From positions 1 through 41,235 of IMG/VR virus record IMGVR_UViG_3300049448_000045: a stretch of 41,235 bases of DNA, one strand, 5' to 3'. This document shows, one piece after another, positions 1 to 41,235 of the stretch. Each line of letters starts with the position of its first letter. Positions within the stretch are counted from its first letter, which is position 1. The notes below the pieces were generated by a model. That model saw nothing but the letters and a program-made list of their open reading frames with translations. It ran no database searches and was not told the origin of the DNA. This stretch comes from a virus. The translations under genes and the position numbers were made by a program.

Positions 1-43
1 TTGAGCGGACTGCGTAGGTTTTGCCGATTTCGAAGGTTTTCAT
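1..43 (-). CDS. Partial small phage protein, cut by the left edge
   Basis: Reading leftward from an ATG at 43, the frame stays open to the window edge and gives a peptide beginning MKTFEIGKTYAVRS. This start resembles a family of short phage hypothetical proteins that begin MKTFEVGKTY; that likeness is from memory. An in-frame ATG at 67 would add eight residues (MKLENGLE), and neither start has a strong Shine-Dalgarno sequence. The gene diverges from the rightward small-gene operon that starts at 228, so 68-227 is a divergent intergenic region. Function unknown; only the first 14 codons are visible. Confidence 0.5.
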   Translation of the reverse strand, partial: MKTFEIGKTYAVRS

Positions 44-172
44 CTCTAAGCCATTTTCTAACTTCATCAGAGGGACCAATTCCCGTCTGGCTTAGTGAGA
101 CTAACAAGATCGGCACTGGGCGCAAGAGCTTTAGTGGCATGGCAGGTATGCAATAAGCGCGCACCTAAGCGC

Positions 173-201
173 TTGACTATGCCATCCCGTTGCCCCATAT
201 T
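173..201 (+). promoter_or_regulatory. Candidate sigma70-type promoter for the leading small-gene operon
   Basis: TTGACT at 173-178 (5 of 6 consensus) is followed by a 17-nt spacer and CATATT at 196-201 (4 of 6). Transcription would start near 208, about 20 nt before the ATG at 228, which has a purine-rich ribosome site (gggagacggg). Position and spacing fit a promoter for 228-3032, but short motifs like this also occur by chance. Confidence 0.4.
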
Positions 202-227
202 CCTCTTATCAACACGGGAGACGGGAC

Positions 228-371
228 ATGATTTTTGAGACGCGCAAAGCAGCAGTCGCCAGCCTTCGGGAGTTTTCTCCTGCATACAGGACGGCACACA
301 AGATTGTTCGCTTCTATAGCACGACGCATGGGAAATATAGATATTGCCGTGTATTTGGAGGGATTAAATGA
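228..371 (+). CDS. Small hypothetical protein (47 aa)
   Basis: A 47-codon ORF starting MIFETRKAAV and ending RVFGGIK. The start has a good Shine-Dalgarno run (gggag) 8-12 nt upstream. The stop overlaps the next start in an ATGA arrangement at 368-371, the usual sign of translational coupling in phage operons. The product is basic and aromatic-rich (Arg, Lys, Tyr), with no membrane segment and one cysteine. I do not recognise a family. That this is a gene rests on the ribosome site, the overlap with its neighbour and its place as first gene of the operon. Confidence 0.55.
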   Translation: MIFETRKAAVASLREFSPAYRTAHKIVRFYSTTHGKYRYCRVFGGIK

Positions 372-523
372 CCGCGCATCTAACAAGGGTTAAGGGCGGA
401 TATCTGCTCTACATTTCCCCGACTGTCCGCGCCGCTGATTTTGTTCAGTGCCAGCGGGTTGCCGACAAGAAAGAGGCGCGCATTGTGGCTCTACTTTGGA
501 ACGCAAAACCGTGGGATTTCTAG
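368..523 (+). CDS. Small hypothetical protein (51 aa)
   Basis: A 51-residue product beginning MTAHLTRVKGGYLLYISPTV and ending NAKPWDF. A strong GGAGGG ribosome site lies at 357-362, 5 nt before the ATG, inside the end of the previous gene. The stop TAG (521-523) is one base before the next ATG (525), so the genes at 228, 368 and 525 tile almost without gaps. No signal peptide or recognisable domain. It is too short to assign a function. Confidence 0.55.
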   Translation: MTAHLTRVKGGYLLYISPTVRAADFVQCQRVADKKEARIVALLWNAKPWDF

Positions 524-524
524 G

Positions 525-695
525 ATGACCGCGAAGCTAATACTCTCCGAACGCGCCAAACGCCTCAAAGCCTCTCTTGAGAAAGAGACGGGCCGAAAGG
601 TCCAATTCCGCAACAAAGAACTATATCTCAAAGACCAACAAGCCCGCGCAAAAGAACGCTGGAAGCAAACACTTGCACTCAATACCGTGAGGTAA
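525..695 (+). CDS. Small basic hypothetical protein (56 aa)
   Basis: The frame is open from 441, but the ATG at 525 is preferred because it follows the stop of the preceding 51-codon gene by one base. The product begins MTAKLILSERAKRLKASLEK and is strongly helical and charged (Lys, Arg, Glu, Gln), consistent with a single amphipathic or coiled-coil helix. Such small charged helical proteins ahead of terminase genes are sometimes DNA-binding, but nothing here proves it. Family not recognised. Confidence 0.5.
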   Translation: MTAKLILSERAKRLKASLEKETGRKVQFRNKELYLKDQQARAKERWKQTLALNTVR

Positions 696-707
696 TATAA
701 TTACGGC

Positions 708-905
708 ATGGTGGCTGAAGATGAAATGCAGGCGTTACCTCACGCATCCTTGGTATCGCTCGCCATATCGCTTCAGAAGGCTCTACACCGCGAAAGATCA
801 GGAGAGGCATTCAGGGACAGGGTACTAGACAAAATCGCTCCCACGCCCTTCTCCAAGCCTATAACCGGCATAACATTCTCAGGCAGGAAGCCTAAGGCGC
901 TATGA
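708..905 (+). CDS. Small hypothetical protein (65 aa)
   Basis: The ORF starts ATGGTGGCTGAAG at 708 with a weak ribosome site; an in-frame ATG at 723 is a possible alternative. The stop overlaps the ATG of the next gene at 902-905 (ATGA), supporting a coupled gene. The N-terminal half is predicted helical (MQALPHASLVSLAISLQKAL) and the C-terminus is basic. No known domain seen. Confidence 0.5.
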   Translation: MVAEDEMQALPHASLVSLAISLQKALHRERSGEAFRDRVLDKIAPTPFSKPITGITFSGRKPKAL

Positions 906-1183
906 ATCTCCTAGACAAGAACGGCACAGCACTCCCAAAGACCACGGGCAAACTCACGCCCTCCAAAGACCTCCTAGTCTACCTCAGCGATCACACCCTA
1001 CAGACAGAGGTAGCACTAACCATCAAGTTCGGCCTCGAAGCCCTCGCCAAATCAGCCCGCAAGGGAAAACCCCTGACAACCGAGGAAGCCGCTATCGTCC
1101 TCATGGGTGGCGTCTTCGATTGCCTCCTCAATCGTAAGCCCGACCAACCCCCAAAAGCCAAAGACAAGCAGGACGTGAATTAG
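902..1183 (+). CDS. Hypothetical protein upstream of terminase (93 aa)
   Basis: A 93-residue product coupled to its upstream neighbour by ATGA. Its last codon directly abuts the GTG start of the putative small terminase at 1184. A central helical segment (residues about 37-75, containing LTIKFGLEALAKSARKGK and EEAAIVLMGG) is flanked by a polar N-terminus and a Lys/Pro-rich tail. No catalytic motif is visible. Gene order suggests a packaging-related or late regulatory accessory protein, but that is only inference. Confidence 0.6.
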   Translation: MNLLDKNGTALPKTTGKLTPSKDLLVYLSDHTLQTEVALTIKFGLEALAKSARKGKPLTTEEAAIVLMGGVFDCLLNRKPDQPPKAKDKQDVN

Positions 1184-1477
1184 GTGGCAGCGCGTAAAAG
1201 ATCAGCTACCAGACCCGGCACAATGCCACAGCAATGGCGTGACCGTATCCAAGCCAGTATGCTTGTTAACCGATTGACAGATCATGTTAAAGGCGATGTT
1301 GAGTTGACGCCGAGTCAGGTTACGGCAGGGCTGGGACTTCTCAAGAAGGCGATACCTGATCTAGCGGCCCTTCAGGTGACAGGCGATCCTGAAAATCCAG
1401 TCCACATCCAATCAAAATTAGACGCCTCTGGGCTATCCGTTGACCAACTCCGCGCCCTCGCCAGCATCAAGGTTTAG
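1184..1477 (+). CDS. terS: Putative terminase small subunit
   Basis: A 97-residue protein with a GTG start, lying directly before and overlapping the large terminase gene by 38 nt. It has a basic N-terminus (MAARKRSATRPGTMPQQWRD) and a helical core with 'RLTDHVKGDVELTPSQV' followed by 'GLLKKAIPDLAAL'. That pattern resembles short small-terminase-like proteins of proteobacterial phages, in which an 'ELTPSQVRA' helix precedes a helix ending KxxPDL. Small terminases recognise the packaging site on the genome concatemer and load the large subunit. The assignment combines this resemblance with position; sequence identity in this family is low. Confidence 0.65.
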   Translation: MAARKRSATRPGTMPQQWRDRIQASMLVNRLTDHVKGDVELTPSQVTAGLGLLKKAIPDLAALQVTGDPENPVHIQSKLDASGLSVDQLRALASIKV

Positions 1478-3032
1478 CCCTGCTGACGTATTGGCTGCAC
1501 GGCAGGAACTGGCCAAGCGATCACTAACGGACTTTGCCTGCATGGTGGATATCCCCACCGTGCCTATCAGCGATGCGGAGGAGGAGGACCAGTTCAGCGT
1601 CATTCGCCTCAATACTCTGGTAAAGCATCATGCGCTTATTTGTAAGGAATTACAGGACGTTGCGGCGGGAGCAACGCCTAACCTGATGCTGCTTCTGCCT
1701 CCCGGCAGCGCCAAGTCAACCTATGTCGATGTTGTCTTTGTGCCGTGGTTTATGGCCAAATATCCCCGTAAGAACGTAATCTTGGCCAGCTATGCGACGA
1801 ACATCGCCCGCAAGCAGGGCCGCAGGGCGCGTCAGCTTATCCGCTCCAAGTCTTTCAAGAGCCTATTTCCGACGATAGAGCTATCCCAAGCCTCTAGCGC
1901 GGCTGACGAGTGGGCTTTGAGTACGGGGGGCGAGTATATGGCTGGTGGCCTGCTATCCGGCCTGACGGGCAACCGTGCGGCTCTGGGCATAGTAGACGAT
2001 CCGATAGCAGGACGCGAGGAAGCGGAAAGCGAGACGATCCGGGAGAAATGCTGGGATGCGTACATAGACGACTTCTGCTCACGTCTAATCCCCGGCGCGC
2101 CTCAGATTTTCATAACCACCCGCTGGCATCAAGACGACCCTGCAGGGCGTATTTTGCCTGAAGACTGGAAGGGTGAGAGCGGGTTAATCAACGGCAGGGA
2201 CGGTCGTAAATGGCGCGTTATATGCCTGCCTGCGATCTGTAACCGTGCTGACGATCCGTTGGGCCGAAACATCGGAGAAACGCTTTGGCCTGAATGGTTT
2301 AGCCTTGAGCATTGGAAGCCATTCCAGCAAAATAACCGCACATGGTCTAGCCTTTACCAGCAATCGCCCACGCCCGATGAAGGTACATTCTTCCAAAGAG
2401 ACTGGTTCCACCGTTACAAGGTAGGGCAACTCCCCTCGAATATCCGCTTCTACGGCACAAGCGATTACGCGGTCACGGAAGATGCTGGAGACTACACAGT
2501 CCACAGGATATGGGCGCTGGATGCCATGGGCGATATCTGGCTCCATGACGGCTGGAGAGGACAGGCAACGCCCGATGTATGGATAGAGCGCCAGATTGAC
2601 CTAATGGCCACCTATAAGCCTATGTGCTGGTTCGGAGAATCGGGCGTTATCATGAAGGCCGTCGAGCCCATGCTGCGCCGCAGAATGAACGAGCGCAAGA
2701 CATGGTGCAGGACCGAATGGCTCCCCTCGATCCATGACAAGCCCACGCGCGCGAGGGGCTATCAGGCCCGTGCTGCGATGAAGAAAATCCATATTCTAGA
2801 AGGGATTGACGGCGATCTGGTCTTGGACGAATACTTGCGCTTTCCGGCTGGCAAGAATGACGATGAGGTTGATGCTGGTTCGCTCATTGGCCGCGCCCTC
2901 GATCAGGCCCACCCTGCCATTGCTCCAGAGATACCAGTCAAACGACCCATCCTCGGCCTAGATACCCCCGTTACCATGGACGATGTATGGGAACAAACCG
3001 CTCCTAAGCCGGGACGGTACGAGAGGATTTGA
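1440..3032 (+). CDS. terL: Terminase large subunit (ATPase-nuclease)
   Basis: The DNA-packaging motor: an N-terminal ATPase drives translocation and a C-terminal RNase H-like nuclease cuts the concatemer. Visible motifs in the 530-residue reading from TTG 1440 are: Walker A LLPPGSAKST at about 85-94; Walker B ALGIVDDP at about 181-188; a coupling-type motif FITTRWHQDDP at about 224-234; and nuclease acidic motifs at YGTSDYAV (338-345), FGESG (398-402) and KNDDEVDAG (472-480). The start is uncertain. TTG 1440 overlaps terS by 38 nt, TTG 1491 is also possible, and the first in-frame ATG (1542) would remove part of the conserved N-terminus. Full length for the family, no disruption. Confidence 0.95.
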   Translation: MTNSAPSPASRFSPADVLAARQELAKRSLTDFACMVDIPTVPISDAEEEDQFSVIRLNTLVKHHALICKELQDVAAGATPNLMLLLPPGSAKSTYVDVVFVPWFMAKYPRKNVILASYATNIARKQGRRARQLIRSKSFKSLFPTIELSQASSAADEWALSTGGEYMAGGLLSGLTGNRAALGIVDDPIAGREEAESETIREKCWDAYIDDFCSRLIPGAPQIFITTRWHQDDPAGRILPEDWKGESGLINGRDGRKWRVICLPAICNRADDPLGRNIGETLWPEWFSLEHWKPFQQNNRTWSSLYQQSPTPDEGTFFQRDWFHRYKVGQLPSNIRFYGTSDYAVTEDAGDYTVHRIWALDAMGDIWLHDGWRGQATPDVWIERQIDLMATYKPMCWFGESGVIMKAVEPMLRRRMNERKTWCRTEWLPSIHDKPTRARGYQARAAMKKIHILEGIDGDLVLDEYLRFPAGKNDDEVDAGSLIGRALDQAHPAIAPEIPVKRPILGLDTPVTMDDVWEQTAPKPGRYERI

Positions 3033-3041
3033 CCAAACAAA

Positions 3042-3070
3042 GGGCGCTCTGACATTTCGCCAAAGCGCCC
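3042..3070 (-). terminator. Hairpin with T-rich 3' flank on the minus strand
   Basis: GGGCGCT (3042-3048) pairs with AGCGCCC (3064-3070) around a 15-nt loop. Read on the minus strand the stem is followed by TTTGTTTGG, giving a weak intrinsic-terminator shape; on the plus strand the flank is A/C-rich. It lies 10 nt after terL, so it could also act as a 3' end or processing structure for the terminase transcript. Confidence 0.4.
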
Positions 3071-3131
3071 ACACAACACACAATTCCCAAATGTCGAGTA
3101 TTCTTGAGGGTTTAAGCGGCTTTCAGGGCGA

Positions 3132-3246
3132 TCAAGTCGCTCTTGCTTCCCGCGTCATGGCATCCTCCTTTGTGAGAATTAACTAGGCCAATCTCAACTG
3201 GCTTTGTGAACGCAATGAGTAAAATCCTGAAATTCGGCTAAGTCAA
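3132..3246 (-). promoter_or_regulatory. Candidate tiny leftward transcription unit with 8-codon ORF
   Basis: On the minus strand TTGACT (3246-3241), a 17-nt spacer and TTTACT (3223-3218) form a plausible promoter. Downstream is AAGGAGG (complement of 3164-3170), a near-perfect Shine-Dalgarno sequence, 5 nt before ATG at 3158-3156. The ORF has only eight codons (MTREARAT, stop at 3132-3134). The hairpin at 3042-3070 follows. It may be a leader peptide, a small RNA, or chance. On the plus strand a 31-codon ORF at 3091-3186 covers the same bases but lacks a ribosome site. Confidence 0.3.
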
Positions 3247-3301
3247 GCCTTGATTTGTGGCCCGCAAGTGCGGTACAAATGAGGAGAATAAGAACTATGG
3301 C

Positions 3302-3478
3302 GTGTCACAATTGGCTTCTCAGGGTATGGATGTAACGGTTAAGGTTCGGCTCACTAAGGCCGACCGCGCGCTATTCGAGGCGGCGGCTAAGGCATCGCGT
3401 CTTACACTATCGGCGTGGGTTCGTTCTGTGGTCGCGCAAGAGGCATTGAAGCTTCAGGGTCAGAAGGTGATTGCGTGA
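3302..3478 (+). CDS. Small ribbon-helix-helix-like protein
   Basis: The core has a short beta strand (VTVKVRLTK) followed by two helices (ADRALFEAAAKASRL and TLSAWVRSVVAQEALK), the layout of ribbon-helix-helix DNA-binding proteins, including plasmid mobilisation accessory proteins. The start is unclear: the frame is open from GTG 3257, GTG 3302 follows GAGGAG (3281-3286) by 15 nt, and ATG 3326 begins just at the beta strand. The same GAGGAG is ideally placed for ATG 3297, which opens only a 12-codon peptide (MACHNWLLRVWM) ending at 3335, across the 3326 start, so leader coupling is possible. The stop overlaps the next gene. Likely DNA-binding regulator; target unknown. Confidence 0.6.
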   Translation: MSQLASQGMDVTVKVRLTKADRALFEAAAKASRLTLSAWVRSVVAQEALKLQGQKVIA

Positions 3479-3885
3479 CCGAGTTTGTTTATGTCGCTGC
3501 GTCGTTTCCGTCCGGCCCCTGCAAGGTCGGCAGAGCAATCAACCCCGACACGCGGGCACTCGATCTGCAATGTGGTAATCCCTTCAAGATTCGCATCTGG
3601 GCGAGATGTAAAACGACCGAGAGCAAGGCTCTAGAGCGCGCCGTTCATAAGAAGCTTAGCAAGCAGCTAATGTCTGGAGAGTGGTTTGCGGTCACGACAG
3701 CCGAGGCAGTCGCTGCAATCCATGATGTTTTGGCCGGTTTTGTGGTTAAGCCGAACCGAGCAAGCGAGCTAATGTTCGTGGAAATCGACCGTGCCAAATA
3801 CAATGCCTATCAGAGAGACTACAAGAAGGCTGTAAAGCTAGGGCTCAGTGTAAAAGCATACAGAGACAAGAAGGCGAGCGAATGA
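3475..3885 (+). CDS. T5orf172/Mug113-type GIY-YIG-like protein
   Basis: The GTG at 3475 overlaps the previous stop (GTGA); the frame is open from 3415 but that extension lies inside the upstream gene. The 136-residue product has the order expected for T5orf172 proteins, a branch of the GIY-YIG superfamily: VYVAAS at 5-10, CKVGR at 16-20, an Arg-containing helix near 25-33, LERAVHKKL at 53-61 and GEWFAV at 68-73. This family is common in phages and may act as a nuclease or bind DNA; its substrate is not established. The C-terminal 45 residues are basic (Lys, Arg, Tyr), consistent with nucleic-acid contact. Grouped with small accessory genes between terminase and portal. Confidence 0.7.
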   Translation: MTEFVYVAASFPSGPCKVGRAINPDTRALDLQCGNPFKIRIWARCKTTESKALERAVHKKLSKQLMSGEWFAVTTAEAVAAIHDVLAGFVVKPNRASELMFVEIDRAKYNAYQRDYKKAVKLGLSVKAYRDKKASE

Positions 3886-4076
3886 AATTTTTCAAATTTC
3901 CTGTAATCGGCATGATGATTGGAATGGCGCTTGTTTCAGCGGCAAATATCGCAGGACTTGTCGCGCGGTATGGGCTTCAGGAAAACCATGATCCGTTGAA
4001 CCCGACCGCCGTGTATCTGTGTTATTTTACAGTGTTCCTTTTTGGCCTTGCCGGGTTTCTGGCAGCGGTTGACTAG
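3882..4076 (+). CDS. Small two-TM membrane protein (64 aa)
   Basis: Coupled to the preceding gene by ATGA at 3882-3885. Residues about 4-26 (FKFPVIGMMIGMALVSAANI) and 42-62 (AVYLCYFTVFLFGLAGFLAA) are hydrophobic helices joined by a short polar loop. It is predicted to sit in the inner membrane. Small membrane proteins like this can be superinfection-exclusion or lysis accessory factors, but no family is recognised. Confidence 0.6.
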   Translation: MKFFKFPVIGMMIGMALVSAANIAGLVARYGLQENHDPLNPTAVYLCYFTVFLFGLAGFLAAVD

Positions 4077-4115
4077 CGGCATGACCCACACCAAACACAG
4101 AGAGAGGCAGGGGAG

Positions 4116-4400
4116 ATGACGAGGCCAAACAGTAGCATCTTAGACGAGACGATCAGAGATTATTTTCACGGAGCCAGCGGCTTGCGCTACCTGATGAATT
4201 TATTTGATGATTCACGCCAAGACGCGCCGATTCGATACAACGACAATCTATCGCCGTTCGATAGATTTGCAAATTGGCTTAGGCAGAGAGGGGGCTTCCC
4301 GGCAGGTAGACTCGGACGATGCCACTTAGAGTGCATCCTCGCCCTCTATAAGCAGAAGGTAAGTTCTCCGCGCCCCACCCCTCCCAGCGGTACGCCATGA
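4116..4400 (+). CDS. Hypothetical protein (94 aa)
   Basis: A clear ribosome site (ggcaggggag) stands directly before the ATG at 4116, so it probably begins a translational unit rather than being coupled. The product is soluble and mixed alpha-helical, with aromatic and Arg residues and a Pro-rich tail (RPTPPSGTP). The stop overlaps the ATG of the zinc-knuckle miniprotein at 4397. Several genes here (3885, 4397, 4549, 4872, 4952) overlap by exactly four bases. No family recognised. Confidence 0.55.
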   Translation: MTRPNSSILDETIRDYFHGASGLRYLMNLFDDSRQDAPIRYNDNLSPFDRFANWLRQRGGFPAGRLGRCHLECILALYKQKVSSPRPTPPSGTP

Positions 4401-4552
4401 GCGATATGATCTGCAAACTCTGTCACGGCTTTGGCTGGCTGTTTTGCATCCAAAATGACAAGCGCGAATGGCACGGCTGTCCAGCATGTCACAGCCACGG
4501 CACACGCAATGAATATCGCGGACCAGAGACAATACGGACACACGCCCCATGA
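4397..4552 (+). CDS. DnaJ-type zinc-knuckle miniprotein (51 aa)
   Basis: ATG 4397 overlaps the preceding stop and the TGA (4550-4552) overlaps the next ATG at 4549, so the gene is bracketed by ATGA couplings. Residues 6-13 read CKLCHGFG and 28-35 read CPACHSHG: two CxxC pairs followed by glycine, like the CxxCxGxG repeats of the DnaJ zinc centre. The cysteines C6, C9, C28 and C31 could bind one zinc ion. The rest is short and basic with no J domain. Free-standing zinc-knuckle miniproteins occur in phage accessory regions; the function is unknown. Confidence 0.65.
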   Translation: MSDMICKLCHGFGWLFCIQNDKREWHGCPACHSHGTRNEYRGPETIRTHAP

Positions 4553-4875
4553 CCAACTCAATGCTTGAGCAAGTGGCGAGGGCGGTTTGCGCTAATGCCT
4601 TGGGATGCATAAAGCGCCCCCGGTGCATCAATTCTGAAGGAACCAACGCGCCTTGTTCGGCATCTGTCGATCAACTCGTTCTTTTCGAAGCATGGCCAAC
4701 AGCCCGCGCCGCCATCCAAGCAATGCGGATTCCGACTGAGGCGATGATGAGCGCAGTCTATGGTGTTTGGGATCGGTATGGTGTCCGCGATGTTAGCGAA
4801 GTGGACCGTGATATTCTGAGAGAATCTTTGGTTGCTGCCATAGACTCCCTCCTCACAGAGGACACAGACAAATGA
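4549..4875 (+). CDS. Hypothetical phage protein (108 aa)
   Basis: Begins at an ATGA overlap and ends in another. The sequence starts MLEQVARAVC after a short lead and later has ARAAIQAMRIPTEAMM, a pattern common in small phage proteins that carry a 'xxARAAI.AMR.PT..M' helix. Five cysteines lie in the first 40 residues (C14, C20, C26, C36 and neighbours), possibly binding a metal. The function of this family is unknown. The second half is acidic and helical. Confidence 0.6.
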   Translation: MTNSMLEQVARAVCANALGCIKRPRCINSEGTNAPCSASVDQLVLFEAWPTARAAIQAMRIPTEAMMSAVYGVWDRYGVRDVSEVDRDILRESLVAAIDSLLTEDTDK

Positions 4876-4955
4876 CCGCCTTTCTCATCCTCCTAGCCCT
4901 CTACCTTGCATCTTGCCTACTCATAGCCCGTGTAATCGGGGTGATGAGCGCGTGA
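4872..4955 (+). CDS. Membrane mini-protein (27 aa)
   Basis: ATG 4872 overlaps the previous TGA and this stop (4953-4955) overlaps the following GTG at 4952. The whole product is one hydrophobic helix (MTAFLILLALYLASCLLIAR) with a short tail, so it would insert as a single-pass membrane peptide. Overlaps on both sides are the main evidence that it is translated. Function unknown. Confidence 0.45.
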   Translation: MTAFLILLALYLASCLLIARVIGVMSA

Positions 4956-5098
4956 AGCGTATACTCTGGCAGCTTCGTATGCTCATAGCCGAGTGGGGCT
5001 TGAGTTGGTGGTCGTGGGTTGCGAGCGACAAGTTGCCCATCGAAACTCATGCCGCCTTCCTAGCCTTCCTCGATAAGTTGCCAAAGGAGCCGCGCTAA
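4952..5098 (+). CDS. Small Trp-rich hypothetical protein (48 aa)
   Basis: GTG 4952 is chosen because it overlaps the previous stop (GTGA) and follows a purine-rich stretch (ggggtgatgag). The frame is open further upstream only through the membrane mini-gene. The product MKRILWQLRMLIAEWGLSWW has five tryptophans in the first 25 residues, suggesting an amphipathic membrane-associated helix, then a polar C-terminal helix. After it, 5099-5134 holds a small GC stem (CCCGC/GCGGG) before the portal gene. Confidence 0.45.
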   Translation: MKRILWQLRMLIAEWGLSWWSWVASDKLPIETHAAFLAFLDKLPKEPR

Positions 5099-5134
5099 TA
5101 TACACCATAACCCGCGTACATTTGCGGGCTCTAG

Positions 5135-7447
5135 GTGGCTGTCAACTCTCCAGTAATCAACTCCCCGACCGCCTCTAACGGGGCAAATGCCATTGAAACC
5201 CCTAAAGACTTTGGCGACAAGCCTGAGGATCAGGCTTCATACTGGATTGCACAAGACAAGGTAGCCTACGACCGCGAGCAGAAGTGGATCAAGCAGGGAC
5301 GCGGCATCATCGACCGCTACCGGGATAAACGGAAAGTCGCGGATAAAGGTGTTCACCGCTACAACGTGCTTTGGTCCAATGTTCAGACGCTCAGGCCCGC
5401 CATCTTCGCCAGAGCGCCAAAGCCTGAAGTGGACCGCCGCTTTGACGATCAAGACCCCGTAGCGCGCCTCTCGGCTGAATTGCTTGAGCGCGCGCTGTCC
5501 TATCTCCTAGACATGCATAAGTTTGATGACCAGATGCGGGGATGTGTCGATGACCTACTGCTCCCCGGTCGTGGCGTCATGCGGGCACTCTACACGCCCC
5601 ATTATGGCGATGCGATACCAGCGGAGAGCGACGATACGTCAGGCGCTCCTGAGGACGTAGACGCGGGCGAGGGATACGCAGCGGCCAGTAATCCAGAGCA
5701 ACTGCGCGAGGTCGTGTCTGAGGACGCCTATCTTTGCTATGTGTTCTGGGAGGATTACCGCGAGGGTCCGGCGCGCAAGTGGGAAGATGTACCGTGGGTT
5801 CGTTTCCGCGCCTTTATGACCCGCCAGCAGCTTACGGACCGATTTCAGGCCAAGGGCAAGCTCGTAAATCTTGATTCGTCCCCTCACAATGAGGCCAGCG
5901 GTATTGATGACCGCGACGGCGAGAGTATGCAATCTCTGTTCAAGAAGGCAGAGATTTGGGAGATTTGGGACAAGACACAGAAGCGCGTGCTTTGGGTCGC
6001 ACCCGGATCGCAGAACCTTGGCATCCTCGATCAGGTCAATGACCCGCTAGGGCTTCAGGGTTTCTTCCCCAATGCCGACCCCCTCCTTGCCACGACCACG
6101 ACAGACACCCGCATACCCGTTCCTGACTATGTGGAATATCAGGATCAGGCGAGCGAGTTGGACAATATCACCCGCCGCATCGACATACTGCTCAAGGCGC
6201 TGAAGGTTTCCGGCGTTTATGCGGGGTCTGAGAAGCAGGTTTTACAGCAGTTAATCGGGGGTGACGAGAACAAGCTTATTGCGGTCGATGATTGGGCGCA
6301 ATTCATGACGGACAAGGGGGGCATTCAGAACCTCATCCAGTTCATGCCCATTCAGCAAGTCGCTGAAACCCTCATCCAGCTTTACAATGCCCGCGACCGC
6401 TGCGAGCAGGTTCTATATCAGATTACGGGCATGGCTGACATCATGCGCGGCTCGTCAGACCCTAATGAGACGGCGACGGCCCAGCAGATCAAGGCCCAGT
6501 TCGGCACGATGCGGCTCAATGACCGCCAGCGTCAGGTTGCCAACTTCGCCCGCGACAATATCCGCCTCCTTGCCAATGTCATTGCGGGGCAATTCTCGCC
6601 TCAGGCGCTTTCCGAGATTACGGGCTATCCAAAGCTCCAGCCTATGCCTCAACCCCCCGCTGGTTTGCAGCCCACGATCATGGACCCGCAGACCGGCCAG
6701 CCCGCACCCAACCCGCAGTTTCAGCAATTCCAGCAGAAGGCTCAGGAAATTCAGGGCCAAAACCAGAAGGCGCAGGCCGACTTCATGGCTGCGTGCCAGT
6801 TGCTCAAAGACGACATGCCTCATGGGTACCGGATCGACATCGAGGCCGACTCCACAATCATGCCTGACGAACAGCAGGAGAAGCAGAGCAAGATTGAGTT
6901 CGTCCAAGCCTTCACCCCGTTCCTGCAACAGGCCATTCAGGGCGCTATGGCGTTGCCTATCACGGCCCCACTCAGCAAGGAACTGACGCTATTCCTCATG
7001 CGTGGGTTCAAGGTTTCGCGTCCGCTGGAAGAACAGGTCGAGAAGCTATTCGACCAGATGGCACAAATGCCGCCGCAGCCCCAAGGCCAAGACCAGAAGC
7101 CTCAGGACAATGGCGCTGGCGATATGGCAAAGGCTCAGGCCGATGTGCAGGGCAAGCAGATCGAGGCGCAGACGGAACAGCAGCGTATTCAATCCGAAGC
7201 CCAAACCTCTGGACAACAGACGCAAGCCGATGCCGCGACAAAGCTCCAGATCGCCAATACACAGGCTCAAGTCGAGGCCCAGAACAATCAGGCAAATCAG
7301 GCTATCCAGCTACAGAAATTGCATCAGGACGGCGCATTTAGAGCGGCTGATTTGCAATTGAAGGAACGCGATCAGGAAATGCGCGCAGAGGCATTGCGGA
7401 CGCGCGAGCTTAAAAACGCATCGGCTGAAGCCTCTAAACTGCAATAG
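5135..7447 (+). CDS. Portal protein
   Basis: The dodecameric ring at the unique capsid vertex through which DNA is packaged and ejected. The 770-residue protein fits podovirus (P22-like) portals in size and order: a polar N-terminus, a helical clip/wing region (DREQKWIKQGRGIIDRYR at about 45-62, SELDNITRRIDILLKALKVS near 350), 'QITGMADIMRGSSDPNETAT' at about 429-448, a long amphipathic helix region, then a C-terminal extension from about 640 rich in Gln, Ala and Lys and predicted to be a coiled-coil barrel. GTG start without a strong ribosome site. It follows the accessory small genes and is followed by the scaffold and capsid genes as expected. Confidence 0.9.
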   Translation: MAVNSPVINSPTASNGANAIETPKDFGDKPEDQASYWIAQDKVAYDREQKWIKQGRGIIDRYRDKRKVADKGVHRYNVLWSNVQTLRPAIFARAPKPEVDRRFDDQDPVARLSAELLERALSYLLDMHKFDDQMRGCVDDLLLPGRGVMRALYTPHYGDAIPAESDDTSGAPEDVDAGEGYAAASNPEQLREVVSEDAYLCYVFWEDYREGPARKWEDVPWVRFRAFMTRQQLTDRFQAKGKLVNLDSSPHNEASGIDDRDGESMQSLFKKAEIWEIWDKTQKRVLWVAPGSQNLGILDQVNDPLGLQGFFPNADPLLATTTTDTRIPVPDYVEYQDQASELDNITRRIDILLKALKVSGVYAGSEKQVLQQLIGGDENKLIAVDDWAQFMTDKGGIQNLIQFMPIQQVAETLIQLYNARDRCEQVLYQITGMADIMRGSSDPNETATAQQIKAQFGTMRLNDRQRQVANFARDNIRLLANVIAGQFSPQALSEITGYPKLQPMPQPPAGLQPTIMDPQTGQPAPNPQFQQFQQKAQEIQGQNQKAQADFMAACQLLKDDMPHGYRIDIEADSTIMPDEQQEKQSKIEFVQAFTPFLQQAIQGAMALPITAPLSKELTLFLMRGFKVSRPLEEQVEKLFDQMAQMPPQPQGQDQKPQDNGAGDMAKAQADVQGKQIEAQTEQQRIQSEAQTSGQQTQADAATKLQIANTQAQVEAQNNQANQAIQLQKLHQDGAFRAADLQLKERDQEMRAEALRTRELKNASAEASKLQ

Positions 7448-7456
7448 CCTTGATTA

Positions 7457-7510
7457 ACACCTGAATTGGTGTATTTACTTCATCTGAAATGCACACAATA
7501 TCTGGTGTGC
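7457..7510 (+). other. Two short tandem hairpins after the portal gene
   Basis: ACACC (7457-7461) pairs with GGTGT (7468-7472) around a 6-nt loop, and GCACAC (7491-7496) pairs with GTGTGC (7505-7510) around 8 nt. The second stem ends one base before the AAGGGG ribosome site of the next gene. They may tune expression between portal and capsid genes. No T-tract, so not a clear terminator. Confidence 0.35.
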
Positions 7511-7527
7511 AAAGGGGCCTAGCGTTA

Positions 7528-7836
7528 ATGGCGCAACGATATTGCAAGGTCTGTAGCGACTGGCACGATTTGGACGAGCCATGGCCGCAGGCTTGTATGG
7601 GCCATTACCGGAGCAAAAAGGACCGCGAGGGTATTCAGGTCATTAAGGACGTTGAGCCCTATCGCTCCGTCATAGATCGCTCCGTTATTGGCGGCAGGCG
7701 TCAGCATCGCGATCATCTCAGAGCCCATAACTGTATCGAAATCGGAACCGAGAAGCAGACACCACGCAAGCCGCCTGACGTTCCGCATCTAAGACAAGAC
7801 ATTCAACGAACCATGGAGCAACTGCGTGCCCGCTAG
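7528..7836 (+). CDS. Small zinc-binding phage protein next to portal
   Basis: ATG 7528 is preferred over the in-frame ATG 7489 because an AAGGGG ribosome site lies about 10 nt before it. The 102-residue product starts MAQRYCKVCSDWHDLDEPWP then QAC: Cys6, Cys9, His13 and Cys23 make a compact metal-binding site. It continues 'IQVIKDVEPYRSVIDRSVIGGRRQHRDHLRAH'. This CxxCxxWH...WPxxC followed by 'RSVIDRxxIGGRxxHRxHL' is a recognisable phage family found between portal and scaffold genes. Its role is unknown; a regulatory or assembly role is likely from its conserved place. Ends 11 nt inside the scaffold gene. Confidence 0.75.
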   Translation: MAQRYCKVCSDWHDLDEPWPQACMGHYRSKKDREGIQVIKDVEPYRSVIDRSVIGGRRQHRDHLRAHNCIEIGTEKQTPRKPPDVPHLRQDIQRTMEQLRAR

Positions 7837-9043
7837 ACAAGCCGTGCAAGTACAGCCCGAAGCAGAGCCAGAGACGGACGATCTGCGCGGCACTATTGCT
7901 GCGGCGATGGAAGCGGCTAACGCTCCCGAAGAAACGGTTGAGCAGACTCCTGCTCCCAAGAGTTCGGCCCCTGAGCCAGCATCGACCGTCACTCCTCCGG
8001 CAGATGCTGATGTCCCTGCGTCCGCTACGGAACCGGGGGCCGATACTTCCAAGCCTGATAACGCGGAAGGGGCCGAACCGGCTCCTGCCGTTACGGACAA
8101 AGTTGAGGCCCCGTCCAATTGGTCCAAGGCGGACAAGGAACGCTTTGCGGAATGGCCTGAGAGTGCGCAGAAGCAGGTTCTTGAGCGTCACCGCGCCATG
8201 GAAGCGGATTACACCCGCAAGACCATGGAGAACGCAGAACTCAAGCGGGAATATTCTCCCGTAGAGCAGATGTTCGCGCCCTTCAAAGACATGCTTCGTC
8301 AATCCGGGCGTACACCTAGCTCGGTAATTCGCGATTGGGCCAATGCAGAAGCCGCATTAGGCAATCCGGGCACGCGCGAAGACGCAATCGTTCGCATCAT
8401 CAAGGGCTACAACGCCGACCCGCAGAAGATTTATTCTCTGTTGGGCGGCGGACAGCAGCAGCCCCAGCAGCCGGTCGATCTGGCCAACATGACGGAGCAG
8501 CAGCAGATCGCTGAATTGCTCAATCCCATGTTCAAGCAAAATCTGTCGCCTATTGAACATAAGATGCAGCAGCTTGAGCAGCAATTACAGCAGGCGCAGC
8601 AGTTCCAGTATGGCGCAGTCAACGCGCAACGCCAGCAAATCTTCCAGACGGTGACCAACGAACTTGAGGCGTTTGCCAACGCAACCGACCCAAAGACTGG
8701 TCAGCTTCTGTATCCCTACTTCAATGACGTGCAGAGCGACATGACGGCCATCATGAAAGGTTACTATGACCAAGGCCGTAACCTGACACTCATCGAAGCC
8801 TACAATGCAGCCGTAAGAGCAAACCCCTCCACCTTAGAGCGCATTACCGCCCAGCAGACGAAAGCAGCGGAAGTAGCTCGCACACAAGAGGCCAGGGCCA
8901 AATCGGCACAAGCGAAAAGAGCAGGATCAAGTGTGGTTGGAACCCCCGGATCGGGTCAGTTCGTCCATGCGAACGGCGATGGCCGTGATCTTGGATCATT
9001 GCGCGAAACGATTCAGGCCGCACTGGAAGCTTCCCGTGTGTGA
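7826..9043 (+). CDS. Scaffolding-type protein
   Basis: A 405-residue protein with a GTG start overlapping the preceding gene by 11 nt. The first 85 residues are acidic, Pro/Ala/Glu-rich and disordered. Then comes 'APSNWSKADKERFAEWPESA' (about 92-111), a signature of this podovirus scaffold family, a helical body with PSSVIRDWANAEAALG, and a Gln-rich coiled coil (roughly 208-275). It lies immediately before the major capsid gene, as scaffolds do. Scaffolds direct procapsid assembly and leave before or during packaging. No protease domain is visible. Confidence 0.8.
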   Translation: MPARQAVQVQPEAEPETDDLRGTIAAAMEAANAPEETVEQTPAPKSSAPEPASTVTPPADADVPASATEPGADTSKPDNAEGAEPAPAVTDKVEAPSNWSKADKERFAEWPESAQKQVLERHRAMEADYTRKTMENAELKREYSPVEQMFAPFKDMLRQSGRTPSSVIRDWANAEAALGNPGTREDAIVRIIKGYNADPQKIYSLLGGGQQQPQQPVDLANMTEQQQIAELLNPMFKQNLSPIEHKMQQLEQQLQQAQQFQYGAVNAQRQQIFQTVTNELEAFANATDPKTGQLLYPYFNDVQSDMTAIMKGYYDQGRNLTLIEAYNAAVRANPSTLERITAQQTKAAEVARTQEARAKSAQAKRAGSSVVGTPGSGQFVHANGDGRDLGSLRETIQAALEASRV

Positions 9044-9072
9044 CCTTCCCCTTTCTCTAACTGGAGCCAACC

Positions 9073-10050
9073 ATGGCAATTCCTAACACAAACTGGACGG
9101 AGATCATCACCACGACTCTGTTCAACCGCAGCAAAAAGCTTGCGGACAACGTGACGAAAGCAAACGCCCTTCTGTTTCAGATCAGCAAGAAGGGCCGCAT
9201 GAAGCCTGTAGACGGCGGTACCAACATCATTCAAGAACTCGAATACGCTGAGAACGGAACCTATACCCGTTACAGCGGCTACGATATTTTGAATGTCAGC
9301 CCTTCTGATGTCTTTACGGCTGCGTCGTACAACTTCGCACAGGCAGCGGTTGCCGTGTCGATCAGCGGCCTTGAAGAATTGCAGAACGCTGGAGAGGAGA
9401 GGGTTATCAATCTCCTTGAATCCCGCATCGGCAATGCTGAGCGTACCATGCGCAACAACATCTCCGCAGACTGCTATTCCGATGGCACGGCTTCTGGCGG
9501 CAAGCAGATCGGCGGTCTTGCCCTGCTTGTTCCCGACGCCAATACATCTGGTACGGTAGGCGGTATCGACCGTGCAACTTGGACGTTCTGGCAGACGCAG
9601 AAGCAGTCGTTCGCAACGGACGGCTTCACGGCTGGTCCTTCAACCATCCAGACGGAAATGAACCGTCTTTGGCTGAAGCAGATTCGTCAGGCCGACCGTC
9701 CCGACATCATCATCGCGGATAATAACTACTACCGTTATTACCTCGAATCCTTGCAGGCGATCCAGCGTATCGCATCCGAGGACAAGGCGAGCGCGGGCTT
9801 CATGTCGCTCAAGTTCATGGATGCCGATGTTGTTTGCGACGGCACCATCTACGGCGGCGGCGCGACGGCTAACCATATGTGGTTCCTAAACACGGACTAT
9901 ATTTTCTTCCGTCCGCATAAGGACCGCAACATGGTGCCCCTCGATCCAAAACGCTTCTCAGTCAATCAGGACGCGATGGTTCAGTTGATCGCTTTCGCTG
10001 GCAATATGACGCTTAGCAACGCAGCGTTGCAGGGAGTTCTGGTCGCCTAA
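9073..10050 (+). CDS. Major capsid protein
   Basis: A 325-residue protein with a good ribosome site (tggagcc) before ATG 9073, between scaffold and decoration genes. It begins MAIPNTNWTEIITTTLFN and has the strand/helix mix of HK97-fold coat proteins used by podoviruses: 'YTRYSGYDILNVSPSDVFTA' (E-loop-like region), 'AVAVSISGLEELQNAGEERV' leading into the spine helix, then 'RPDIIIADNNYYRYYLESLQ' and a C-terminal 'MTLSNAALQGVLVA'. 'MTLSNAALQGVL' at the end is typical of this coat subfamily. It forms the icosahedral shell. No delta-domain protease site is evident. Confidence 0.9.
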   Translation: MAIPNTNWTEIITTTLFNRSKKLADNVTKANALLFQISKKGRMKPVDGGTNIIQELEYAENGTYTRYSGYDILNVSPSDVFTAASYNFAQAAVAVSISGLEELQNAGEERVINLLESRIGNAERTMRNNISADCYSDGTASGGKQIGGLALLVPDANTSGTVGGIDRATWTFWQTQKQSFATDGFTAGPSTIQTEMNRLWLKQIRQADRPDIIIADNNYYRYYLESLQAIQRIASEDKASAGFMSLKFMDADVVCDGTIYGGGATANHMWFLNTDYIFFRPHKDRNMVPLDPKRFSVNQDAMVQLIAFAGNMTLSNAALQGVLVA

Positions 10051-10073
10051 TAAGCACCAGTTGGAGAAACACA

Positions 10074-10592
10074 ATGGCTACTTGGATTCCTACTGAAAAC
10101 GAGATCGGCATTCAGCCGATTGCGACGACATCGACCACTGCAAATCATGCTCTTGGCAAGGTTATCCGTGCCAAGGACAATGATACGACTGGTCAGGGTG
10201 CGGCAGAGTTCATCTACCTTCTTGGCGTTGCCAATACGGTAGTGGGTTCGGCTGTCACCTATAACACCTCCACGTTCCAGACGGCGATTGCACTTGGTAC
10301 TGCCAATCAGGGCGGCGCTGTTGCCTTTGCCATGTCTGCCAACGTGGCTGCTGGCTATGGCTGGTATCAGATCGGCGGCTCTGCTGTCGTGAAGAAAACC
10401 GCTGTGATCGTTTCCGCTGCCAAGAAGGTTTATCTTGTCAGTTCGACGGTTACGGGCAATGGCCGCATCTCTGCCGCCTCGGTTACGGGTAAGCAGATTC
10501 TCGGTGCGCGCTCTGCGAACCTGACGGCGATTGCTTCGGCAACGTCCACGGTTCTGGTCATGCTTGATCGTCCGCATCTCGCGGCGATTTAA
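10074..10592 (+). CDS. Putative capsid decoration protein
   Basis: A 172-residue Ala/Thr/Val-rich beta protein starting MATWIPTENEIGIQPIATTS, with a ggag ribosome site, directly after the coat gene. A low-charge, beta-rich composition with 'AIALGTANQGGAVAFAMSAN' and 'GYGWYQIGGSAVV' is what one sees in head-decoration or head-fibre proteins found at this position in podoviruses. It would bind the outer shell and stabilise it. No catalytic motif. The hairpin at 10600-10630 follows, so high capsid-region transcription may drop after this gene. Confidence 0.6.
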   Translation: MATWIPTENEIGIQPIATTSTTANHALGKVIRAKDNDTTGQGAAEFIYLLGVANTVVGSAVTYNTSTFQTAIALGTANQGGAVAFAMSANVAAGYGWYQIGGSAVVKKTAVIVSAAKKVYLVSSTVTGNGRISAASVTGKQILGARSANLTAIASATSTVLVMLDRPHLAAI

Positions 10593-10599
10593 CGGAGGC

Positions 10600-10630
10600 T
10601 GGGGAAGGTTTCTTACGGGAGCCTTCCCCA
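10600..10630 (+). terminator. Strong hairpin after the capsid/decoration genes
   Basis: TGGGGAAGG (10600-10608) is perfectly complementary to CCTTCCCCA (10622-10630) with a 13-nt loop. It starts eight bases after the decoration stop and ends 22 bases before the next ATG. There is no T-tract, so it may be a leaky terminator or a 3' stabiliser that sets capsid mRNA apart from the genes beyond. No other perfect nine-base stem of this kind was noticed among the rightward late genes. Confidence 0.5.
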
Positions 10631-10651
10631 CTCTCGCCACATGGGAAAACA

Positions 10652-12649
10652 ATGCTCCGGATTTGCTGCGTCAAGGTCAATTCTGCGTATGATGCAAGAT
10701 ATGTGAATGTCTTGTACGACTGCGTTACGCGCAATCTTGATGAAGGCACGGCTGGTGAATTTCACTGCTTCACGGATAACCCTGAGGGGCTGCATCCCAA
10801 CATCATAACGCACCCCGTTCCGTCCGAGTTCACGGGATGGTGGGCTAAACTGCATCTGTTCAAGGACGGTCATTTCGAGGACGGAGACAGAATTGTCTAC
10901 ATCGACCTCGATACGGTGATCTTCGGTCCGCTTGATGACATCGTGCGGTATAGCGGACACTTTGCTATCCTAAGAGACTTCTTCAAGCCTCATAACGATA
11001 TGCAGAGTGCCATCATGGCATGGCCCGCAAATACACAGCAGGCCATTTTGGACAAGTGGGTTGCGCTTGGCAGGCCAGAACTACAGGGCGGCGATCAGGA
11101 ATTGATCCAGATGTCCCTTGAGGAGCGCGGGATTGTTCCCGACTTCCTGCAAGACCTCTTTCCCGGCAAATTCGTCTCGTACAAGAGCGGCAGTTACAAG
11201 CGCGTGCCTCCGAGAGGGGCGAGTGTTGTCTGCTTCCACGGCCAGCCCAAGCCCCACAACTGCGGGTCTAGTTGGGTTGACGGCGTGTGGAAGATTGACG
11301 GCTCCATGGCATTTGAGATTGAGCAGTTCTGCAATACGGAAGATGCCAAGGTTGAGGCGAATATCAAATATGCCGTCTCCAAAGGCTTTCCGTGGCTCGC
11401 GCTCAAAGACGCGCATGAGAGAACGGCTGTAATCTGTGGCGGCGCTCCGTCGCTCAAGAACACATGGCGCGATATCTGGTCCTGCACGGACTTCGATGTG
11501 TTCGCCTGCAACAATACGGCTCGGTTTCTTGAGGAGCGCGGCATTGATGTTGCCTATCATGTCGTTGTCGATGCCCGTCCTGAGATCGTAGAGTTTATCC
11601 AGCCAACGGCTCCGAGGAAGGGTTATCTGCTCGGATCAATGTGCGATGTTGGCGTTTTCTTGGCCGTGAACAGCGGTGCTGTCACTGTTTTTCATCCCAA
11701 GGTAAAGGGCGTTGTCGAGTTAATCGAGAACGATCCGCGCGCCAAGTGTATTGTTGGTGGCGGCTCTACGGTCTGCCTCAAGGCAATCGCAATCGCCTAC
11801 ATCATGGGCTATCGGAAATTCCATCTGTTTGGCATGGATTCCAGCTATTCTGGAGACGAACATCACGCCTATCCGCAAAGCCTGAATAATGATGATCCAA
11901 TTGTTGAGGTTCAGGTTGACGATCAGTATTTCAAGACCTCTCCATGGATGGTCGCACAGGCTGACGAGTTTGATGACCTTGTGTGCGAACTTCTAACCCT
12001 CGGCTGCACGTTCGATATCTCAGGTGACGGTCTTATCCCCTATATCTGCCGCGACCGGGTTAATAGTACGAAGGTCTGCGCTGCCGATGAACGCGCTCAG
12101 GCTATTCTAAGCCGCCTTCCGAGAGGAGAAATCCGGGGCGCTGAGATAGGCGTCTTTGCTGGCGATCTATCGTCCCGCCTTCTGGCCCGTGAAGGATTGA
12201 ATCTCTCCATGATCGACTCATGGGCTCCGAATGGCGAGGATTACGCGCCGGGTTCGGATGACTTCCACGCTTCCCTGACATGGGACCAGCAAAGCAAGTT
12301 CATGCAGATGTCCATTCGCGCGACGGACTTTGCCAAAGACAGACGAACAATTATCGTCATGTCTTCCGAAGCGGCGGCGCAGAACTTCACCGATGGCATG
12401 TTGGACTTTGTGTTCATTGATGCCGATCATTCCTATGAGGGATGCAAGCGCGATATCGCTGCATGGTATCCGAAGCTCAAGGATGGAGCCCTGCTTAGTG
12501 GTCACGACTATGACCATCCTGAATACCCCTCATGGGGCGTGAAACGAGCCGTGGATGAGTTCGCCAAATCTCACGGGCTTAGTGTCGATTTTGGCGAGAA
12601 CATGACTTGGTTCATCAACAAACCGCTCGCGAAAGAAATCGCGGCTTAG
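10652..12649 (+). CDS. Three-domain glycosyltransferase / MptE-like / methyltransferase
   Basis: A 665-residue fusion. Residues about 1-225 look like a GT-A glycosyltransferase: MLRICCVKVN start, 'GWWAKLHLF' and the metal-binding DxD in RIVYIDLDTVIFGPLDD (D85, D87). Residues about 255-460 match the DUF115/MptE-like fold: 'TAVICGGAPSLKN', 'VFACNNTARFLEERGIDVAY', 'GGSTVCLKAIAIAY' and 'FHLFGMDSSYS'. Residues about 485-655 are a class I SAM methyltransferase of the Methyltransf_24 type: 'GAEIGVFAGDLSSRLL', 'LDFVFIDADHSYEGCKRDIA' and 'DGALLSGHDYDHP'. It sits inside the virion-assembly operon, so it may modify a virion or host-surface glycan; the substrate is unknown. All three active-site motifs look intact. 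Confidence 0.8.
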   Translation: MLRICCVKVNSAYDARYVNVLYDCVTRNLDEGTAGEFHCFTDNPEGLHPNIITHPVPSEFTGWWAKLHLFKDGHFEDGDRIVYIDLDTVIFGPLDDIVRYSGHFAILRDFFKPHNDMQSAIMAWPANTQQAILDKWVALGRPELQGGDQELIQMSLEERGIVPDFLQDLFPGKFVSYKSGSYKRVPPRGASVVCFHGQPKPHNCGSSWVDGVWKIDGSMAFEIEQFCNTEDAKVEANIKYAVSKGFPWLALKDAHERTAVICGGAPSLKNTWRDIWSCTDFDVFACNNTARFLEERGIDVAYHVVVDARPEIVEFIQPTAPRKGYLLGSMCDVGVFLAVNSGAVTVFHPKVKGVVELIENDPRAKCIVGGGSTVCLKAIAIAYIMGYRKFHLFGMDSSYSGDEHHAYPQSLNNDDPIVEVQVDDQYFKTSPWMVAQADEFDDLVCELLTLGCTFDISGDGLIPYICRDRVNSTKVCAADERAQAILSRLPRGEIRGAEIGVFAGDLSSRLLAREGLNLSMIDSWAPNGEDYAPGSDDFHASLTWDQQSKFMQMSIRATDFAKDRRTIIVMSSEAAAQNFTDGMLDFVFIDADHSYEGCKRDIAAWYPKLKDGALLSGHDYDHPEYPSWGVKRAVDEFAKSHGLSVDFGENMTWFINKPLAKEIAA

Positions 12650-12659
12650 GAGATTTACG

Positions 12660-13016
12660 ATGGCGACTAAAGGCGAAATTATGCGCGGCGGAATGCCAGC
12701 CGAAATTGCACAGCTTCTTGGCTTTGACTATGCCACAGGGTTGTCAGGCGCAGGTACAACGCAGGCAGATGCGACGGTTCTGACCGCAAATATGAATGTC
12801 TTTACCACTGTAGGGTCTAGCACTGGTGCCCTGCTTCCGTCAGCAACGGGAACTGCGCCTGCGGTGATTTACAATGGCGGCTCCAATGCCCTGACGGTCT
12901 ATCCGACCGGCACGCAGACGATCAACAATGGCGCTACGAGCTTTTCCGTTACGAATGCAAAGGCGGCGGTATTTTTCCCGCACGGCAATACTTGGATCGC
13001 TATCCTTAGCGCCTAA
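12660..13016 (+). CDS. Small structural-type protein (118 aa)
   Basis: ATG 12660 lies 10 nt after the fusion enzyme's stop, with an 'aggag' ribosome site. The product has 'GGMPAEIAQLLGFDYATGL' then a Gly/Thr/Ala/Asn-rich beta stretch ('GTAPAVIYNGGSNALTVYPT', 'TQTINNGATSFSVT'). This small beta-rich pattern resembles fragments of head-fibre or tail-fibre shafts. No cysteine, no charge clusters. Probably a virion component, family not recognised. Confidence 0.55.
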   Translation: MATKGEIMRGGMPAEIAQLLGFDYATGLSGAGTTQADATVLTANMNVFTTVGSSTGALLPSATGTAPAVIYNGGSNALTVYPTGTQTINNGATSFSVTNAKAAVFFPHGNTWIAILSA

Positions 13017-13027
13017 CAGGAGACTTC

Positions 13028-13906
13028 ATGTCTATCAAGGCAGATCAGTACAGCAGAGACTACCAGAATGTTGCCGACAGCAACGAGGACAAGGACACTT
13101 GCATTCCCCGCTTCTACATGGAAGCGGAGGAGTTCGAGGTTGACGGTTCTCCGCAATGGCGTGACCGTGAGATGGTGGAAGTCATCATTCCCGGCAATGC
13201 GAATACGCGCTTCGTCAAATATGTGGACGAGCATGTGAAGGCACGCTGGCCGAACGCTTATCGGGCATTCAAAGAGAACCAGTCTGCGCCCGTGATCGGC
13301 ACGCCGCTGGAACAGTGGGCGCGTCTCTCGCCTGCCATGGTGATGAAGCTCAAATCTACGGGCTTCAGAACTGTTGAGGACATTGCGCGTGTTGCCGATT
13401 ACAACCTTGGCTCTCTTGGCCTTGGGGGCATGAAGCTTCGTCTTTTGGCGCAGGCGTTCATCAACGATGCGGATCGCATGGCCGTCACGAACAAGGCGGT
13501 GGAAGATGCGATGCGTTTCGAGGCGCGCTGCAAGGAGCTTGAGTCTCAGGTCGAGGCGTCTAACTCTCAGTTCCGCCAGATGTTCGAGGAAATCAAGGCG
13601 CTGAAGATGAACCAGTCGGTTGCGCTTCAGAACCTTGGGTCTGCTCCTGCCATGCAGGGCCAGCCGGTTTATCAGCCGTCAATCCAGCCGCAGGCCCCGT
13701 CTTCGCCCTTTGCGTCTCTTATGAGCCCGGAGGAACAGGCGGCAGAACTTTCGCAGTTCAATCAGGCCGTATCTCGCCAGCCGTTGCCTGTTCATCAGCC
13801 AGCGCAAGCAACGCATGAGATGAGCGTCCCTGCGAACAAGCCGCGTCGTGGTCCAAAGACAAAGGCTGAAAAGGCAGCGATAGCAGCGGCACAGCAAGGA
13901 GCGTAG
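13028..13906 (+). CDS. Hypothetical virion-region protein with HhH-like segment
   Basis: A 292-residue protein. Residues 1-80 form a beta-rich globular part ('RFYMEAEEFEVDG', 'MVEVIIPGN'). Residues about 91-145 ('GTPLEQWARLSPAMVMKLKS' then 'GFRTVEDIARV') resemble a helix-hairpin-helix or SAP-like fold. A helical coil (155-195) and a Pro/Gln-rich tail ending in a basic patch (NKPRRGPKTKAEKA) follow. Similar proteins occur in podovirus structural operons without a known role. The layout suggests a nucleic-acid-binding or scaffold role; not proved. Confidence 0.6.
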   Translation: MSIKADQYSRDYQNVADSNEDKDTCIPRFYMEAEEFEVDGSPQWRDREMVEVIIPGNANTRFVKYVDEHVKARWPNAYRAFKENQSAPVIGTPLEQWARLSPAMVMKLKSTGFRTVEDIARVADYNLGSLGLGGMKLRLLAQAFINDADRMAVTNKAVEDAMRFEARCKELESQVEASNSQFRQMFEEIKALKMNQSVALQNLGSAPAMQGQPVYQPSIQPQAPSSPFASLMSPEEQAAELSQFNQAVSRQPLPVHQPAQATHEMSVPANKPRRGPKTKAEKAAIAAAQQGA

Positions 13907-13908
13907 GC

Positions 13909-14205
13909 ATGGCAACACTAACGGCTGACAAGCGCAATAATCTCTCTAAGAGCACCTTTGGCTTGCCGGGAGAGCGTAAGTATCCGATGCCCGATAAAGC
14001 GCACGCCGCGAACGCCAAGGCTCGCGCTTCTCAGCAGGAGGCGAAGGGTAATCTCTCGCCGTCTGCAAAGGCACAGATTGACGCGAAGGCCAACAAGGTT
14101 CTGGGTCATGGCGGGGATCGCAAGGGCACTAGCTACCACATGGCCAAGGCCGATCAGCACATTCAGAAAGCCTTGGAGAAACGCCTAGCATCGAAGGATA
14201 AGTAA
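13909..14205 (+). CDS. Small basic phage protein (98 aa)
   Basis: Ribosome site 'caaggag' precedes ATG 13909. The product begins MATLTADKRNNLSKSTFGLP, followed by 'RKYPMPDKAHAANAKARASQ', 'LSPSAKAQIDAKANKVLG'. This 'KRNxLxKSxFxxPGxRxYPxPDKxHAxNAxARA' signature is a widespread small phage/bacterial family of unknown function, often in structural operons. The stop TAA shares its last A with the next ATG, so the genes are coupled. Confidence 0.7.
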   Translation: MATLTADKRNNLSKSTFGLPGERKYPMPDKAHAANAKARASQQEAKGNLSPSAKAQIDAKANKVLGHGGDRKGTSYHMAKADQHIQKALEKRLASKDK

Positions 14206-14411
14206 TGGCTGAAGTTGTCCAACTGAAACTTGTTGAGGTTGGAGACGCCTTCGAAATTTCGCCTGATGTCATCTTGGAAAATAACAAGGGGAGATATCAG
14301 GAAGTCGTGGTTATCGGCTTTGGCGAAGATGGTGTAACGGTTGCAGGTTCGCATAGCTGCTCAAAAGCATTGTGGTTGATTGAAAAGGGCAAATTGGAGC
14401 TTCTGGGTTAA
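14205..14411 (+). CDS. Small hypothetical protein (68 aa)
   Basis: The ATG at 14205 overlaps the preceding TAA (TAATG), and its own TAA overlaps the ATG at 14411 in the same way. The product is a small beta-rich acidic protein (MAEVVQLKLVEVGDAFEISP...KGKLELLG). 'GFGEDGVTVAGSHSCSKALW' suggests a small barrel fold. No assignment possible; tight coupling supports translation. Confidence 0.6.
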   Translation: MAEVVQLKLVEVGDAFEISPDVILENNKGRYQEVVVIGFGEDGVTVAGSHSCSKALWLIEKGKLELLG

Positions 14412-14590
14412 TGCCAAGTCAGAGCAGTAAACAGCATAGGTTTTTCGAGATGGTCGCTCACGATCCTGCTGCTGCCAAGCGCGTTGGCGTGTCTCAGGCT
14501 GTTGGCCGCGAGTTCGTATTAGCCGATGTCGGGAAGCACTTTGCACCCTCGCAGCAATCCAAGCCTCAGAAGAAAGGTAAGAATCGGTGA
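14411..14590 (+). CDS. Small conserved phage protein (59 aa)
   Basis: TAATG overlap with the preceding stop and GTGA overlap with the next start. The product starts MPSQSSKQHRFFEMVAHDPA, followed by 'AKRVGVSQAVGREFVLADVG' and a basic tail. It belongs to a short family typified by 'MPSKSxxQHRxMxAVAHxPxFAKKVGIPQSVGxEF', common in phages and in some host genomes. Its function is unknown; it is often found near head or connector genes. Confidence 0.7.
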   Translation: MPSQSSKQHRFFEMVAHDPAAAKRVGVSQAVGREFVLADVGKHFAPSQQSKPQKKGKNR

Positions 14591-14775
14591 CTGATACGCA
14601 GGAGATTGGCCTAAATATCGCCAGAAACTTACTAGTCCTCAAGTGGCAAAGTGCCAGTATCAACCCTAAGCCTTGGGATCATAATTTTATGACAAAAAGA
14701 AATCCTGATACCGAGATGGTCCCAAGTCTGGTTCTGGCGATAAATGCTATAGATTCAGTCCTTAAAGGAGAATAA
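14587..14775 (+). CDS. Small hypothetical protein (62 aa)
   Basis: GTG 14587 overlaps the previous stop (GTGA). The product is a soluble, mainly helical protein (MTDTQEIGLNIARNLLVLKW ... LVLAINAIDSVLKGE). It ends at 14775, immediately before the ATG of the connector gene at 14776, and its last codons (aaaggag) form that gene's ribosome site. No family recognised. Confidence 0.5.
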   Translation: MTDTQEIGLNIARNLLVLKWQSASINPKPWDHNFMTKRNPDTEMVPSLVLAINAIDSVLKGE

Positions 14776-15729
14776 ATGAGTCTCCTTACGATCTGCCAAT
14801 CCGCAGCCCGCATCATCAAGATTGAGGTTCCTTCGTCCATTGTGAACAACACGGGCGAGGAGGCTCAGTTATTGCTTCAGTGTGCGCAGTTTGAGGGTAT
14901 GGCGCTGTCCCGCCGTCCTCAGGGCGGATGGGTAAACAGCATCCTTGAGAAGCAGTTTAACACCGTCTCTCTTGGCCCCTTCAGCGGTACGGTTGCCAAC
15001 ACGGGTTCGGGAGGCAGAGCGCAGATCACGGGGCTTAGTTCTACCGCTGGCATTACTGCGCTGCTGTTCGGTGTGGCAGGCAATGGCATTATCTACAACT
15101 CTGTTGTGGCGAGCGTCGATGGCCCATTCGGCGTGACGCTCAATCTTCCTGCATCCACGACAGGGCCTGCGACCGATATTGTATTCGGGCAATTTGCCTA
15201 CGCTGTGCCGTCCGATTTTCAGCGGCCTATCGACAATACGATGTGGGATAGAACGCGGTACTGGCCGATGGCTGGCCCTCTGAGCCCGCAACAGCAGCAG
15301 TTCTTCAAGTCGAGCATCTTCTGTCAGGCAACGATTCAGAGGCGCTTCTGGTTTCAGAAGATCGGCAACGCTACATATTTCATCGTCAATCCGCTTCCGA
15401 CAGACAACAATTCCCAGCTTGCGTACAACTATGTCTCAAATGCGTGGTGCCAGTCGTCAGCGAACGCACCGCAGACGCAATGGCTGGCCGATACGGACAC
15501 TGGCATCCTAGACGAATACCTGATGACATTGGGTGTGACGTGGCGTGCGCTGGATCGCCTTGGCGTCGATTATTCCTCTGCCCTCGATGACTACGTTAGA
15601 GAGGTCGATAAGGCTGTTGCGCAGGATGGCGGCGCGGCTACACTAAGTCTGGTTCCAACTGTGGGGCCGTTCCTCTTGAGCCCGACAACTTCCGTGAGTG
15701 AAGGATCGTGGCCTAGCACGCCGGTATAA
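14776..15729 (+). CDS. Head-tail connector, P22 gp4-like adaptor
   Basis: A 317-residue protein starting MSLLTICQSAARIIKIEVPS, with a perfect AAAGGAG ribosome site. The start 'MSLLTICQxAAxxIGIxxPSS' and 'LLLQCAQFEGMALSRR' are typical of podovirus tail-accessory/adaptor proteins that dock under the portal. A low-complexity beta insert (about 65-145) precedes 'YAVPSDFQRPIDNTMWDRTR' (about 138-157) and a helical C-terminus ending DDYVREVDKAVAQDGG. It would close the portal channel after packaging. Position between small head genes and the gp10-like gene fits. Confidence 0.75.
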   Translation: MSLLTICQSAARIIKIEVPSSIVNNTGEEAQLLLQCAQFEGMALSRRPQGGWVNSILEKQFNTVSLGPFSGTVANTGSGGRAQITGLSSTAGITALLFGVAGNGIIYNSVVASVDGPFGVTLNLPASTTGPATDIVFGQFAYAVPSDFQRPIDNTMWDRTRYWPMAGPLSPQQQQFFKSSIFCQATIQRRFWFQKIGNATYFIVNPLPTDNNSQLAYNYVSNAWCQSSANAPQTQWLADTDTGILDEYLMTLGVTWRALDRLGVDYSSALDDYVREVDKAVAQDGGAATLSLVPTVGPFLLSPTTSVSEGSWPSTPV

Positions 15730-15731
15730 TC

Positions 15732-17258
15732 ATGGTCGCAGCCCAGCCTATGGGAGCCAGAATACAGCGAGCGTCCCAGCCCAAAGTCGCGCCTCAAATC
15801 ATTCCCGTTTCCATCTCAGGATGGAACACGCGCGATGCTGTTACGGCCATGGACCCGACAGACGCAATTATTCTGGACAACTGGTATCCCGATTATGGGG
15901 GCCTGACTGTTCGCCAAGGCTCAAAGGTTTTCTGCACGGGATTAGGCCCCGGATTTGTGAATACGCTTGCGGAATATAGCGCAGGCGCACATCTCCAGTT
16001 CCTCGCGGCCCGTGGCAACGCTATTTACAACATCACGTCAGGGACGGCGGTAAAGCTCCACGGCGGGTATGCGTCGGACGTGTGGCAAACGGCTAACTTC
16101 AATGGCCGCATTTTCTTTGTGAACGGCGTAGACGAGCCCCAATCCTATGACGGCACTACGCTGGGAGATGCTGGATTTACGGGAACGACCACAAGCGAGA
16201 TTATCGGCGTTGAGGTATTCAAGCAGAGATTATTCTTCTGGCGGAAGGATTCGCAGAGTTTCTGGTATGCAACCCTCAATGCGATTACCGGGGCACTCGT
16301 TGAGTATCCTCTAAGCGGGTTTGCCAAGACGGGCGGAAACGTCATTGCCTGCACGACCATCTCACACGATGGCGGCGAGGGCATCTCAGACCTTATCGTG
16401 TTCATTCTCTCGACGGGTGAGACGATCATCTTTCAGGGCACGGACCCTGAGTTCGCGGATTCGTGGCAGGTTTATGGGCGCTATCATATCTCGCCTCCCG
16501 TTTCGCCGCGTGCGGTCGCGAAGTATAGCGCGGATGCGTACCTGACTACTTCCTCTGACTATGTGCCGCTTCAACAGCAGCTTGTCGCTTTGAAGGTCGG
16601 TCAGGTTCCTCCTCGTTCCAAAGCCTCTGGTGCTGTTTCTCAAGCCGTTGCAGCAAACCAGAACAGCTACGGATGGCAGACGATCTTCTATCCAAAGGGA
16701 CAGAGGCTGATTTTCAATGTGCCGAATCCAGACGGTACGTTCGATCAGCATATCTTCAACACTCAACAGAACGCCTATTGCCGTTTCACGGGAAACAATG
16801 GCGCGTCTTGGTGCGTGTTCAACTCTAACCTCTACTACGGAGGCGCGAGCGGCATTGTCTATCAGGCAGATGTAAATAATACTGACAGCGGGACCGCCAT
16901 TTCCTTCGATGGTCAGTGTGCATGGCAGGACTTTGGCGATCCGAGGCGCAAGCGTCTTTCTGCGGTACGGCCCACCTTCAGCACGCTAGGCGTGGCCACA
17001 ATCAATTTCGGGACGGGCTTTGATTATGAGACGGTGCCGCTGACAACGCACACGTCTACGCTGGCAGTAGCCGGTTCGCCTTGGGATATCTCTCCTTGGG
17101 ATACATCGCCATGGTCGCCTGAGACGGGCATAGATATCCGCTGGAGGCTCGCGGGAGGTACGGGAACATCAATGAGCTACCGTGTCCAAGGCTCCTGTCA
17201 GAGCCAGCTTCAATGGCTTAGAACCGATGTCCGCTATGAAGGTAGCAAGGACATTTAG
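15732..17258 (+). CDS. P22 gp10-like tail hub / DNA stabilisation protein
   Basis: A 508-residue protein beginning MVAAQPMGARIQRASQPKVA. Markers of the podovirus gp10-like hub family are 'ISGWNTRDAVTAMDPTDAII' (about 28-47), 'LDNWYPDYGGLTVRQGSKVF', and repeated beta-propeller-like blades such as 'NGRIFFVNGVDEPQSYDGTT' and 'VFKQRLFFWRKDSQSFWYAT'. It probably binds the connector at 14776 and the tail fibres. Its stop shares a base with the GTG of the GNAT gene at 17258. Full length, intact. Confidence 0.75.
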   Translation: MVAAQPMGARIQRASQPKVAPQIIPVSISGWNTRDAVTAMDPTDAIILDNWYPDYGGLTVRQGSKVFCTGLGPGFVNTLAEYSAGAHLQFLAARGNAIYNITSGTAVKLHGGYASDVWQTANFNGRIFFVNGVDEPQSYDGTTLGDAGFTGTTTSEIIGVEVFKQRLFFWRKDSQSFWYATLNAITGALVEYPLSGFAKTGGNVIACTTISHDGGEGISDLIVFILSTGETIIFQGTDPEFADSWQVYGRYHISPPVSPRAVAKYSADAYLTTSSDYVPLQQQLVALKVGQVPPRSKASGAVSQAVAANQNSYGWQTIFYPKGQRLIFNVPNPDGTFDQHIFNTQQNAYCRFTGNNGASWCVFNSNLYYGGASGIVYQADVNNTDSGTAISFDGQCAWQDFGDPRRKRLSAVRPTFSTLGVATINFGTGFDYETVPLTTHTSTLAVAGSPWDISPWDTSPWSPETGIDIRWRLAGGTGTSMSYRVQGSCQSQLQWLRTDVRYEGSKDI

Positions 17259-17701
17259 TGGCGAAACTCGTTATTGATGAAACCGAGGCGGTCGCACGAT
17301 GGGTGGGCGCTCAGGTTAGTCCTCTCATAGAGGATTTTGGGCCGTGCGTGAGCATCGGAGTAGCTTCGAAGGATGGGAAACTGCTCGCTGGAGCAGTCTA
17401 CAATGACTGGACGCCTCCGAATATCCAGATCACGTTTGCGGTTGGCGATAAAAGATGGGCGTCGAGGGCCGCAATCGCTTGTATTTTGTCCTATCCTTTC
17501 GTACAACTTGGATGCTTGCGTATTACGGCTGTAACTGCCGTAGGCAATGATCGGGCCAGAGCCTTTCTGACGAACCCTCTAATCGGGTTCAAGCAAGAAG
17601 GATATCACCCCAACTGGTTTCCTGATTCAGACGCCGTTTCATACGGCCTTCTCAGGAAAGACTGTCAGTGGGTGAATCTCGATGGGCAAAGGTGCCCCTA
17701 G
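17258..17701 (+). CDS. GNAT-family acetyltransferase
   Basis: A 147-residue protein with a GTG start overlapping the previous stop. It has the abbreviated phage GNAT layout: 'VSIGVASKDGKLLAGAVYND' (beta strands), 'QITFAVGDKRWASRAAIACI' (acetyl-CoA-binding turn and helix), 'LRITAVTAVGNDRARAFLTN' and 'LIGFKQEGYHPN', ending in a beta strand. Phages often keep such a gene within the tail/neck operon. The acceptor is unknown; a virion or host protein is plausible. Its 3' end overlaps the next gene by 20 nt. Confidence 0.75.
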   Translation: MAKLVIDETEAVARWVGAQVSPLIEDFGPCVSIGVASKDGKLLAGAVYNDWTPPNIQITFAVGDKRWASRAAIACILSYPFVQLGCLRITAVTAVGNDRARAFLTNPLIGFKQEGYHPNWFPDSDAVSYGLLRKDCQWVNLDGQRCP

Positions 17702-18542
17702 TTATCCGCAGCCAATAGACCCGACAAAGATCATAAACGCCCAAGAGGGCGCGAATGTTCAAACTGCTATGATTCAGCAGTTGATGAACATGATGGGCAC
17801 CAACAGCCCCTTTGGTTCAACATCCTACAAGCAGACGGGAGGCCAGACGGTAAACGGCCAGTACATCCCGACATATTCCAAGAACCAGCAAATCTCGCCT
17901 TGGGCTCAGGGCATCATCGACCAGCTAGGAAATATCAACGGCGGCGGTGGGGGCTCAGGTCCGGGCTTTGCAAGTCCCGGCGCGAGTGCCGGTGGTGGTG
18001 GACCGGGTGGCGGTTCCAGCGTCATGCAGTTGAGCGATCCCAAGCTTCTAGAGCAGAACGTCTCAAACGCGCTCTACAATCAGGCAACGTCCCGCCTTGA
18101 TCCTCAGTGGCAGAAAACAGATACGCAGACAGCCGACATGCTCGCCAATCAGGGCATTGTACCGGGGACTGCTGCTTACGATCACGCCATGCAGGACAGT
18201 TCGATGGCGAAGAACGATGCCTATACGTCCGCGCAAAATTCCGCCACGGCGGCGGCAGAGCAGGCCGCAAGTCAGTTATTCGGGGAGCAATTAGCCGGTC
18301 ATCAGCAGGGCATCTCCGATATCCAAGCTCCTCTAGGTGCAATGGCACAGTTGATGGCTGGAATGAGTGGCCAGACTACGCCTCAGACGGGTCTAAGCGG
18401 TACGGATGTCTCAGGCATCTACGGCAATTATCAAAACCAACTGAACAATCAATACCAAGCCCAAATGCAGCAATACAACGGAATGCTCGGTGGTCTTGGC
18501 AGTCTCTTTGGCGACGTGATGCAAACAATGCCTTTCTGGTAA
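17682..18542 (+). CDS. Putative internal virion / ejection protein (Gly/Gln-rich)
   Basis: A 286-residue protein that starts MGKGAPSYPQPIDPTKIINA. 'DPTKIINAQEGANVQTA' followed by 'TNSPFGSTSYKQTGGQTVNG' is a pattern of podovirus proteins downstream of the tail hub, thought to be internal or tail-tip proteins. A Gly-rich linker (about 86-111) is followed by 'LANQGIVPGTAAYDHAMQDS' and a helical Ala/Gln-rich C-terminus. No enzymatic motif. It is one of five consecutive genes (to 22187) that probably encode ejected or internal proteins. Confidence 0.6.
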   Translation: MGKGAPSYPQPIDPTKIINAQEGANVQTAMIQQLMNMMGTNSPFGSTSYKQTGGQTVNGQYIPTYSKNQQISPWAQGIIDQLGNINGGGGGSGPGFASPGASAGGGGPGGGSSVMQLSDPKLLEQNVSNALYNQATSRLDPQWQKTDTQTADMLANQGIVPGTAAYDHAMQDSSMAKNDAYTSAQNSATAAAEQAASQLFGEQLAGHQQGISDIQAPLGAMAQLMAGMSGQTTPQTGLSGTDVSGIYGNYQNQLNNQYQAQMQQYNGMLGGLGSLFGDVMQTMPFW

Positions 18543-18553
18543 TGGAGTAAGAT

Positions 18554-19189
18554 ATGCCCGACATGAATTATCCCGGTATCCGGGGATTATTTCCCACTTT
18601 GTTTGGCGGCAGCGGTTATGCGCAGCCCGGTCCAATCATGGGGGGTCCGGGCATGTCTGCCGGTGGGCTTCCCGGAATGTCGAACGGTCCAAGCGGGCCT
18701 TCGTGGGGCGGCAATCCTTTGCAAGGTCCGGGGTTGGCTGGCGGCAATCAGGGCAACACCGTTATGGGTGCAGGCGGTGGCACTCAGTGGGGTGGCAACC
18801 CGCTTCAGGGTCCGGGCATGGGCACTGGTATGGGTGGCCCCGGTATGTCCAGCGGCAACGGCGGCAATGTTGTCATGGGCGCTGGTCCGGGTGGTGGCGG
18901 GACGCAATGGGGCGGTAATCCACTTCAGGGCGGACCCGGTATGGGGCACGGCATGGGTCCGGGTTCAAGTGTTGGCGGTGGATATGCGCAAGGCGGTCCA
19001 TTGCCGGGAGGCCCGATTGACAGGAGCAACGGCGGTAACGTCATCGACCAGCGGCATAACAATGGCCGTCCCGATATGAACAACCTTGTCCAGCAGATGT
19101 TCTTGCAGAGATTGGGCGGCGGTATCCAGCACTCCGATCCGCGCTCGCTCTTTCCTGCCGGATTCCTGAATAAAATGGGCATCCCCTAG
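18554..19189 (+). CDS. Gly/Met/Pro-rich repeat protein
   Basis: A 211-residue product made largely of Gly, Met, Pro, Asn and Gln. The decapeptide WGGNPLQGPG occurs at 51-60 and 79-88, and as WGGNPLQGGP at 119-128, each followed by Gly-rich spacers that contain 'VMGAG' variants (GNTVMGAGGG, GNVVMGAGPG). Only the last 30 residues ('PDMNNLVQQMFLQRLGGG') look like an ordinary helix. It may be an elastic or disordered internal virion protein. No similar repeat protein is recognised. Between two internal-protein genes; ribosome site 'ggagtaag'. Confidence 0.6.
   Translation: MPDMNYPGIRGLFPTLFGGSGYAQPGPIMGGPGMSAGGLPGMSNGPSGPSWGGNPLQGPGLAGGNQGNTVMGAGGGTQWGGNPLQGPGMGTGMGGPGMSSGNGGNVVMGAGPGGGGTQWGGNPLQGGPGMGHGMGPGSSVGGGYAQGGPLPGGPIDRSNGGNVIDQRHNNGRPDMNNLVQQMFLQRLGGGIQHSDPRSLFPAGFLNKMGIP
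18704..18937 (+). repeat. Three imperfect in-frame repeats
   Basis: The DNA encoding the WGGNPLQGPG units at 18704-18733, 18788-18817 and 18908-18937 is recognisably repeated, with synonymous changes. Spacing is 84 and 120 bases, both multiples of three. The repeats could allow unit gain or loss by recombination without breaking the frame. Confidence 0.6.
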
Positions 19190-19202
19190 GGAATTAGAAT
19201 AG

Positions 19203-19907
19203 ATGTCGTTTCCCGGCTATCCGGTAGCGCCTGATGCTGGCGATCCGCAACAGCAGCAGCCCCTATTCGGCCCGCAGATTGGCAACCCTGAGCTTATGAA
19301 GCTTCAGGAAGCCATCGCACAGCAACTACAGCAGGCAGGACAGGGCAACGGTGGCCCCGTCTCCAGCCCGTATGAGGCCCTGCATCGCGCGGTAAGCCCC
19401 CTGATTGGCGTGTTGATGCAGAAGCATGTCGCCAACAAGCAGTTTGAGGCACAGCAGGCGGCTATGCCTGAGATTGCTGCGGCGCTTCAGAGTGATGACC
19501 CGCTCAGGGCCATGATGTCTTCCAAGAGCCCCCTCGTTCAACAGATGGCGCTCCAGTACATGCCGGAATGGATGAAATCGAGCATTGGCCTTCAGAGCAA
19601 AATCCATGAGCGGCAGGCTATTGACCCAATGGATAATGCTAAGGATGCCGCGCAGTATGGCGCGCATAAAGCGGCTGACCTTCAGTTTAATCAGCAGAAC
19701 ATTCCCAACGTTGCAGGCGAGGCCAAAGCCAAGGCAGAGGCCACGCTACCGATTGATCTTAGGAAGATTGCCGCTGGACAGGCCGCGACATTCGCAGGGC
19801 AGGCGGAAACGAGACGCCACAACATGGCAACAGAGGGTCTGGGGACAGACAAGCTAACGGTGAGCAAGGATTCCAAGAGCGGCTATAAAAAGCCTTGGGA
19901 GCAATAA
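19203..19907 (+). CDS. Putative internal virion protein (234 aa)
   Basis: Starts MSFPGYPVAPDAGDPQQQQP, Gln-rich at the N-terminus, then long amphipathic helices ('LQEAIAQQLQQAGQ', 'VLMQKHVANKQFEAQQAAMP', 'AKAEATLPIDLRKIAAGQAA'). Helical, Ala/Gln-rich proteins in this position of podoviruses are usually ejected with the DNA. No domain is recognised. Its stop is four bases before the next ATG (19909). Confidence 0.55.
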   Translation: MSFPGYPVAPDAGDPQQQQPLFGPQIGNPELMKLQEAIAQQLQQAGQGNGGPVSSPYEALHRAVSPLIGVLMQKHVANKQFEAQQAAMPEIAAALQSDDPLRAMMSSKSPLVQQMALQYMPEWMKSSIGLQSKIHERQAIDPMDNAKDAAQYGAHKAADLQFNQQNIPNVAGEAKAKAEATLPIDLRKIAAGQAATFAGQAETRRHNMATEGLGTDKLTVSKDSKSGYKKPWEQ

Positions 19908-19908
19908 C

Positions 19909-20745
19909 ATGCCAACCTATCAGCCCGGCCAAATCGTTGACGGCTACAAGTTCAATGGTGGCGATTACAAAGACCAGAAGAATTGGACTGAGCTAACAGG
20001 GCCAGCCCTTCTCAAGTCGCTCCCGGCTCAAGATCAGTCCCTCGTTCATGGGATGGTGAATTACGACATTCCTCCCGGCTCGTTGCGCGGCTCTATCGGC
20101 TCGCCTCAGGTTCAAAGACTGCTTTCCTTGGCGGCGCGTGTCGATCCGCATTTCAGCGCGGGCGATTATGCCAACCGAAATGCTGTGAAAAAGAACTTCA
20201 CGTCCGGGAAAAACTCGGACACCATCACAGCCTTCAACACCACTATTGACCATCTTGGTTCTCTCTATGACGACTCTCTCGCGTTAAACAATCACGGTGG
20301 ATTGGCCACACCCTTAAATGCCATTGGTAACTTCGTTGAACCGATGGTTGGTGATGCGCGCGTTGGGAACTTCAATAACGACAAGAAGGCGGTCGCAGCG
20401 GAATCCGTAAAGGCATTTACGGGAGGGCAAGGCGCAGAGGCTGATCGGCAAAACCAAGAGGCGAATTACAACGCGAACGCTGCCCCCAATCAGCAGCTAG
20501 AAGCGATCCTGCACACGACAAACCTACTCAAGAGCAAATTGCATGAGATGGGCGTGACCTATGAGCGTGGTATTCCCGGCCATAGCGTCATGGAGCTTCT
20601 GTCTCCTAGTGCAAGGGCAACGCTGGATAGACTGACGAAGATACAGCAGCAGGGCCAGCAACCCTCTCAGCCGTCATCGTCTGCCGCTCCTAAGGCATCT
20701 GGAAAGGTTCGCGTCTACAACCCCGCAACAGGGGAGCTTGAATGA
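19909..20745 (+). CDS. Putative internal virion protein (278 aa)
   Basis: Starts MPTYQPGQIVDGYKFNGGDY. The body has 'QVQRLLSLAARVDPHFSAGD' and 'GKNSDTITAFNTTIDHLGSL', then a Gln/Ser/Pro-rich tail. 'VDPHFSAGDYANRNAVKKNF' followed by 'AFNTTIDHLGSL' is a pattern I associate with large phage internal proteins of alphaproteobacterial phages, where it lies next to lytic-transglycosylase-type ejection proteins. The stop overlaps the next ATG (ATGA, 20742). No catalytic site seen. Confidence 0.6.
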   Translation: MPTYQPGQIVDGYKFNGGDYKDQKNWTELTGPALLKSLPAQDQSLVHGMVNYDIPPGSLRGSIGSPQVQRLLSLAARVDPHFSAGDYANRNAVKKNFTSGKNSDTITAFNTTIDHLGSLYDDSLALNNHGGLATPLNAIGNFVEPMVGDARVGNFNNDKKAVAAESVKAFTGGQGAEADRQNQEANYNANAAPNQQLEAILHTTNLLKSKLHEMGVTYERGIPGHSVMELLSPSARATLDRLTKIQQQGQQPSQPSSSAAPKASGKVRVYNPATGELE

Positions 20746-22187
20746 CGATCACGATTGGCGCTCCTGATGGTTCTTCCATTCAGTTTCCAGACGGGACTGA
20801 CGACGCGACAATCAAAAGCGTCATGGCGAAGCATTATCCAAAGCCAATGGGCGCTGGCGAAGATATGGCCAAATCTATTCTTCCCGGCTTGGCTGAATTT
20901 GGCGCTGGTCTTGGCAATACTTCGGATAGCCTAACCGGCGGCGCTGGTATGCGCGATTTTGCGAACGAACAACTCGCCAAGTCCGGCTCTAAAGAACAGA
21001 TGCAAAGCCCTTCACAGATGCTTCTCGGATTGCTCCAGAAAGTCACCGGCCCGCTGCATCAAAGCCAGACCGTTCCGGGACAATATGTGCGCGCCATCGC
21101 GTCTTTCGCTCCCGCTGCCATCGGTGGGCCAGAGGGCATAGCCTCCAAGATTGCTAGTGTTGTAGCCCCTGCCGTTGCTTCCGAGACAGCAGGACAGGCG
21201 ACAAAGGGAACGCGGTATGAGGGAGTGGCGAGGCTGCTTGGTAGCCTTGGCGGCGGCGGTGTTTCTGGCGTGCGGTTTAATTCCGTAGCAGAGAAAGCGG
21301 CCCCGACTGTCGCGGCTCTTAAGTCTGCCGCGCACGATGCCTACGCCAAGGCTGAGAACGCAGGCGTTATGGTTGCGCCCGATAGCTTCGCGGCAATGGT
21401 TGAGAAAACCAGAAACGATCTTGCGAATGAGGGAATAGACAAATCCCTTCATCCCAACAGCATGGCGGCGTTTAACCGACTTCAGGAAACTGCTGACACG
21501 AACAACCCCATTACTCTCAAGGGGATGGATATTCAGCGCCAGATCGCTGCGGATGCGGCCAATAAGTCTGCTGCCGTTGGCGATGCTGGAGACAAGCGCC
21601 TCGCCTACACGATCAAGAACAACATTGATGACTTCGTGAATGGTCTAAAGCCCAACAACCTTGTTGGTTCCCAAGACCCTCAGGCCGCGATTGACGCTTT
21701 GAACAATGCGCGCGGATTGTGGGCGAAGGCATCGAAGGGTGACATCATCCAGAAGCGTATAGATCGTGCCGCTACCCGTGCAGGCCAGTATTCGCAGTCT
21801 GGGGAAGAAAATGCCTTGCGTGTTGAGTTTCGCCAACTTGCAATGAACGACAAGGCCATGGCGCGCTTCTCGCCTGCCGAACAGGCGGCTATCAAGCAAG
21901 TTGCCAAGGGAGATGCGACGACAAACGCCCTTCGTCTCTTGGGCAAATTCTCTCCCCATGGCGTCGTTTCTACGGCCCTTGGCATTAGTACCGGATTTGC
22001 GGCGGGTGGGCTAGTTGGCGCGGTTGCGTTGCCGGTAACCGGATTGATCGCAAAGGCGCTTGCTACTCAAAAGACAAAGGCTGCTGCACAAGCGGCTAGG
22101 GATCAGATGACGCGCGGAGGCCCCGCACAATCTAACCCACTTCTGACCTACACGAATCCTTATCCGCTTCTTACGGGTGGGCAGTAA
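20742..22187 (+). CDS. Putative DNA-ejection protein (481 aa)
   Basis: Coupled to the gene before it. The N-terminus MTITIGAPDGSSIQFPDGTD followed by 'DATIKSVMAKHYPKP' is a recurring motif ('xxFPDGTDxxTIxxVM') at the start of phage ejection/internal proteins. A hydrophobic/amphipathic stretch (about 110-150) and a C-terminal Gly/Ala-rich segment 'GFAAGGLVGAVALPVTGLIA' (about 411-430) could form a membrane-spanning helix for the ejection channel. The central part is all-helical. No lytic transglycosylase Glu motif is recognised, so cell-wall cleavage is not supported. Confidence 0.65.
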   Translation: MTITIGAPDGSSIQFPDGTDDATIKSVMAKHYPKPMGAGEDMAKSILPGLAEFGAGLGNTSDSLTGGAGMRDFANEQLAKSGSKEQMQSPSQMLLGLLQKVTGPLHQSQTVPGQYVRAIASFAPAAIGGPEGIASKIASVVAPAVASETAGQATKGTRYEGVARLLGSLGGGGVSGVRFNSVAEKAAPTVAALKSAAHDAYAKAENAGVMVAPDSFAAMVEKTRNDLANEGIDKSLHPNSMAAFNRLQETADTNNPITLKGMDIQRQIAADAANKSAAVGDAGDKRLAYTIKNNIDDFVNGLKPNNLVGSQDPQAAIDALNNARGLWAKASKGDIIQKRIDRAATRAGQYSQSGEENALRVEFRQLAMNDKAMARFSPAEQAAIKQVAKGDATTNALRLLGKFSPHGVVSTALGISTGFAAGGLVGAVALPVTGLIAKALATQKTKAAAQAARDQMTRGGPAQSNPLLTYTNPYPLLTGGQ

Positions 22188-22188
22188 A

Positions 22189-22284
22189 ATGGTTCATGGC
22201 AATGGAAGCGACGATAAGCAGATAAATAATGGATCGGGGCGTGAGACTTTTCATCGTCCTAATTTAACACTGGAAAGAGTGTAG
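22189..22284 (+). CDS. Possible mini-protein (31 aa) ahead of tail fibre
   Basis: Begins one base after the preceding stop and ends four bases before the tail-fibre ATG at 22289. The product MVHGNGSDDKQINNGSGRET is polar and shows no domain. There is no clear Shine-Dalgarno sequence except within the preceding gene ('gggtgggc'). It may be a real coupled gene or just an open spacer; its last codons (ctggaaagag) hold the ribosome site of the next gene. Confidence 0.3.
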   Translation: MVHGNGSDDKQINNGSGRETFHRPNLTLERV

Positions 22285-22288
22285 TCAA

Positions 22289-23632
22289 ATGCCCGGATGG
22301 GATGGCAGCGGTGGCTTCACCAGAGTCTACAGTTGGGTCGCGGATGCGCTCGCTGGCATCAATATCACTGCGTCCCGCATGGACGCGGATACCGACAACA
22401 TCACGAATAACGGCTTCAATAACTGCCTGACCCGTGACGGGCAGGGCTCTGCCACAAACGATCTGCCGATGAACAACTTCCGGCATACGGGTGTGGGAGA
22501 TGCGAGCGAAGCCGATGAATATACGCCTGTAGGTCAGCTTCAGTCCAATGTTTTCCTGTTTGCGATTGCGGCTGGAACGGGCGATGCGATCACGGCTTCT
22601 TACTCGCCTGCCATTGATACGCTCACGGACGGTATGCAGCTTTCCTTCCGTGTTCTGGCAGCAAACACCGCAACCGATCCGACATTCAAGCCCAACACGG
22701 CCACGACGCACCAGATCAAGAAGCTGGGCGGTCAAAGTCTGGCCGTTGGCGATCTTGTCGCAAACATGGAAGCCCTTGTCCGCTTCGATGAGGCAGAGGG
22801 AAAGTGGGAGCTTCTAAACCCCGTTACGACCACGGGGCAGTCTCAGTTGCCTTGGGCGGTTGCTGGCGGGTCAGCCGATGCGATTACCGCAACGTATTCG
22901 CCAGCAAATCCCGCCCTCACAGATGGATTGCTTCTCAGCTTTCGTGCCTCTGCGGCCAATGCCACGACCACGCCAACATTCGAACCCGATGGCCTAACCG
23001 CACATACGATCACCAAGAACGGCGGCGTTGCACTCGTAGTAGGCGATATTCCCGGCAACAGAGCGGAAGAACTTGTCCGCTACAATCTAAGCCAGACGCG
23101 GTGGGAATTGCTCAATCCGGCGAATCCGGTTGTGCAGCCTGTCATTCTTCTGTCCGGAAGTGTCTCGACGGGAACGGTTTCCGCGCTTCAAATCGACTTC
23201 TCGACCTTCACTGCGTACAAGCGGTTCGAACTCAGCATCGACAATCTGGTCATGTCGTCATCTGCGCTTGGCGTGGTGGTTCAATACTCCGTCAACGGCG
23301 GAAGCAGCTATATCACATCGAATACTTACTCGATTTCGTCTCAGCTTTTCGATGGAGTTTCGACGTATTCCGAGAGTGCAGCGGTAGGTGTTATCAATAT
23401 TCTGAATACGGGCCTCTCGGCTGCGAATACGAGCTTCGTCATCAACCTGACCGGCATCAATCAGGCGCTTAACACGCTGCTTATTGCCGATGCTGTTTAC
23501 TACAACGGTACTGTTACGAGGCGGCAGAGTTCGGTGGGGGTTAACTCCACGAACACCATCAACGGCATCAAGGTTTTCCTAACGGGAGGCACTGTCACGT
23601 CCGGCAGGTATCGTCTTGTGGGCTATGTCTGA
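22289..23632 (+). CDS. Tail fibre protein with a tandem repeat module
   Basis: A 447-residue protein. Residues about 8-40 ('GGFTRVYSWVADALAGINIT' then 'SRMDADTDNI') match the N-terminal segment by which many podovirus tail fibres attach to the virion. Two copies of an about 87-residue module follow (about 94-179 and 191-278), each with 'DAITxxYSPA', 'LTDGxxLSFR', 'PTFxP' and ending in 'WELLNP'. The C-terminal 165 residues are beta-rich and probably receptor-facing or trimerising. The stop overlaps the next gene by one base, and the fibre/spike genes follow in series. Confidence 0.75.
   Translation: MPGWDGSGGFTRVYSWVADALAGINITASRMDADTDNITNNGFNNCLTRDGQGSATNDLPMNNFRHTGVGDASEADEYTPVGQLQSNVFLFAIAAGTGDAITASYSPAIDTLTDGMQLSFRVLAANTATDPTFKPNTATTHQIKKLGGQSLAVGDLVANMEALVRFDEAEGKWELLNPVTTTGQSQLPWAVAGGSADAITATYSPANPALTDGLLLSFRASAANATTTPTFEPDGLTAHTITKNGGVALVVGDIPGNRAEELVRYNLSQTRWELLNPANPVVQPVILLSGSVSTGTVSALQIDFSTFTAYKRFELSIDNLVMSSSALGVVVQYSVNGGSSYITSNTYSISSQLFDGVSTYSESAAVGVINILNTGLSAANTSFVINLTGINQALNTLLIADAVYYNGTVTRRQSSVGVNSTNTINGIKVFLTGGTVTSGRYRLVGYV
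22568..23122 (+). repeat. Tandem duplication of a fibre module
   Basis: Residues about 94-179 and 191-278 of the tail fibre share GDAITASYSPA/ADAITATYSPA, LTDGMQLSFR/LTDGLLLSFR and KWELLNP/RWELLNP at the same offsets. This is an ancient in-frame duplication; nucleotide identity between copies is partial by eye. Confidence 0.65.
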
Positions 23633-24273
23633 TGGCGCTGAATATCGAGCAATGGATGTCTCAGGGTTTGCCTGCCGCTCTCTCCGTAGAGATGCAGAAG
23701 AACCTTGGCGGCACATTGCGCACCGATATGTCTGGTGGAAATCATCTCGTCACCGTTCCGGACGAAGATCAGAACTTGCGCCATGTTCTGACGGGGGCTT
23801 TGTCCGTAGCCAGAACGTACACATTCCCTGCCGTTAGTGGCTTCTATTTTGTCGATAATCAGACCACGGGCGGCAAGGCTACAACGCTTGCGGTCACGGG
23901 CGGTTCAACGACAGTCCAGATTTACAGCGGTCAGCAGATCATCATCTTCGTGGACGGCGTTCTTGCCACGCTTGAGCCCTTCAGTGCTACGAGCGTCACC
24001 GTCAATATCGTCCATGCGGATTCGACCTACACCGTCCCTGCGAACGTGAATTTCATCACGGCGGATACGTCTGCCGGATCAATCAATGTAATTCTGCCCG
24101 CAGCCATTTCCTATCCGAGCCGAAGCATCGGGATTGTGAAAACAGCGGATGCAAACGCGGTCGTGATTACGAGCGCAGGGGGCCAGATCGGCGGGACAAA
24201 TACTTACACGCTTAATGCGAAGGGGGAATCCATTGATGTCAATTCGAATGCGTCAGACTGGTGGATTTTCTAG
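23632..24273 (+). CDS. Tail fibre-associated beta protein (213 aa)
   Basis: Starts MALNIEQWMSQGLPAALSVE, overlapping the fibre stop by one base (TGATG-type). After a short helical head it is all beta: 'TLAVTGGSTTVQIYSGQQII', 'DSTYTVPANVNFITADTSAG', 'GQIGGTNTYTLNAKGES', ending in SDWWIF. This layout fits a fibre tip or small distal fibre subunit. No cysteine, no signal peptide, unlike the three genes that follow. A 12-codon ORF at 24280-24318 bridges to the next gene but is not convincing. Confidence 0.6.
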   Translation: MALNIEQWMSQGLPAALSVEMQKNLGGTLRTDMSGGNHLVTVPDEDQNLRHVLTGALSVARTYTFPAVSGFYFVDNQTTGGKATTLAVTGGSTTVQIYSGQQIIIFVDGVLATLEPFSATSVTVNIVHADSTYTVPANVNFITADTSAGSINVILPAAISYPSRSIGIVKTADANAVVITSAGGQIGGTNTYTLNAKGESIDVNSNASDWWIF

Positions 24274-24315
24274 GAAAAGCATGGTAACCACGAACTACAC
24301 TGCGAAGGGTGTGAA

Positions 24316-24948
24316 ATGAGAAAATATCTCTCCTATGCGAGCTTTTTAGCTCTCATACTGGCTGTGAGTCCGGTTTATGCGGCGGGGTATGTCTCCATCG
24401 CGGACCCGACCAATCCTAGCTATGTGGCGGGCGTCGATAGCTCTGGAAACCTGAAAACCACGGGCTCTGTAGGAACGGTTACGACCGTCACCACGATCAC
24501 CAATCCCGTTGGAGTGAAGGGGGCGGACGGCTCTACGATTTCCAGTACGGCAAACCCATTTCCAACAGAACCCGCAAGCGCCGACCCATGCCAGACAACG
24601 GCGGGAACGCCTACGCCGATCAGCATTACAACCGCGACGACAACGAGAATTGTAGCGCCGACTTCTGCGAAGAAAACATACATCTGCTATCTGTTTGTGA
24701 CTTCCGCAGCAGCAGACAATGTTGGAATCGTAGAGGGAACGGGTGGGACGTGCGGCTCTGGCACAGCGGGCGTTATAGGCGGCACCACGGCAGCAAATGG
24801 CCCGAACTTTCCGGCTAACGGCGGCATGTCGCTTGGCGGCGGCGGATTCTTTATCGCCGCTACAGCAGGGACAAATGTCGATCTGTGTTTGATTACGTCA
24901 GCGGCAACGCCGCTCGCCGGAGTGATTAAGTGGGTTCAAGCCCCATGA
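24316..24948 (+). CDS. Predicted secreted beta protein with signal peptide
   Basis: Residues 1-23 (MRKYLSYASFLALILAVSPV then YAA) have a basic n-region, a hydrophobic core and a VYA cleavage site: a classical Sec signal peptide. The 210-residue precursor then has low-complexity Thr/Val repeats ('SVGTVTTVTTITNPVG') and a Gly/Thr-rich beta domain with four or more cysteines ('DPCQTT', 'YICYLF', 'GGTCGSG', 'VDLCLI'). Similar small domains occur in tail-adjacent phage proteins. The leader would send it to the periplasm, unusual for a tail gene. The stop overlaps the next ATG. Confidence 0.65.
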   Translation: MRKYLSYASFLALILAVSPVYAAGYVSIADPTNPSYVAGVDSSGNLKTTGSVGTVTTVTTITNPVGVKGADGSTISSTANPFPTEPASADPCQTTAGTPTPISITTATTTRIVAPTSAKKTYICYLFVTSAAADNVGIVEGTGGTCGSGTAGVIGGTTAANGPNFPANGGMSLGGGGFFIAATAGTNVDLCLITSAATPLAGVIKWVQAP

Positions 24949-26318
24949 TGAAACGGCTTCTTGGTCTTGCTACTGCTTTTCTGCTTGTAGTTTCACCCGC
25001 TTGGGCGGGGATAATCTACGCGGATAATGCTGGCAACGCAGCCTATAGTGGCTCTACAGACACGGCATCTCCAACAATCAGCGGCAGCACTGCCACGGTT
25101 TCCGGCGCGACGGTTATTCTCGATGCCGGGACTGTTCTGACGGCGCTTAATTGCGTGGATGGCTCTGCCACGCAGTCCGCGATCTTCCTCACAAGCGCCT
25201 CAAACTCAAATCAAAAAATCTTCTGGTGTACGTCAAGCTCTGGCTCTGGCGGGGCAACGCCGACTCTCGGCTTATCCGTCACACCGACATGCGCGGCAAA
25301 TGCCTGCGGTGCGTGGAATGTAGGCGGAAGGCATCTTGCCGTGATGGCAGATGCGGCGCTTGAAGCAACTATCCGGTCAGGGGATATTCTACAATACAAT
25401 AATGATGTCGCGACGGCCAATGCCGTTGGCTTCACATGCCGCACGGCGAACGCTACGGGCGTGCCTGCGATCATTCGTGGCAAGGCGGGGGTTTATCCCA
25501 AACTGGAAGCCACCGGCACAACGAATGTCATTGCGTGTGCGCAGAACAATTACATCTTCCAAGGTCTGACCATCCGAGGAGATGGAGCTTCTGGCGTAGC
25601 CATGGCCCTGACCGGGAACAACATTGAGGTCATAGACAATAAGTTCACCCGCGCTGGCGGAACTTGCATCACGGATGGGCAGACGCTCATTGCAATCCTC
25701 AATGACATCACCGGATGCTTGGGCGATGGAATCAATCTGACATCTTCACAGCATTCTCTCTTTGCGAACTACATCCATGCCGTTGGCGGGGACTGTGCAG
25801 AGGACTCAGCCACGACGCCTAGTCTTGTTGCTGAGTTCAACATCTTCTCGCTCTGCGGAGCGCGCGGCTTGTATCTCTCAGGCTCTCCGGGCTCGCCCGC
25901 TACGCAGCTTGCGCGTATTGTCAACAATACGTTTTATAAGAGTGTGAACTCCGGGTTGGAGATTGTCTCGGCAAACACACCCTTCATCCTGTTCAATAAT
26001 CTCTTCTTGGACAATGCGACGACATCGGGGGCGAATATCCTTGGTGGCGCTGCGCTGACGTATGGCCCTTATGGCTATAACATCATCTTCCAGAGCGGCG
26101 GCAACACCAACGTCACGAATTACACGCTGGCATCGACAGACCTTGCGGTCAATCCGGGGCTGACTAACCCAGCATCAGGTGACTTCACTCTCACGTCTAG
26201 CTCTGCCGCCCGTGGAACCGGAACGCCGGGGACGTTACTGAATAGCAGCACCGGGTATCTCTCGATTGGTGCAATCCAGCCAGCATTGACTGGTGGCGGA
26301 CATATCATAGGCGGATGA
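24945..26318 (+). CDS. Exported parallel beta-helix protein (tail spike-like)
   Basis: ATG 24945 overlaps the preceding stop; the upstream GTG 24930 is less likely. Residues 1-20 (MMKRLLGLATAFLLVVSPAW) plus AG form a signal peptide ending AWA|G. The remainder has about eight right-handed beta-helix coils: 'NNYIFQGLTIRGDGASGVAM', 'NNIEVIDNKFTRAGGTCITD', 'DGINLTSSQHSLFANYIHAV' and 'LARIVNNTFYKSVNSGLEIV', the pectate-lyase/NosD type of repeat. The protein has paired cysteines. No polysaccharide-lyase catalytic residue can be named from sequence alone. It probably binds or cleaves a glycan. Confidence 0.75.
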   Translation: MMKRLLGLATAFLLVVSPAWAGIIYADNAGNAAYSGSTDTASPTISGSTATVSGATVILDAGTVLTALNCVDGSATQSAIFLTSASNSNQKIFWCTSSSGSGGATPTLGLSVTPTCAANACGAWNVGGRHLAVMADAALEATIRSGDILQYNNDVATANAVGFTCRTANATGVPAIIRGKAGVYPKLEATGTTNVIACAQNNYIFQGLTIRGDGASGVAMALTGNNIEVIDNKFTRAGGTCITDGQTLIAILNDITGCLGDGINLTSSQHSLFANYIHAVGGDCAEDSATTPSLVAEFNIFSLCGARGLYLSGSPGSPATQLARIVNNTFYKSVNSGLEIVSANTPFILFNNLFLDNATTSGANILGGAALTYGPYGYNIIFQSGGNTNVTNYTLASTDLAVNPGLTNPASGDFTLTSSSAARGTGTPGTLLNSSTGYLSIGAIQPALTGGGHIIGG

Positions 26319-28813
26319 TGCTCATAAAAAACATCTTCGCTGGTCTTGTTATAGCAGTATTGGCTGCTGTTCCCGGCTTTGCTGCCAATCAACCCGGCGC
26401 TGTTGTCCAGCTTGCCAATGCAGCGGTTCTTGCCTCCAGCGACTACAGCAACACGCCGCAAATCTCTCTAAGCGGTTACTATACCGCGAACGATGGCGGA
26501 GAGGGTATTTTCGTCAAGACAACTTGCACACCCGATGGCGGCGCGTGTCTGGCGGACAATGCAGGCAATCATTATCTCAGAACAAATCTGAATGGGAAAC
26601 TCGCCCAATACGGTATTACCCTTGGTTCGGCCTATGACTGGTCCGTTCATGGTGTATCCGCTACCGACGCAACGCCCATTATCGAAGCGGCACAGACGGC
26701 CAATGCTCTTGCTGGCGTTCCAACAACGCATTGCGGGGCGATGCAGATTTACCTCGCAACCAATCTTGTCCTCGCGGCCAATTCTTCCTTCACATGCGAT
26801 GTAAACCCCGGCATTACGAACGATAGCACGGGATATGTAAGCCTTCCCGGAACGATACGTCTTGCGCATGGCGTGACGATCACGCGGGCGGGAGATTCCT
26901 CTGCGTTCTACGGCGCATATGTCTTGCCCTATTGGTACACGACCGCACTCAGTAGCGCGCAGACCGGCTTTGCTGCGCTCACAAGCATGGTATCCAATGG
27001 GGACACGGGGGTTATCTGCAATCAGCAATCCTGCGGCGATCACGACCTGACAATTCTTGGCTTCGATACGGGCTATGAGTACATCAACGCCCCGAATCTC
27101 GTAACGAACAACATCAACATTGACGCCAATGTTTGTCTCTGGGCCGATACGACGGGCGGCAATTCCAACAATCAGAATATGGTCTGCTTTCCATATCTGA
27201 CGCGCTCTGTTCCGACAACCAAGCGCAAGCAGATTTTCACCCTAGGCAAGATTGAGAACGATGGAGGGCTTTGCAAGGTAACGGTAACGCCATCAAGTAC
27301 CGGATCAGACTTGGCCGATCTGGCGTATGCGAACTACATCTATATCGCCAACCTGACCAACACATCTGCCTCCTGCAATGGTCAGTGGGTCATGTCCAAT
27401 CTGAACACGGGAGCGGGGACATTCGATCTTGTCGGCTCTGCGGCTCTTGGACCTTCCGCTTATTCCCATTGGGCGGCTGGAACCAAGATCGTCTATACGG
27501 CTAGCGATACGAATATCGCGGCTGGCAATGTCATCAACGGCCTTGACGCTCAGGGTATACCGACTGGAACCACAGTCGCGTATGTCTGGAACCTGCCTTA
27601 TCACAGTGCGGGCTATGTTGCCTCTACAGGATCGGCCAATGCCTATGCGCTAGACCAAGGCGCAATTGCTCCCTGCACGCTTGATTCCGGGCAGGATGTC
27701 TATTGGCAACCGAACTTCAGCAATACAGCCGCAGCGACATTCAATCTAACTCTTAATTCCGGAACGGGATGCACGGGCGGAACAACCGGCCCCTATTCCA
27801 TCCTGCGTGCTGACGGAACGGCATTACAGGCAAACGATATTATTTCCGGCGCTCACCTCTACATGAAATATGATGGGACGACGCATTGGCTTCTACAGCA
27901 GCCAAAGGTCGTTCTCAGCGCCAATACGACGCTCGCACAGACCGCTCCAATCAGCGTCACCTATACCAACGCGGTATGCTCAAGCTGCGGTATCAATGCT
28001 CAGGCAGAGTTCACGGTAGCCTCTCGCGTCGATGCGGGCGGAAGCGCAGGCGGCATCGCTGCGGGCGGGACTGGTAATGCTACAGGCGTTCATGTTGGCG
28101 GACCGGCTGCAAAGGGACTTCCTGTCAGCGACAAGGTTGCGGGCTTCACCTGTACGGACTGCTTTGTCTACGACCACACGATGTTTTTCCATGTCGAGAA
28201 CTCGAATGAAACGAAGCTTCAGGACATTCGCACGGATTCCGAAGGCAGCACGGATAATGCAAACCAATATATCCTCGTAGCCGATGGACAGGTAAACAAT
28301 ATCCACTGGAACGGCATCAAGGCTGCGAAGGGTGGAACTGCCCTCCTCATAAACATCAACTACCCGAACAATTCAGATCGTGGCTGCGTGACATGGACGG
28401 GAGCTAGCGTTGCCTCAACGGCGGGAACGTATCCCGTGGTCGATGTAGAGCAAGGCTGTTGGCGTATGTTGAACGGTGTTGCCAACAGCAATGGCGTTAA
28501 CTTCATCGCCAACAATGCGCTTCAGGCACGCTTCGATGTCTACATGCCGAACACGACCATGATCTATGAGGGCGCGGATGCTGAAGCGGCAACGTGTACG
28601 GTGGGCTCTGTTCTCGCTGGTGGGTATGTGTGCCCGACACTGACGGGTCCAGCTACCACATATTCTACGCTTCCGGTCTGCACGTCTGCGATCAAGGGCC
28701 AAAGAGCCTTCATAACCGATGCAGACAATACCGCATTCCTGTTCCCGGTCTTGGGGGGTGGCGCTTTCAATGTTCCTGTTCTGTGTGACGGAACGAATTG
28801 GGTAGTGGGCTGA
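26315..28813 (+). CDS. Large exported spike-type protein
   Basis: An 832-residue protein whose ATG overlaps the preceding stop (ATGA). Residues 1-24 (MMLIKNIFAGLVIAVLAAVP then GFA) form a signal peptide with cleavage GFA|A. The mature part has an N-terminal head-like segment ('GYYTANDGGEGIFVKTTC'), a beta-rich middle and a C-terminal region with many Gly/Thr/Asn repeats. Cysteines come in close pairs ('CTPDGGACLAD', 'CSSCG', 'CTVGSVLAGGYVCPTL'), consistent with disulfides. Gene order makes it a receptor-binding or polysaccharide-degrading spike. The catalytic site is not identified. Confidence 0.65.
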   Translation: MMLIKNIFAGLVIAVLAAVPGFAANQPGAVVQLANAAVLASSDYSNTPQISLSGYYTANDGGEGIFVKTTCTPDGGACLADNAGNHYLRTNLNGKLAQYGITLGSAYDWSVHGVSATDATPIIEAAQTANALAGVPTTHCGAMQIYLATNLVLAANSSFTCDVNPGITNDSTGYVSLPGTIRLAHGVTITRAGDSSAFYGAYVLPYWYTTALSSAQTGFAALTSMVSNGDTGVICNQQSCGDHDLTILGFDTGYEYINAPNLVTNNINIDANVCLWADTTGGNSNNQNMVCFPYLTRSVPTTKRKQIFTLGKIENDGGLCKVTVTPSSTGSDLADLAYANYIYIANLTNTSASCNGQWVMSNLNTGAGTFDLVGSAALGPSAYSHWAAGTKIVYTASDTNIAAGNVINGLDAQGIPTGTTVAYVWNLPYHSAGYVASTGSANAYALDQGAIAPCTLDSGQDVYWQPNFSNTAAATFNLTLNSGTGCTGGTTGPYSILRADGTALQANDIISGAHLYMKYDGTTHWLLQQPKVVLSANTTLAQTAPISVTYTNAVCSSCGINAQAEFTVASRVDAGGSAGGIAAGGTGNATGVHVGGPAAKGLPVSDKVAGFTCTDCFVYDHTMFFHVENSNETKLQDIRTDSEGSTDNANQYILVADGQVNNIHWNGIKAAKGGTALLININYPNNSDRGCVTWTGASVASTAGTYPVVDVEQGCWRMLNGVANSNGVNFIANNALQARFDVYMPNTTMIYEGADAEAATCTVGSVLAGGYVCPTLTGPATTYSTLPVCTSAIKGQRAFITDADNTAFLFPVLGGGAFNVPVLCDGTNWVVG

Positions 28814-31395
28814 TGGCAGCGGGCAATCTCTACAACATCGGACTGTTCTCCAACATCGGTTCTGTGAACATACCGTCTTTCATAGATTATGTTGTGACAG
28901 AGGGATATTCGGTCGCTGGACTAGGGGCTGCGACTTACGCTGTCACGGCGACTACCGGCGCTACGGCATACCGCAAACAATCCTCCGATGGCCGCTGGTG
29001 GCAGATTGATGTCAACCAGCTTTATCCGGCTATGGTAGGGGCACTCGGTGATGGCGTTACGGACGATGCAGCAGCTTATCAGGCGGCACTTAATTACGGG
29101 GCTGGTTCTCCGGGATCGGTTTTCGGCGGCAGACTTATCGGCTCTATCGCTAGTCCTCTTATCATTCCGAATGGCGTTCGCCTTGAAGGTCTTGGAGGGC
29201 AGCAAAGCGCGTCCGGCCTTAAGCTTCTATCGACGTTCCCGCATACAACGATCAATGGCGATCAGACGCTTCCCTATGCTGCGTTCTCATCGACGTTCAC
29301 GCTCAATGTCGCATCTACGGCAGGCTTTCCTCTAGGCTCTGGAGGGATAACCCCTGCCGGTGGCGTTGGCGTTCTTGTCTGCAAAGAGCGGACGATTCTC
29401 TACACCGGAACAACGTCTACGTCTTTCACCGGATGCTGGACAGTTCCTTGCGATATTGGCGTTACGCTTGCCAATGGGTCTGCGATTTCAACGCCTGCTG
29501 TTTGGTTGACCGGACCCGGAGATGGGCAAGTCGGATTCAGCACGCGCATTGATGGGTTCTCCATAGACTGTAACGATGTTGCGGGCAGCGCATGTCTCTG
29601 GACCTCGCATCTTCAGGAAGGCGGCGGATGGTCGGACATGCTATTCAAGGCATTCCGCAACTATGGCTTCCGTGCCGATCAGGCGTATGCGTTTGGTCCT
29701 ACGGCGGCACAATGCAACGATTGGGACGGGAAAGATTACTGGTGTACGACTTCGGATAACGCCGAATCTGAGTGCGTTGACATCCATATCGCTCTTATCT
29801 GGCCTCCGGGCGGGGTTAAAACTCCGCAGCAGGATTATGGCCTTCGCAACGGTAGCCACGTTGTCATGCACAACGGAGGGCCGAACGGGACTGCAATTCG
29901 TATTGATGGGTGTGTCGGCAATTACGGTCCTTTCCACATGGAAAGCAAGAACCGTGGCATTGTCATTGGCGAATATAGCAGATGCAGCGTTGTTCTCTCA
30001 GGCTACACGATTTCAAATTCGTGGAGCAATAGCGGCGGGGCTGGTGTCGATCTAGGAGCAGCTTACGGCAATTCCGCCTTCGTTATGAACGGCATCAAGG
30101 CGGATGCTATCGACGTTGCAAACCGCGTTATTCTGAATGACCAGAATGTCGGGGCTGTTGCTGCTTCGCAAAAACTTACCTCAAGCGCGAACTATGCCGA
30201 TGGCGATACGATTTCGATTGGCAGACTTGGCACAACGGCAAAGGTCTACACGCTTCAAACGACACTGACGAATGTGGATGGCAATATCCATATTGCAGCG
30301 ACCGAGGCGCAGACGCTTACCAACATCGCCAACGCCATCAATGCAAGCGGCGGAACGGCTGGCACTGACTACGCCACGGCAATGACGCCTCATCCCAATG
30401 TGTTCGGTACATCGGACGGGCAGCATATTGTCACCGCCACAGCCCTTATAAAGGGCACTGCAGCCAATGCAGTTACCACGACCGAGACATCAGGAACGGC
30501 ATCGTGGGGCGAGGCTACGCTTGCTGGAGGCGTTGCAGGAAGTCTCTCGCAGACGCTGGAGCAGATTCAGGAATATCGCCTGTTCGCGGACGGGTCCAGC
30601 CAGATCAATGGCGGCGCTCGCTACGGGCTCTATGCAAATAGACCGTCTGCCAATTCCTCTGGAATGTCAGGGGCTCTTTGGGGCTCGACCGATCTTGGCC
30701 GCTTCAATTTGGCAATGAACAATCGGTGGTACGGCATCAATCTTGATCCGGGCATTACTCTCGTCTCGGATTCTCTCGTCACTGGCGCTCTTGATGGCGG
30801 ATCATCTTCAACGCAGGTCTTTACCTTCGCCAAGACAACCACAATAGGCAATCACGTTATCATTGCGATCACGGCAGCGCCGGACAAGGTTGTAACGGGC
30901 ATCGTGGATTCGGCTGGCAACGTCTATCAGGTCGATGTCACCAAATCCGGTCAAGGCCCTGCGGTCAGTATTTGCTCCTCTCATATCACGGTAGGCAATT
31001 CCATCAGCGATACGCTCACGGCTACGCTAAGCGGGACATGCAATTATATCTGCGGTCAGGCAACGCAATGGAGCGGATTAAAGGCTTCAGGTTGGGCCGA
31101 TGTGACGAACACGAACAATGGTTCGACGGGTAGCGGCGCGATCAATCCGACAACGGTAAACACGGTCCCGGACGTTCTCTGGTACGGTGCCGTCGCCTTC
31201 ACGGATAGCTCTTACCGCACGGCTGGGACAGGATTTACCGCCTTGACGGGTGCGCTTAGCGGCGCTGGCAATCGCCGCGTCTCGCCTATCTACAAGATCA
31301 GTTCCGACTTCGATACCGGAGGCATTACATGGGGTGGAGGGTCTAACGGATGGGATGCAGGAGTTGTGAAGTATAAGGCTGCGTCTGCGTCATGA
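28813..31395 (+). CDS. Pectate-lyase-superfamily tail spike
   Basis: ATG 28813 shares a base with the previous stop (TGATG) and is preferred over TTG 28798. The 860-residue product has the classic spike start: 'FIDYVVTEGYSVAGLGAATY', 'DGRWWQIDVNQLYPAMVGAL', then 'GDGVTDDAAAYQAALNYG' (about 82-99), the conserved pectate-lyase_3 N-terminal motif. A beta-helix with cysteines follows, then a C-terminal jelly-roll-like domain ('DSLVTGALDGGSSSTQVF', 'GNHVIIAITAAPDKVVTGIV'). Unlike the three genes before it there is no signal peptide. Likely a receptor-binding depolymerase. Confidence 0.8.
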   Translation: MAAGNLYNIGLFSNIGSVNIPSFIDYVVTEGYSVAGLGAATYAVTATTGATAYRKQSSDGRWWQIDVNQLYPAMVGALGDGVTDDAAAYQAALNYGAGSPGSVFGGRLIGSIASPLIIPNGVRLEGLGGQQSASGLKLLSTFPHTTINGDQTLPYAAFSSTFTLNVASTAGFPLGSGGITPAGGVGVLVCKERTILYTGTTSTSFTGCWTVPCDIGVTLANGSAISTPAVWLTGPGDGQVGFSTRIDGFSIDCNDVAGSACLWTSHLQEGGGWSDMLFKAFRNYGFRADQAYAFGPTAAQCNDWDGKDYWCTTSDNAESECVDIHIALIWPPGGVKTPQQDYGLRNGSHVVMHNGGPNGTAIRIDGCVGNYGPFHMESKNRGIVIGEYSRCSVVLSGYTISNSWSNSGGAGVDLGAAYGNSAFVMNGIKADAIDVANRVILNDQNVGAVAASQKLTSSANYADGDTISIGRLGTTAKVYTLQTTLTNVDGNIHIAATEAQTLTNIANAINASGGTAGTDYATAMTPHPNVFGTSDGQHIVTATALIKGTAANAVTTTETSGTASWGEATLAGGVAGSLSQTLEQIQEYRLFADGSSQINGGARYGLYANRPSANSSGMSGALWGSTDLGRFNLAMNNRWYGINLDPGITLVSDSLVTGALDGGSSSTQVFTFAKTTTIGNHVIIAITAAPDKVVTGIVDSAGNVYQVDVTKSGQGPAVSICSSHITVGNSISDTLTATLSGTCNYICGQATQWSGLKASGWADVTNTNNGSTGSGAINPTTVNTVPDVLWYGAVAFTDSSYRTAGTGFTALTGALSGAGNRRVSPIYKISSDFDTGGITWGGGSNGWDAGVVKYKAASAS

Positions 31396-31404
31396 GGGGA
31401 ATAA

Positions 31405-31812
31405 ATGGCAGCGCAGGCACCTAATGGAAATGGGTACAGCCGGTATGCCTTCTACGTCTCTCTTGTCGCTGCCATGTTCGGCATCATGGGCGGTATCGTG
31501 GCCGTGATATTCTGGGTGGGTGGAATTGCAAATGAGGTAACGCAGAACAGAGATGTAATGGCGGCGCAGGCAGAACAGATAAAGACGCTTCAGTACGATC
31601 TGAGACAGAATGATTTGTTGACTTCAAACCTTCAGAGAGATGAACGTGAAATCGAGTCGCAGTTCTGTGCCAGTGATATTGTGAGGAACCTGATGCACGC
31701 AAACGACCTACGCCAAATCTCTCTCCTCTGGAAGAAACAGTTTCACGATGAGTACCCGATCTCCAATGCCTACTATCCGCAGATTTGCCAGAGGCCGACA
31801 ACATCACAATAG
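31405..31812 (+). CDS. Single-TM protein with coiled coil (135 aa)
   Basis: Residues about 13-40 (YAFYVSLVAAMFGIMGGIVA then VIFWVGG) are a hydrophobic helix with a short cytoplasmic N-terminus, followed by a helical, heptad-like region ('ALQAEQIKTLQ'-type, about 44-85) and two cysteines. The ribosome site 'gaggggaat' precedes ATG 31405. This shape resembles an inner-membrane spanin or other lysis-associated protein, though no Rz signature is recognised. It is the first of several small membrane-protein genes leading to the endolysin. Confidence 0.55.
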   Translation: MAAQAPNGNGYSRYAFYVSLVAAMFGIMGGIVAVIFWVGGIANEVTQNRDVMAAQAEQIKTLQYDLRQNDLLTSNLQRDEREIESQFCASDIVRNLMHANDLRQISLLWKKQFHDEYPISNAYYPQICQRPTTSQ

Positions 31813-31862
31813 AGTTCACCTAACAGTTGTGCTAGAAACTGAATAGAGAAAGCGCCCGATTG

Positions 31863-31891
31863 GGCCCGTAACACAAAGGCTTAATCAGGGA
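31863..31891 (+). repeat. Copy 1 of a non-coding repeat motif
   Basis: GGCCCG (31863-31868) and AAAGGCTTAATCAGGGA (31875-31891) recur at 40062-40067 and 40072-40087 with one base deleted (AAAGGCTAATCAGGGA). Here the motif ends on the start codon of the next gene and includes an AAAGG ribosome-site candidate. A small GCCC-gatt-GGGC stem (31854-31865) overlaps it. Confidence 0.45.
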
Positions 31892-32151
31892 TGGCATCCT
31901 TATTCATTTTCAACCGTTCTACTTCAGACGACGATGAAATCCGTCTGGGAGTACCGGACTTGTCGGAAGCCCAAAGCCTTGAACGCCATGTAGATCGTTG
32001 CGCCATGCGTTATCGCATGTTCACAAAGCGCATGATCGACCAAGGCAATGCCATAAAGCGCATTGAATTGCTGGCTTATGGCATCATTCTGTACTTCGTA
32101 CTCACTAGCCCGATTGCCAAGGATGTGCTAGGCTTTTTCCTTAAGATGTGA
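31891..32151 (+). CDS. Small membrane protein (86 aa)
   Basis: Starts MASLFIFNRSTSDDDEIRLG. Residues about 58-84 (RIELLAYGIILYFVLTSPIA then KDVLGFFL) form one C-terminal transmembrane helix; the N-terminal 57 residues are charged and cytoplasmic, with helical 'DLSEAQSLERHVDRCAMRYR'. The AAAGG site about 11 nt upstream is the likely ribosome site. Part of a run of small membrane proteins between spikes and endolysin; a holin or antiholin role is possible but unproved. Confidence 0.55.
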   Translation: MASLFIFNRSTSDDDEIRLGVPDLSEAQSLERHVDRCAMRYRMFTKRMIDQGNAIKRIELLAYGIILYFVLTSPIAKDVLGFFLKM

Positions 32152-32161
32152 AGCTATTTTG

Positions 32162-32458
32162 ATGAATGAAGATTCAGAGCGCAGTCAATCGGCTTCGACC
32201 AACGGTGCGGGGCAGGCTGTTGCTTTGAACCTCACGCTTCCCAGAGAACATCCATGGAAGCAACCGGCAGTCTACATCGCGATCCTTGCGCTGATTATCT
32301 CAGTAGGCGGGGAGTGGCGCAGATGGGTTGCCCTCGATGACGAGAAGCATTCCAACGCAATGTGGATGGCGCTCGTCTATACCGAATACGATGCAGCGAA
32401 ATCAAAACTCGACGCTCAAGGCATCCATCTAAAGACACTTCCTCCACCGCCACAATAG
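32162..32458 (+). CDS. Small single-TM protein (98 aa)
   Basis: ATG 32162 is chosen over TTG 32159 (same frame, one codon earlier). A polar, Ser-rich N-terminus ('MNEDSERSQSASTNGAGQ') leads to a hydrophobic helix 'QPAVYIAILALIISVGGEWR' at about 34-53 and then a charged C-terminal region with a Pro-rich end. No strong ribosome site. It sits in the membrane-protein cluster; function unknown. Confidence 0.5.
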   Translation: MNEDSERSQSASTNGAGQAVALNLTLPREHPWKQPAVYIAILALIISVGGEWRRWVALDDEKHSNAMWMALVYTEYDAAKSKLDAQGIHLKTLPPPPQ

Positions 32459-32467
32459 GGGCTCACC

Positions 32468-32650
32468 ATGGCAAACAAAGACCCGTCTGACGTAATCATC
32501 ATCATACGCCGCACCCAATCGGGCGATGAAGTGTGCCGCTCGAATAACATCATCCCTGCGTCTTTCGCCAATGTCGTATCCAACGTGAATACCAGCGGCC
32601 TCTCTGTAGGCGGCAGTATTGCGTATGGTGAAATGCAGGGCGTGGAATGA
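32468..32650 (+). CDS. Small hypothetical protein (60 aa)
   Basis: The ribosome site 'aggggc' lies before ATG 32468. The product starts MANKDPSDVIIIIRRTQSGD and is a small beta-rich soluble protein without signal or membrane helix. Its stop overlaps the next ATG (32647-32650, ATGA). No family recognised. Confidence 0.5.
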   Translation: MANKDPSDVIIIIRRTQSGDEVCRSNNIIPASFANVVSNVNTSGLSVGGSIAYGEMQGVE

Positions 32651-33018
32651 CCATCTGGGATACGATAAAGCGTTGCGGTGAGGTCATCGGTGCGGTTGTC
32701 GTGCTGTACGGCTTCGTTGCTGGCATCATTGTGGCGTGCGGCGGTGCGTTGCCCCCATGGTATTCCATCGCACAAGCCCAAACTCTTGAAGACTCTCTCA
32801 AGACATTTGAGGCCGATCAACAGAGAAGCGATAGGGCGAGAGACGCCAATATTGACCTTATGTTCTTAAGCCAACTTAGGGCAGAAGCAGAAAAGGCAGA
32901 TGCTAAGGTTGCAGCTCATCCGAAAGATCAAGCGGCAAAAGCCGATGCGTGGTTTGCTAGGAAAAAACTTGATATATTTTTCCGGGCGCATTCTAATCTT
33001 GCGGCACAACTTCAGTAG
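32647..33018 (+). CDS. Small membrane-anchored helical protein (123 aa)
   Basis: Coupled by ATGA. A hydrophobic segment (about 11-33, 'EVIGAVVVLYGFVAGIIVAC') is followed by 'GGALPPWYSIAQAQTLEDSL' and a long charged helix with 'AEAEKADAKVAAHPKDQ'. The segment could be a membrane anchor or an uncleaved signal, which would leave a helical periplasmic domain. This fits an inner-membrane spanin-like part, but without a partner gene beside it I cannot assign Rz. Located just before the inserted HNH gene. Confidence 0.5.
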   Translation: MTIWDTIKRCGEVIGAVVVLYGFVAGIIVACGGALPPWYSIAQAQTLEDSLKTFEADQQRSDRARDANIDLMFLSQLRAEAEKADAKVAAHPKDQAAKADAWFARKKLDIFFRAHSNLAAQLQ

Positions 33019-33026
33019 AATGTTAA

Positions 33027-33542
33027 ATGCGTAGATATAAAGAACTTCTCAAACCTGAGACTCTTAGATCACTTCTCTCTTACGATCCAGAAAGTGGTGA
33101 TTTTAAGTGGATAGAAAAGAGATTTAATGGAGCCGATTCTGGACAAAGCGCAGGCTCTATAAACCGATACGGATATCGGAGGATTTGCGTTTTTGGGTCT
33201 TATTATACCGCCCACAGGCTTGCATGGTTATTACACTATGGCGTTGAACCTAAGGGCTCTCTAGATCACATAAACGGCGTTCGATCTGATAACCGTATAG
33301 CCAATCTTAGAGAGGCAACTAATTCTCAAAATGGCTACAACATGTCTCTTTCATCTGCCAGCAAGTCTGGGGTGAAAGGCGTTAGATTTTACTGCAGAGC
33401 TGGCAGAAAAGATAAATGGTCTGCGAGAATCATGGTTCAAGGAGAGTCTATATTCTTAGGCTTATTTGATACTCTTGAAGAAGCAAAATCTGCGAGATTA
33501 TGCGCCGCTGAAAAATATCATGGAGAATTTGCGAGGCCGTAA
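33027..33542 (+). CDS. HNH homing endonuclease with AP2 domain
   Basis: A 171-residue protein. 'AHRLAWLLHYG' (about 62-72) and 'LDHINGVRSDNRIANLREAT' (79-98) form the HNH/NUMOD4-like catalytic core, with H63 and the D80-H81-N83 cluster. Residues about 112-168 ('SGVKGVRFYCRAGRKDKWSA', 'FLGLFDTLEEAKSARLCAAE') are an AP2 DNA-binding domain. Such free-standing genes spread into phage genomes by cutting intronless or geneless alleles. The coding DNA looks more A/T-rich than its neighbours (by eye), a sign of transfer. It interrupts the stretch between the membrane-protein genes and the endolysin. Confidence 0.85.
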   Translation: MRRYKELLKPETLRSLLSYDPESGDFKWIEKRFNGADSGQSAGSINRYGYRRICVFGSYYTAHRLAWLLHYGVEPKGSLDHINGVRSDNRIANLREATNSQNGYNMSLSSASKSGVKGVRFYCRAGRKDKWSARIMVQGESIFLGLFDTLEEAKSARLCAAEKYHGEFARP

Positions 33543-33586
33543 TGAACAAAGCCCATCCCAACCTAGCATCTGCAATGGGGCAGTAA
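33542..33586 (+). CDS. Possible 14-codon ORF filling the gap before endolysin
   Basis: ATG 33542 shares its A with the preceding TAA. The ORF (MNKAHPNLASAMGQ) ends at 33586, directly abutting the endolysin ATG at 33587. Perfect tiling suggests a coupled leader peptide or the residue of a gene end left by the HNH insertion. Its final codons (atggggcag) contain the purine-rich ribosome-site candidate of the endolysin. Confidence 0.3.
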   Translation: MNKAHPNLASAMGQ

Positions 33587-34102
33587 ATGAATTGGCCGAC
33601 TACCGATGCTGATTTAATCCGGCAGGTCATCCTCTACAATGAGGGCGGCTATGTGAACAATCCGGCAGACAAAGGCGGCCCAACTCACTACGGGATTACC
33701 CAAGATACGCTCGCATCATGGCGCGGCCACCCCGTCACGGTCGATGACGTAAAGAATCTCCCGATGGCCGAGGCTATCTCAATCTACGAGAAGCGTTACA
33801 TCGTAGACCCGAACTTCATCCTCATATCCGATATAAAGTTGCGCACAGCCCTTGTAGATGCTGCCGTGCTGTTTGGCCCTCAGACTGTAATCAAGGCTCT
33901 ACAGGGCATTCTAGGGGTCAAGGCGGACGGTGTTCTTGGAAACGATACTGCGGCAGCGGCGGGACGGCTTGAAGCAAGGGGGCTAATCAATTCCCTCTCT
34001 GTCTGGCGAGTTACGCGCCATGCTTCAAGAGTAGACGCGGACCATTCCCAGATAGTGTTCTTGAAGGGCTGGATGGCTAGGGCGACGAGCTTTATTGTCT
34101 AA
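33587..34102 (+). CDS. Endolysin, GH108-type muramidase
   Basis: A 171-residue protein. Residues 14-37 (VILYNEGGYVNNPADKGGPT then HYGIT) carry the GH108/zliS signature E-G-G-Y-x-N-x-x-D-x-G-G-x-T-x-x-G-I-T with catalytic Glu19. The C-terminal part ('ALVDAAVLFGPQTVIKALQG' through 'VWRVTRHASR') matches the PG_binding_3 region of the same family. It cleaves the glycan strands of peptidoglycan; there is no signal peptide, so it needs a holin or pinholin. Its stop overlaps by four bases with the convergent small membrane gene of the minus-strand module. Confidence 0.85.
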   Translation: MNWPTTDADLIRQVILYNEGGYVNNPADKGGPTHYGITQDTLASWRGHPVTVDDVKNLPMAEAISIYEKRYIVDPNFILISDIKLRTALVDAAVLFGPQTVIKALQGILGVKADGVLGNDTAAAAGRLEARGLINSLSVWRVTRHASRVDADHSQIVFLKGWMARATSFIV

Positions 34103-34305
34103 GAGCAAAGCCCGCGACCGTGAAACCCAAGCCACTCACCTCCACCGCCCGTCAGAATACTGATTAGGACGACACAGACGACAATAGCAAAGACAACCCT
34201 GATGACCCAAGAAAACGGCTCAGGAACGGGCACTTGCTGGATGGCCCACCATACAATCGCGAGGATCAACCCCGCGACAAGAAGCGTAATCAAGATGCTG
34301 AGCAT
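34099..34305 (-). CDS. Small two-TM membrane protein, end of minus-strand module
   Basis: The frame has an ATG at 34311, but AAGGGG at 34318-34313 is correctly spaced (7 nt) only for the ATG two codons later at 34305. The 68-residue product has two transmembrane helices ('LSILITLLVAGLILAIVWWA' and 'SWVIRVVFAIVVCVVLISIL') and ends in a Gly-rich tail. It resembles the 'Thivi_2564' family of small membrane proteins of unknown function. It is the last gene of the leftward operon, 53 nt beyond the ATPase, and converges on the endolysin, so a holin role is an alternative. Confidence 0.65.
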   Translation of the reverse strand: MLSILITLLVAGLILAIVWWAIQQVPVPEPFSWVIRVVFAIVVCVVLISILTGGGGEWLGFHGRGLCS

Positions 34306-34358
34306 ATCCATTCCCCTTTAGTATCTCAGAGAGAACGGGGTGTGGGGTGGAAAGTTCC

Positions 34359-35186
34359 CTAAAGTGTCGGGAACAGAGACTTAATCTCGTTTACTGTCGG
34401 GATAAACGCAACCATGTGCTCCACGTCTTTATGCCACGCCAGATCGCGCTCAATCAGGTCAATCGTCTGTTGAATACGAGCCCCCCGAACAGGATTACCG
34501 TGTACGTCCTTGTCGCGGCCTAGAAGAAGGATTGTATCCGCGATCATAACGGCGCTCTCAATGTCATGCGTCGAGAAGATGATGGTGTTTAGCTCGTCTC
34601 TGGCCGCTACGTTGTCGATCATATCGCAGACGACTTTCTTCATGATGATGTCAAGCCCTGAAAATGGCTCGTCCATGAGCAGGAAGTGGCTGCTGGATAG
34701 TAGCTGCTCTGCGATGGATACACGCTGTCGCTGGCCACCGGAAAGCTGCTGAGGATAGAAATGGCGCTTGTCGGCCAGTCCGAAGTCGCTCAAGACCTGA
34801 TAGGCTTTGGCCTTCGCTTTTGCGGCGTCCTTTTCTTGCCGTCCTGCCGCTAGTAAGAGCGTGCTTTCAATCGTGCGATGCTCAAAGAGAAGGTAATTCT
34901 GAGGGACAACGCCGACCATACCAGCTTTGACCGGCTTCTGATCTGGACCGATTGCGACTGTTCCCGATGTTGGCGCGGAGAGTCCAGATAGCCTGCGGAA
35001 TAACTGAGTCTTTCCCATTCCGCTTGGTGCCAGAAGCGCCACCTTTTGGCCTTGTGTCAGTCCAGTACGCTTAATATCCCGTATCTCAAAACTCACATCA
35101 TGCAGGATCGGGAAATCGTATGAGACGGAAAGACCCGTAACCTTGAGCAGCAATTCGTCTTTTACATATTGGAACTCGGACGACAT
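34359..35186 (-). CDS. ABC transporter ATP-binding protein
   Basis: ATG 35186 shares a base with the permease stop; the frame is open upstream (to 35219) only inside the permease gene. All ABC ATPase motifs are present in 275 residues: Walker A 'LLAPSGMGKTQL' (51-62, first Gly replaced by Ala), Q-loop 'VVPQNYLLF' (93-101), signature LSGGQRQR (148-155), Walker B 'HFLLMDEPF' (167-175), D-loop 'SGLD' and H-loop 'IFSTHD' (203-208). The type is the NitT/TauT import family, in keeping with the neighbouring permease. It would power the transport system encoded by this operon from the cytoplasm. Confidence 0.9.
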   Translation of the reverse strand: MSSEFQYVKDELLLKVTGLSVSYDFPILHDVSFEIRDIKRTGLTQGQKVALLAPSGMGKTQLFRRLSGLSAPTSGTVAIGPDQKPVKAGMVGVVPQNYLLFEHRTIESTLLLAAGRQEKDAAKAKAKAYQVLSDFGLADKRHFYPQQLSGGQRQRVSIAEQLLSSSHFLLMDEPFSGLDIIMKKVVCDMIDNVAARDELNTIIFSTHDIESAVMIADTILLLGRDKDVHGNPVRGARIQQTIDLIERDLAWHKDVEHMVAFIPTVNEIKSLFPTL

Positions 35187-35959
35187 TAGAGAGCCTTTCC
35201 AAGTCTTGCGTATGGACAAGCGATGTAGTTCTTGAACGCGCCGAGCAGGAAGTCTTGCAGCATACCAACGGCAAATAGGGAAATCAGGATTGCCGCCTCT
35301 GCGGAGAGGTCCATGTGACGGTTCATGTTGATTAGGACAACGCCTATCCCTCCTTCCGAGCGCACAACGCCTTCAACCATCGTAAGCATCATCCAGCCCA
35401 TGGCTGCGTTGACGCGGAGAGATTCCAAGGCATCCGCGAGAGTGCCCAGAATAACCACTTCCCAGATGACACGGAACTGAGAAAGGCCAAGTGTGCGGGC
35501 ATGATCGTACTGTTCTTCCGGGATATTGCGGACGACATGAATCATATCGCGGAGATAAAACACCGTCATTCCGAACGTGAGAACCATAACCTTGAGGGCA
35601 TGGCCTGTTGGAGCGAGCAAGGTGAACGCCAGCATCAACCCGACTAGGCCCAAGTATCGAAGCCCTGTAATGAATTGAACCAGAGGGCGCATTGCTGGAA
35701 GTACAGACAGATAAGCGAGAAACAGCGAGAGTGCGACGGTCCACAAGATGGATTCCGCCATGGTTTCTAGGCTTGTTCCAAACTCTAGGAACGTGCCTTG
35801 CTGTCTAAGTGTCTCGAATGAGGAAAGAACCTCCATCGGCTTTGGCAGGAATTGAATGTCTGAGAATTGCCAGAATAGGAAGGCGGCAACGCCCCATGCC
35901 AGAGAGATATACAATCTTCCTTGGCGTGAAACGTTGCCGTTGGGGAGAAGTGCGTTCAT
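35186..35959 (-). CDS. ABC transporter permease (NitT/TauT-like)
   Basis: A 257-residue inner-membrane protein with about six hydrophobic helices ('YISLAWGVAAFLFWQF', 'ILWTVALSLFLAYLSVLP', 'LGLVGLMLAFTLLAP', 'ALKVMVLTFGMTVFYL', 'AAMGWMMLTMVEG', 'AILISLFAVGMLQDFLLGAF'). Residues about 149-181 ('EEQYDHARTLGLSQFRVIWE' onward) are the EAA loop that docks with the ATPase. The BPD_transp_1 fold and order are typical of taurine/nitrate/thiamine-precursor importers. ATGA overlap with the 50-residue peptide gene upstream (35956-35959) and a one-base overlap with the ATPase downstream. No partner permease, so a homodimer is likely. Confidence 0.85.
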   Translation of the reverse strand: MNALLPNGNVSRQGRLYISLAWGVAAFLFWQFSDIQFLPKPMEVLSSFETLRQQGTFLEFGTSLETMAESILWTVALSLFLAYLSVLPAMRPLVQFITGLRYLGLVGLMLAFTLLAPTGHALKVMVLTFGMTVFYLRDMIHVVRNIPEEQYDHARTLGLSQFRVIWEVVILGTLADALESLRVNAAMGWMMLTMVEGVVRSEGGIGVVLINMNRHMDLSAEAAILISLFAVGMLQDFLLGAFKNYIACPYARLGKAL

Positions 35960-36108
35960 TTACGGAGCCCAAAGAGCCTCTGAATGCGGTGTTTGACATT
36001 CTCTACAAGGATCAAGATTCCGAGCCCCGCAAATATGAGCGCAATGATACCCCAGACGATAAGTCCGAGAATGTCATGTACGCTCCAGACCACGAACATA
36101 TGCGGCAT
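35956..36108 (-). CDS. Single-TM 50-residue peptide
   Basis: Start ATG at 36108, with 'tggaga' as ribosome site in the end of the preceding gene. The stop overlaps the permease start (ATGA). The product is MPHMFVVWSVHDILGLIVWG followed by IIALIFAGLGILILVENVKH and a basic C-terminus (RIQRLFGLRK). It has one long hydrophobic helix and a positive tail, so it probably spans the inner membrane with the C-terminus inside. A small subunit or regulator of the transporter is plausible; no family known. Confidence 0.6.
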   Translation of the reverse strand: MPHMFVVWSVHDILGLIVWGIIALIFAGLGILILVENVKHRIQRLFGLRK

Positions 36109-36110
36109 TG

Positions 36111-36305
36111 CTATCTCCAGAGTTCACGATTGAAGACAGCCTTGAAGCCATCATTCATGGCCTTTGCCATCTTCTCCATCTCCTCCGCAATCTTGTCGCG
36201 ATTGTCTTTGGACGGCCACACAGTCTTTTTGGGAGTTTCCGTTGTCTGCGTTTGGAGCGCGATGTGTTCTCCGCAATGCGGACATTCGATCAGAGATTCT
36301 TTCAT
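36111..36305 (-). CDS. CPHC-type small protein (64 aa)
   Basis: Starts MKESLIECPHCGEHIALQTQ. Cys8 and Cys11 form one CPHC pair (a second pair is missing, so a zinc site would need a dimer or His14). The rest is a charged amphipathic helix ('SKDNRDKIAEEMEKMAKAMN'). Located two bases ahead of the one-TM peptide and five after the OmpA-fusion gene, so it is part of the operon. The CPHC could alternatively be a redox motif, as in thioredoxin-like proteins, but the fold is absent. Confidence 0.6.
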   Translation of the reverse strand: MKESLIECPHCGEHIALQTQTTETPKKTVWPSKDNRDKIAEEMEKMAKAMNDGFKAVFNRELWR

Positions 36306-36314
36306 GGCTTTCTC

Positions 36315-38084
36315 CTATTGACCAAGGGTGATTTCGACACGGCGATTCTGCGCCTTGCACGCCGCCGTATCATTCGAGGCGCACACGGGCATATCCTGAC
36401 CATGGCCGACAATTTCAAGGCGGGAGGCAGGGAAGTTTGCGGGTGCCTTTGATGTCAGCCAGTTTGCCACCGCCGCTGCACGCTGTTGAGAGAGCGCAAC
36501 ATTGGCCTGTGGGTTGCCAGTATTATCCGTATACCCATCGAGACGAAGGCGCAGATTTGTCATAACCGCTGTGTCCTCAATCTGCGTAAGAACGGCAATC
36601 GAGGATGCCTTGACCGTGGCGCTGCCAGAATTGAACTCAATATGCCATGCGCGCTTCGATACTGTCTGCGTAATTGGGGCCGCAGAGGCGTATTGCGGAG
36701 CCGCCACACCCTGAGCTTCAGGAACGCCCTGTAGTGCATCGGTTAGGTAAGACAGGTCCACAACGTCATCATAGGCCGGGATAGAGCCGCTACCTGACTT
36801 GGGGTAGTCAGTCGGGTAGAATGCCTCGTCATAGCCTTTGAACACACGGTAGACGGAGGCAAAGATGTTCTCTGTTCCTGAGCGGATGCCGAAGTAATCG
36901 CGCGCCTCTTGTAGCGTGATTACTTTTGACCCTCCAAGAGAGACTTCTTCGCCAAGGCGGTTATGCCCGATTTCGCCCTTGAAGTAACGAGCCCAATAGG
37001 AAGCGTCCTGTTCATGGAAAATCTGGGCATGGATGCCGCCCATATCCATGAGAGCCGCGCTGCTGGTACGGATCAGGATTGCGCCACGATCTGCAGCCTT
37101 CAGAAGCCCGACAACATAGTCATGGTGAGACTGCATCCAGCTTTTGACGCCGATAATCAGTGTCGGCATCTGACCTGCATAATCATGCGTAGAAGCAACA
37201 CCGACAATAGAGCCGTCGAACTTGCTAACCACGTCTACGTCGCCCGGTGTCCATGTCGCTACACCGTTGACACAGACCTTCTTTGTGCCGTGCGTAATAC
37301 CGTGAGACACGACTAGGCGGTCTTCGCAGGCGTGAGAGATAAGTTTCTCGTCAGCCGTGGTGAATGCGTCAACGTCCATGAAGTTGATGGCGTCTGCATC
37401 GTAGGTTTTCTGATCGGTATTGATTGGAATACCGTTGTCCGATGCCCACTTGACACAGATGTTCCAGTCACCGTCACGGGGAACGGCAGCTACAAGAACG
37501 CCCTTGGCCTTCTTCGGGTCTTTCTGTGCATCGGATGGCATCATGCACTTGTCCTCACCATCGGAAAACCCGATCACGCCGATAGCGGCGAACTGACCCG
37601 GAATTAGCTTCTGGAGGGCCGCTGCCACATAGGGGTATCCATCCCCCATGATGGTAAAGAAAGCGTCTCCACGGGCACCGTTGGACGTTACGAACGCGGC
37701 CATATTGGCTTCCATCTGCCCGTAGTCATCCTGACGCTTGATCGTTAGGCATCCGTTGCCAGTGTACTTCTCGACAAGCGAGCCGCGAGACGTGGAAGAC
37801 CCGCCGTTGGCGATGGTGAGCCCACCATGCGCGTTCCACGCCAGAACTTCCATAACCGGACAGTCAGTCATGTTCGCAGGCTGAGCGGTGACGGGAAGTG
37901 GGTATGCCGTGGTGTGATCTGCCACGGTAAAATGCTGGATGGTTGTGGCGACTGGAACCGCAGAGACAGTCTGAGCGGGTTTTCCGATCAGGCCGGTCAT
38001 AACTGCCAGCTTGGCCCCTCCCCATAGAACGCCGACACCTACCACGGCGATAACTGCAAATCCTGCGCGCGTAATCTTGGCCAT
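36315..38084 (-). CDS. Substrate-binding protein fused to OmpA domain
   Basis: A 589-residue envelope protein with a good ribosome site (gaggagag). Residues about 7-32 ('AGFAVIAVVGVGVLWGGAKL') are a signal or membrane anchor. The middle (about 75-450) looks like a periplasmic type-2 substrate-binding protein of the NitT/TauT or phosphate kind ('WNAHGGLTIANGGSSTSRGS', 'MDVDAFTTADEKLISHACED', 'DVVSKFDGSIVGVASTHDYA'). Residues 480-589 are a complete OmpA-like peptidoglycan-binding domain: 'WHIEFNSGSATVKASS', 'LDGYTDNTGNPQANVALSQQ', 'VGHGQ' and 'NRRVEITLG'. It would hold the binding protein on the cell wall while feeding the permease. Cysteines in the exported part suggest disulfides. Confidence 0.85.
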   Translation of the reverse strand: MAKITRAGFAVIAVVGVGVLWGGAKLAVMTGLIGKPAQTVSAVPVATTIQHFTVADHTTAYPLPVTAQPANMTDCPVMEVLAWNAHGGLTIANGGSSTSRGSLVEKYTGNGCLTIKRQDDYGQMEANMAAFVTSNGARGDAFFTIMGDGYPYVAAALQKLIPGQFAAIGVIGFSDGEDKCMMPSDAQKDPKKAKGVLVAAVPRDGDWNICVKWASDNGIPINTDQKTYDADAINFMDVDAFTTADEKLISHACEDRLVVSHGITHGTKKVCVNGVATWTPGDVDVVSKFDGSIVGVASTHDYAGQMPTLIIGVKSWMQSHHDYVVGLLKAADRGAILIRTSSAALMDMGGIHAQIFHEQDASYWARYFKGEIGHNRLGEEVSLGGSKVITLQEARDYFGIRSGTENIFASVYRVFKGYDEAFYPTDYPKSGSGSIPAYDDVVDLSYLTDALQGVPEAQGVAAPQYASAAPITQTVSKRAWHIEFNSGSATVKASSIAVLTQIEDTAVMTNLRLRLDGYTDNTGNPQANVALSQQRAAAVANWLTSKAPANFPASRLEIVGHGQDMPVCASNDTAACKAQNRRVEITLGQ

Positions 38085-38101
38085 TTTCTCTCTCCTCAGA
38101 T

Positions 38102-39130
38102 TTAATGGATCAGGCCGGACAAAACATTTGCCGGGTCTGGTTGACTGGTGGACGCAAACGAAGCGGGCGAAGGCAAAGCCGTTGCCTGCGTAGACTGGAT
38201 AAGCTTCGTGCCTGTCGTCTGGACCTGTTGAAGCATGTCCTCATTGAAAGAGGCGTTCTCCACGTCGATGGATTGCAGGAACGGCTCTGCGAATTTCTTG
38301 AGGTGATCCAGATGGCCAAGCTCCGCGCCGTACTTATCATCAATGACGGACTCTGCCTGTTCTGCATCGGCCCATACTTGGGTCTTGGTACGGCCAAGGA
38401 TGCGGCTTGCGGAACCTACCGCTGCATTAACCGCCTTCTGCGTCTCCCATTTATCCTTGAGAAGATCGCGCTCGATTTCCAGTTTCTGCGCCGTGATGTC
38501 TGCCGCTTGCGAGATTTTCTGGAATGTCGCGCGTGCAGGTTCAAGGCGTGCGGCTGTGGCATCATAGGAAGCCGCAATATCCTTGTACGATCCGAACTTG
38601 TGAGCCGCAACGTCCTGCGCGCCAGTCGCGCCAGTCTTGGCAGCAGCAATGCCGAACCTTTGAGCTTTCAGGCTGGCATCGCGATACTTTGCAGCCTTGT
38701 CGTGCAAGCTGGAAATAAGGCCGTCTAGCTTCTCGAATTGTGCCTCGAATGTCACCTGATCGGCGCGCACTGAATTGATGCGCGTTGTGATCGGAGAAAG
38801 AGGGTCAATCGTGATAAAGAACCTTGTGAGGCCGTTGACGATTGACCAATACGGCAGGCGCAGAAGATGGTTGATACTGCCGTTTGCGCTAAGCGTCTCG
38901 CGTGCCAGCCACAAAGCGACGACCAAGCCAACGCCGGAAGCGACGGTATAGATGCTGTTTTCCAAGATGGTGTTGAGCAGGGTTAGTGCCGTAACCATCG
39001 TGGGTGCGACCGCATTGAAAGCGATGACAGCGCCGAGGATGATTGCAGCGCCGCCACCATATTTGACGACTTTCTGCATGACCTGAGATTCAGGCGGTGT
39101 CCATGGCTGAGAGACAAGATCGTTCGACAT
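38102..39130 (-). CDS. Two-TM coiled-coil membrane protein (342 aa)
   Basis: Residues about 25-52 ('GGGAAIILGAVIAFNAVAPT' and on) and 58-77 ('NSIYTVASGVGLVVALWLAR') are transmembrane helices. From about 115 to 250 it is a long cytoplasmic alpha-helical region ('TRINSVRADQVTFEAQFEKL', 'ATFQKISQAADITAQKLEIE', 'RDLLKDKWETQKAVNAAVGS') consistent with a coiled coil; the C-terminus is Gln/Thr/Ser-rich. It is the third gene of the leftward operon. No family is recognised; it may connect the transporter to the cytoplasmic coiled-coil protein encoded just before it. Confidence 0.65.
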   Translation of the reverse strand: MSNDLVSQPWTPPESQVMQKVVKYGGGAAIILGAVIAFNAVAPTMVTALTLLNTILENSIYTVASGVGLVVALWLARETLSANGSINHLLRLPYWSIVNGLTRFFITIDPLSPITTRINSVRADQVTFEAQFEKLDGLISSLHDKAAKYRDASLKAQRFGIAAAKTGATGAQDVAAHKFGSYKDIAASYDATAARLEPARATFQKISQAADITAQKLEIERDLLKDKWETQKAVNAAVGSASRILGRTKTQVWADAEQAESVIDDKYGAELGHLDHLKKFAEPFLQSIDVENASFNEDMLQQVQTTGTKLIQSTQATALPSPASFASTSQPDPANVLSGLIH

Positions 39131-39139
39131 GATTAGCCC

Positions 39140-39763
39140 TTATGAGATTGAGGAAAGGAGTTGTTTAGCCTGTAGAAGCGGGGCGCTTAGCTGATCTTCA
39201 ATGAGTTTGAAGCGGGCAGAACCATCGCTAATAGCCTTCTCTGCATCGTGGGCCGCTTGCGTTAGTTGCGAGATGCGGGCCGTGCGTTCTGCGATCTGCT
39301 GCTGTGCCGCTACGTTCTGCGCCGTGAGATTGGCCATCTCTTGCGTAGGCCCGTCAATGCGTGCCGCCCGCGCTTGTCCTAGCTGACCATCAAATTCAGA
39401 CTTCTTGGAAGCGATGATGCTAAGATGCGCGTCAATGTCGGCCAGCACTTTCTCAGCCGTCACGCCGGGATTGGCAGCGGCCAGAACATTGAACACGGTC
39501 TTGAGGTCTGAGGTATTGCCAAGAGTCTCGCGAACGCGCTGGAATGTTTTGTAGCTTGACGGGATAGCGTACACTTGCGCTTCCAAAGCCTTGAGACGTT
39601 CTGTATCTTCTGGGCCAAGGGTAGTAGTCGTGTAATTGGCGGCGGGTGTGTATGCAGGCATCGGAGGAACATCAACGCCGGGATGCATGTTCCGAACGAC
39701 TGGCTCTTGGCTCGCAACTGGATCGTCGCTTTCCATAAGGCCCATTTTTTGTAGAAGGCTCAT
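39140..39763 (-). CDS. Soluble coiled-coil protein (207 aa)
   Basis: Starts MSLLQKMGLMESDDPVASQE. The first 60 residues are Pro/Thr-rich and disordered. Residues about 60-200 are predicted helical ('EDTERLKALEAQVYAIPSSY', 'AEKVLADIDAHLSIIASKKS', 'ERTARISQLTQAAHDAEKAI'). Its start overlaps the stop of the ribbon-helix-helix gene (ATGA, 39760-39763). It has no membrane helix and may assemble with the 342-residue membrane protein next to it. PspA-like or TelA-like helical proteins come to mind, but no signature supports either. Confidence 0.65.
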   Translation of the reverse strand: MSLLQKMGLMESDDPVASQEPVVRNMHPGVDVPPMPAYTPAANYTTTTLGPEDTERLKALEAQVYAIPSSYKTFQRVRETLGNTSDLKTVFNVLAAANPGVTAEKVLADIDAHLSIIASKKSEFDGQLGQARAARIDGPTQEMANLTAQNVAAQQQIAERTARISQLTQAAHDAEKAISDGSARFKLIEDQLSAPLLQAKQLLSSIS

Positions 39764-39939
39764 TTCGCTGATGCCGCCTCGGAAACAATCTTCATGGCTT
39801 CCTTGAGAAGCTGCGCGCGGCCCCAGACTGAGGGGGGGAGGCCAAGAAGCCTTGCGGCTTTGTCAATCGTGGCGCGGTCCTTCTTGCCTAGAGCAATGGA
39901 TAGGCCCGTGGTTTTCTTGTCCGCAGATTTATTGACCAT
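39760..39939 (-). CDS. Ribbon-helix-helix regulator (59 aa), first gene of module
   Basis: The frame is open from 39981, but ATG 39939 follows AGGA (39950-39947) at 7 nt, and the upstream part overlaps the candidate promoter. The product begins MVNKSADKKTTGLSIALGKK and goes on 'DRATIDKAARLLGLPPSVWG' then a basic helix. Strand-helix-helix with 'TTGLSIALGKKDRATIDKAA' fits ribbon-helix-helix repressors. It heads the operon and sits beside a TGTGA-N5-TCACA dyad at 39956-39970, so autoregulation of the transport operon is likely. Confidence 0.65.
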   Translation of the reverse strand: MVNKSADKKTTGLSIALGKKDRATIDKAARLLGLPPSVWGRAQLLKEAMKIVSEAASAK

Positions 39940-39952
39940 GCGTTCGTATCCT

Positions 39953-39973
39953 ATATGTGACCGTATCACACAT
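39953..39973 (-). promoter_or_regulatory. Candidate operator dyad
   Basis: TGTGA (39956-39960), five bases, TCACA (39966-39970): a perfect 5-base inverted repeat, extended imperfectly to ATATGTGA/TCACACAT. It overlaps the candidate -10 region of the leftward promoter, the position expected for a repressor. Two direct copies of AATGGCAC (39974-39981 and 39984-39991), ten bases apart, lie next to it and could be half-sites for a ribbon-helix-helix dimer. Confidence 0.45.
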
Positions 39974-39997
39974 AATGGCACGGAATGGCACTGTCAA
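39969..39997 (-). promoter_or_regulatory. Candidate promoter of the minus-strand module
   Basis: Reading leftward: TTGACA (complement of 39992-39997, perfect consensus), 17-nt spacer, TATGTG (complement of 39969-39974, 3 of 6). The predicted start is near 39962, about 23 nt before the ATG at 39939. The weak -10 inside the operator dyad suits a regulated promoter. Confidence 0.45.
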
Positions 39998-40018
39998 TAG
40001 GGTTCAAGCCCCCCCCCG

Positions 40019-40046
40019 TTTACATTTCCACTAGAGGGAGTATGGT
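40019..40046 (+). promoter_or_regulatory. Candidate divergent rightward promoter
   Basis: TTTACA (40019-40024, 5 of 6), 16-nt spacer, TATGGT (40041-40046, 4 of 6). The start would be near 40053, exactly where the candidate leader structure begins. A run of nine C (40009-40017) separates it from the leftward -35, so length changes there could affect both promoters. Confidence 0.4.
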
Positions 40047-40053
40047 ATCTTCC

Positions 40054-40184
40054 GCTGTGACGGCCCGCAGGAAAGGCTAATCAGGGACTAACTTATTGCT
40101 TGGCTACGTCATCCGGCGCGATTTGCAGATGATCGCGTATCTGACCGGAGCGTGTTTCCCCGAAAAGAATGCCAAGCTCACAGC
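40054..40184 (+). ncRNA. Candidate structured 5' leader or small RNA
   Basis: GCTGTGA (40054-40060) can pair with TCACAGC (40178-40184), enclosing a 117-nt segment. Inside are GGAAA/TTTCC (40070-40074 with 40155-40159) and a longer arm TCCGG-CGCGAT (40112-40122) with ATCGCG (40132-40137) and CCGGA (40145-40149), a 7-nt bulge on one side. The predicted promoter begins transcription at this point, and the ribosome site of the lipoprotein gene lies about 30 nt after the closing helix. No known riboswitch family is recognised. A second copy of the GGCCCG...AATCAGGGA motif falls inside. A translated ORF (40096-40212) is a competing explanation. Confidence 0.4.
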
Positions 40185-40212
40185 ATCTAATCCCGCGCTC
40201 TGCGCACAATGA
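40096..40212 (+). CDS. Possible small ORF with TTG start (38 aa)
   Basis: In the 5' leader, TTG 40096 follows AGGGA (40083-40087) at 8 nt and opens 38 codons: 'LGYVIRRDLQMIAYLTGACF' and on to 'TASNPALCAQ'. The stop (40210-40212) is 12 nt before the lipoprotein GTG. An internal ATG at 40129 would give 27 codons. Amino-acid use looks protein-like, but the same bases form the hairpin arm described for the leader. It is uncertain which is real. Confidence 0.25.
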   Translation: MLGYVIRRDLQMIAYLTGACFPEKNAKLTASNPALCAQ

Positions 40213-40223
40213 GGAGATAATCA

Positions 40224-40577
40224 GTGGCACATAAAACTCTCGTAGTCATCGCAGTATGCGCAGCTTTGGGAGGATGTGCCCAGATGCAGGGCGTATTCGG
40301 CAATTCTACGGCTCAACAGGACGTGGAAAAGAGCCTGACAGTTGCGCACCTTGCTCACAAAGGCTTGGCTGATGAACTGAAGTATGCCGCTGATACTGGT
40401 CTCCTTCATGGCCAAAACGCCGTGACCGCGAGAACCTATCTCGACAAATCAGAGGTGCTTTTGCAGCAGGCAGATTCCGCCTTCGCAGCGGGACAGTCTA
40501 TCTCGTCTCAACTTAACGAGGCAACGGCCTTGATGTCTCAAGCCGCGCCTCTCGTTCCCAATTCCGCCAAGCAGTAA
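40224..40577 (+). CDS. Lipoprotein (117 aa)
   Basis: GTG start with a GAGGAG ribosome site 8 nt upstream. MAHKTLVVIAVCAALGGCAQ is a lipoprotein signal with lipobox LGGC and Cys18; Ala19-Gln20 after the cysteine favours outer-membrane sorting. The mature part is helical, with heptad-like 'QQDVEKSLTVAHLAHKGLAD' and 'YLDKSEVLLQQADSAFAAGQ'. An outer-membrane spanin, scaffold or exclusion lipoprotein is possible; none is proved. First gene of the rightward block beyond the transport module. Confidence 0.7.
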   Translation: MAHKTLVVIAVCAALGGCAQMQGVFGNSTAQQDVEKSLTVAHLAHKGLADELKYAADTGLLHGQNAVTARTYLDKSEVLLQQADSAFAAGQSISSQLNEATALMSQAAPLVPNSAKQ

Positions 40578-40586
40578 GGATCGGTC

Positions 40587-40790
40587 ATGAACGTCACGCT
40601 CATTCTCCAGCTTATCGCCGCCTTCCCGCAGGCGCTCGTTGAAATCACCGCTCTGTGGTCTGCAATCCGCACCACGTTCTCCAATGACGATCAGGTCACA
40701 ATCGACAAGGCGCTTGCCGACGCGCAGGCTGGCGATGCTACTTCTACTGCTGCCGCCGATGCGTCCCTTGACGCTGCCTCAAAGAAATAA
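40587..40790 (+). CDS. Small hypothetical protein (67 aa)
   Basis: Ribosome site 'aaggatcgg' precedes ATG 40587. The product starts MNVTLILQLIAAFPQALVEI, an amphipathic or weakly hydrophobic helix, then becomes acidic and Ala/Asp-rich ('DKALADAQAGDATSTAAADA'). It is not a clear membrane protein. It lies between the lipoprotein and the holin-like gene. No family recognised. Confidence 0.5.
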   Translation: MNVTLILQLIAAFPQALVEITALWSAIRTTFSNDDQVTIDKALADAQAGDATSTAAADASLDAASKK

Positions 40791-40793
40791 CCC

Positions 40794-41147
40794 GTGGATC
40801 AGACCGACGCCAGCCTAGACTCCGTATTCTCTGCCGTCAGGGGCCTTCTAATCGCCTTTGGCGGCATTTTGTCTGCCAATGGATATGGAGATAGCGGGCT
40901 TTACAAGTGGGTTGAGATTGGGGCCGGTAGCGTTCTAGTCGTCGGCCCTCTCGTCTGGGGTGTGATCGACAAGATTCAGAAATTCCGCCAGAAGAAAGCT
41001 GCTGTCACCGCTGGCGTCAATGCGGGCATGGCCTTGGCTGCATCGGGACAAATGCTTGTCCATGCGAATGGCTCTCCCGTTACTGCCTCGGATGAGACGG
41101 CTAAGGAAATTGTCCAGACCTTCGCTCCAGAAGCCAAGGCGGCGTAA
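40794..41147 (+). CDS. Holin-like membrane protein (117 aa)
   Basis: GTG 40794 follows the previous stop by three bases. Residues about 13-28 ('SAVRGLLIAFGGILSANG') and 37-59 ('KWVEIGAGSVLVVGPLVWGV') are hydrophobic; the connecting loop is short and the C-terminus starts with a basic stretch 'KIQKFRQKKAA' and is Ala-rich. This shape is close to two-TM phage holins found in proteobacterial phages. It would make the lysis hole or pinhole for the endolysin at 33587, although the two genes are separated by the minus-strand module. Its stop overlaps the next ATG. Confidence 0.6.
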   Translation: MDQTDASLDSVFSAVRGLLIAFGGILSANGYGDSGLYKWVEIGAGSVLVVGPLVWGVIDKIQKFRQKKAAVTAGVNAGMALAASGQMLVHANGSPVTASDETAKEIVQTFAPEAKAA

Positions 41148-41235
41148 TGGGGTGGCTATCTGCGCTCCTTGGAATAATCTCCACCCTCGTAAGCCGTTTC
41201 TTTGGCAAAGACGAGCGTGATATAGCGGAACAGAC
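41147..41235 (+). CDS. Partial gene cut by the right edge
   Basis: ATG 41147 shares its A with the preceding TAA (TAATG). The frame remains open to the end of the window: MGWLSALLGIISTLVSRFFG then KDERDIAEQ. A hydrophobic N-terminal helix followed by a charged helix, just after a holin-like gene, fits an inner-membrane spanin (Rz-like) or other lysis protein. Only 29 residues are visible. Confidence 0.5.
   Translation, partial: MGWLSALLGIISTLVSRFFGKDERDIAEQ

Follow-up and report, generated by a model that had tools for sequence, protein, structure and literature searches.

Gene and genomic setting

The stretch of viral DNA considered here (the window: 41,235 nucleotides, positions 1 to 41,235 of IMG/VR record IMGVR_UViG_3300049448_000045) carries, within its head operon, a gene coding for a 665-residue protein made of three fused enzyme domains (10652..12649, + strand, ATG start; Pfam and PHROG matches). 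These are a glycosyltransferase (GT), a central domain of family PF01973, hereafter the hub, and a methyltransferase. This locus raises the question of what would be glycosylated and methylated by an enzyme encoded among capsid genes. A methylated sugar carried by the virus's own shell is the most likely answer because relatives of the enzyme share the same genomic slot and evolve together with the capsid decoration protein.

The head operon is ordered as follows: large terminase (1440-3032), portal (5135-7447), a p47-like gene coding for a 405-aa protein (7826-9043), major head protein (9073..10050, +; phrog_9953, 1.3e-117), used here as the lineage marker, decoration protein (10074..10592, +; phrog_29386, 1.8e-27), fusion gene, p50-like gene (13028..13906, +; phrog_20268, 3.4e-16) and SU10-type head-tail adaptor (14776..15729, +; Pfam and PHROG matches). 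The position between decoration and connector genes given in the first-pass annotation is therefore correct. The capsid protein is related to that of Myxococcus phage Mx8, and the decoration protein resembles p49 of this phage, a virion structural protein; it is the predicted acceptor. The genome of Mx8 has nothing inserted at this point, p49 ('major virion structural protein') and p50 being encoded by immediate neighbours, which makes the fusion gene an accessory one. A homologue of the p50-like gene adjoins the slot in most loci and marks its downstream border.

Between the decoration and enzyme genes, the RNA can form a hairpin with a 14-bp stem (10600..10630, +; MFE z -2.9) and no T-run. 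It may be imagined that this hairpin is an attenuator or an mRNA processing site, possibly reducing the enzyme to a catalytic dose. At the right end of the window, past the lysis region, the - strand codes for an ABC transporter ATPase, a permease and an OmpA-family protein (34359-39763). These genes look like the bacterial flank of a prophage, or else like acquired cargo.

The three domains of the fusion protein

The first-pass annotation described three enzyme domains, and the Pfam matches to PF01973 and Methyltransf_24, together with the PHROG glycosyltransferase match, bear this out. The full-length model of the 665-aa protein has a pTM of 0.46, and the domains are therefore considered one by one.

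The N-terminal domain (aa 1-225; 10652..11326, +) is a GT-A glycosyltransferase resembling glycogenin. It is matched at aa 8-214 by phrog_1962, annotated 'glycosyltransferase' (2.7e-32), and by the glycogenin profile (2.7e-10), with alignment of the DxD and DQ motifs (DLDT 85-88, GGDQ 146-149); in structure model comparison, its fold gives a Z-score of 17.5 to glycogenin-1. D85, D87 and D148 recur in 90% or more of the 40 sequences aligned. The metal-binding histidine of GT8 enzymes is displaced: that of glycogenin aligns with Cys194, and an invariant histidine, His196, occurs two residues on, within the motif FHGQPKPH (195-202). As compared with the HxxGxxKP signature, GxxKP is kept and the histidine stands one residue before the glycine rather than three. 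For this reason, the domain is named GT8-like and is not assigned to GT8. PmgQ of phage P1, HdmD of phage P7 and the phrog_1962 glycosyltransferases are homologous to this domain, with about 30% identity, and their matches are confined to it.

The hub (aa 226-490; 11327..12121, +), delimited by profile, fold and alignment, has a sialyltransferase-like fold. The Pfam family PF01973 (MptE-like, or Maf_flag10) matches aa 253-401 (6.2e-15; 55.8 bits for a curated cut-off of 34.6). Its motifs are GGAPSL (263-268), D307, invariant in the domain-wide alignment, GGGST (369-373), GMDSS (394-398) and HHAYPQ (404-409). A model of the hub alone, built from 50 sequences (pLDDT 93, pTM 0.89), is closest in fold to Magnetospirillum Maf (5mu5; Z 22.3, rmsd 2.9, 222 aa aligned). 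The archaeal MptE/HPPK structure 8sd5 comes next (Z 15.3), then the sialyltransferases Cst-I/II (about 11), and lower down thiamin pyrophosphokinase (9.7) and mammalian sialyltransferases (7-10). Sequence profiles rank Maf at 1e-15 and MptE at 5e-4, with Cst-II falling below threshold. Hence MptE, a 6-hydroxymethylpterin diphosphokinase, is second to Maf by both sequence and fold. As judged from profiles and modelled structure, the hub is nearest to the flagellin nonulosonate transferase Maf, then to MptE, then to Cst-I/II. The name 'MptE-like' given in the first-pass annotation is misleading, the domain being nearer to Maf flagellin glycosyltransferases than to the pterin diphosphokinase.

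The Maf proteins of M. magneticum (5mu5) and C. botulinum (CbMaf), which are flagellin nonulosonate O-glycosyltransferases, have in common with the hub their central PF01973 domain and its fold. The GxGPS motif is shared, and the GxD and H/Q regions align. The central domain of Maf resembles Cst-II, and CbMaf accepts CMP-Neu5Ac and CMP-Kdo (PMC11339370). However, Maf has its own N-terminal degenerate Rossmann-like domain and C-terminal helical bundle, both lacking in the fusion protein, where the hub is flanked instead by the glycogenin-like GT-A domain and a class I methyltransferase. The sequence and VIA-align matches to 5mu5 are confined to the hub. Moreover, Maf genes are found in flagellar loci, whereas the fusion gene belongs to a capsid operon.

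The C-terminal domain (aa 491-665; 12122..12646, +) is a class I SAM O-methyltransferase of the Methyltransf_24 family, as indicated by Pfam (PF13578 at aa 498-620, 2.4e-14; 54.5 bits for a cut-off of 26.3), fold and alignment; phrog_2675, a methyltransferase family, matches aa 473-661 (5e-27). E498, G500, D522, D590 and D619 are invariant in 24 sequences. The domain matches the sugar O-methyltransferases MeT1 and MycF, with other O-methyltransferases scoring similarly. It has in common with MeT1, MycF and CalS11 the fold and the SAM and acidic motifs. These three are stand-alone enzymes acting on small molecules or polysaccharides, whereas here the domain is fused. From sequence and model, it looks more like an enzyme that O-methylates sugars than like a separate protein methylase.

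All the motifs on which the three-enzyme description was based are present (DLDT 85-88, GGAPSL 263-268, GAEIGVFAGD 496-505, FIDADHSYEG 588-597), and the catalytic-type residues are invariant in the six full-length homologues compared, as well as across the domain-wide alignments. A degenerate enzyme is ruled out by this invariance of the motif residues, one GT8 metal ligand being displaced.

Distribution and exchange of the cassette

A profile scan found relatives encoded in 350 viral stretches. Among 80 loci chosen by their capsid protein alone, 25 have the hub. Architectures were classified in 151 loci, many of which were chosen for the presence of the hub, so that the following counts give no prevalence estimate. 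The triple fusion GT-hub-MT24 (MT24 for Methyltransf_24) occurs in 32 of them, corresponding to 25 distinct proteins (<95% identical), GT-hub in 46, GT-hub-FkbM in 13, and the hub alone or with a separate GT in 9. Rarer forms are hub-MT24 (3, all truncated by contig ends) and hub-GTB (2); the remaining 46 have none. The domain order is the same in the 32 triple-fusion loci, and 24 distinct triple fusions other than that of the window, on independent contigs, rule out a fusion or frameshift created by an assembly error.

The PF01973 domain is thus the constant hub of a modular system, in which the GT may be separate or absent and the methyltransferase missing or swapped for FkbM. Two unrelated methyltransferase families, Methyltransf_24 and FkbM, take the third position of the fusion, which points to a methyl-capped glycan.

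The triple fusion occupies one slot in the virion operon of Mx8-like phages, downstream of the decoration gene and upstream of the adaptor genes. On a capsid tree, which is a quick one with many weak forks, it requires 14 changes for 16 representatives, a scatter close to random, and among GT-hub proteins the third domain has switched on 11 or more occasions. This scatter indicates that the cassette passes between capsid lineages while its slot is kept. A comparison of two loci with near-identical capsids, L111 with the enzyme and L068 without it, delimits such an exchange: DNA similarity ends within the decoration gene and returns at about the beginning of the p50-like gene. The exchanged unit therefore covers most of the decoration gene.

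Several loci depart from these arrangements. In two Shinella prophages whose head genes differ from the Mx8-like set (L086, 8001-9208; L087, 8001-9786), unfused, overlapping GT and Methyltransf_24 genes follow a portal-like gene. Their side-by-side occurrence argues for a functional relation of the two activities. A third small gene following them in L087, considered as a candidate unfused hub, has no Pfam match, and its hhalign probability to the hub is 2%. In L004 (7629-9260) and L040 (4575-6257), the C-terminus of the hub is fused to a domain of about 280 aa, weakly resembling TIGR04372 glycosyltransferases. An additional, stand-alone hub gene lies immediately 3' of the GT-hub fusion in L143 and L145 (7388-8185 in both) and in L152 (7355-7912).

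The decoration protein as partner

Distances between enzymes were compared with those between virion proteins in 40 non-redundant loci. Once capsid distance is removed, enzyme distance is correlated with decoration-protein distance (partial rank r 0.57, with p 0.001 by permutation, a value from which, as with the Wilcoxon p values below, shared ancestry is incompletely removed). The correlation amounts to 0.72 in a stricter core set and to 0.51 within triple fusions alone. For the other virion genes, it is weak (0.14-0.18): 0.18 for the p50-side gene, 0.17 for the p47-like gene, 0.15 for the adaptor and 0.14 for g508. Enzyme and decoration protein are inherited together. It should be noted that neighbouring genes can be co-exchanged by linkage alone, yet the gene on the other side of the enzyme is not.

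Residues able to carry O-linked sugars were also considered. In an unmatched comparison of hold-out loci, Ser/Thr content of the adaptor differed equally, a sign of confounding by lineage, and capsid-matched pairs were therefore used. In 28 of 32 such pairs, Ser+Thr content of the decoration protein is higher in the member having the hub (+4.6 points, p 1.7e-6). Controls gave 16:16 for the capsid protein, 17:14 for g292 and 15:8 for g508 (p 0.06). The adaptor, too, contains more Ser/Thr in phages having the enzyme (20:5, that is 20 of 25 non-tied matched pairs; +2.2 points, p 9e-4). Thus, the matched-pair test does not single out a unique acceptor, and the adaptor could be a second one. O-glycosylation of the decoration protein is the simplest reading of its co-inheritance with the enzyme and of its Ser/Thr enrichment.

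The decoration protein of the window has a Thr/Ser-rich C-terminal stretch, AIASATST (aa 152-159; 10527-10550). A strict Thr/Ser motif, [TA][VI][ASTV][STAG][STAGN][TVA]S[TS], defined post hoc, occurs in 23 of 43 decoration proteins with the enzyme and in 0 of 32 without it in the first set, where decoration genes were called mechanically and a few calls are wrong (e.g. L005, L017 and L025, in which another ORF precedes the true gene). It was unconfirmed in the hold-out loci (3/28 versus 0/25, p 0.24). An underpowered test with independent pairs yielded 4.2 of 6 pairs at a median p of 0.125 and in no case pointed the other way.

Proposed mechanism and alternatives

Taken together, these data make it probable that the fusion enzyme is expressed late and serves for the O-glycosylation and O-methylation of the capsid decoration protein. 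Several steps may be envisaged. In a first step, the GT-A domain would use a nucleotide-sugar donor to attach or extend a sugar of the hexose type. The hub would then transfer a second sugar, plausibly a CMP-activated acid, either a nonulosonate or Kdo supplied as CMP-Kdo. Finally, the C-terminal methyltransferase would O-methylate, and thereby cap, the glycan. We infer catalysis, donors, order of the steps and attachment to Ser/Thr from the enzyme families and their order. The donors would be supplied by the host, since neither NeuB nor a CMP-sugar synthetase (CTP_transf_3) was found in 22 fusion-bearing records, several of them fragments, with searches for donor synthesis that did give matches in control genomes. 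CMP-Kdo is made by Gram-negative hosts. The cassette would be exchanged among Mx8-like phages along with the matching decoration protein.

A more detailed scheme can be put forward tentatively, with chances well below even of being right as a whole: a swappable cassette of Mx8-like phages for capsid glycosylation, in which a Maf-related transferase adds to the decoration protein, with which it co-evolves, a sugar of the nonulosonate or Kdo type with interchangeable methyl caps. An enzyme of the kind that glycosylates flagellin would then have been turned to a virus shell.

The first-pass annotation had proposed either virion proteins or host surface sugars as targets. Comparative data favor the former, and specifically the decoration protein, over the latter. 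An unlikely alternative is that a polysaccharide of the host surface is glycosylated and methylated, in the course of infection or in the lysogenic state, resulting in receptor masking or superinfection exclusion. The O-antigen is modified by many phage glycosyltransferases, and the ABC-transporter and OmpA-family genes at the right end of the window suggest that the virus may be an integrated prophage. However, no partner of the membrane or flippase type could be recognised beside the fusion gene, the slot lies within the capsid operon wherever the flanks are covered, and co-inheritance is observed with the decoration protein, not with other virion genes. It is equally doubtful that adaptor, tail or fibre proteins are modified, whether in place of the decoration protein or along with it: the Ser/Thr content of the adaptor would fit such a view, but adaptor distance barely tracks enzyme distance given capsid distance (0.15). 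Finally, a hub of the diphosphokinase type (MptE/HPPK or thiamin pyrophosphokinase-like), making an activated small molecule with no sugar transfer, is improbable: PF01973 is named after MptE, the two kinases are among the fold matches (Z 15.3, second best, and 9.7) and D307 is invariant, but Maf is ahead by sequence and fold, Cst-I/II match too and the hub is fused to a glycosyltransferase.

Relation to known systems

Modification of the decoration protein by the fusion enzyme would have precedents in mycobacteriophages, where phage enzymes are known to O-glycosylate the capsid (PMC12363180, PMC11652166). A phage glycosyltransferase modifies capsid or tail proteins in Che8 (gp110), Corndog (gp38) and Myrna, as is proposed here; these phages have other hosts, and their systems are described without a PF01973 hub or a fused methyltransferase. 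Flagellin-glycan islands also carry FkbM and pfam13578 methyltransferases (PMC6993521), the two families that take the third position of the fusion.

The gene family itself is already known, as unnamed 'MptE-like' phage proteins in databases. Two such proteins from uncultured Caudovirales, A0A6J5PVH5 (700 aa) and A0A6J7XC21 (685 aa), have a total length like that of the fusion protein and a hub 35-36% identical to that of the window (TM-score 0.87-0.88); they are annotated as MptE-like alone, with no proposed function or system. A search of the open-access literature retrieved no description of a phage MptE-like protein, its hits being unrelated to judge by title and abstract. The modular system, the closeness of the hub to Maf and the joint inheritance of enzyme and decoration protein are new. 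If the proposed function is correct, virion glycosylation would be extended, beyond mycobacteriophages, to a wide group of phages from the environment, and a function would be assigned to the many phage proteins that bear the annotation 'MptE-like' pterin kinase. The pair formed by the enzyme and the decoration protein, with its natural domain swaps, would also offer a means to test the structure of the glycan, the recognition of the capsid and the competition between phages.

Two further observations may be added. A marine contig, L003, carries several adjacent, related small GT-like genes (2223-6061) beside phage-like structural ORFs. In the window, an HNH endonuclease gene with a weak AP2-domain match (33027-33542) adjoins that of a glycosyl hydrolase 108 endolysin (33587-34102).

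Follow-up and report, generated by a model that had tools for sequence, protein, structure and literature searches.

Putatively exported proteins with spike or fibre modules

The usual assumption is that phages produce and assemble their tail fibres and spikes in the cytoplasm.

A tailspike-type fold with an export signal is known from bacteria. As described in the accessible portions of its source (PMC7949094), Pantoea WceF is a cellular exported enzyme, a trimeric right-handed beta-helix of the tailspike type which carries a Tat signal peptide and acts on exopolysaccharide. The Bdellovibrio MAT fibre proteins, according to the available text (PMC10769870), are exported adhesins in which phage-fibre-like modules (S74, TNF-like) stand behind a signal peptide. 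Among phage proteins, the SP-endolysins, such as fOg44 Lys44 (PMC6116005) and the UFJF_PfDIW6 endolysin (PMC8951688), are exported by the host Sec system by means of a leader, as far as the available sections of both sources go. In the accessible portions of the open-licence full-text literature, no description was found of phage spike and fibre proteins with signal peptides as a class.

Here, three consecutive tail-region genes of a virus record are described whose products, P0001, P0002 and P0003, are probably detached spikes, that is, exported, oxidatively folded and soluble proteins acting on envelope glycans, as judged from sequence comparisons.

The three-gene cassette and its surroundings

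The window, meaning the whole stretch of DNA analysed, is a 41,235-base virus record. Its gene order matches that of Myxococcus phage Mx8 (terminase, portal, major head protein, tail protein, amidase-like protein, acyltransferase and virion proteins). In the reading given above, the cassette probably belongs to the late tail operon of a podovirus like Mx8. The features of this region are as follows.

22289..23632, + strand: tail-fibre-like protein without leader, 447 aa, 1 Cys; N-terminal 84 residues resemble the phrog_13989 virion structural protein (E 2.3e-15)
23632..24273, + strand: small fibre-like protein without leader, 213 aa, 0 Cys; from ORF and composition, with no PHROG match
24316..24948, + strand: P0001, leader-bearing fibre-module protein, 210 aa, 4 Cys; from the leader and a middle segment common to P0004 of contig L002
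24316..24381, + strand: predicted P0001 Sec-type leader, 22 aa, cut after VYA; score 4.86
24496..24564, + strand: P0001 segment common to P0004, ITNPVGVKGADGS...NPFP
24945..26318, + strand: P0002, leader-bearing right-handed beta-helix protein, 457 aa, 10 Cys; Pfam Beta_helix
24945..25007, + strand: predicted P0002 Sec-type leader, 21 aa, cut after AWA; score 5.15
26315..28813, + strand: P0003, leader-bearing spike-like protein, 832 aa, 22 Cys; called spike-like from size, composition and place
26315..26383, + strand: predicted P0003 Sec-type leader, 23 aa, cut after GFA; score passes, weakest by shuffling
28813..31395, + strand: spike-like protein without leader, 860 aa, 13 Cys (an odd count); overlaps P0003 at its start

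P0002 probably starts at 24945, a longer GTG ORF at 24930 being less likely. The P0001 and P0002 genes overlap by 4 bases, as do those of P0002 and P0003, and the start of the next spike gene overlaps the end of P0003, an arrangement which fits one co-translated late cassette.

This arrangement bears on the possibility that the products are moron-like, i.e., cell-surface or periplasmic proteins altering the infected cell by superinfection exclusion or lysogenic conversion. Leaders would permit action before lysis and the gene order resembles that of the temperate phage Mx8, but the overlaps among the genes and with the next spike gene make late expression the simplest assumption. Moreover, promoter- and terminator-like sites round the cassette were not above shuffles in a scan that phage-specific promoters would escape, and a promoter and terminator of its own are thus not seen. 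Neither an integrase nor a repressor was identified in the window, some small ORFs of which lay outside the scan. We consider a moron-like role quite improbable.

P0002 matches Pfam Beta_helix above the cut-off (E 2.6e-8) and DUF5123 below it (E 3.1e-6). P0001 and P0003 have no family match in PHROG or Pfam, and sequence searches of the PDB yielded nothing useful, with no match for P0003; single-sequence AlphaFold models of P0002 and P0003 reached pLDDT values of 34 and 33, too low to be informative. A relationship between P0003 and the spike at 28813 was considered and dropped, similarity being undetectable. The N-termini of P0001-P0003 match no docking-domain family in PHROG or Pfam, scans which a divergent domain could escape, and no muralytic domain was found in these proteins with the same collections. 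The likely endolysin of the window lies elsewhere, at 33587 (GH108); beside it, 33027-33542 encodes an HNH endonuclease that matches AP2 weakly and is likely a homing endonuclease. Two further regions of the window are recorded as side observations. The ends of a 665-aa protein (10652-12649) match one family of phage glycosyltransferases and one of DNA methyltransferases, and a minus-strand block (34359-39763) encoding an ABC transporter ATPase, a permease and an OmpA-domain protein, with unshifted GC content, is either host flank or phage cargo.

Predicted export leaders of the cassette proteins

The predicted leaders and cuts are MRKYLSYASFLALILAVSPVYA before A in P0001, MMKRLLGLATAFLLVVSPAWA before G in P0002 and MMLIKNIFAGLVIAVLAAVPGFA before A in P0003. 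Each has a positive n-region, a 9-residue core with a mean hydropathy of 2.8-3.3 and a cut site, VYA, AWA and GFA, respectively. With n-, h- and c-regions and a small-residue cleavage motif all present, strong predicted Sec/signal-peptidase-I leaders are confirmed in all three, and the original prediction, which had placed leaders with these sites at 24316, 24945 and 26315, is borne out by both score and start positions.

Leaders were called with a home-made score at a threshold of 4.0. When the score was calibrated on 86 E. coli K-12 CDS, 11 passed, all of them exported proteins or lipoproteins as far as annotated or otherwise known; none of the passing proteins was cytoplasmic or an ordinary inner-membrane protein. 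Export or a lipoprotein nature was expected for 14 of the E. coli proteins, of which 10 passed, three scored 3.4-3.5 and one was missed. The 82 loci and the window together have 1193 ORFs, of which 19 pass, and the cassette supplies three of these.

Chance or an annotation artefact is hardly tenable as an explanation. Hydrophobic starts are common, and when residues 2-35 were shuffled, passes per 20000 numbered 238 for P0001, 546 for P0002 and 1860 for P0003 (9%), so that the predicted leader of P0003, taken alone, is the weakest of the three. Against chance stand three leaders in a row, the calibrated score and the recurrence described below.

Recurrence in divergent viruses

P0001 and P0004, a protein encoded on viral contig L002, have in common a 27-residue stretch with 81% identity. 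On this contig, the leader-bearing P0004 is followed by a second leader-bearing gene and then by a leaderless pectate-lyase-like spike. Three scans traced the C-terminal module of P0004 to 35 viral contigs. The module is not clearly present in P0001, which is tied to this family by the middle segment only. A search of 84,980 prokaryote genomes did not find it, and it is thus not a copied host gene visible to such a scan. The 35 contigs fall into 27 clusters at 90% module identity, 26 of which are readable after omission of L086, whose 5' end is cut; L086 had been considered as a leaderless homologue and was dropped because its reading frame is open to the contig end. A leader is present in 25 of the 26 readable clusters. 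The score finds it in 23 of these (>= 4.0 in 22 and 3.5 in L106) and inspection by eye in two (L129 and L155), whereas L104 has none. Leaders are also frequent on adjacent tail-region genes; for instance, L092, L095, L097 and L098 have runs of two or three, and L106 has several.

With phrog_2, a terminase match was obtained in 10 of 29 such records, and with Pfam Terminase_6N in five of 29, the rest showing none with either model; the very different strengths of these matches fit more than one phage lineage. One further contig, L062, was found through its portal rather than through a leader, and it too has leader-bearing tail-region genes, one of them ending in a Peptidase_S74 chaperone domain. 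No leader-bearing tail-region gene was found in six annotated records whose portal or fibre is related (Bradyrhizobium ppBjS10J-1, ctMlz233, Paso, Mx8, RHph_I3_18 and BUCT555), a point against the detached-spike reading. The portal search also supplied 16 long records. In these, the score is passed by 17 ORFs (626 were accepted before the composition filter), among them one adjacent pair, in G016.

Searches of annotated phages found nothing for P0001, P0002, P0003, P0004 or P0006, and P0001 had no match in prokaryote genomes. Three points on the cassette proteins also weigh against the detached-spike reading: P0001 has only the middle segment of the module family, P0002 is without a relative in annotated phages, and P0003 has none there or in viral contigs. 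As a separate observation, the two-cysteine module (alignment A3) matches only three families in PHROGs, one member each of 15, and has no PDB match; it looks like an undescribed phage domain.

Conservation and parity of cysteines

An even number of cysteines marks disulfide-bonded exported proteins. In P0001, P0002 and P0003 the mature count is even, as expected for such proteins, and disulfides are predicted. The original prediction had noted many close cysteine pairs in these proteins, unlike in the fibre and structural proteins just before them. The contrast itself stands (4, 10 and 22 cysteines vs. 1 and 0), but a high cysteine content by itself is no mark of export, since the next spike, at 28813, is leaderless and has 13 cysteines; it is the odd count that sets this spike apart.

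In the P0004 module, two cysteines are kept in all leader-bearing copies found by scans biased to cysteine-bearing relatives, in that one search pattern contains cysteine and the other, TVTTGGT-like, does not. In the leaderless L104 protein, which starts MADNVAITAGSG, both are replaced, and the co-variation of leader and cysteines is based on this one leaderless case.

Parity was then compared between leader-bearing and leaderless families in the pooled tail-region set. Counts omit ORFs with R+H+P+C >= 16% as likely wrong frames (> 17% in the RR scan), ORFs scoring 3 to 4 were placed in neither class, and the first count covers + strand ORFs of 31 sources. The mature count is even in 22 of 23 cysteine-bearing families with a leader vs. 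44 of 99 leaderless ones, the latter class being contaminated by misread starts of leader-bearing genes (L098, 22 Cys; L113, 27 Cys) and by leaders missed by the score (L104, 5 Cys; L142, 7 Cys). With stricter clustering on any similarity, the figures are 21 of 22 and 41 of 83. As parity was noticed post hoc in this first set, the p-values are exploratory (2.9e-6 binomial and 2.6e-6 Fisher; 5.5e-6 and 3.4e-5 for the stricter clusters).

Once parity had been set as a prediction, one new contig, L163, was fetched; its counts are all even, but it is related to the first set. In a held-out set of 16 records chosen by portal, even counts occur in 10 of 13 leader-bearing vs. 132 of 292 leaderless ORFs (p-values 0.046 and 0.024, the latter by the Fisher test), a set that takes in all leader-bearing ORFs of the records, beyond tail genes, and includes a lipoprotein-like ORF (7 Cys) and two possibly false ones beside capsid genes. 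A leader-bearing 804-aa protein of G026 with 11 cysteines is a counter-case. Newly fetched DNA of the same records gave 20 leader-bearing ORFs, 15 of which resemble the first set; three of the other five have cysteines, too few for a replication, one an even number and two an odd number, and the two odd ones sit away from the tail cluster. Among E. coli proteins with a score >= 4.0 and mature cysteines, all five non-lipoproteins have even counts (gfcD, an annotated lipoprotein, was set aside).

A separate feature of the leader families is a glutamine directly after the predicted cut in 17 of 26; this is a possible hint to the host group or to an N-terminal pyroglutamate.

Leaders in place of an N-terminal fibre part

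The Tat consensus consists of an RR motif, a hydrophobic core and a cleavage motif. Leaders starting with RR-x-hydrophobic were seen on a LamG-like fibre module in L099, L100, L102, L103, L105, L107, L108, L110, L111 and L129. Three leaderless counterparts align with the LamG-like protein of L103, namely the tail fibre of Escherichia phage FFH1 (residues 416-813 of 816), an Aeromonas phage protein (residues 121-408) and a Rhizobium phage structural protein (residues 279-506). In L103 itself, the module comes after an RR-type leader of ~20 residues and a short linker. This alignment suggests that, in one related group, the N-terminal part of a virion fibre was swapped for an export signal. Homologues with non-hydrophobic N-termini, which the original prediction had taken to speak against it, do occur, but they are informative: L104 has also lost both cysteines, and the LamG-like fibres of isolates have a long N-terminal part in place of the leader.

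In this LamG-like family of RR-type leaders, an even cysteine count was found in three of nine proteins, which are homologous. The lack of parity would fit Tat export of an already folded protein, and if the RR-type leaders are truly Tat signals, phage spikes would be exported folded.

The same leaders bear on the possibility that the leader stays uncut and fixes the protein in the virion or a membrane as a hydrophobic anchor. Composition alone cannot separate hydrophobic N-termini from anchors, but small-residue cleavage motifs come after the core, leaders of differing sequence, including the Sec and RR types, occupy the same position, and the even mature cysteine counts imply that the proteins traverse an oxidising compartment. 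An anchor is therefore very improbable. It was one of the three options offered by the original prediction; the other two, spikes that are exported for disulfide-bonded folding and enzymes that are released in soluble form, are both supported by the present results and mutually compatible.

Proposed export and role of the proteins

Enzyme and spike-type domains occur in other leader-bearing proteins. A 1275-aa protein of L085 (11175-14999) has GH5, GDSL esterase and GH26 domains and 18 mature cysteines, a protein of L087 (10291-14472) has GH26 and GH5 with 24, and one of L106 (9221-12046) has GH5 with 14. A leader-bearing spike of L062 carries S74 and a leader-bearing protein of L092 has C1q just below the cut-off. 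In the phages examined, leaderless fibre or spike-like genes are present as well, so that the virions have other candidates for these parts.

The leaders, the cysteine parity, the loss of cysteines together with the leader and the enzyme domains would all be explained by export of spike-type proteins which bind or cut glycans. In the detached-spike reading, fibre or spike modules bear a Sec signal peptide at the position taken by the docking part in a virion spike. The cassette proteins would be made late, exported via Sec, cut by signal peptidase I and folded with disulfides in the periplasm; the mature proteins would act outside the cytoplasm, in the periplasm or, after lysis, in the surroundings, and might bind or cut host surface glycans. 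The purpose might be to free progeny from debris, to open the matrix or to remove receptors. A point against this reading is that lysis frees a cytoplasmic enzyme anyway, in which case the need for a leader would lie in disulfides or in action before lysis.

Export by itself is compatible with proteins that stay soluble and with proteins that meet the particle outside the cytoplasm. In the latter case, true virion spikes would be exported first, oxidised in the periplasm and attached to particles as the cell lyses or afterwards, perhaps via the products of 22289 and 23632. The place of the cassette between the fibre genes and the spike of the tail operon, its overlap with the spike gene and the presence of virion-spike-type modules (S74 in L062, the sub-cut-off C1q in L092, and LamG-like modules of isolate tail fibres) favour such loading. 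However, PHROG and Pfam reveal no common docking domain at the mature N-termini, every phage examined also has leaderless fibre or spike-like genes, and some leader-bearing genes encode multi-enzyme proteins. Soluble action is thus the probable course, and late loading is unlikely. Should exported spikes join the particle, tailed-phage morphogenesis would have an extracytoplasmic step that adds disulfide-bonded spikes.

More broadly, and only as a tentative proposal, there may be a class of phage operons which make parallel spike sets, one cytoplasmic for the particle and the other exported, oxidatively folded and either detached or joining outside the cytoplasm; the recurrence of such operons as a class so far unnamed belongs to the same speculative proposal. 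Given widespread spike-module genes with working-looking leaders, a gene annotated as a 'tail-region adhesin' need not encode a virion part, and host-range and depolymerase predictions from leader-bearing tail genes can mislead. There may also be an extracellular glycan programme run by the phages themselves.

Comparison with known systems

As far as the accessible portions of the cited sources extend, the described systems each share part of these features. The soil-virus GH5 endomannanase (PMC6786970) and chitosanase (PMC9485262) are glycan-cutting enzymes, with GH5 as in L085 and L106, but they are described as auxiliary metabolic genes, with no mention of export or disulfides in those portions, and are not tied to tail operons. 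The esterase gp40 of Xanthomonas phage PBR31 (PMC10975493) is encoded by a single gene beside putative spanins, and its authors suggest a possible aid to lysis. The SP-endolysins (PMC6116005, PMC8951688) are muralytic lysis enzymes, whereas the proteins considered here have fibre, spike and glycan-enzyme modules and are encoded in tail regions. The MAT proteins (PMC10769870) are encoded by bacterial genes and have a common 130-aa beta-rich domain directly after the signal peptide, whereas no such common domain was found in the window proteins. WceF (PMC7949094) is alike in joining a tailspike-type beta-helix to an export signal; it is the product of a single gene in a bacterial exopolysaccharide operon and uses Tat, whereas the genes described here lie in phage tail operons, occur several together and bear mostly Sec-type leaders.

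Follow-up and report, generated by a model that had tools for sequence, protein, structure and literature searches.

A phage-borne ABC transporter cassette with a membrane-anchored PspA/IM30 relative and a predicted wall-tethered binding protein

The stretch of DNA analysed here (the window) is a single IMG/VR virus record of 41,235 bp, IMGVR_UViG_3300049448_000045. Its minus strand carries an operon in which a predicted ABC transporter, with a binding protein fused to a peptidoglycan-binding OmpA domain, is encoded together with a soluble helical protein (CC1) and a membrane-anchored probable relative of PspA/IM30, the bacterial ESCRT-III protein. PspA takes its name from its induction by phage stress, and here a phage carries such a relative beside a predicted wall-tethered ABC transporter. 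The recurrence of this cassette in many giant phages, the laboratory-grown Bacillus phage G among them, suggests that phages manage the membrane of their host. We lean slightly toward reading the cassette as an energised device for membrane maintenance or remodelling, in which the inner membrane would be tethered to peptidoglycan.

The operon lies in the lysis region of a tailed phage

The window contig is a tailed phage. Matches to PHROGs identified TerL, portal, and major head and tail genes on its plus strand, and the operon sits inside the lysis region, between a GH108 endolysin gene and a lipoprotein-like/holin-like set; its initial annotation as a phage operon stood. The holin-like gene matched the Pam3 gp28 holin family at an E-value of 1e-4, under that family's curated cut-off. 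The record is probably a fragment of a phage genome, since the annotated window proteins are all structural or lytic and no replication genes were seen among them. Features of the locus are as follows.

33587-34102, plus strand: GH108 endolysin gene, one flank of the operon
34099-34311, minus strand: small two-TM protein, 70 aa, TM 6-24 and 36-54; accessory ORF, membership unsupported
34359-35186, minus strand: predicted ABC ATPase, 275 aa from ATG 35186 (TTG 35219 possible); ABC_tran 2.3e-24
35186-35959, minus strand: predicted ABC permease, NitT/TauT type, 257 aa; BPD_transp_1 5.7e-6
35956-36108, minus strand: one-TM peptide, 50 aa, TM 17-35; accessory ORF, membership unsupported
36111-36305, minus strand: CPHC miniprotein, 64 aa; accessory ORF, membership unsupported
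36315-38084, minus strand: SBP/OmpA fusion, 589 aa; hydrophobic anchor 11-29, putative NMT1-like SBP domain, OmpA domain 484-573
38102-39130, minus strand: probable TM-anchored PspA/IM30 (ESCRT-III) relative, 342 aa; N-terminal TM hairpin, helices 112-166, 169-245, 252-287 and 297-314
39140-39763, minus strand: CC1, 207-aa soluble helical protein; small helical N domain and a single helix of about 100 residues
39760-39939, minus strand: RHH-like putative regulator, 59 aa from ATG; GTG start at 39981 possible
39956-39997, minus strand: candidate promoter/operator; TTGACA 39997-39992, CCATT repeats 39988-39984 and 39978-39974, 10 bp apart
39970-39956, minus strand: palindrome TGTGATACGGTCACA, last part of the candidate promoter/operator
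40224-41147, plus strand: lipoprotein-like gene and holin-like gene, other flank of the operon

Three other genes of the window were noted on the plus strand. An HNH_3 endonuclease with a weak AP2 match (33027-33542) lies just 5' of the endolysin gene and may be a mobile homing gene within the lysis region. A 665-aa protein with MptE-like and Methyltransf_24 domains (10652-12649) is encoded among the structural genes, and a 73-aa NikA/TacA1-like RHH protein (3257-3478) near the terminase.

All nine ORFs of the initial annotation were confirmed on the minus strand (34099-39939, or to 39981 with the GTG start; intergenic gaps of -34 to +47 bp), but only the RHH-like gene and the five core genes proved to be conserved. 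The nearest relative, a 156-kb viral contig (L002/L009), keeps these at 52-77% identity. No credible relative of the CPHC miniprotein, the one-TM peptide or the small two-TM protein turned up in that contig or elsewhere among the viral and chromosomal loci searched, and a place in the machine for these three smallest ORFs is therefore unsupported. The RHH-like protein matched no Pfam model, and its 66% identical relative, at the equivalent place, was found in L002/L009 only. As judged from sequence conservation, the conserved unit is the five core genes (CC1, the 2-TM coiled coil, SBP/OmpA, permease and ATPase) plus a local putative RHH regulator.

A promoter and operator had also been proposed at the head of the operon. 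Part of this proposal is shared with the relative: a -35-like box and two CCATT repeats after it (TTGACAG..CCATTCC...CCATTA) also occurs upstream of the L002 operon. However, the palindrome TGTGATACGGTCACA is absent there, and a consensus promoter scan listed no promoter at the operon head. Because the CCATT repeats are common to L002 and the palindrome is not, they may be the better operator candidate, although this is only suggestive.

The 2-TM protein is related to PspA/IM30

The evidence for a PspA relationship comes mainly from the 2-TM protein family. When 88 viral 2-TM proteins were aligned with 14 chromosomal PspA proteins in hhalign, the probability was 96.7 and the E-value 4.5e-10 over 210 columns, whereas controls with reversed alignments and other coiled-coil families reached at most 40% over 21 columns. 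Against the PDB, an 89-row profile of the family ranked Vipp1/PspA first (2e-5 to 7e-4); in a seven-row profile PspA was not at the top. The Pfam model PF04012 was matched by 6 of 89 family members, more than any other family model; most members gave weak matches or none, and the window protein itself had no Pfam PspA match. In an Acidobacteriota locus (L149), a classical PspA (PF04012, 3.3e-15) occupies the operon position of the 2-TM protein, with an AAA ATPase downstream. Searches of phages by tblastn with the 2-TM protein and with a classical PspA gave no matches.

Structure prediction agreed with the profiles. In the AlphaFold2 model of the 2-TM protein (pLDDT 81), helices of 55, 77, 36 and 18 residues come after an N-terminal TM region; this is the ESCRT-III core pattern, in which a long helical hairpin precedes shorter helices at the C terminus. 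The top seven Foldseek hits of this model were all Vipp1/PspA (probability 1.00, TM-score by target 0.55-0.65), with whole-model E-values of 0.003-0.07 that are not significant alone. Taken with the profile comparisons, the model makes it well supported that the 2-TM family are PspA/IM30 (ESCRT-III) relatives, less so from the window protein's own sequence. A TelA/XpaC identity considered for the two helical proteins had no Pfam support at E-values up to 1, and PspA fits. Acinetobacter phage ME3 also has an annotated PspA/IM30 protein.

The initial annotation had held that the composition of the operon points beyond simple uptake, and this gains substance because one of its two helical proteins is a PspA/ESCRT-III relative. 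The other, CC1, belongs to a family present in 86 of the 93 viral loci described below; its AlphaFold2 model (pLDDT 86.7) had no fold match, and its coiled-coil matches in the PDB were uninformative.

The transporter and its binding protein

The permease and ATPase are predicted components of a NitT/TauT-class ABC importer, and the closest solved structures to the permease are CmpB and the nitrate permease. Translation of the ATPase from its likely ATG at 35186 gives a 1-base overlap with the permease gene. The motifs of the two proteins had been described as intact. The family matches and the ATPase motifs LSGGQ, LLMDEP, SGLD and HD bear this out, but the first Gly of Walker A is Ala (APSGMGKT), as it is in the nearest relative.

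The SBP/OmpA protein has one N-terminal hydrophobic segment. Its NMT1-like (NMT1_2/NMT1) domain was recognised in distant members, namely one of the seven A1 members and the phage G proteins, and not in the window protein; within the main clade the SBP motifs GDGDWNI and TWTPGDV are strongly conserved. The OmpA domain was matched at an E-value of 2.8e-14, and its Asp520 and Arg535 are invariant. We take these to be the pair that grips the diaminopimelate of the wall peptide. The SBP/OmpA protein should link the inner membrane to the wall, with no outer membrane required. The machine had been called envelope-spanning, and this should read as reaching from the inner membrane to peptidoglycan: no outer-membrane part is indicated, and one phage with a relative infects a Gram-positive host.

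The cassette is widespread among viruses and inherited as a unit

Profile scans of IMG/VR returned 57 loci with the permease and 77 with the SBP, and 103 distinct IMG/VR contigs carry the cassette, 33 of them of at least 200 kb and the largest of 578 kb. All 15 of the Lak records listed in INPHARED match, complete circular Lak genomes hold the cassette, and it is found in a 462-kb phage (LR756500) and in the 735-kb LR756501/LR756503. The cultured Bacillus phage G carries it in rearranged form: permease gp243, ATPase gp245, CC1 gp246 (1e-9) and, beside these, gp247, which matched the PspA profile at 3.6e-16. Two tandem SBP/OmpA genes, gp249 and gp250 (L224:8824-12029), complete the block and suggest two ligands or a heteromer. 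These counts overturn the view that a full importer is very rare in phages.

Reduction of the IMG/VR contigs together with LR756500, Lak-B5 and the window gave 93 distinct viral loci. The gene-order search that the initial annotation proposed found the exact order CC1, 2-TM coiled coil, SBP, permease, ATPase in 77 of these, and contig ends cut most of the others, including each of the transporter-only loci L054, L056 and L077. Pairwise distances of the five core families were correlated for all pairs (Mantel r 0.89-0.94; shuffle maximum 0.18), and the cassette is therefore inherited as a unit. The conserved order and the co-variation also bear out the assignment of the helical proteins to the transporter. 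We regard PspA homology together with inheritance as a unit as highly likely.

The cassette recurs across phages that are otherwise unrelated in their genes. Each flanking gene family occurs in no more than 17 of the 93 viral loci, and a terminase model was matched in 13 of 31 viral records tested. The window portal had no match in the 13 other carrier records searched, a null result that suggests, weakly, that the cassette moves between unrelated phages. A plasmid search found no full-length relative, only matches to the OmpA end. The window operon has no AAA+ ATPase, and an AAA gene was seen near 8 of the 93 viral loci; as five of these are weakly related and three lie more than 3.5 kb upstream, they were rejected as part of the module.

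Chromosomal relatives

A scan of chromosomal genomes yielded 276 relatives, and the best 80 of the 276, which were kept, come from Acidobacteriota, Armatimonadota, Myxococcota, Bacteroidota and others. Their arrangements include CC1-PspA-SBP-PERM-ATP-C300-AAA and SBP-PERM-ATP-C305-CC1 as well as the phage-type order. The family is sparse on chromosomes: among the other genomes drawn, 4 of 148 from Acidobacteriota and 2 of 147 from Bacteroidota carried it. C300/C305 is a conserved coiled-coil family whose members are about 300 aa long and begin with a hydrophobic stretch near the N terminus (L149:13297-14199, L171:13602-14519); many chromosomal modules have it 3' of the ATPase gene, and nearly all viral ones lack it. 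In Xanthocytophaga flavus, a Ppx-GppA-like protein (L163:8829-9860) is encoded between the PspA-like and SBP genes.

In a quick FastTree tree with long branches and a chromosomal sample picked by similarity, viruses fell on several deep branches with chromosomal groups interspersed, giving at least ten virus-bacterium changes. The window and L009 lie within a virus-only clade of nine. L010 clusters with Armatimonadota and L083 with Hymenobacter chromosomal modules, and both are possibly bacterial sequence classed as virus. Diversity of the cassette was greater in the viral sample than in the chromosomal one, which is biased.

A possible membrane-maintenance function

Several observations count in favour of a membrane device: the lysis-gene setting, the invariant Asp and Arg of the OmpA domain, the fixed gene order, the co-variation of the core families and the PspA homology. 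Against it, the well-conserved SBP motifs fit plain uptake equally, and we give membrane maintenance as the purpose of the cassette roughly an even chance. If the cassette does serve in this way, the PspA-like protein would polymerise on the cytoplasmic face, around the transporter, while the binding protein would sense or deliver a small anionic solute or else sense strain between wall and membrane. ATP turnover may drive or regulate assembly and disassembly of the polymer, a role comparable to the part that the AAA+ ATPase may play in chromosomal versions. The viral loci mostly lack an AAA+ gene, and disassembly of an ESCRT-III-like polymer is therefore a guess. CC1 might act as an adaptor, and in the window phage the RHH protein would repress the operon. 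The net effect would be a host inner membrane that is stabilised or remodelled during infection, with the cell kept energised until the phage's own holin acts.

The cassette may instead be a plain importer for high-affinity uptake of an anionic solute (bicarbonate, nitrate, sulfonate or phosphonate-like), in which the PspA-like protein and CC1 only stabilise the complex. The resemblance of the permease to CmpB and the nitrate permease, the NMT1/NMT1_2 identity of the distant binding proteins and the conserved SBP motifs of the main clade would all be expected of such an importer. However, ordinary NitT/TauT importers have, to our knowledge, no PspA, CC1 or OmpA tether, and of the viral loci with sufficient sequence, only the chromosome-like L010 has the transporter without a PspA-like gene. 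We consider uptake as the whole function unlikely.

Less likely still is a device for superinfection exclusion or against rivals, which would alter the inner membrane against DNA injection by a second phage or block a membrane-acting host defence. The location of the cassette at membrane and wall would suit this role, and the main text of PMC7162821 raises the possibility that huge-phage proteins of the membrane and surface influence susceptibility to other phages. A Zorya ZorB-like match was also obtained, via the shared OmpA/MotB domain only. No dedicated defence family was matched, PADLOC giving only partial ABC, coiled-coil and OmpA matches, and bacterial chromosomes carry the core genes, if sparsely, so that a housekeeping or stress role fits as well.

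That the operon is an ordinary chromosomal one captured at a prophage edge, or the result of a mis-assembled contig, is very improbable: chromosomal relatives exist and a few "viral" contigs are chromosome-like by tree position (L083, L010), but the window operon is flanked on both sides by phage lysis genes, its nearest relatives form the virus-only clade, and phage G and complete circular Lak genomes carry the cassette. Two outcomes that the initial annotation had named as contrary to it, such a prophage-edge operon and helical proteins unrelated to the transporter or not conserved with it, are thus not what was found.

Returning to the membrane device, a wider proposal can be made tentatively, at somewhat less than even confidence. 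Giant phages and some smaller ones would encode a dedicated ESCRT-III-type machine, coupled to ATP and fixed to the wall via the binding protein, that remodels or guards the host inner membrane during infection, a class of host-takeover device not described before. The cassette offers a tractable case both of giant-phage action on the host membrane and of an ESCRT-III-like protein coupled to an ATP-driven membrane complex.

Comparison with known systems

The initial annotation knew of no described system of this composition, and in this it was mistaken. From genome comparison, PMC11237479 (2024) describes in its main text chromosomal operons that encode PspA or TM-bearing Snf7 homologues together with an AAA+ ATPase, an ABC ATPase, a permease and a PBP-OmpA protein (example OGG56892.1), and it suggests that membrane remodelling and transport are linked. 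Those operons share with the viral cassette a PspA/Snf7-type protein, also TM-bearing, an ABC ATPase, a permease and a solute-/peptidoglycan-binding protein. Unlike them, the cassette is phage-borne, has a fixed five-gene order with CC1 and keeps AAA+ outside its viral core, and the window phage adds an RHH regulator. The main text of PMC11237479 names no virus. The module is likewise not named in the main texts of PMC7162821, which mentions membrane proteins in general terms, PMC8346664 and PMC6784885, and no paper on the viral version was found among the open-access main texts searched. The viral form is widespread and mostly lacks AAA+; it appears to be new, whereas the chromosomal kind had already been predicted.

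The 2-TM protein shares the helix pattern, sequence profile and predicted fold of PspA/IM30/Vipp1 but carries a two-TM hairpin ahead of its PspA-like part (one TM in phage G gp247). With NitT/TauT-class importers (CmpB, NrtB) the cassette shares a permease, an ATPase and, in distant members, an NMT1-like binding protein; it differs from these in that the binding protein is membrane-anchored and fused to a peptidoglycan-binding OmpA domain and, in the window phage, in the Ala at the first Gly of Walker A. ESCRT-III-like proteins are also reported in Borgs (PMC12660748), giant virus-like elements; unlike the window phage, Borgs are archaeal elements, and the main text of that paper names no ABC transporter.

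The closest cultured counterpart is the gp243-gp250 block of Bacillus phage G, in which only single parts are annotated. It likewise groups the genes for permease, ATPase, CC1, PspA-like protein and SBP/OmpA, and differs in gene order, in its two SBP/OmpA genes and in the single TM of its PspA-like protein. Because this phage is cultured, the function of the cassette is testable now.

Follow-up and report, generated by a model that had tools for sequence, protein, structure and literature searches.

Bacterial operons that combine a PspA or TM-Snf7 protein with an ABC ATPase, a permease and a protein joining PBPB and OmpA domains, such as OGG56892.1, are described in the main text of Ravi et al. 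(mSystems 2024, PMC11237479). Because both the fusion and the bacterial operon are already reported there, neither can be called new. The main text of that paper contains none of the terms "phages", "bacteriophage" and "virus", and the legend of a heat map of PSP homologues in it names viral lineages. Full-text searches of open-access PMC articles turned up no report of the cassette in phages. In a paper on huge phages (PMC7162821) and two on Lak phages (PMC6784885, PMC8346664), the main texts do not use "OmpA" and use "transporter" once, for a magnesium transporter. With regard to phage envelope functions, a 2025 preprint mentions a pspA-like gene adjoining terD in Jug phages (PMC12363816), and the huge-phage paper notes that such phages encode predicted membrane or surface proteins with a possible influence on whether other phages can infect (PMC7162821). 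Here, we analyzed a similar cassette in a 41,235-nucleotide stretch of viral DNA (IMG/VR record IMGVR_UViG_3300049448_000045, hereafter the window). TerL, portal and major head protein are all encoded in it, in keeping with the phage setting assumed in an earlier note on this DNA.

Domain make-up of the SBP-OmpA protein

The gene that drew attention to the locus (36315..38084, minus strand) is intact and encodes 589 residues in a frame running from an ATG at 38084 to 36315, with the purine-rich stretch GAGGAGAG directly upstream of the start codon. The product, which we call SBP-OmpA, consists of a membrane anchor (residues 6-29), a type II substrate-binding domain (72-447, extending to about 460) and an OmpA peptidoglycan-binding domain (475-589). 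Pfam recognized only the last of these in the window protein (PF00691, residues 484-573, E 2.8e-14; score 53.7 bits, cut-off 27.2), and neither NMT1 nor NMT1_2 matched. Signatures of the NMT1 type exceeded their cut-offs in relatives, namely NMT1_2 in the Lak protein (35.9 versus 24.7 bits) and NMT1 in L040 (28.8 versus 20.5); they fell below cut-off in L012 and L095 (NMT1, 17.9 bits) and were lacking in L008 and L075.

Structure prediction with AF2 from an alignment of 50 sequences gave a model with a mean pLDDT of 88.9. The N-terminal segment forms a helix at 6-29, which coincides with a hydropathy peak at about 6-30. Residues 72-447 of the model matched TauA (6ssy) with a VIA Z score of 27.2 over 290 residues, followed by CmpA (2i48, Z 25.6), NrtA (2g29, Z 24.6) and SsuA (2x26, Z 23.0). 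As modeled, the middle domain is thus a two-lobed type II substrate-binding fold of the TauA/NrtA/CmpA type with an interlobe cleft. Residues 475-589 matched the peptidoglycan-binding domain of TagL (5m38) with Z 18.6 and an rmsd of 1.2 over 112 residues. Foldseek listed both SBP-type and OmpA-type matches for the model; its two top matches, a fusion construct with TssL, were set aside for an rmsd above 24. A fold search of BFVD showed no viral model with the whole architecture among the 50 matches listed. Profiles of ZorB also matched SBP-OmpA, at 512-586, and a Zorya-like system was rejected because these matches fall inside the common OmpA domain.

The residues assigned by motif position as the wall-binding pair of the OmpA domain are D520 and R535, the corresponding residues Asp271 and Arg286 of AbOmpA being described as holding diaminopimelate (PMC12108004). 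Conservation was read from 80 distinct rows, which remained of an 84-row alignment after removal of four repeats: 77 of them have D520 and 79 have R535, and only L003, in which the contig end cuts the protein, is without the OmpA tail (79 of 80). Similarly, L018 lacks the N-terminus because its contig begins there. The earlier note had proposed from the letters alone an N-terminal membrane segment, an SBP-like central part and a complete OmpA domain with its Asp and Arg residues, and the model and the Pfam match bear out all three; the central part did not adopt another fold, and the Asp/Arg pair is not lost. Uniqueness of the fusion was not supported: the same fusion occurs throughout a family of phage and bacterial proteins, and a "PBPB and OmpA" operon protein figures in the main text of PMC11237479. 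A one-off fusion was rejected on these grounds, and a chance origin is excluded because the fusion recurs across relatives.

The alignments contain 75 invariant columns among the first six rows and 27 among 50 rows. Across the 80 distinct rows Gly176 and Asp178 are invariant, and Trp278 is shared by 78. In a weak alignment whose columns were read by eye, Asp178 falls on TauA Glu106 and Trp278 on TauA Trp176, and by the same reading TauA Asp205 has no conserved counterpart in the family. In TauA, exchange of Glu106 for Ala is reported to abolish taurine binding, and Trp176 to contact the bound ligand (PMC6906117). There is at most a hint that the putative ligand of SBP-OmpA might carry an amine; assignment of the ligand from TauA was set aside, the alignment being too weak beyond the hinge Asp and the Trp.

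The five-gene cassette and its distribution

SBP-OmpA is encoded by the third of five co-directional genes, in the order p207, p342, SBP-OmpA, permease and ABC ATPase, with short gaps or overlaps except for a 64-aa ORF before the permease gene. All five frames are open. The first two genes encode a soluble coiled-coil protein of 207 aa with no predicted transmembrane segment (p207; 39140..39763, minus strand) and a membrane-anchored helical protein of 342 aa (p342; 38102..39130, minus strand). The permease (35186..35959, minus strand; 257 aa) has an EAA-like loop at 152 and matches BPD_transp_1 (PF00528) at E 5.7e-6 with 26.6 bits, barely over the cut-off of 26.4; its NCBIfam matches are partial and all far under their cut-offs, the best being of SaoP, SsuC and NtrB types. 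The EAA-loop pattern was detected in half of the cassette permeases (30/60). The ATPase (34359..35219, minus strand; 286 aa) matches PF00005 at E 2.3e-24 (87 versus 25 bits) and has intact motifs, with Walker A APSGMGKT at 64, which starts with A in place of G, LSGGQ at 159, Walker B LLMDEP at 180 and STHD at 216. By these signatures, the two proteins are the predicted membrane and motor subunits of a type I (BPD) ABC importer, in agreement with the link to a transporter that the earlier note had drawn.

Three small ORFs adjoin the cassette genes, all on the minus strand. One of 73 aa (39760..39981) overlaps the start of p207 and, in a comparison of five loci, has matches in the two nearest relatives, L002 (59%) and L003 (51%), and none in the other three; it is possibly a small regulator of the cassette within this lineage. 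The 64-aa zinc-ribbon-like ORF between SBP-OmpA and permease (36111..36305), which has weak Pfam matches only, and a 70-aa hydrophobic ORF beyond the ATPase gene (34099..34311) have no counterpart in the five loci at E 0.01. These two would be candidate members of the cassette at most.

The cassette runs opposite to the structural genes and converges on a gene for a GH108 endolysin. Promoters and terminators were considered and set aside, with counts of five and eight versus means of 4.6 and 6.1 in shuffled sequence. Beside the endolysin gene lies a 171-aa ORF (33027-33542, plus strand) that reads as homing-endonuclease-like. Elsewhere in the window, a 665-aa protein (10652-12649, plus strand) matches phrog_1962 (phage glycosyltransferase) in its N-terminal part and phrog_2675 (DNA methyltransferase) in its C-terminal part.

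Relatives were collected by several searches. An initial scan of viral sequences gave four loci and a profile scan 49, including those four; 12 of the 49 lie on contigs of at least 200 kb. The bacterial profile scan gave 27 loci from 88 candidate stretches and, relying on two short patterns, undercounts. A tblastn search of annotated phages returned 26 records for the window protein: LR756500 (462 kb) matched 90% of its length, nine Lak-B phages matched 48%, and 16 records matched the OmpA part only. A search with the Lak SBP returned 21 records, consisting of 15 Lak phages (540-552 kb), a 735-kb phage twice (LR756501/503), phage G twice, LR756511 (595 kb) and the 38-kb fragment MT835556. The phage G protein retrieved 25 loci in viral contigs, phage G included, and a viral scan with the protein of the 735-kb phage alone gave five candidate stretches and no relative.

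Gene order was scored by profile in 86 loci, 66 of which have room for the whole cassette (at least 2.4 kb before and at least 2.5 kb after the SBP gene). The order p207-p342-SBP-permease-ATPase was found in 63 of these 66, that is in all 22 bacterial and in 41 of 44 viral loci, or in 57 of 60 when identical SBPs were counted once. The carriers include a Lak megaphage, the 735-kb phage and the 462-kb phage; phage G, the 595-kb phage and the 38-kb fragment account for the three loci that deviate. Excluded beforehand were L003, L043 and L068, in which the SBP frame runs off the contig, and, as repeats, L001, L006, L034, L035, L037, L038, L084 and L085. The same order was found in five of five larger bacterial regions, drawn from genomes in which the initial loci had been too short for the table, and it is kept at about 30-45% identity. 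Two loci show additions: in L083 (Lak-B1), the Lak cassette is followed after about 1.1 kb by a further, partial stretch resembling an ABC ATPase (13247-13594), and in L108, a transposase-like ORF separates the permease gene from the ATPase gene.

Carriage in bacteria is sparse, with 8 of 395 Bacteroidota and 1 of 398 Pseudomonadota genomes, the center genome being counted in each. By eye, the ORF lists flanking eleven bacterial loci look unrelated, except for following genes common to L106 and L107. These come from two related genomes and, read from ORF starts, have response-regulator-like and sensor-like genes after the cassette (L106, 11129-14418; L107, 11506-15834).

A tree was built by a quick method from 79 rows, of which viral records supplied 45 and bacteria 34; long branches were noted, and L095 and L096 missed the cut. 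The label virus or bacterium changes seven times on this tree, at least six of the changes being forced by starred branches, versus a mean of 25.9 for shuffled labels. Because such changes are needed, transfers between viruses and bacteria have occurred. The window sits in a starred clade of five rows, all from viral records.

Of 51 carrier records, 14, with the window and Lak among them, score above the cut-off of Terminase_6N, as do 9 of 18 phage-G-type contigs tested. That the window is a fragment of a huge phage is a reading that we do not adopt: among 29 records, the TerL of the window has a match in a single one, the 156-kb relative G807. Of nine very large phage records, the SBP-OmpA profile was positive in five, all already-known carriers, and found no match in LR756502 (642 kb), LR756504 (636 kb), LR756508 (484 kb) and Atu_ph07 (490 kb). 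Cassettes of the phage G type also occur on contigs of 67-144 kb with a terminase over cut-off, although such a contig may be a partial genome. We therefore rejected the ideas that the cassette is confined to huge phages or universal in them, since four of nine very large phages gave no match to the SBP-OmpA profile and smaller contigs carry phage-G-type cassettes.

The helical partners and the phage-G-type cassettes

The earlier account did not mention the two helical partner genes. p342 of the window has no Pfam match at all and hence no PspA_IM30 signature, and PspA was matched in none of 31 aligned relatives. The best Pfam family among the latter is LMBR1 (5 of 31 members, best E 2.1e-5), which we take as a likeness of membrane segment and coiled coil. 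XpaC/TelA-type partners were considered and set aside, being absent from the Pfam matches of the window proteins and of the p342 relatives.

The connection to PspA runs through relatives. The p342 profile finds the bacterial members L089, L090 and L091, close kin of each other on the tree, at E 2e-19 to 4e-21, and these match PspA_IM30 below its cut-off of 33.9 bits (E 4.2e-8, 33.5 bits; 7e-7, 29.5; and 2.2e-7, 31.2, respectively). Together with L036 (E 0.0028), they are the four of ten further family members that match PspA_IM30 at E 0.01, none over cut-off; the other six do not match. Among the partners of the phage G type, 14 of 17 match at E 0.01 or better and the one in MT835556 (L096) exceeds the cut-off (42.4 versus 33.9 bits, E 7.8e-11), whereas gp247 of phage G itself has no PspA match. 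Alignment of the two partner types with hhalign gave 87.6% and E 3.5e-6 over 62 columns, and 39% with two rows only. This link is weakened because the p342 profile scores phage-G-type partners hardly better than shuffles (E 0.0048 for the best real match and 0.11 for the next one, versus 0.13 for the top scorer of 1020 shuffles).

The p342 model is of moderate quality (pLDDT 72), and its hairpin fits BAR domains (Z 11) no less well than VIPP1 (7o3w, Z 10.4), PspA (4whe, 10.1) and ESCRT-III (10-11), all within Z 9-11. In profile searches of the PDB, the p342-family profile (A4) found no PspA chain; of two helical-partner profiles, A6 ranked an unrelated lectin chain (E 0.00059) above PspA/Vipp1 chains (E 0.012-0.042), and A9 found none of the latter at E 0.1. 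We call p342 PspA-like, a putative PspA/ESCRT-III likeness that it owes to its relatives and not to its own sequence, and do not file it as PspA.

In the phage G type, the blocks are swapped, so that permease and ATPase genes come first, followed by the helical gp246, the membrane helical gp247 and SBP-OmpA. This order was found in all 25 loci retrieved with the phage G query, many of them near-copies, gp246 being under threshold in L118 and L135. The proposed correspondence of gp246 to p207 and of gp247 to p342 relies on position and weak matches, as with p207 and the MT835556 protein (E 0.011) for gp246. Phage G (L093, 8824-12029) has tandem SBP-OmpA genes, gp249 and gp250, whose products are about 47% identical and have both lost the wall-binding Asp. 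Its GenBank notes read "ABC-like transporter permease", "ABC transporter" and "OmpA/MotB domain". The 595-kb phage (L095, LR756511.1, 8863-17425) has an expanded cassette with three SBP-like proteins, two with OmpA-like tails and the third with a lipoprotein-like start, together with a VWA protein, two helical ORFs, permease and ATPase; none of the cassette queries matched the helical ORFs.

Possible roles and comparison with known systems

As a working model, which we favor tentatively and at slightly less than an even chance, SBP-OmpA is the binding subunit of a complete phage importer of the NitT/TauT type, fixed to the wall and acting alongside a PspA-like protein of the membrane in the infected cell's envelope. 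Its domain make-up would hold the SBP by the N-terminal anchor at the inner membrane and by the OmpA domain at the wall. This double hold would fix the transporter in the envelope at one site and keep the binding protein from being lost. The SBP may then dock on the permease while its tail grips the wall and, as the family suggests, hand a small solute to the permease, with the ATPase driving uptake. The PspA-like p342 and the coiled-coil p207 might build a scaffold beneath the membrane at the site of the importer. The net effect would be an inner membrane kept supplied and intact during a long infection. In favor of the model are the folds of both domains, the SBP signatures in relatives, the permease and ATPase signatures, the invariant Asp178, the kept gene order and the PspA_IM30 matches among relatives of the partner. 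Counting against it are the poor link of p342 itself to PspA, the unconserved TauA Asp205, the wall-binding Asp lost in phage G, the EAA-loop pattern seen in half of the permeases and the four very large phages negative by profile. Of the roles put forward in the earlier note, fixing the transporter at one site is the closest to this model; evidence for marking of the wall was not found.

Another, somewhat unlikely explanation is that of a plain nutrient importer, an auxiliary metabolic module that increases uptake of a limiting taurine-, nitrate- or thiamine-like solute, with wall anchor and helical partners merely positioning the complex. The presence of every importer part, the intact ATPase motifs and the TauA/NrtA/CmpA-type fold of the SBP are all as expected of such a module, but two helical partner genes accompany the importer in 63 of 66 loci, and no shared catabolic gene was recognized by eye in the bacterial ORF lists. 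To our knowledge, a pair of helical partner genes is not a usual companion of NitT/TauT-type importers.

Alternatively, the ABC complex could act with little net transport as a sensor gated by wall and solute, driving the PspA-like protein so as to maintain the membrane potential, set the moment of lysis or keep out superinfecting phages. We regard this as unlikely: the wall-binding domain, the PspA-like partner, the convergence on the endolysin gene in this window and the effects on other phages' infection suggested for huge-phage membrane and surface proteins (PMC7162821) would suit such a device, whereas intact ATPase motifs and the occurrence of the cassette in bacterial genomes argue against it. 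That the cassette is a recent or decaying acquisition from a host, functionless for the phage, is highly improbable, since the transfers implied by seven label changes (six forced) are outweighed by five open frames, an order kept at about 30-45% identity and labels that cluster far beyond shuffled ones (7 changes versus a mean of 25.9).

Returning to the wall-fixed importer, it could be part of a wider pattern, which we put forward as a doubtful proposal: unrelated lineages of very large phages, with Gram-negative and Gram-positive hosts, may keep one envelope machine in which an ESCRT-III/PspA-like protein is coupled via a wall-anchored SBP to an ABC importer. It would be a takeover device that repairs or energizes the host inner membrane and perhaps excludes rivals, the rare bacterial copies being the same mobile module. 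Many genes of large phages are unexplained. That Lak megaphages, the 735-kb phage and numerous phages from metagenomes keep the five-gene set, and that phage G has a similar one, suggests that these viruses require something of the host's envelope. The cassette would link phage biology to PspA/ESCRT-III membrane maintenance. With phage G available as an isolate whose genes are named, the idea is open to bench work.

Among known systems, the operons of Ravi et al. are alike in make-up and in the division of labor suggested in the paper's main text (PMC11237479). ATPase, permease and SBP-OmpA occur together in 63 of 66 loci, whereas the TM-bearing PspA/Snf7-like partner is seen through relatives, with the shuffle test against it, and the AAA+ ATPase named in that main text was not recognized by eye in the ORF lists of the present cassettes. 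Bacillus phage G (gp243-gp250) has permease, ATPase, two helical proteins and two SBP-OmpA in one block; it differs from the window cassette in its swapped blocks, doubled SBP-OmpA and lost wall-binding Asp. TagL/TssL, MotB/PomB and ZorB share the N-terminal anchor and C-terminal OmpA domain (TagL Z 18.6; ZorB profiles at 512-586), but in SBP-OmpA the middle domain is an SBP beside an ABC importer, with no stator or secretion part. TauABC, SsuABC, NrtABCD and CmpABCD (NitT/TauT) are similar in SBP fold (Z 23-27) and in permease and ATPase class; in contrast to these importers, the window SBP has its own membrane anchor and an OmpA tail and is accompanied by two helical partner genes.
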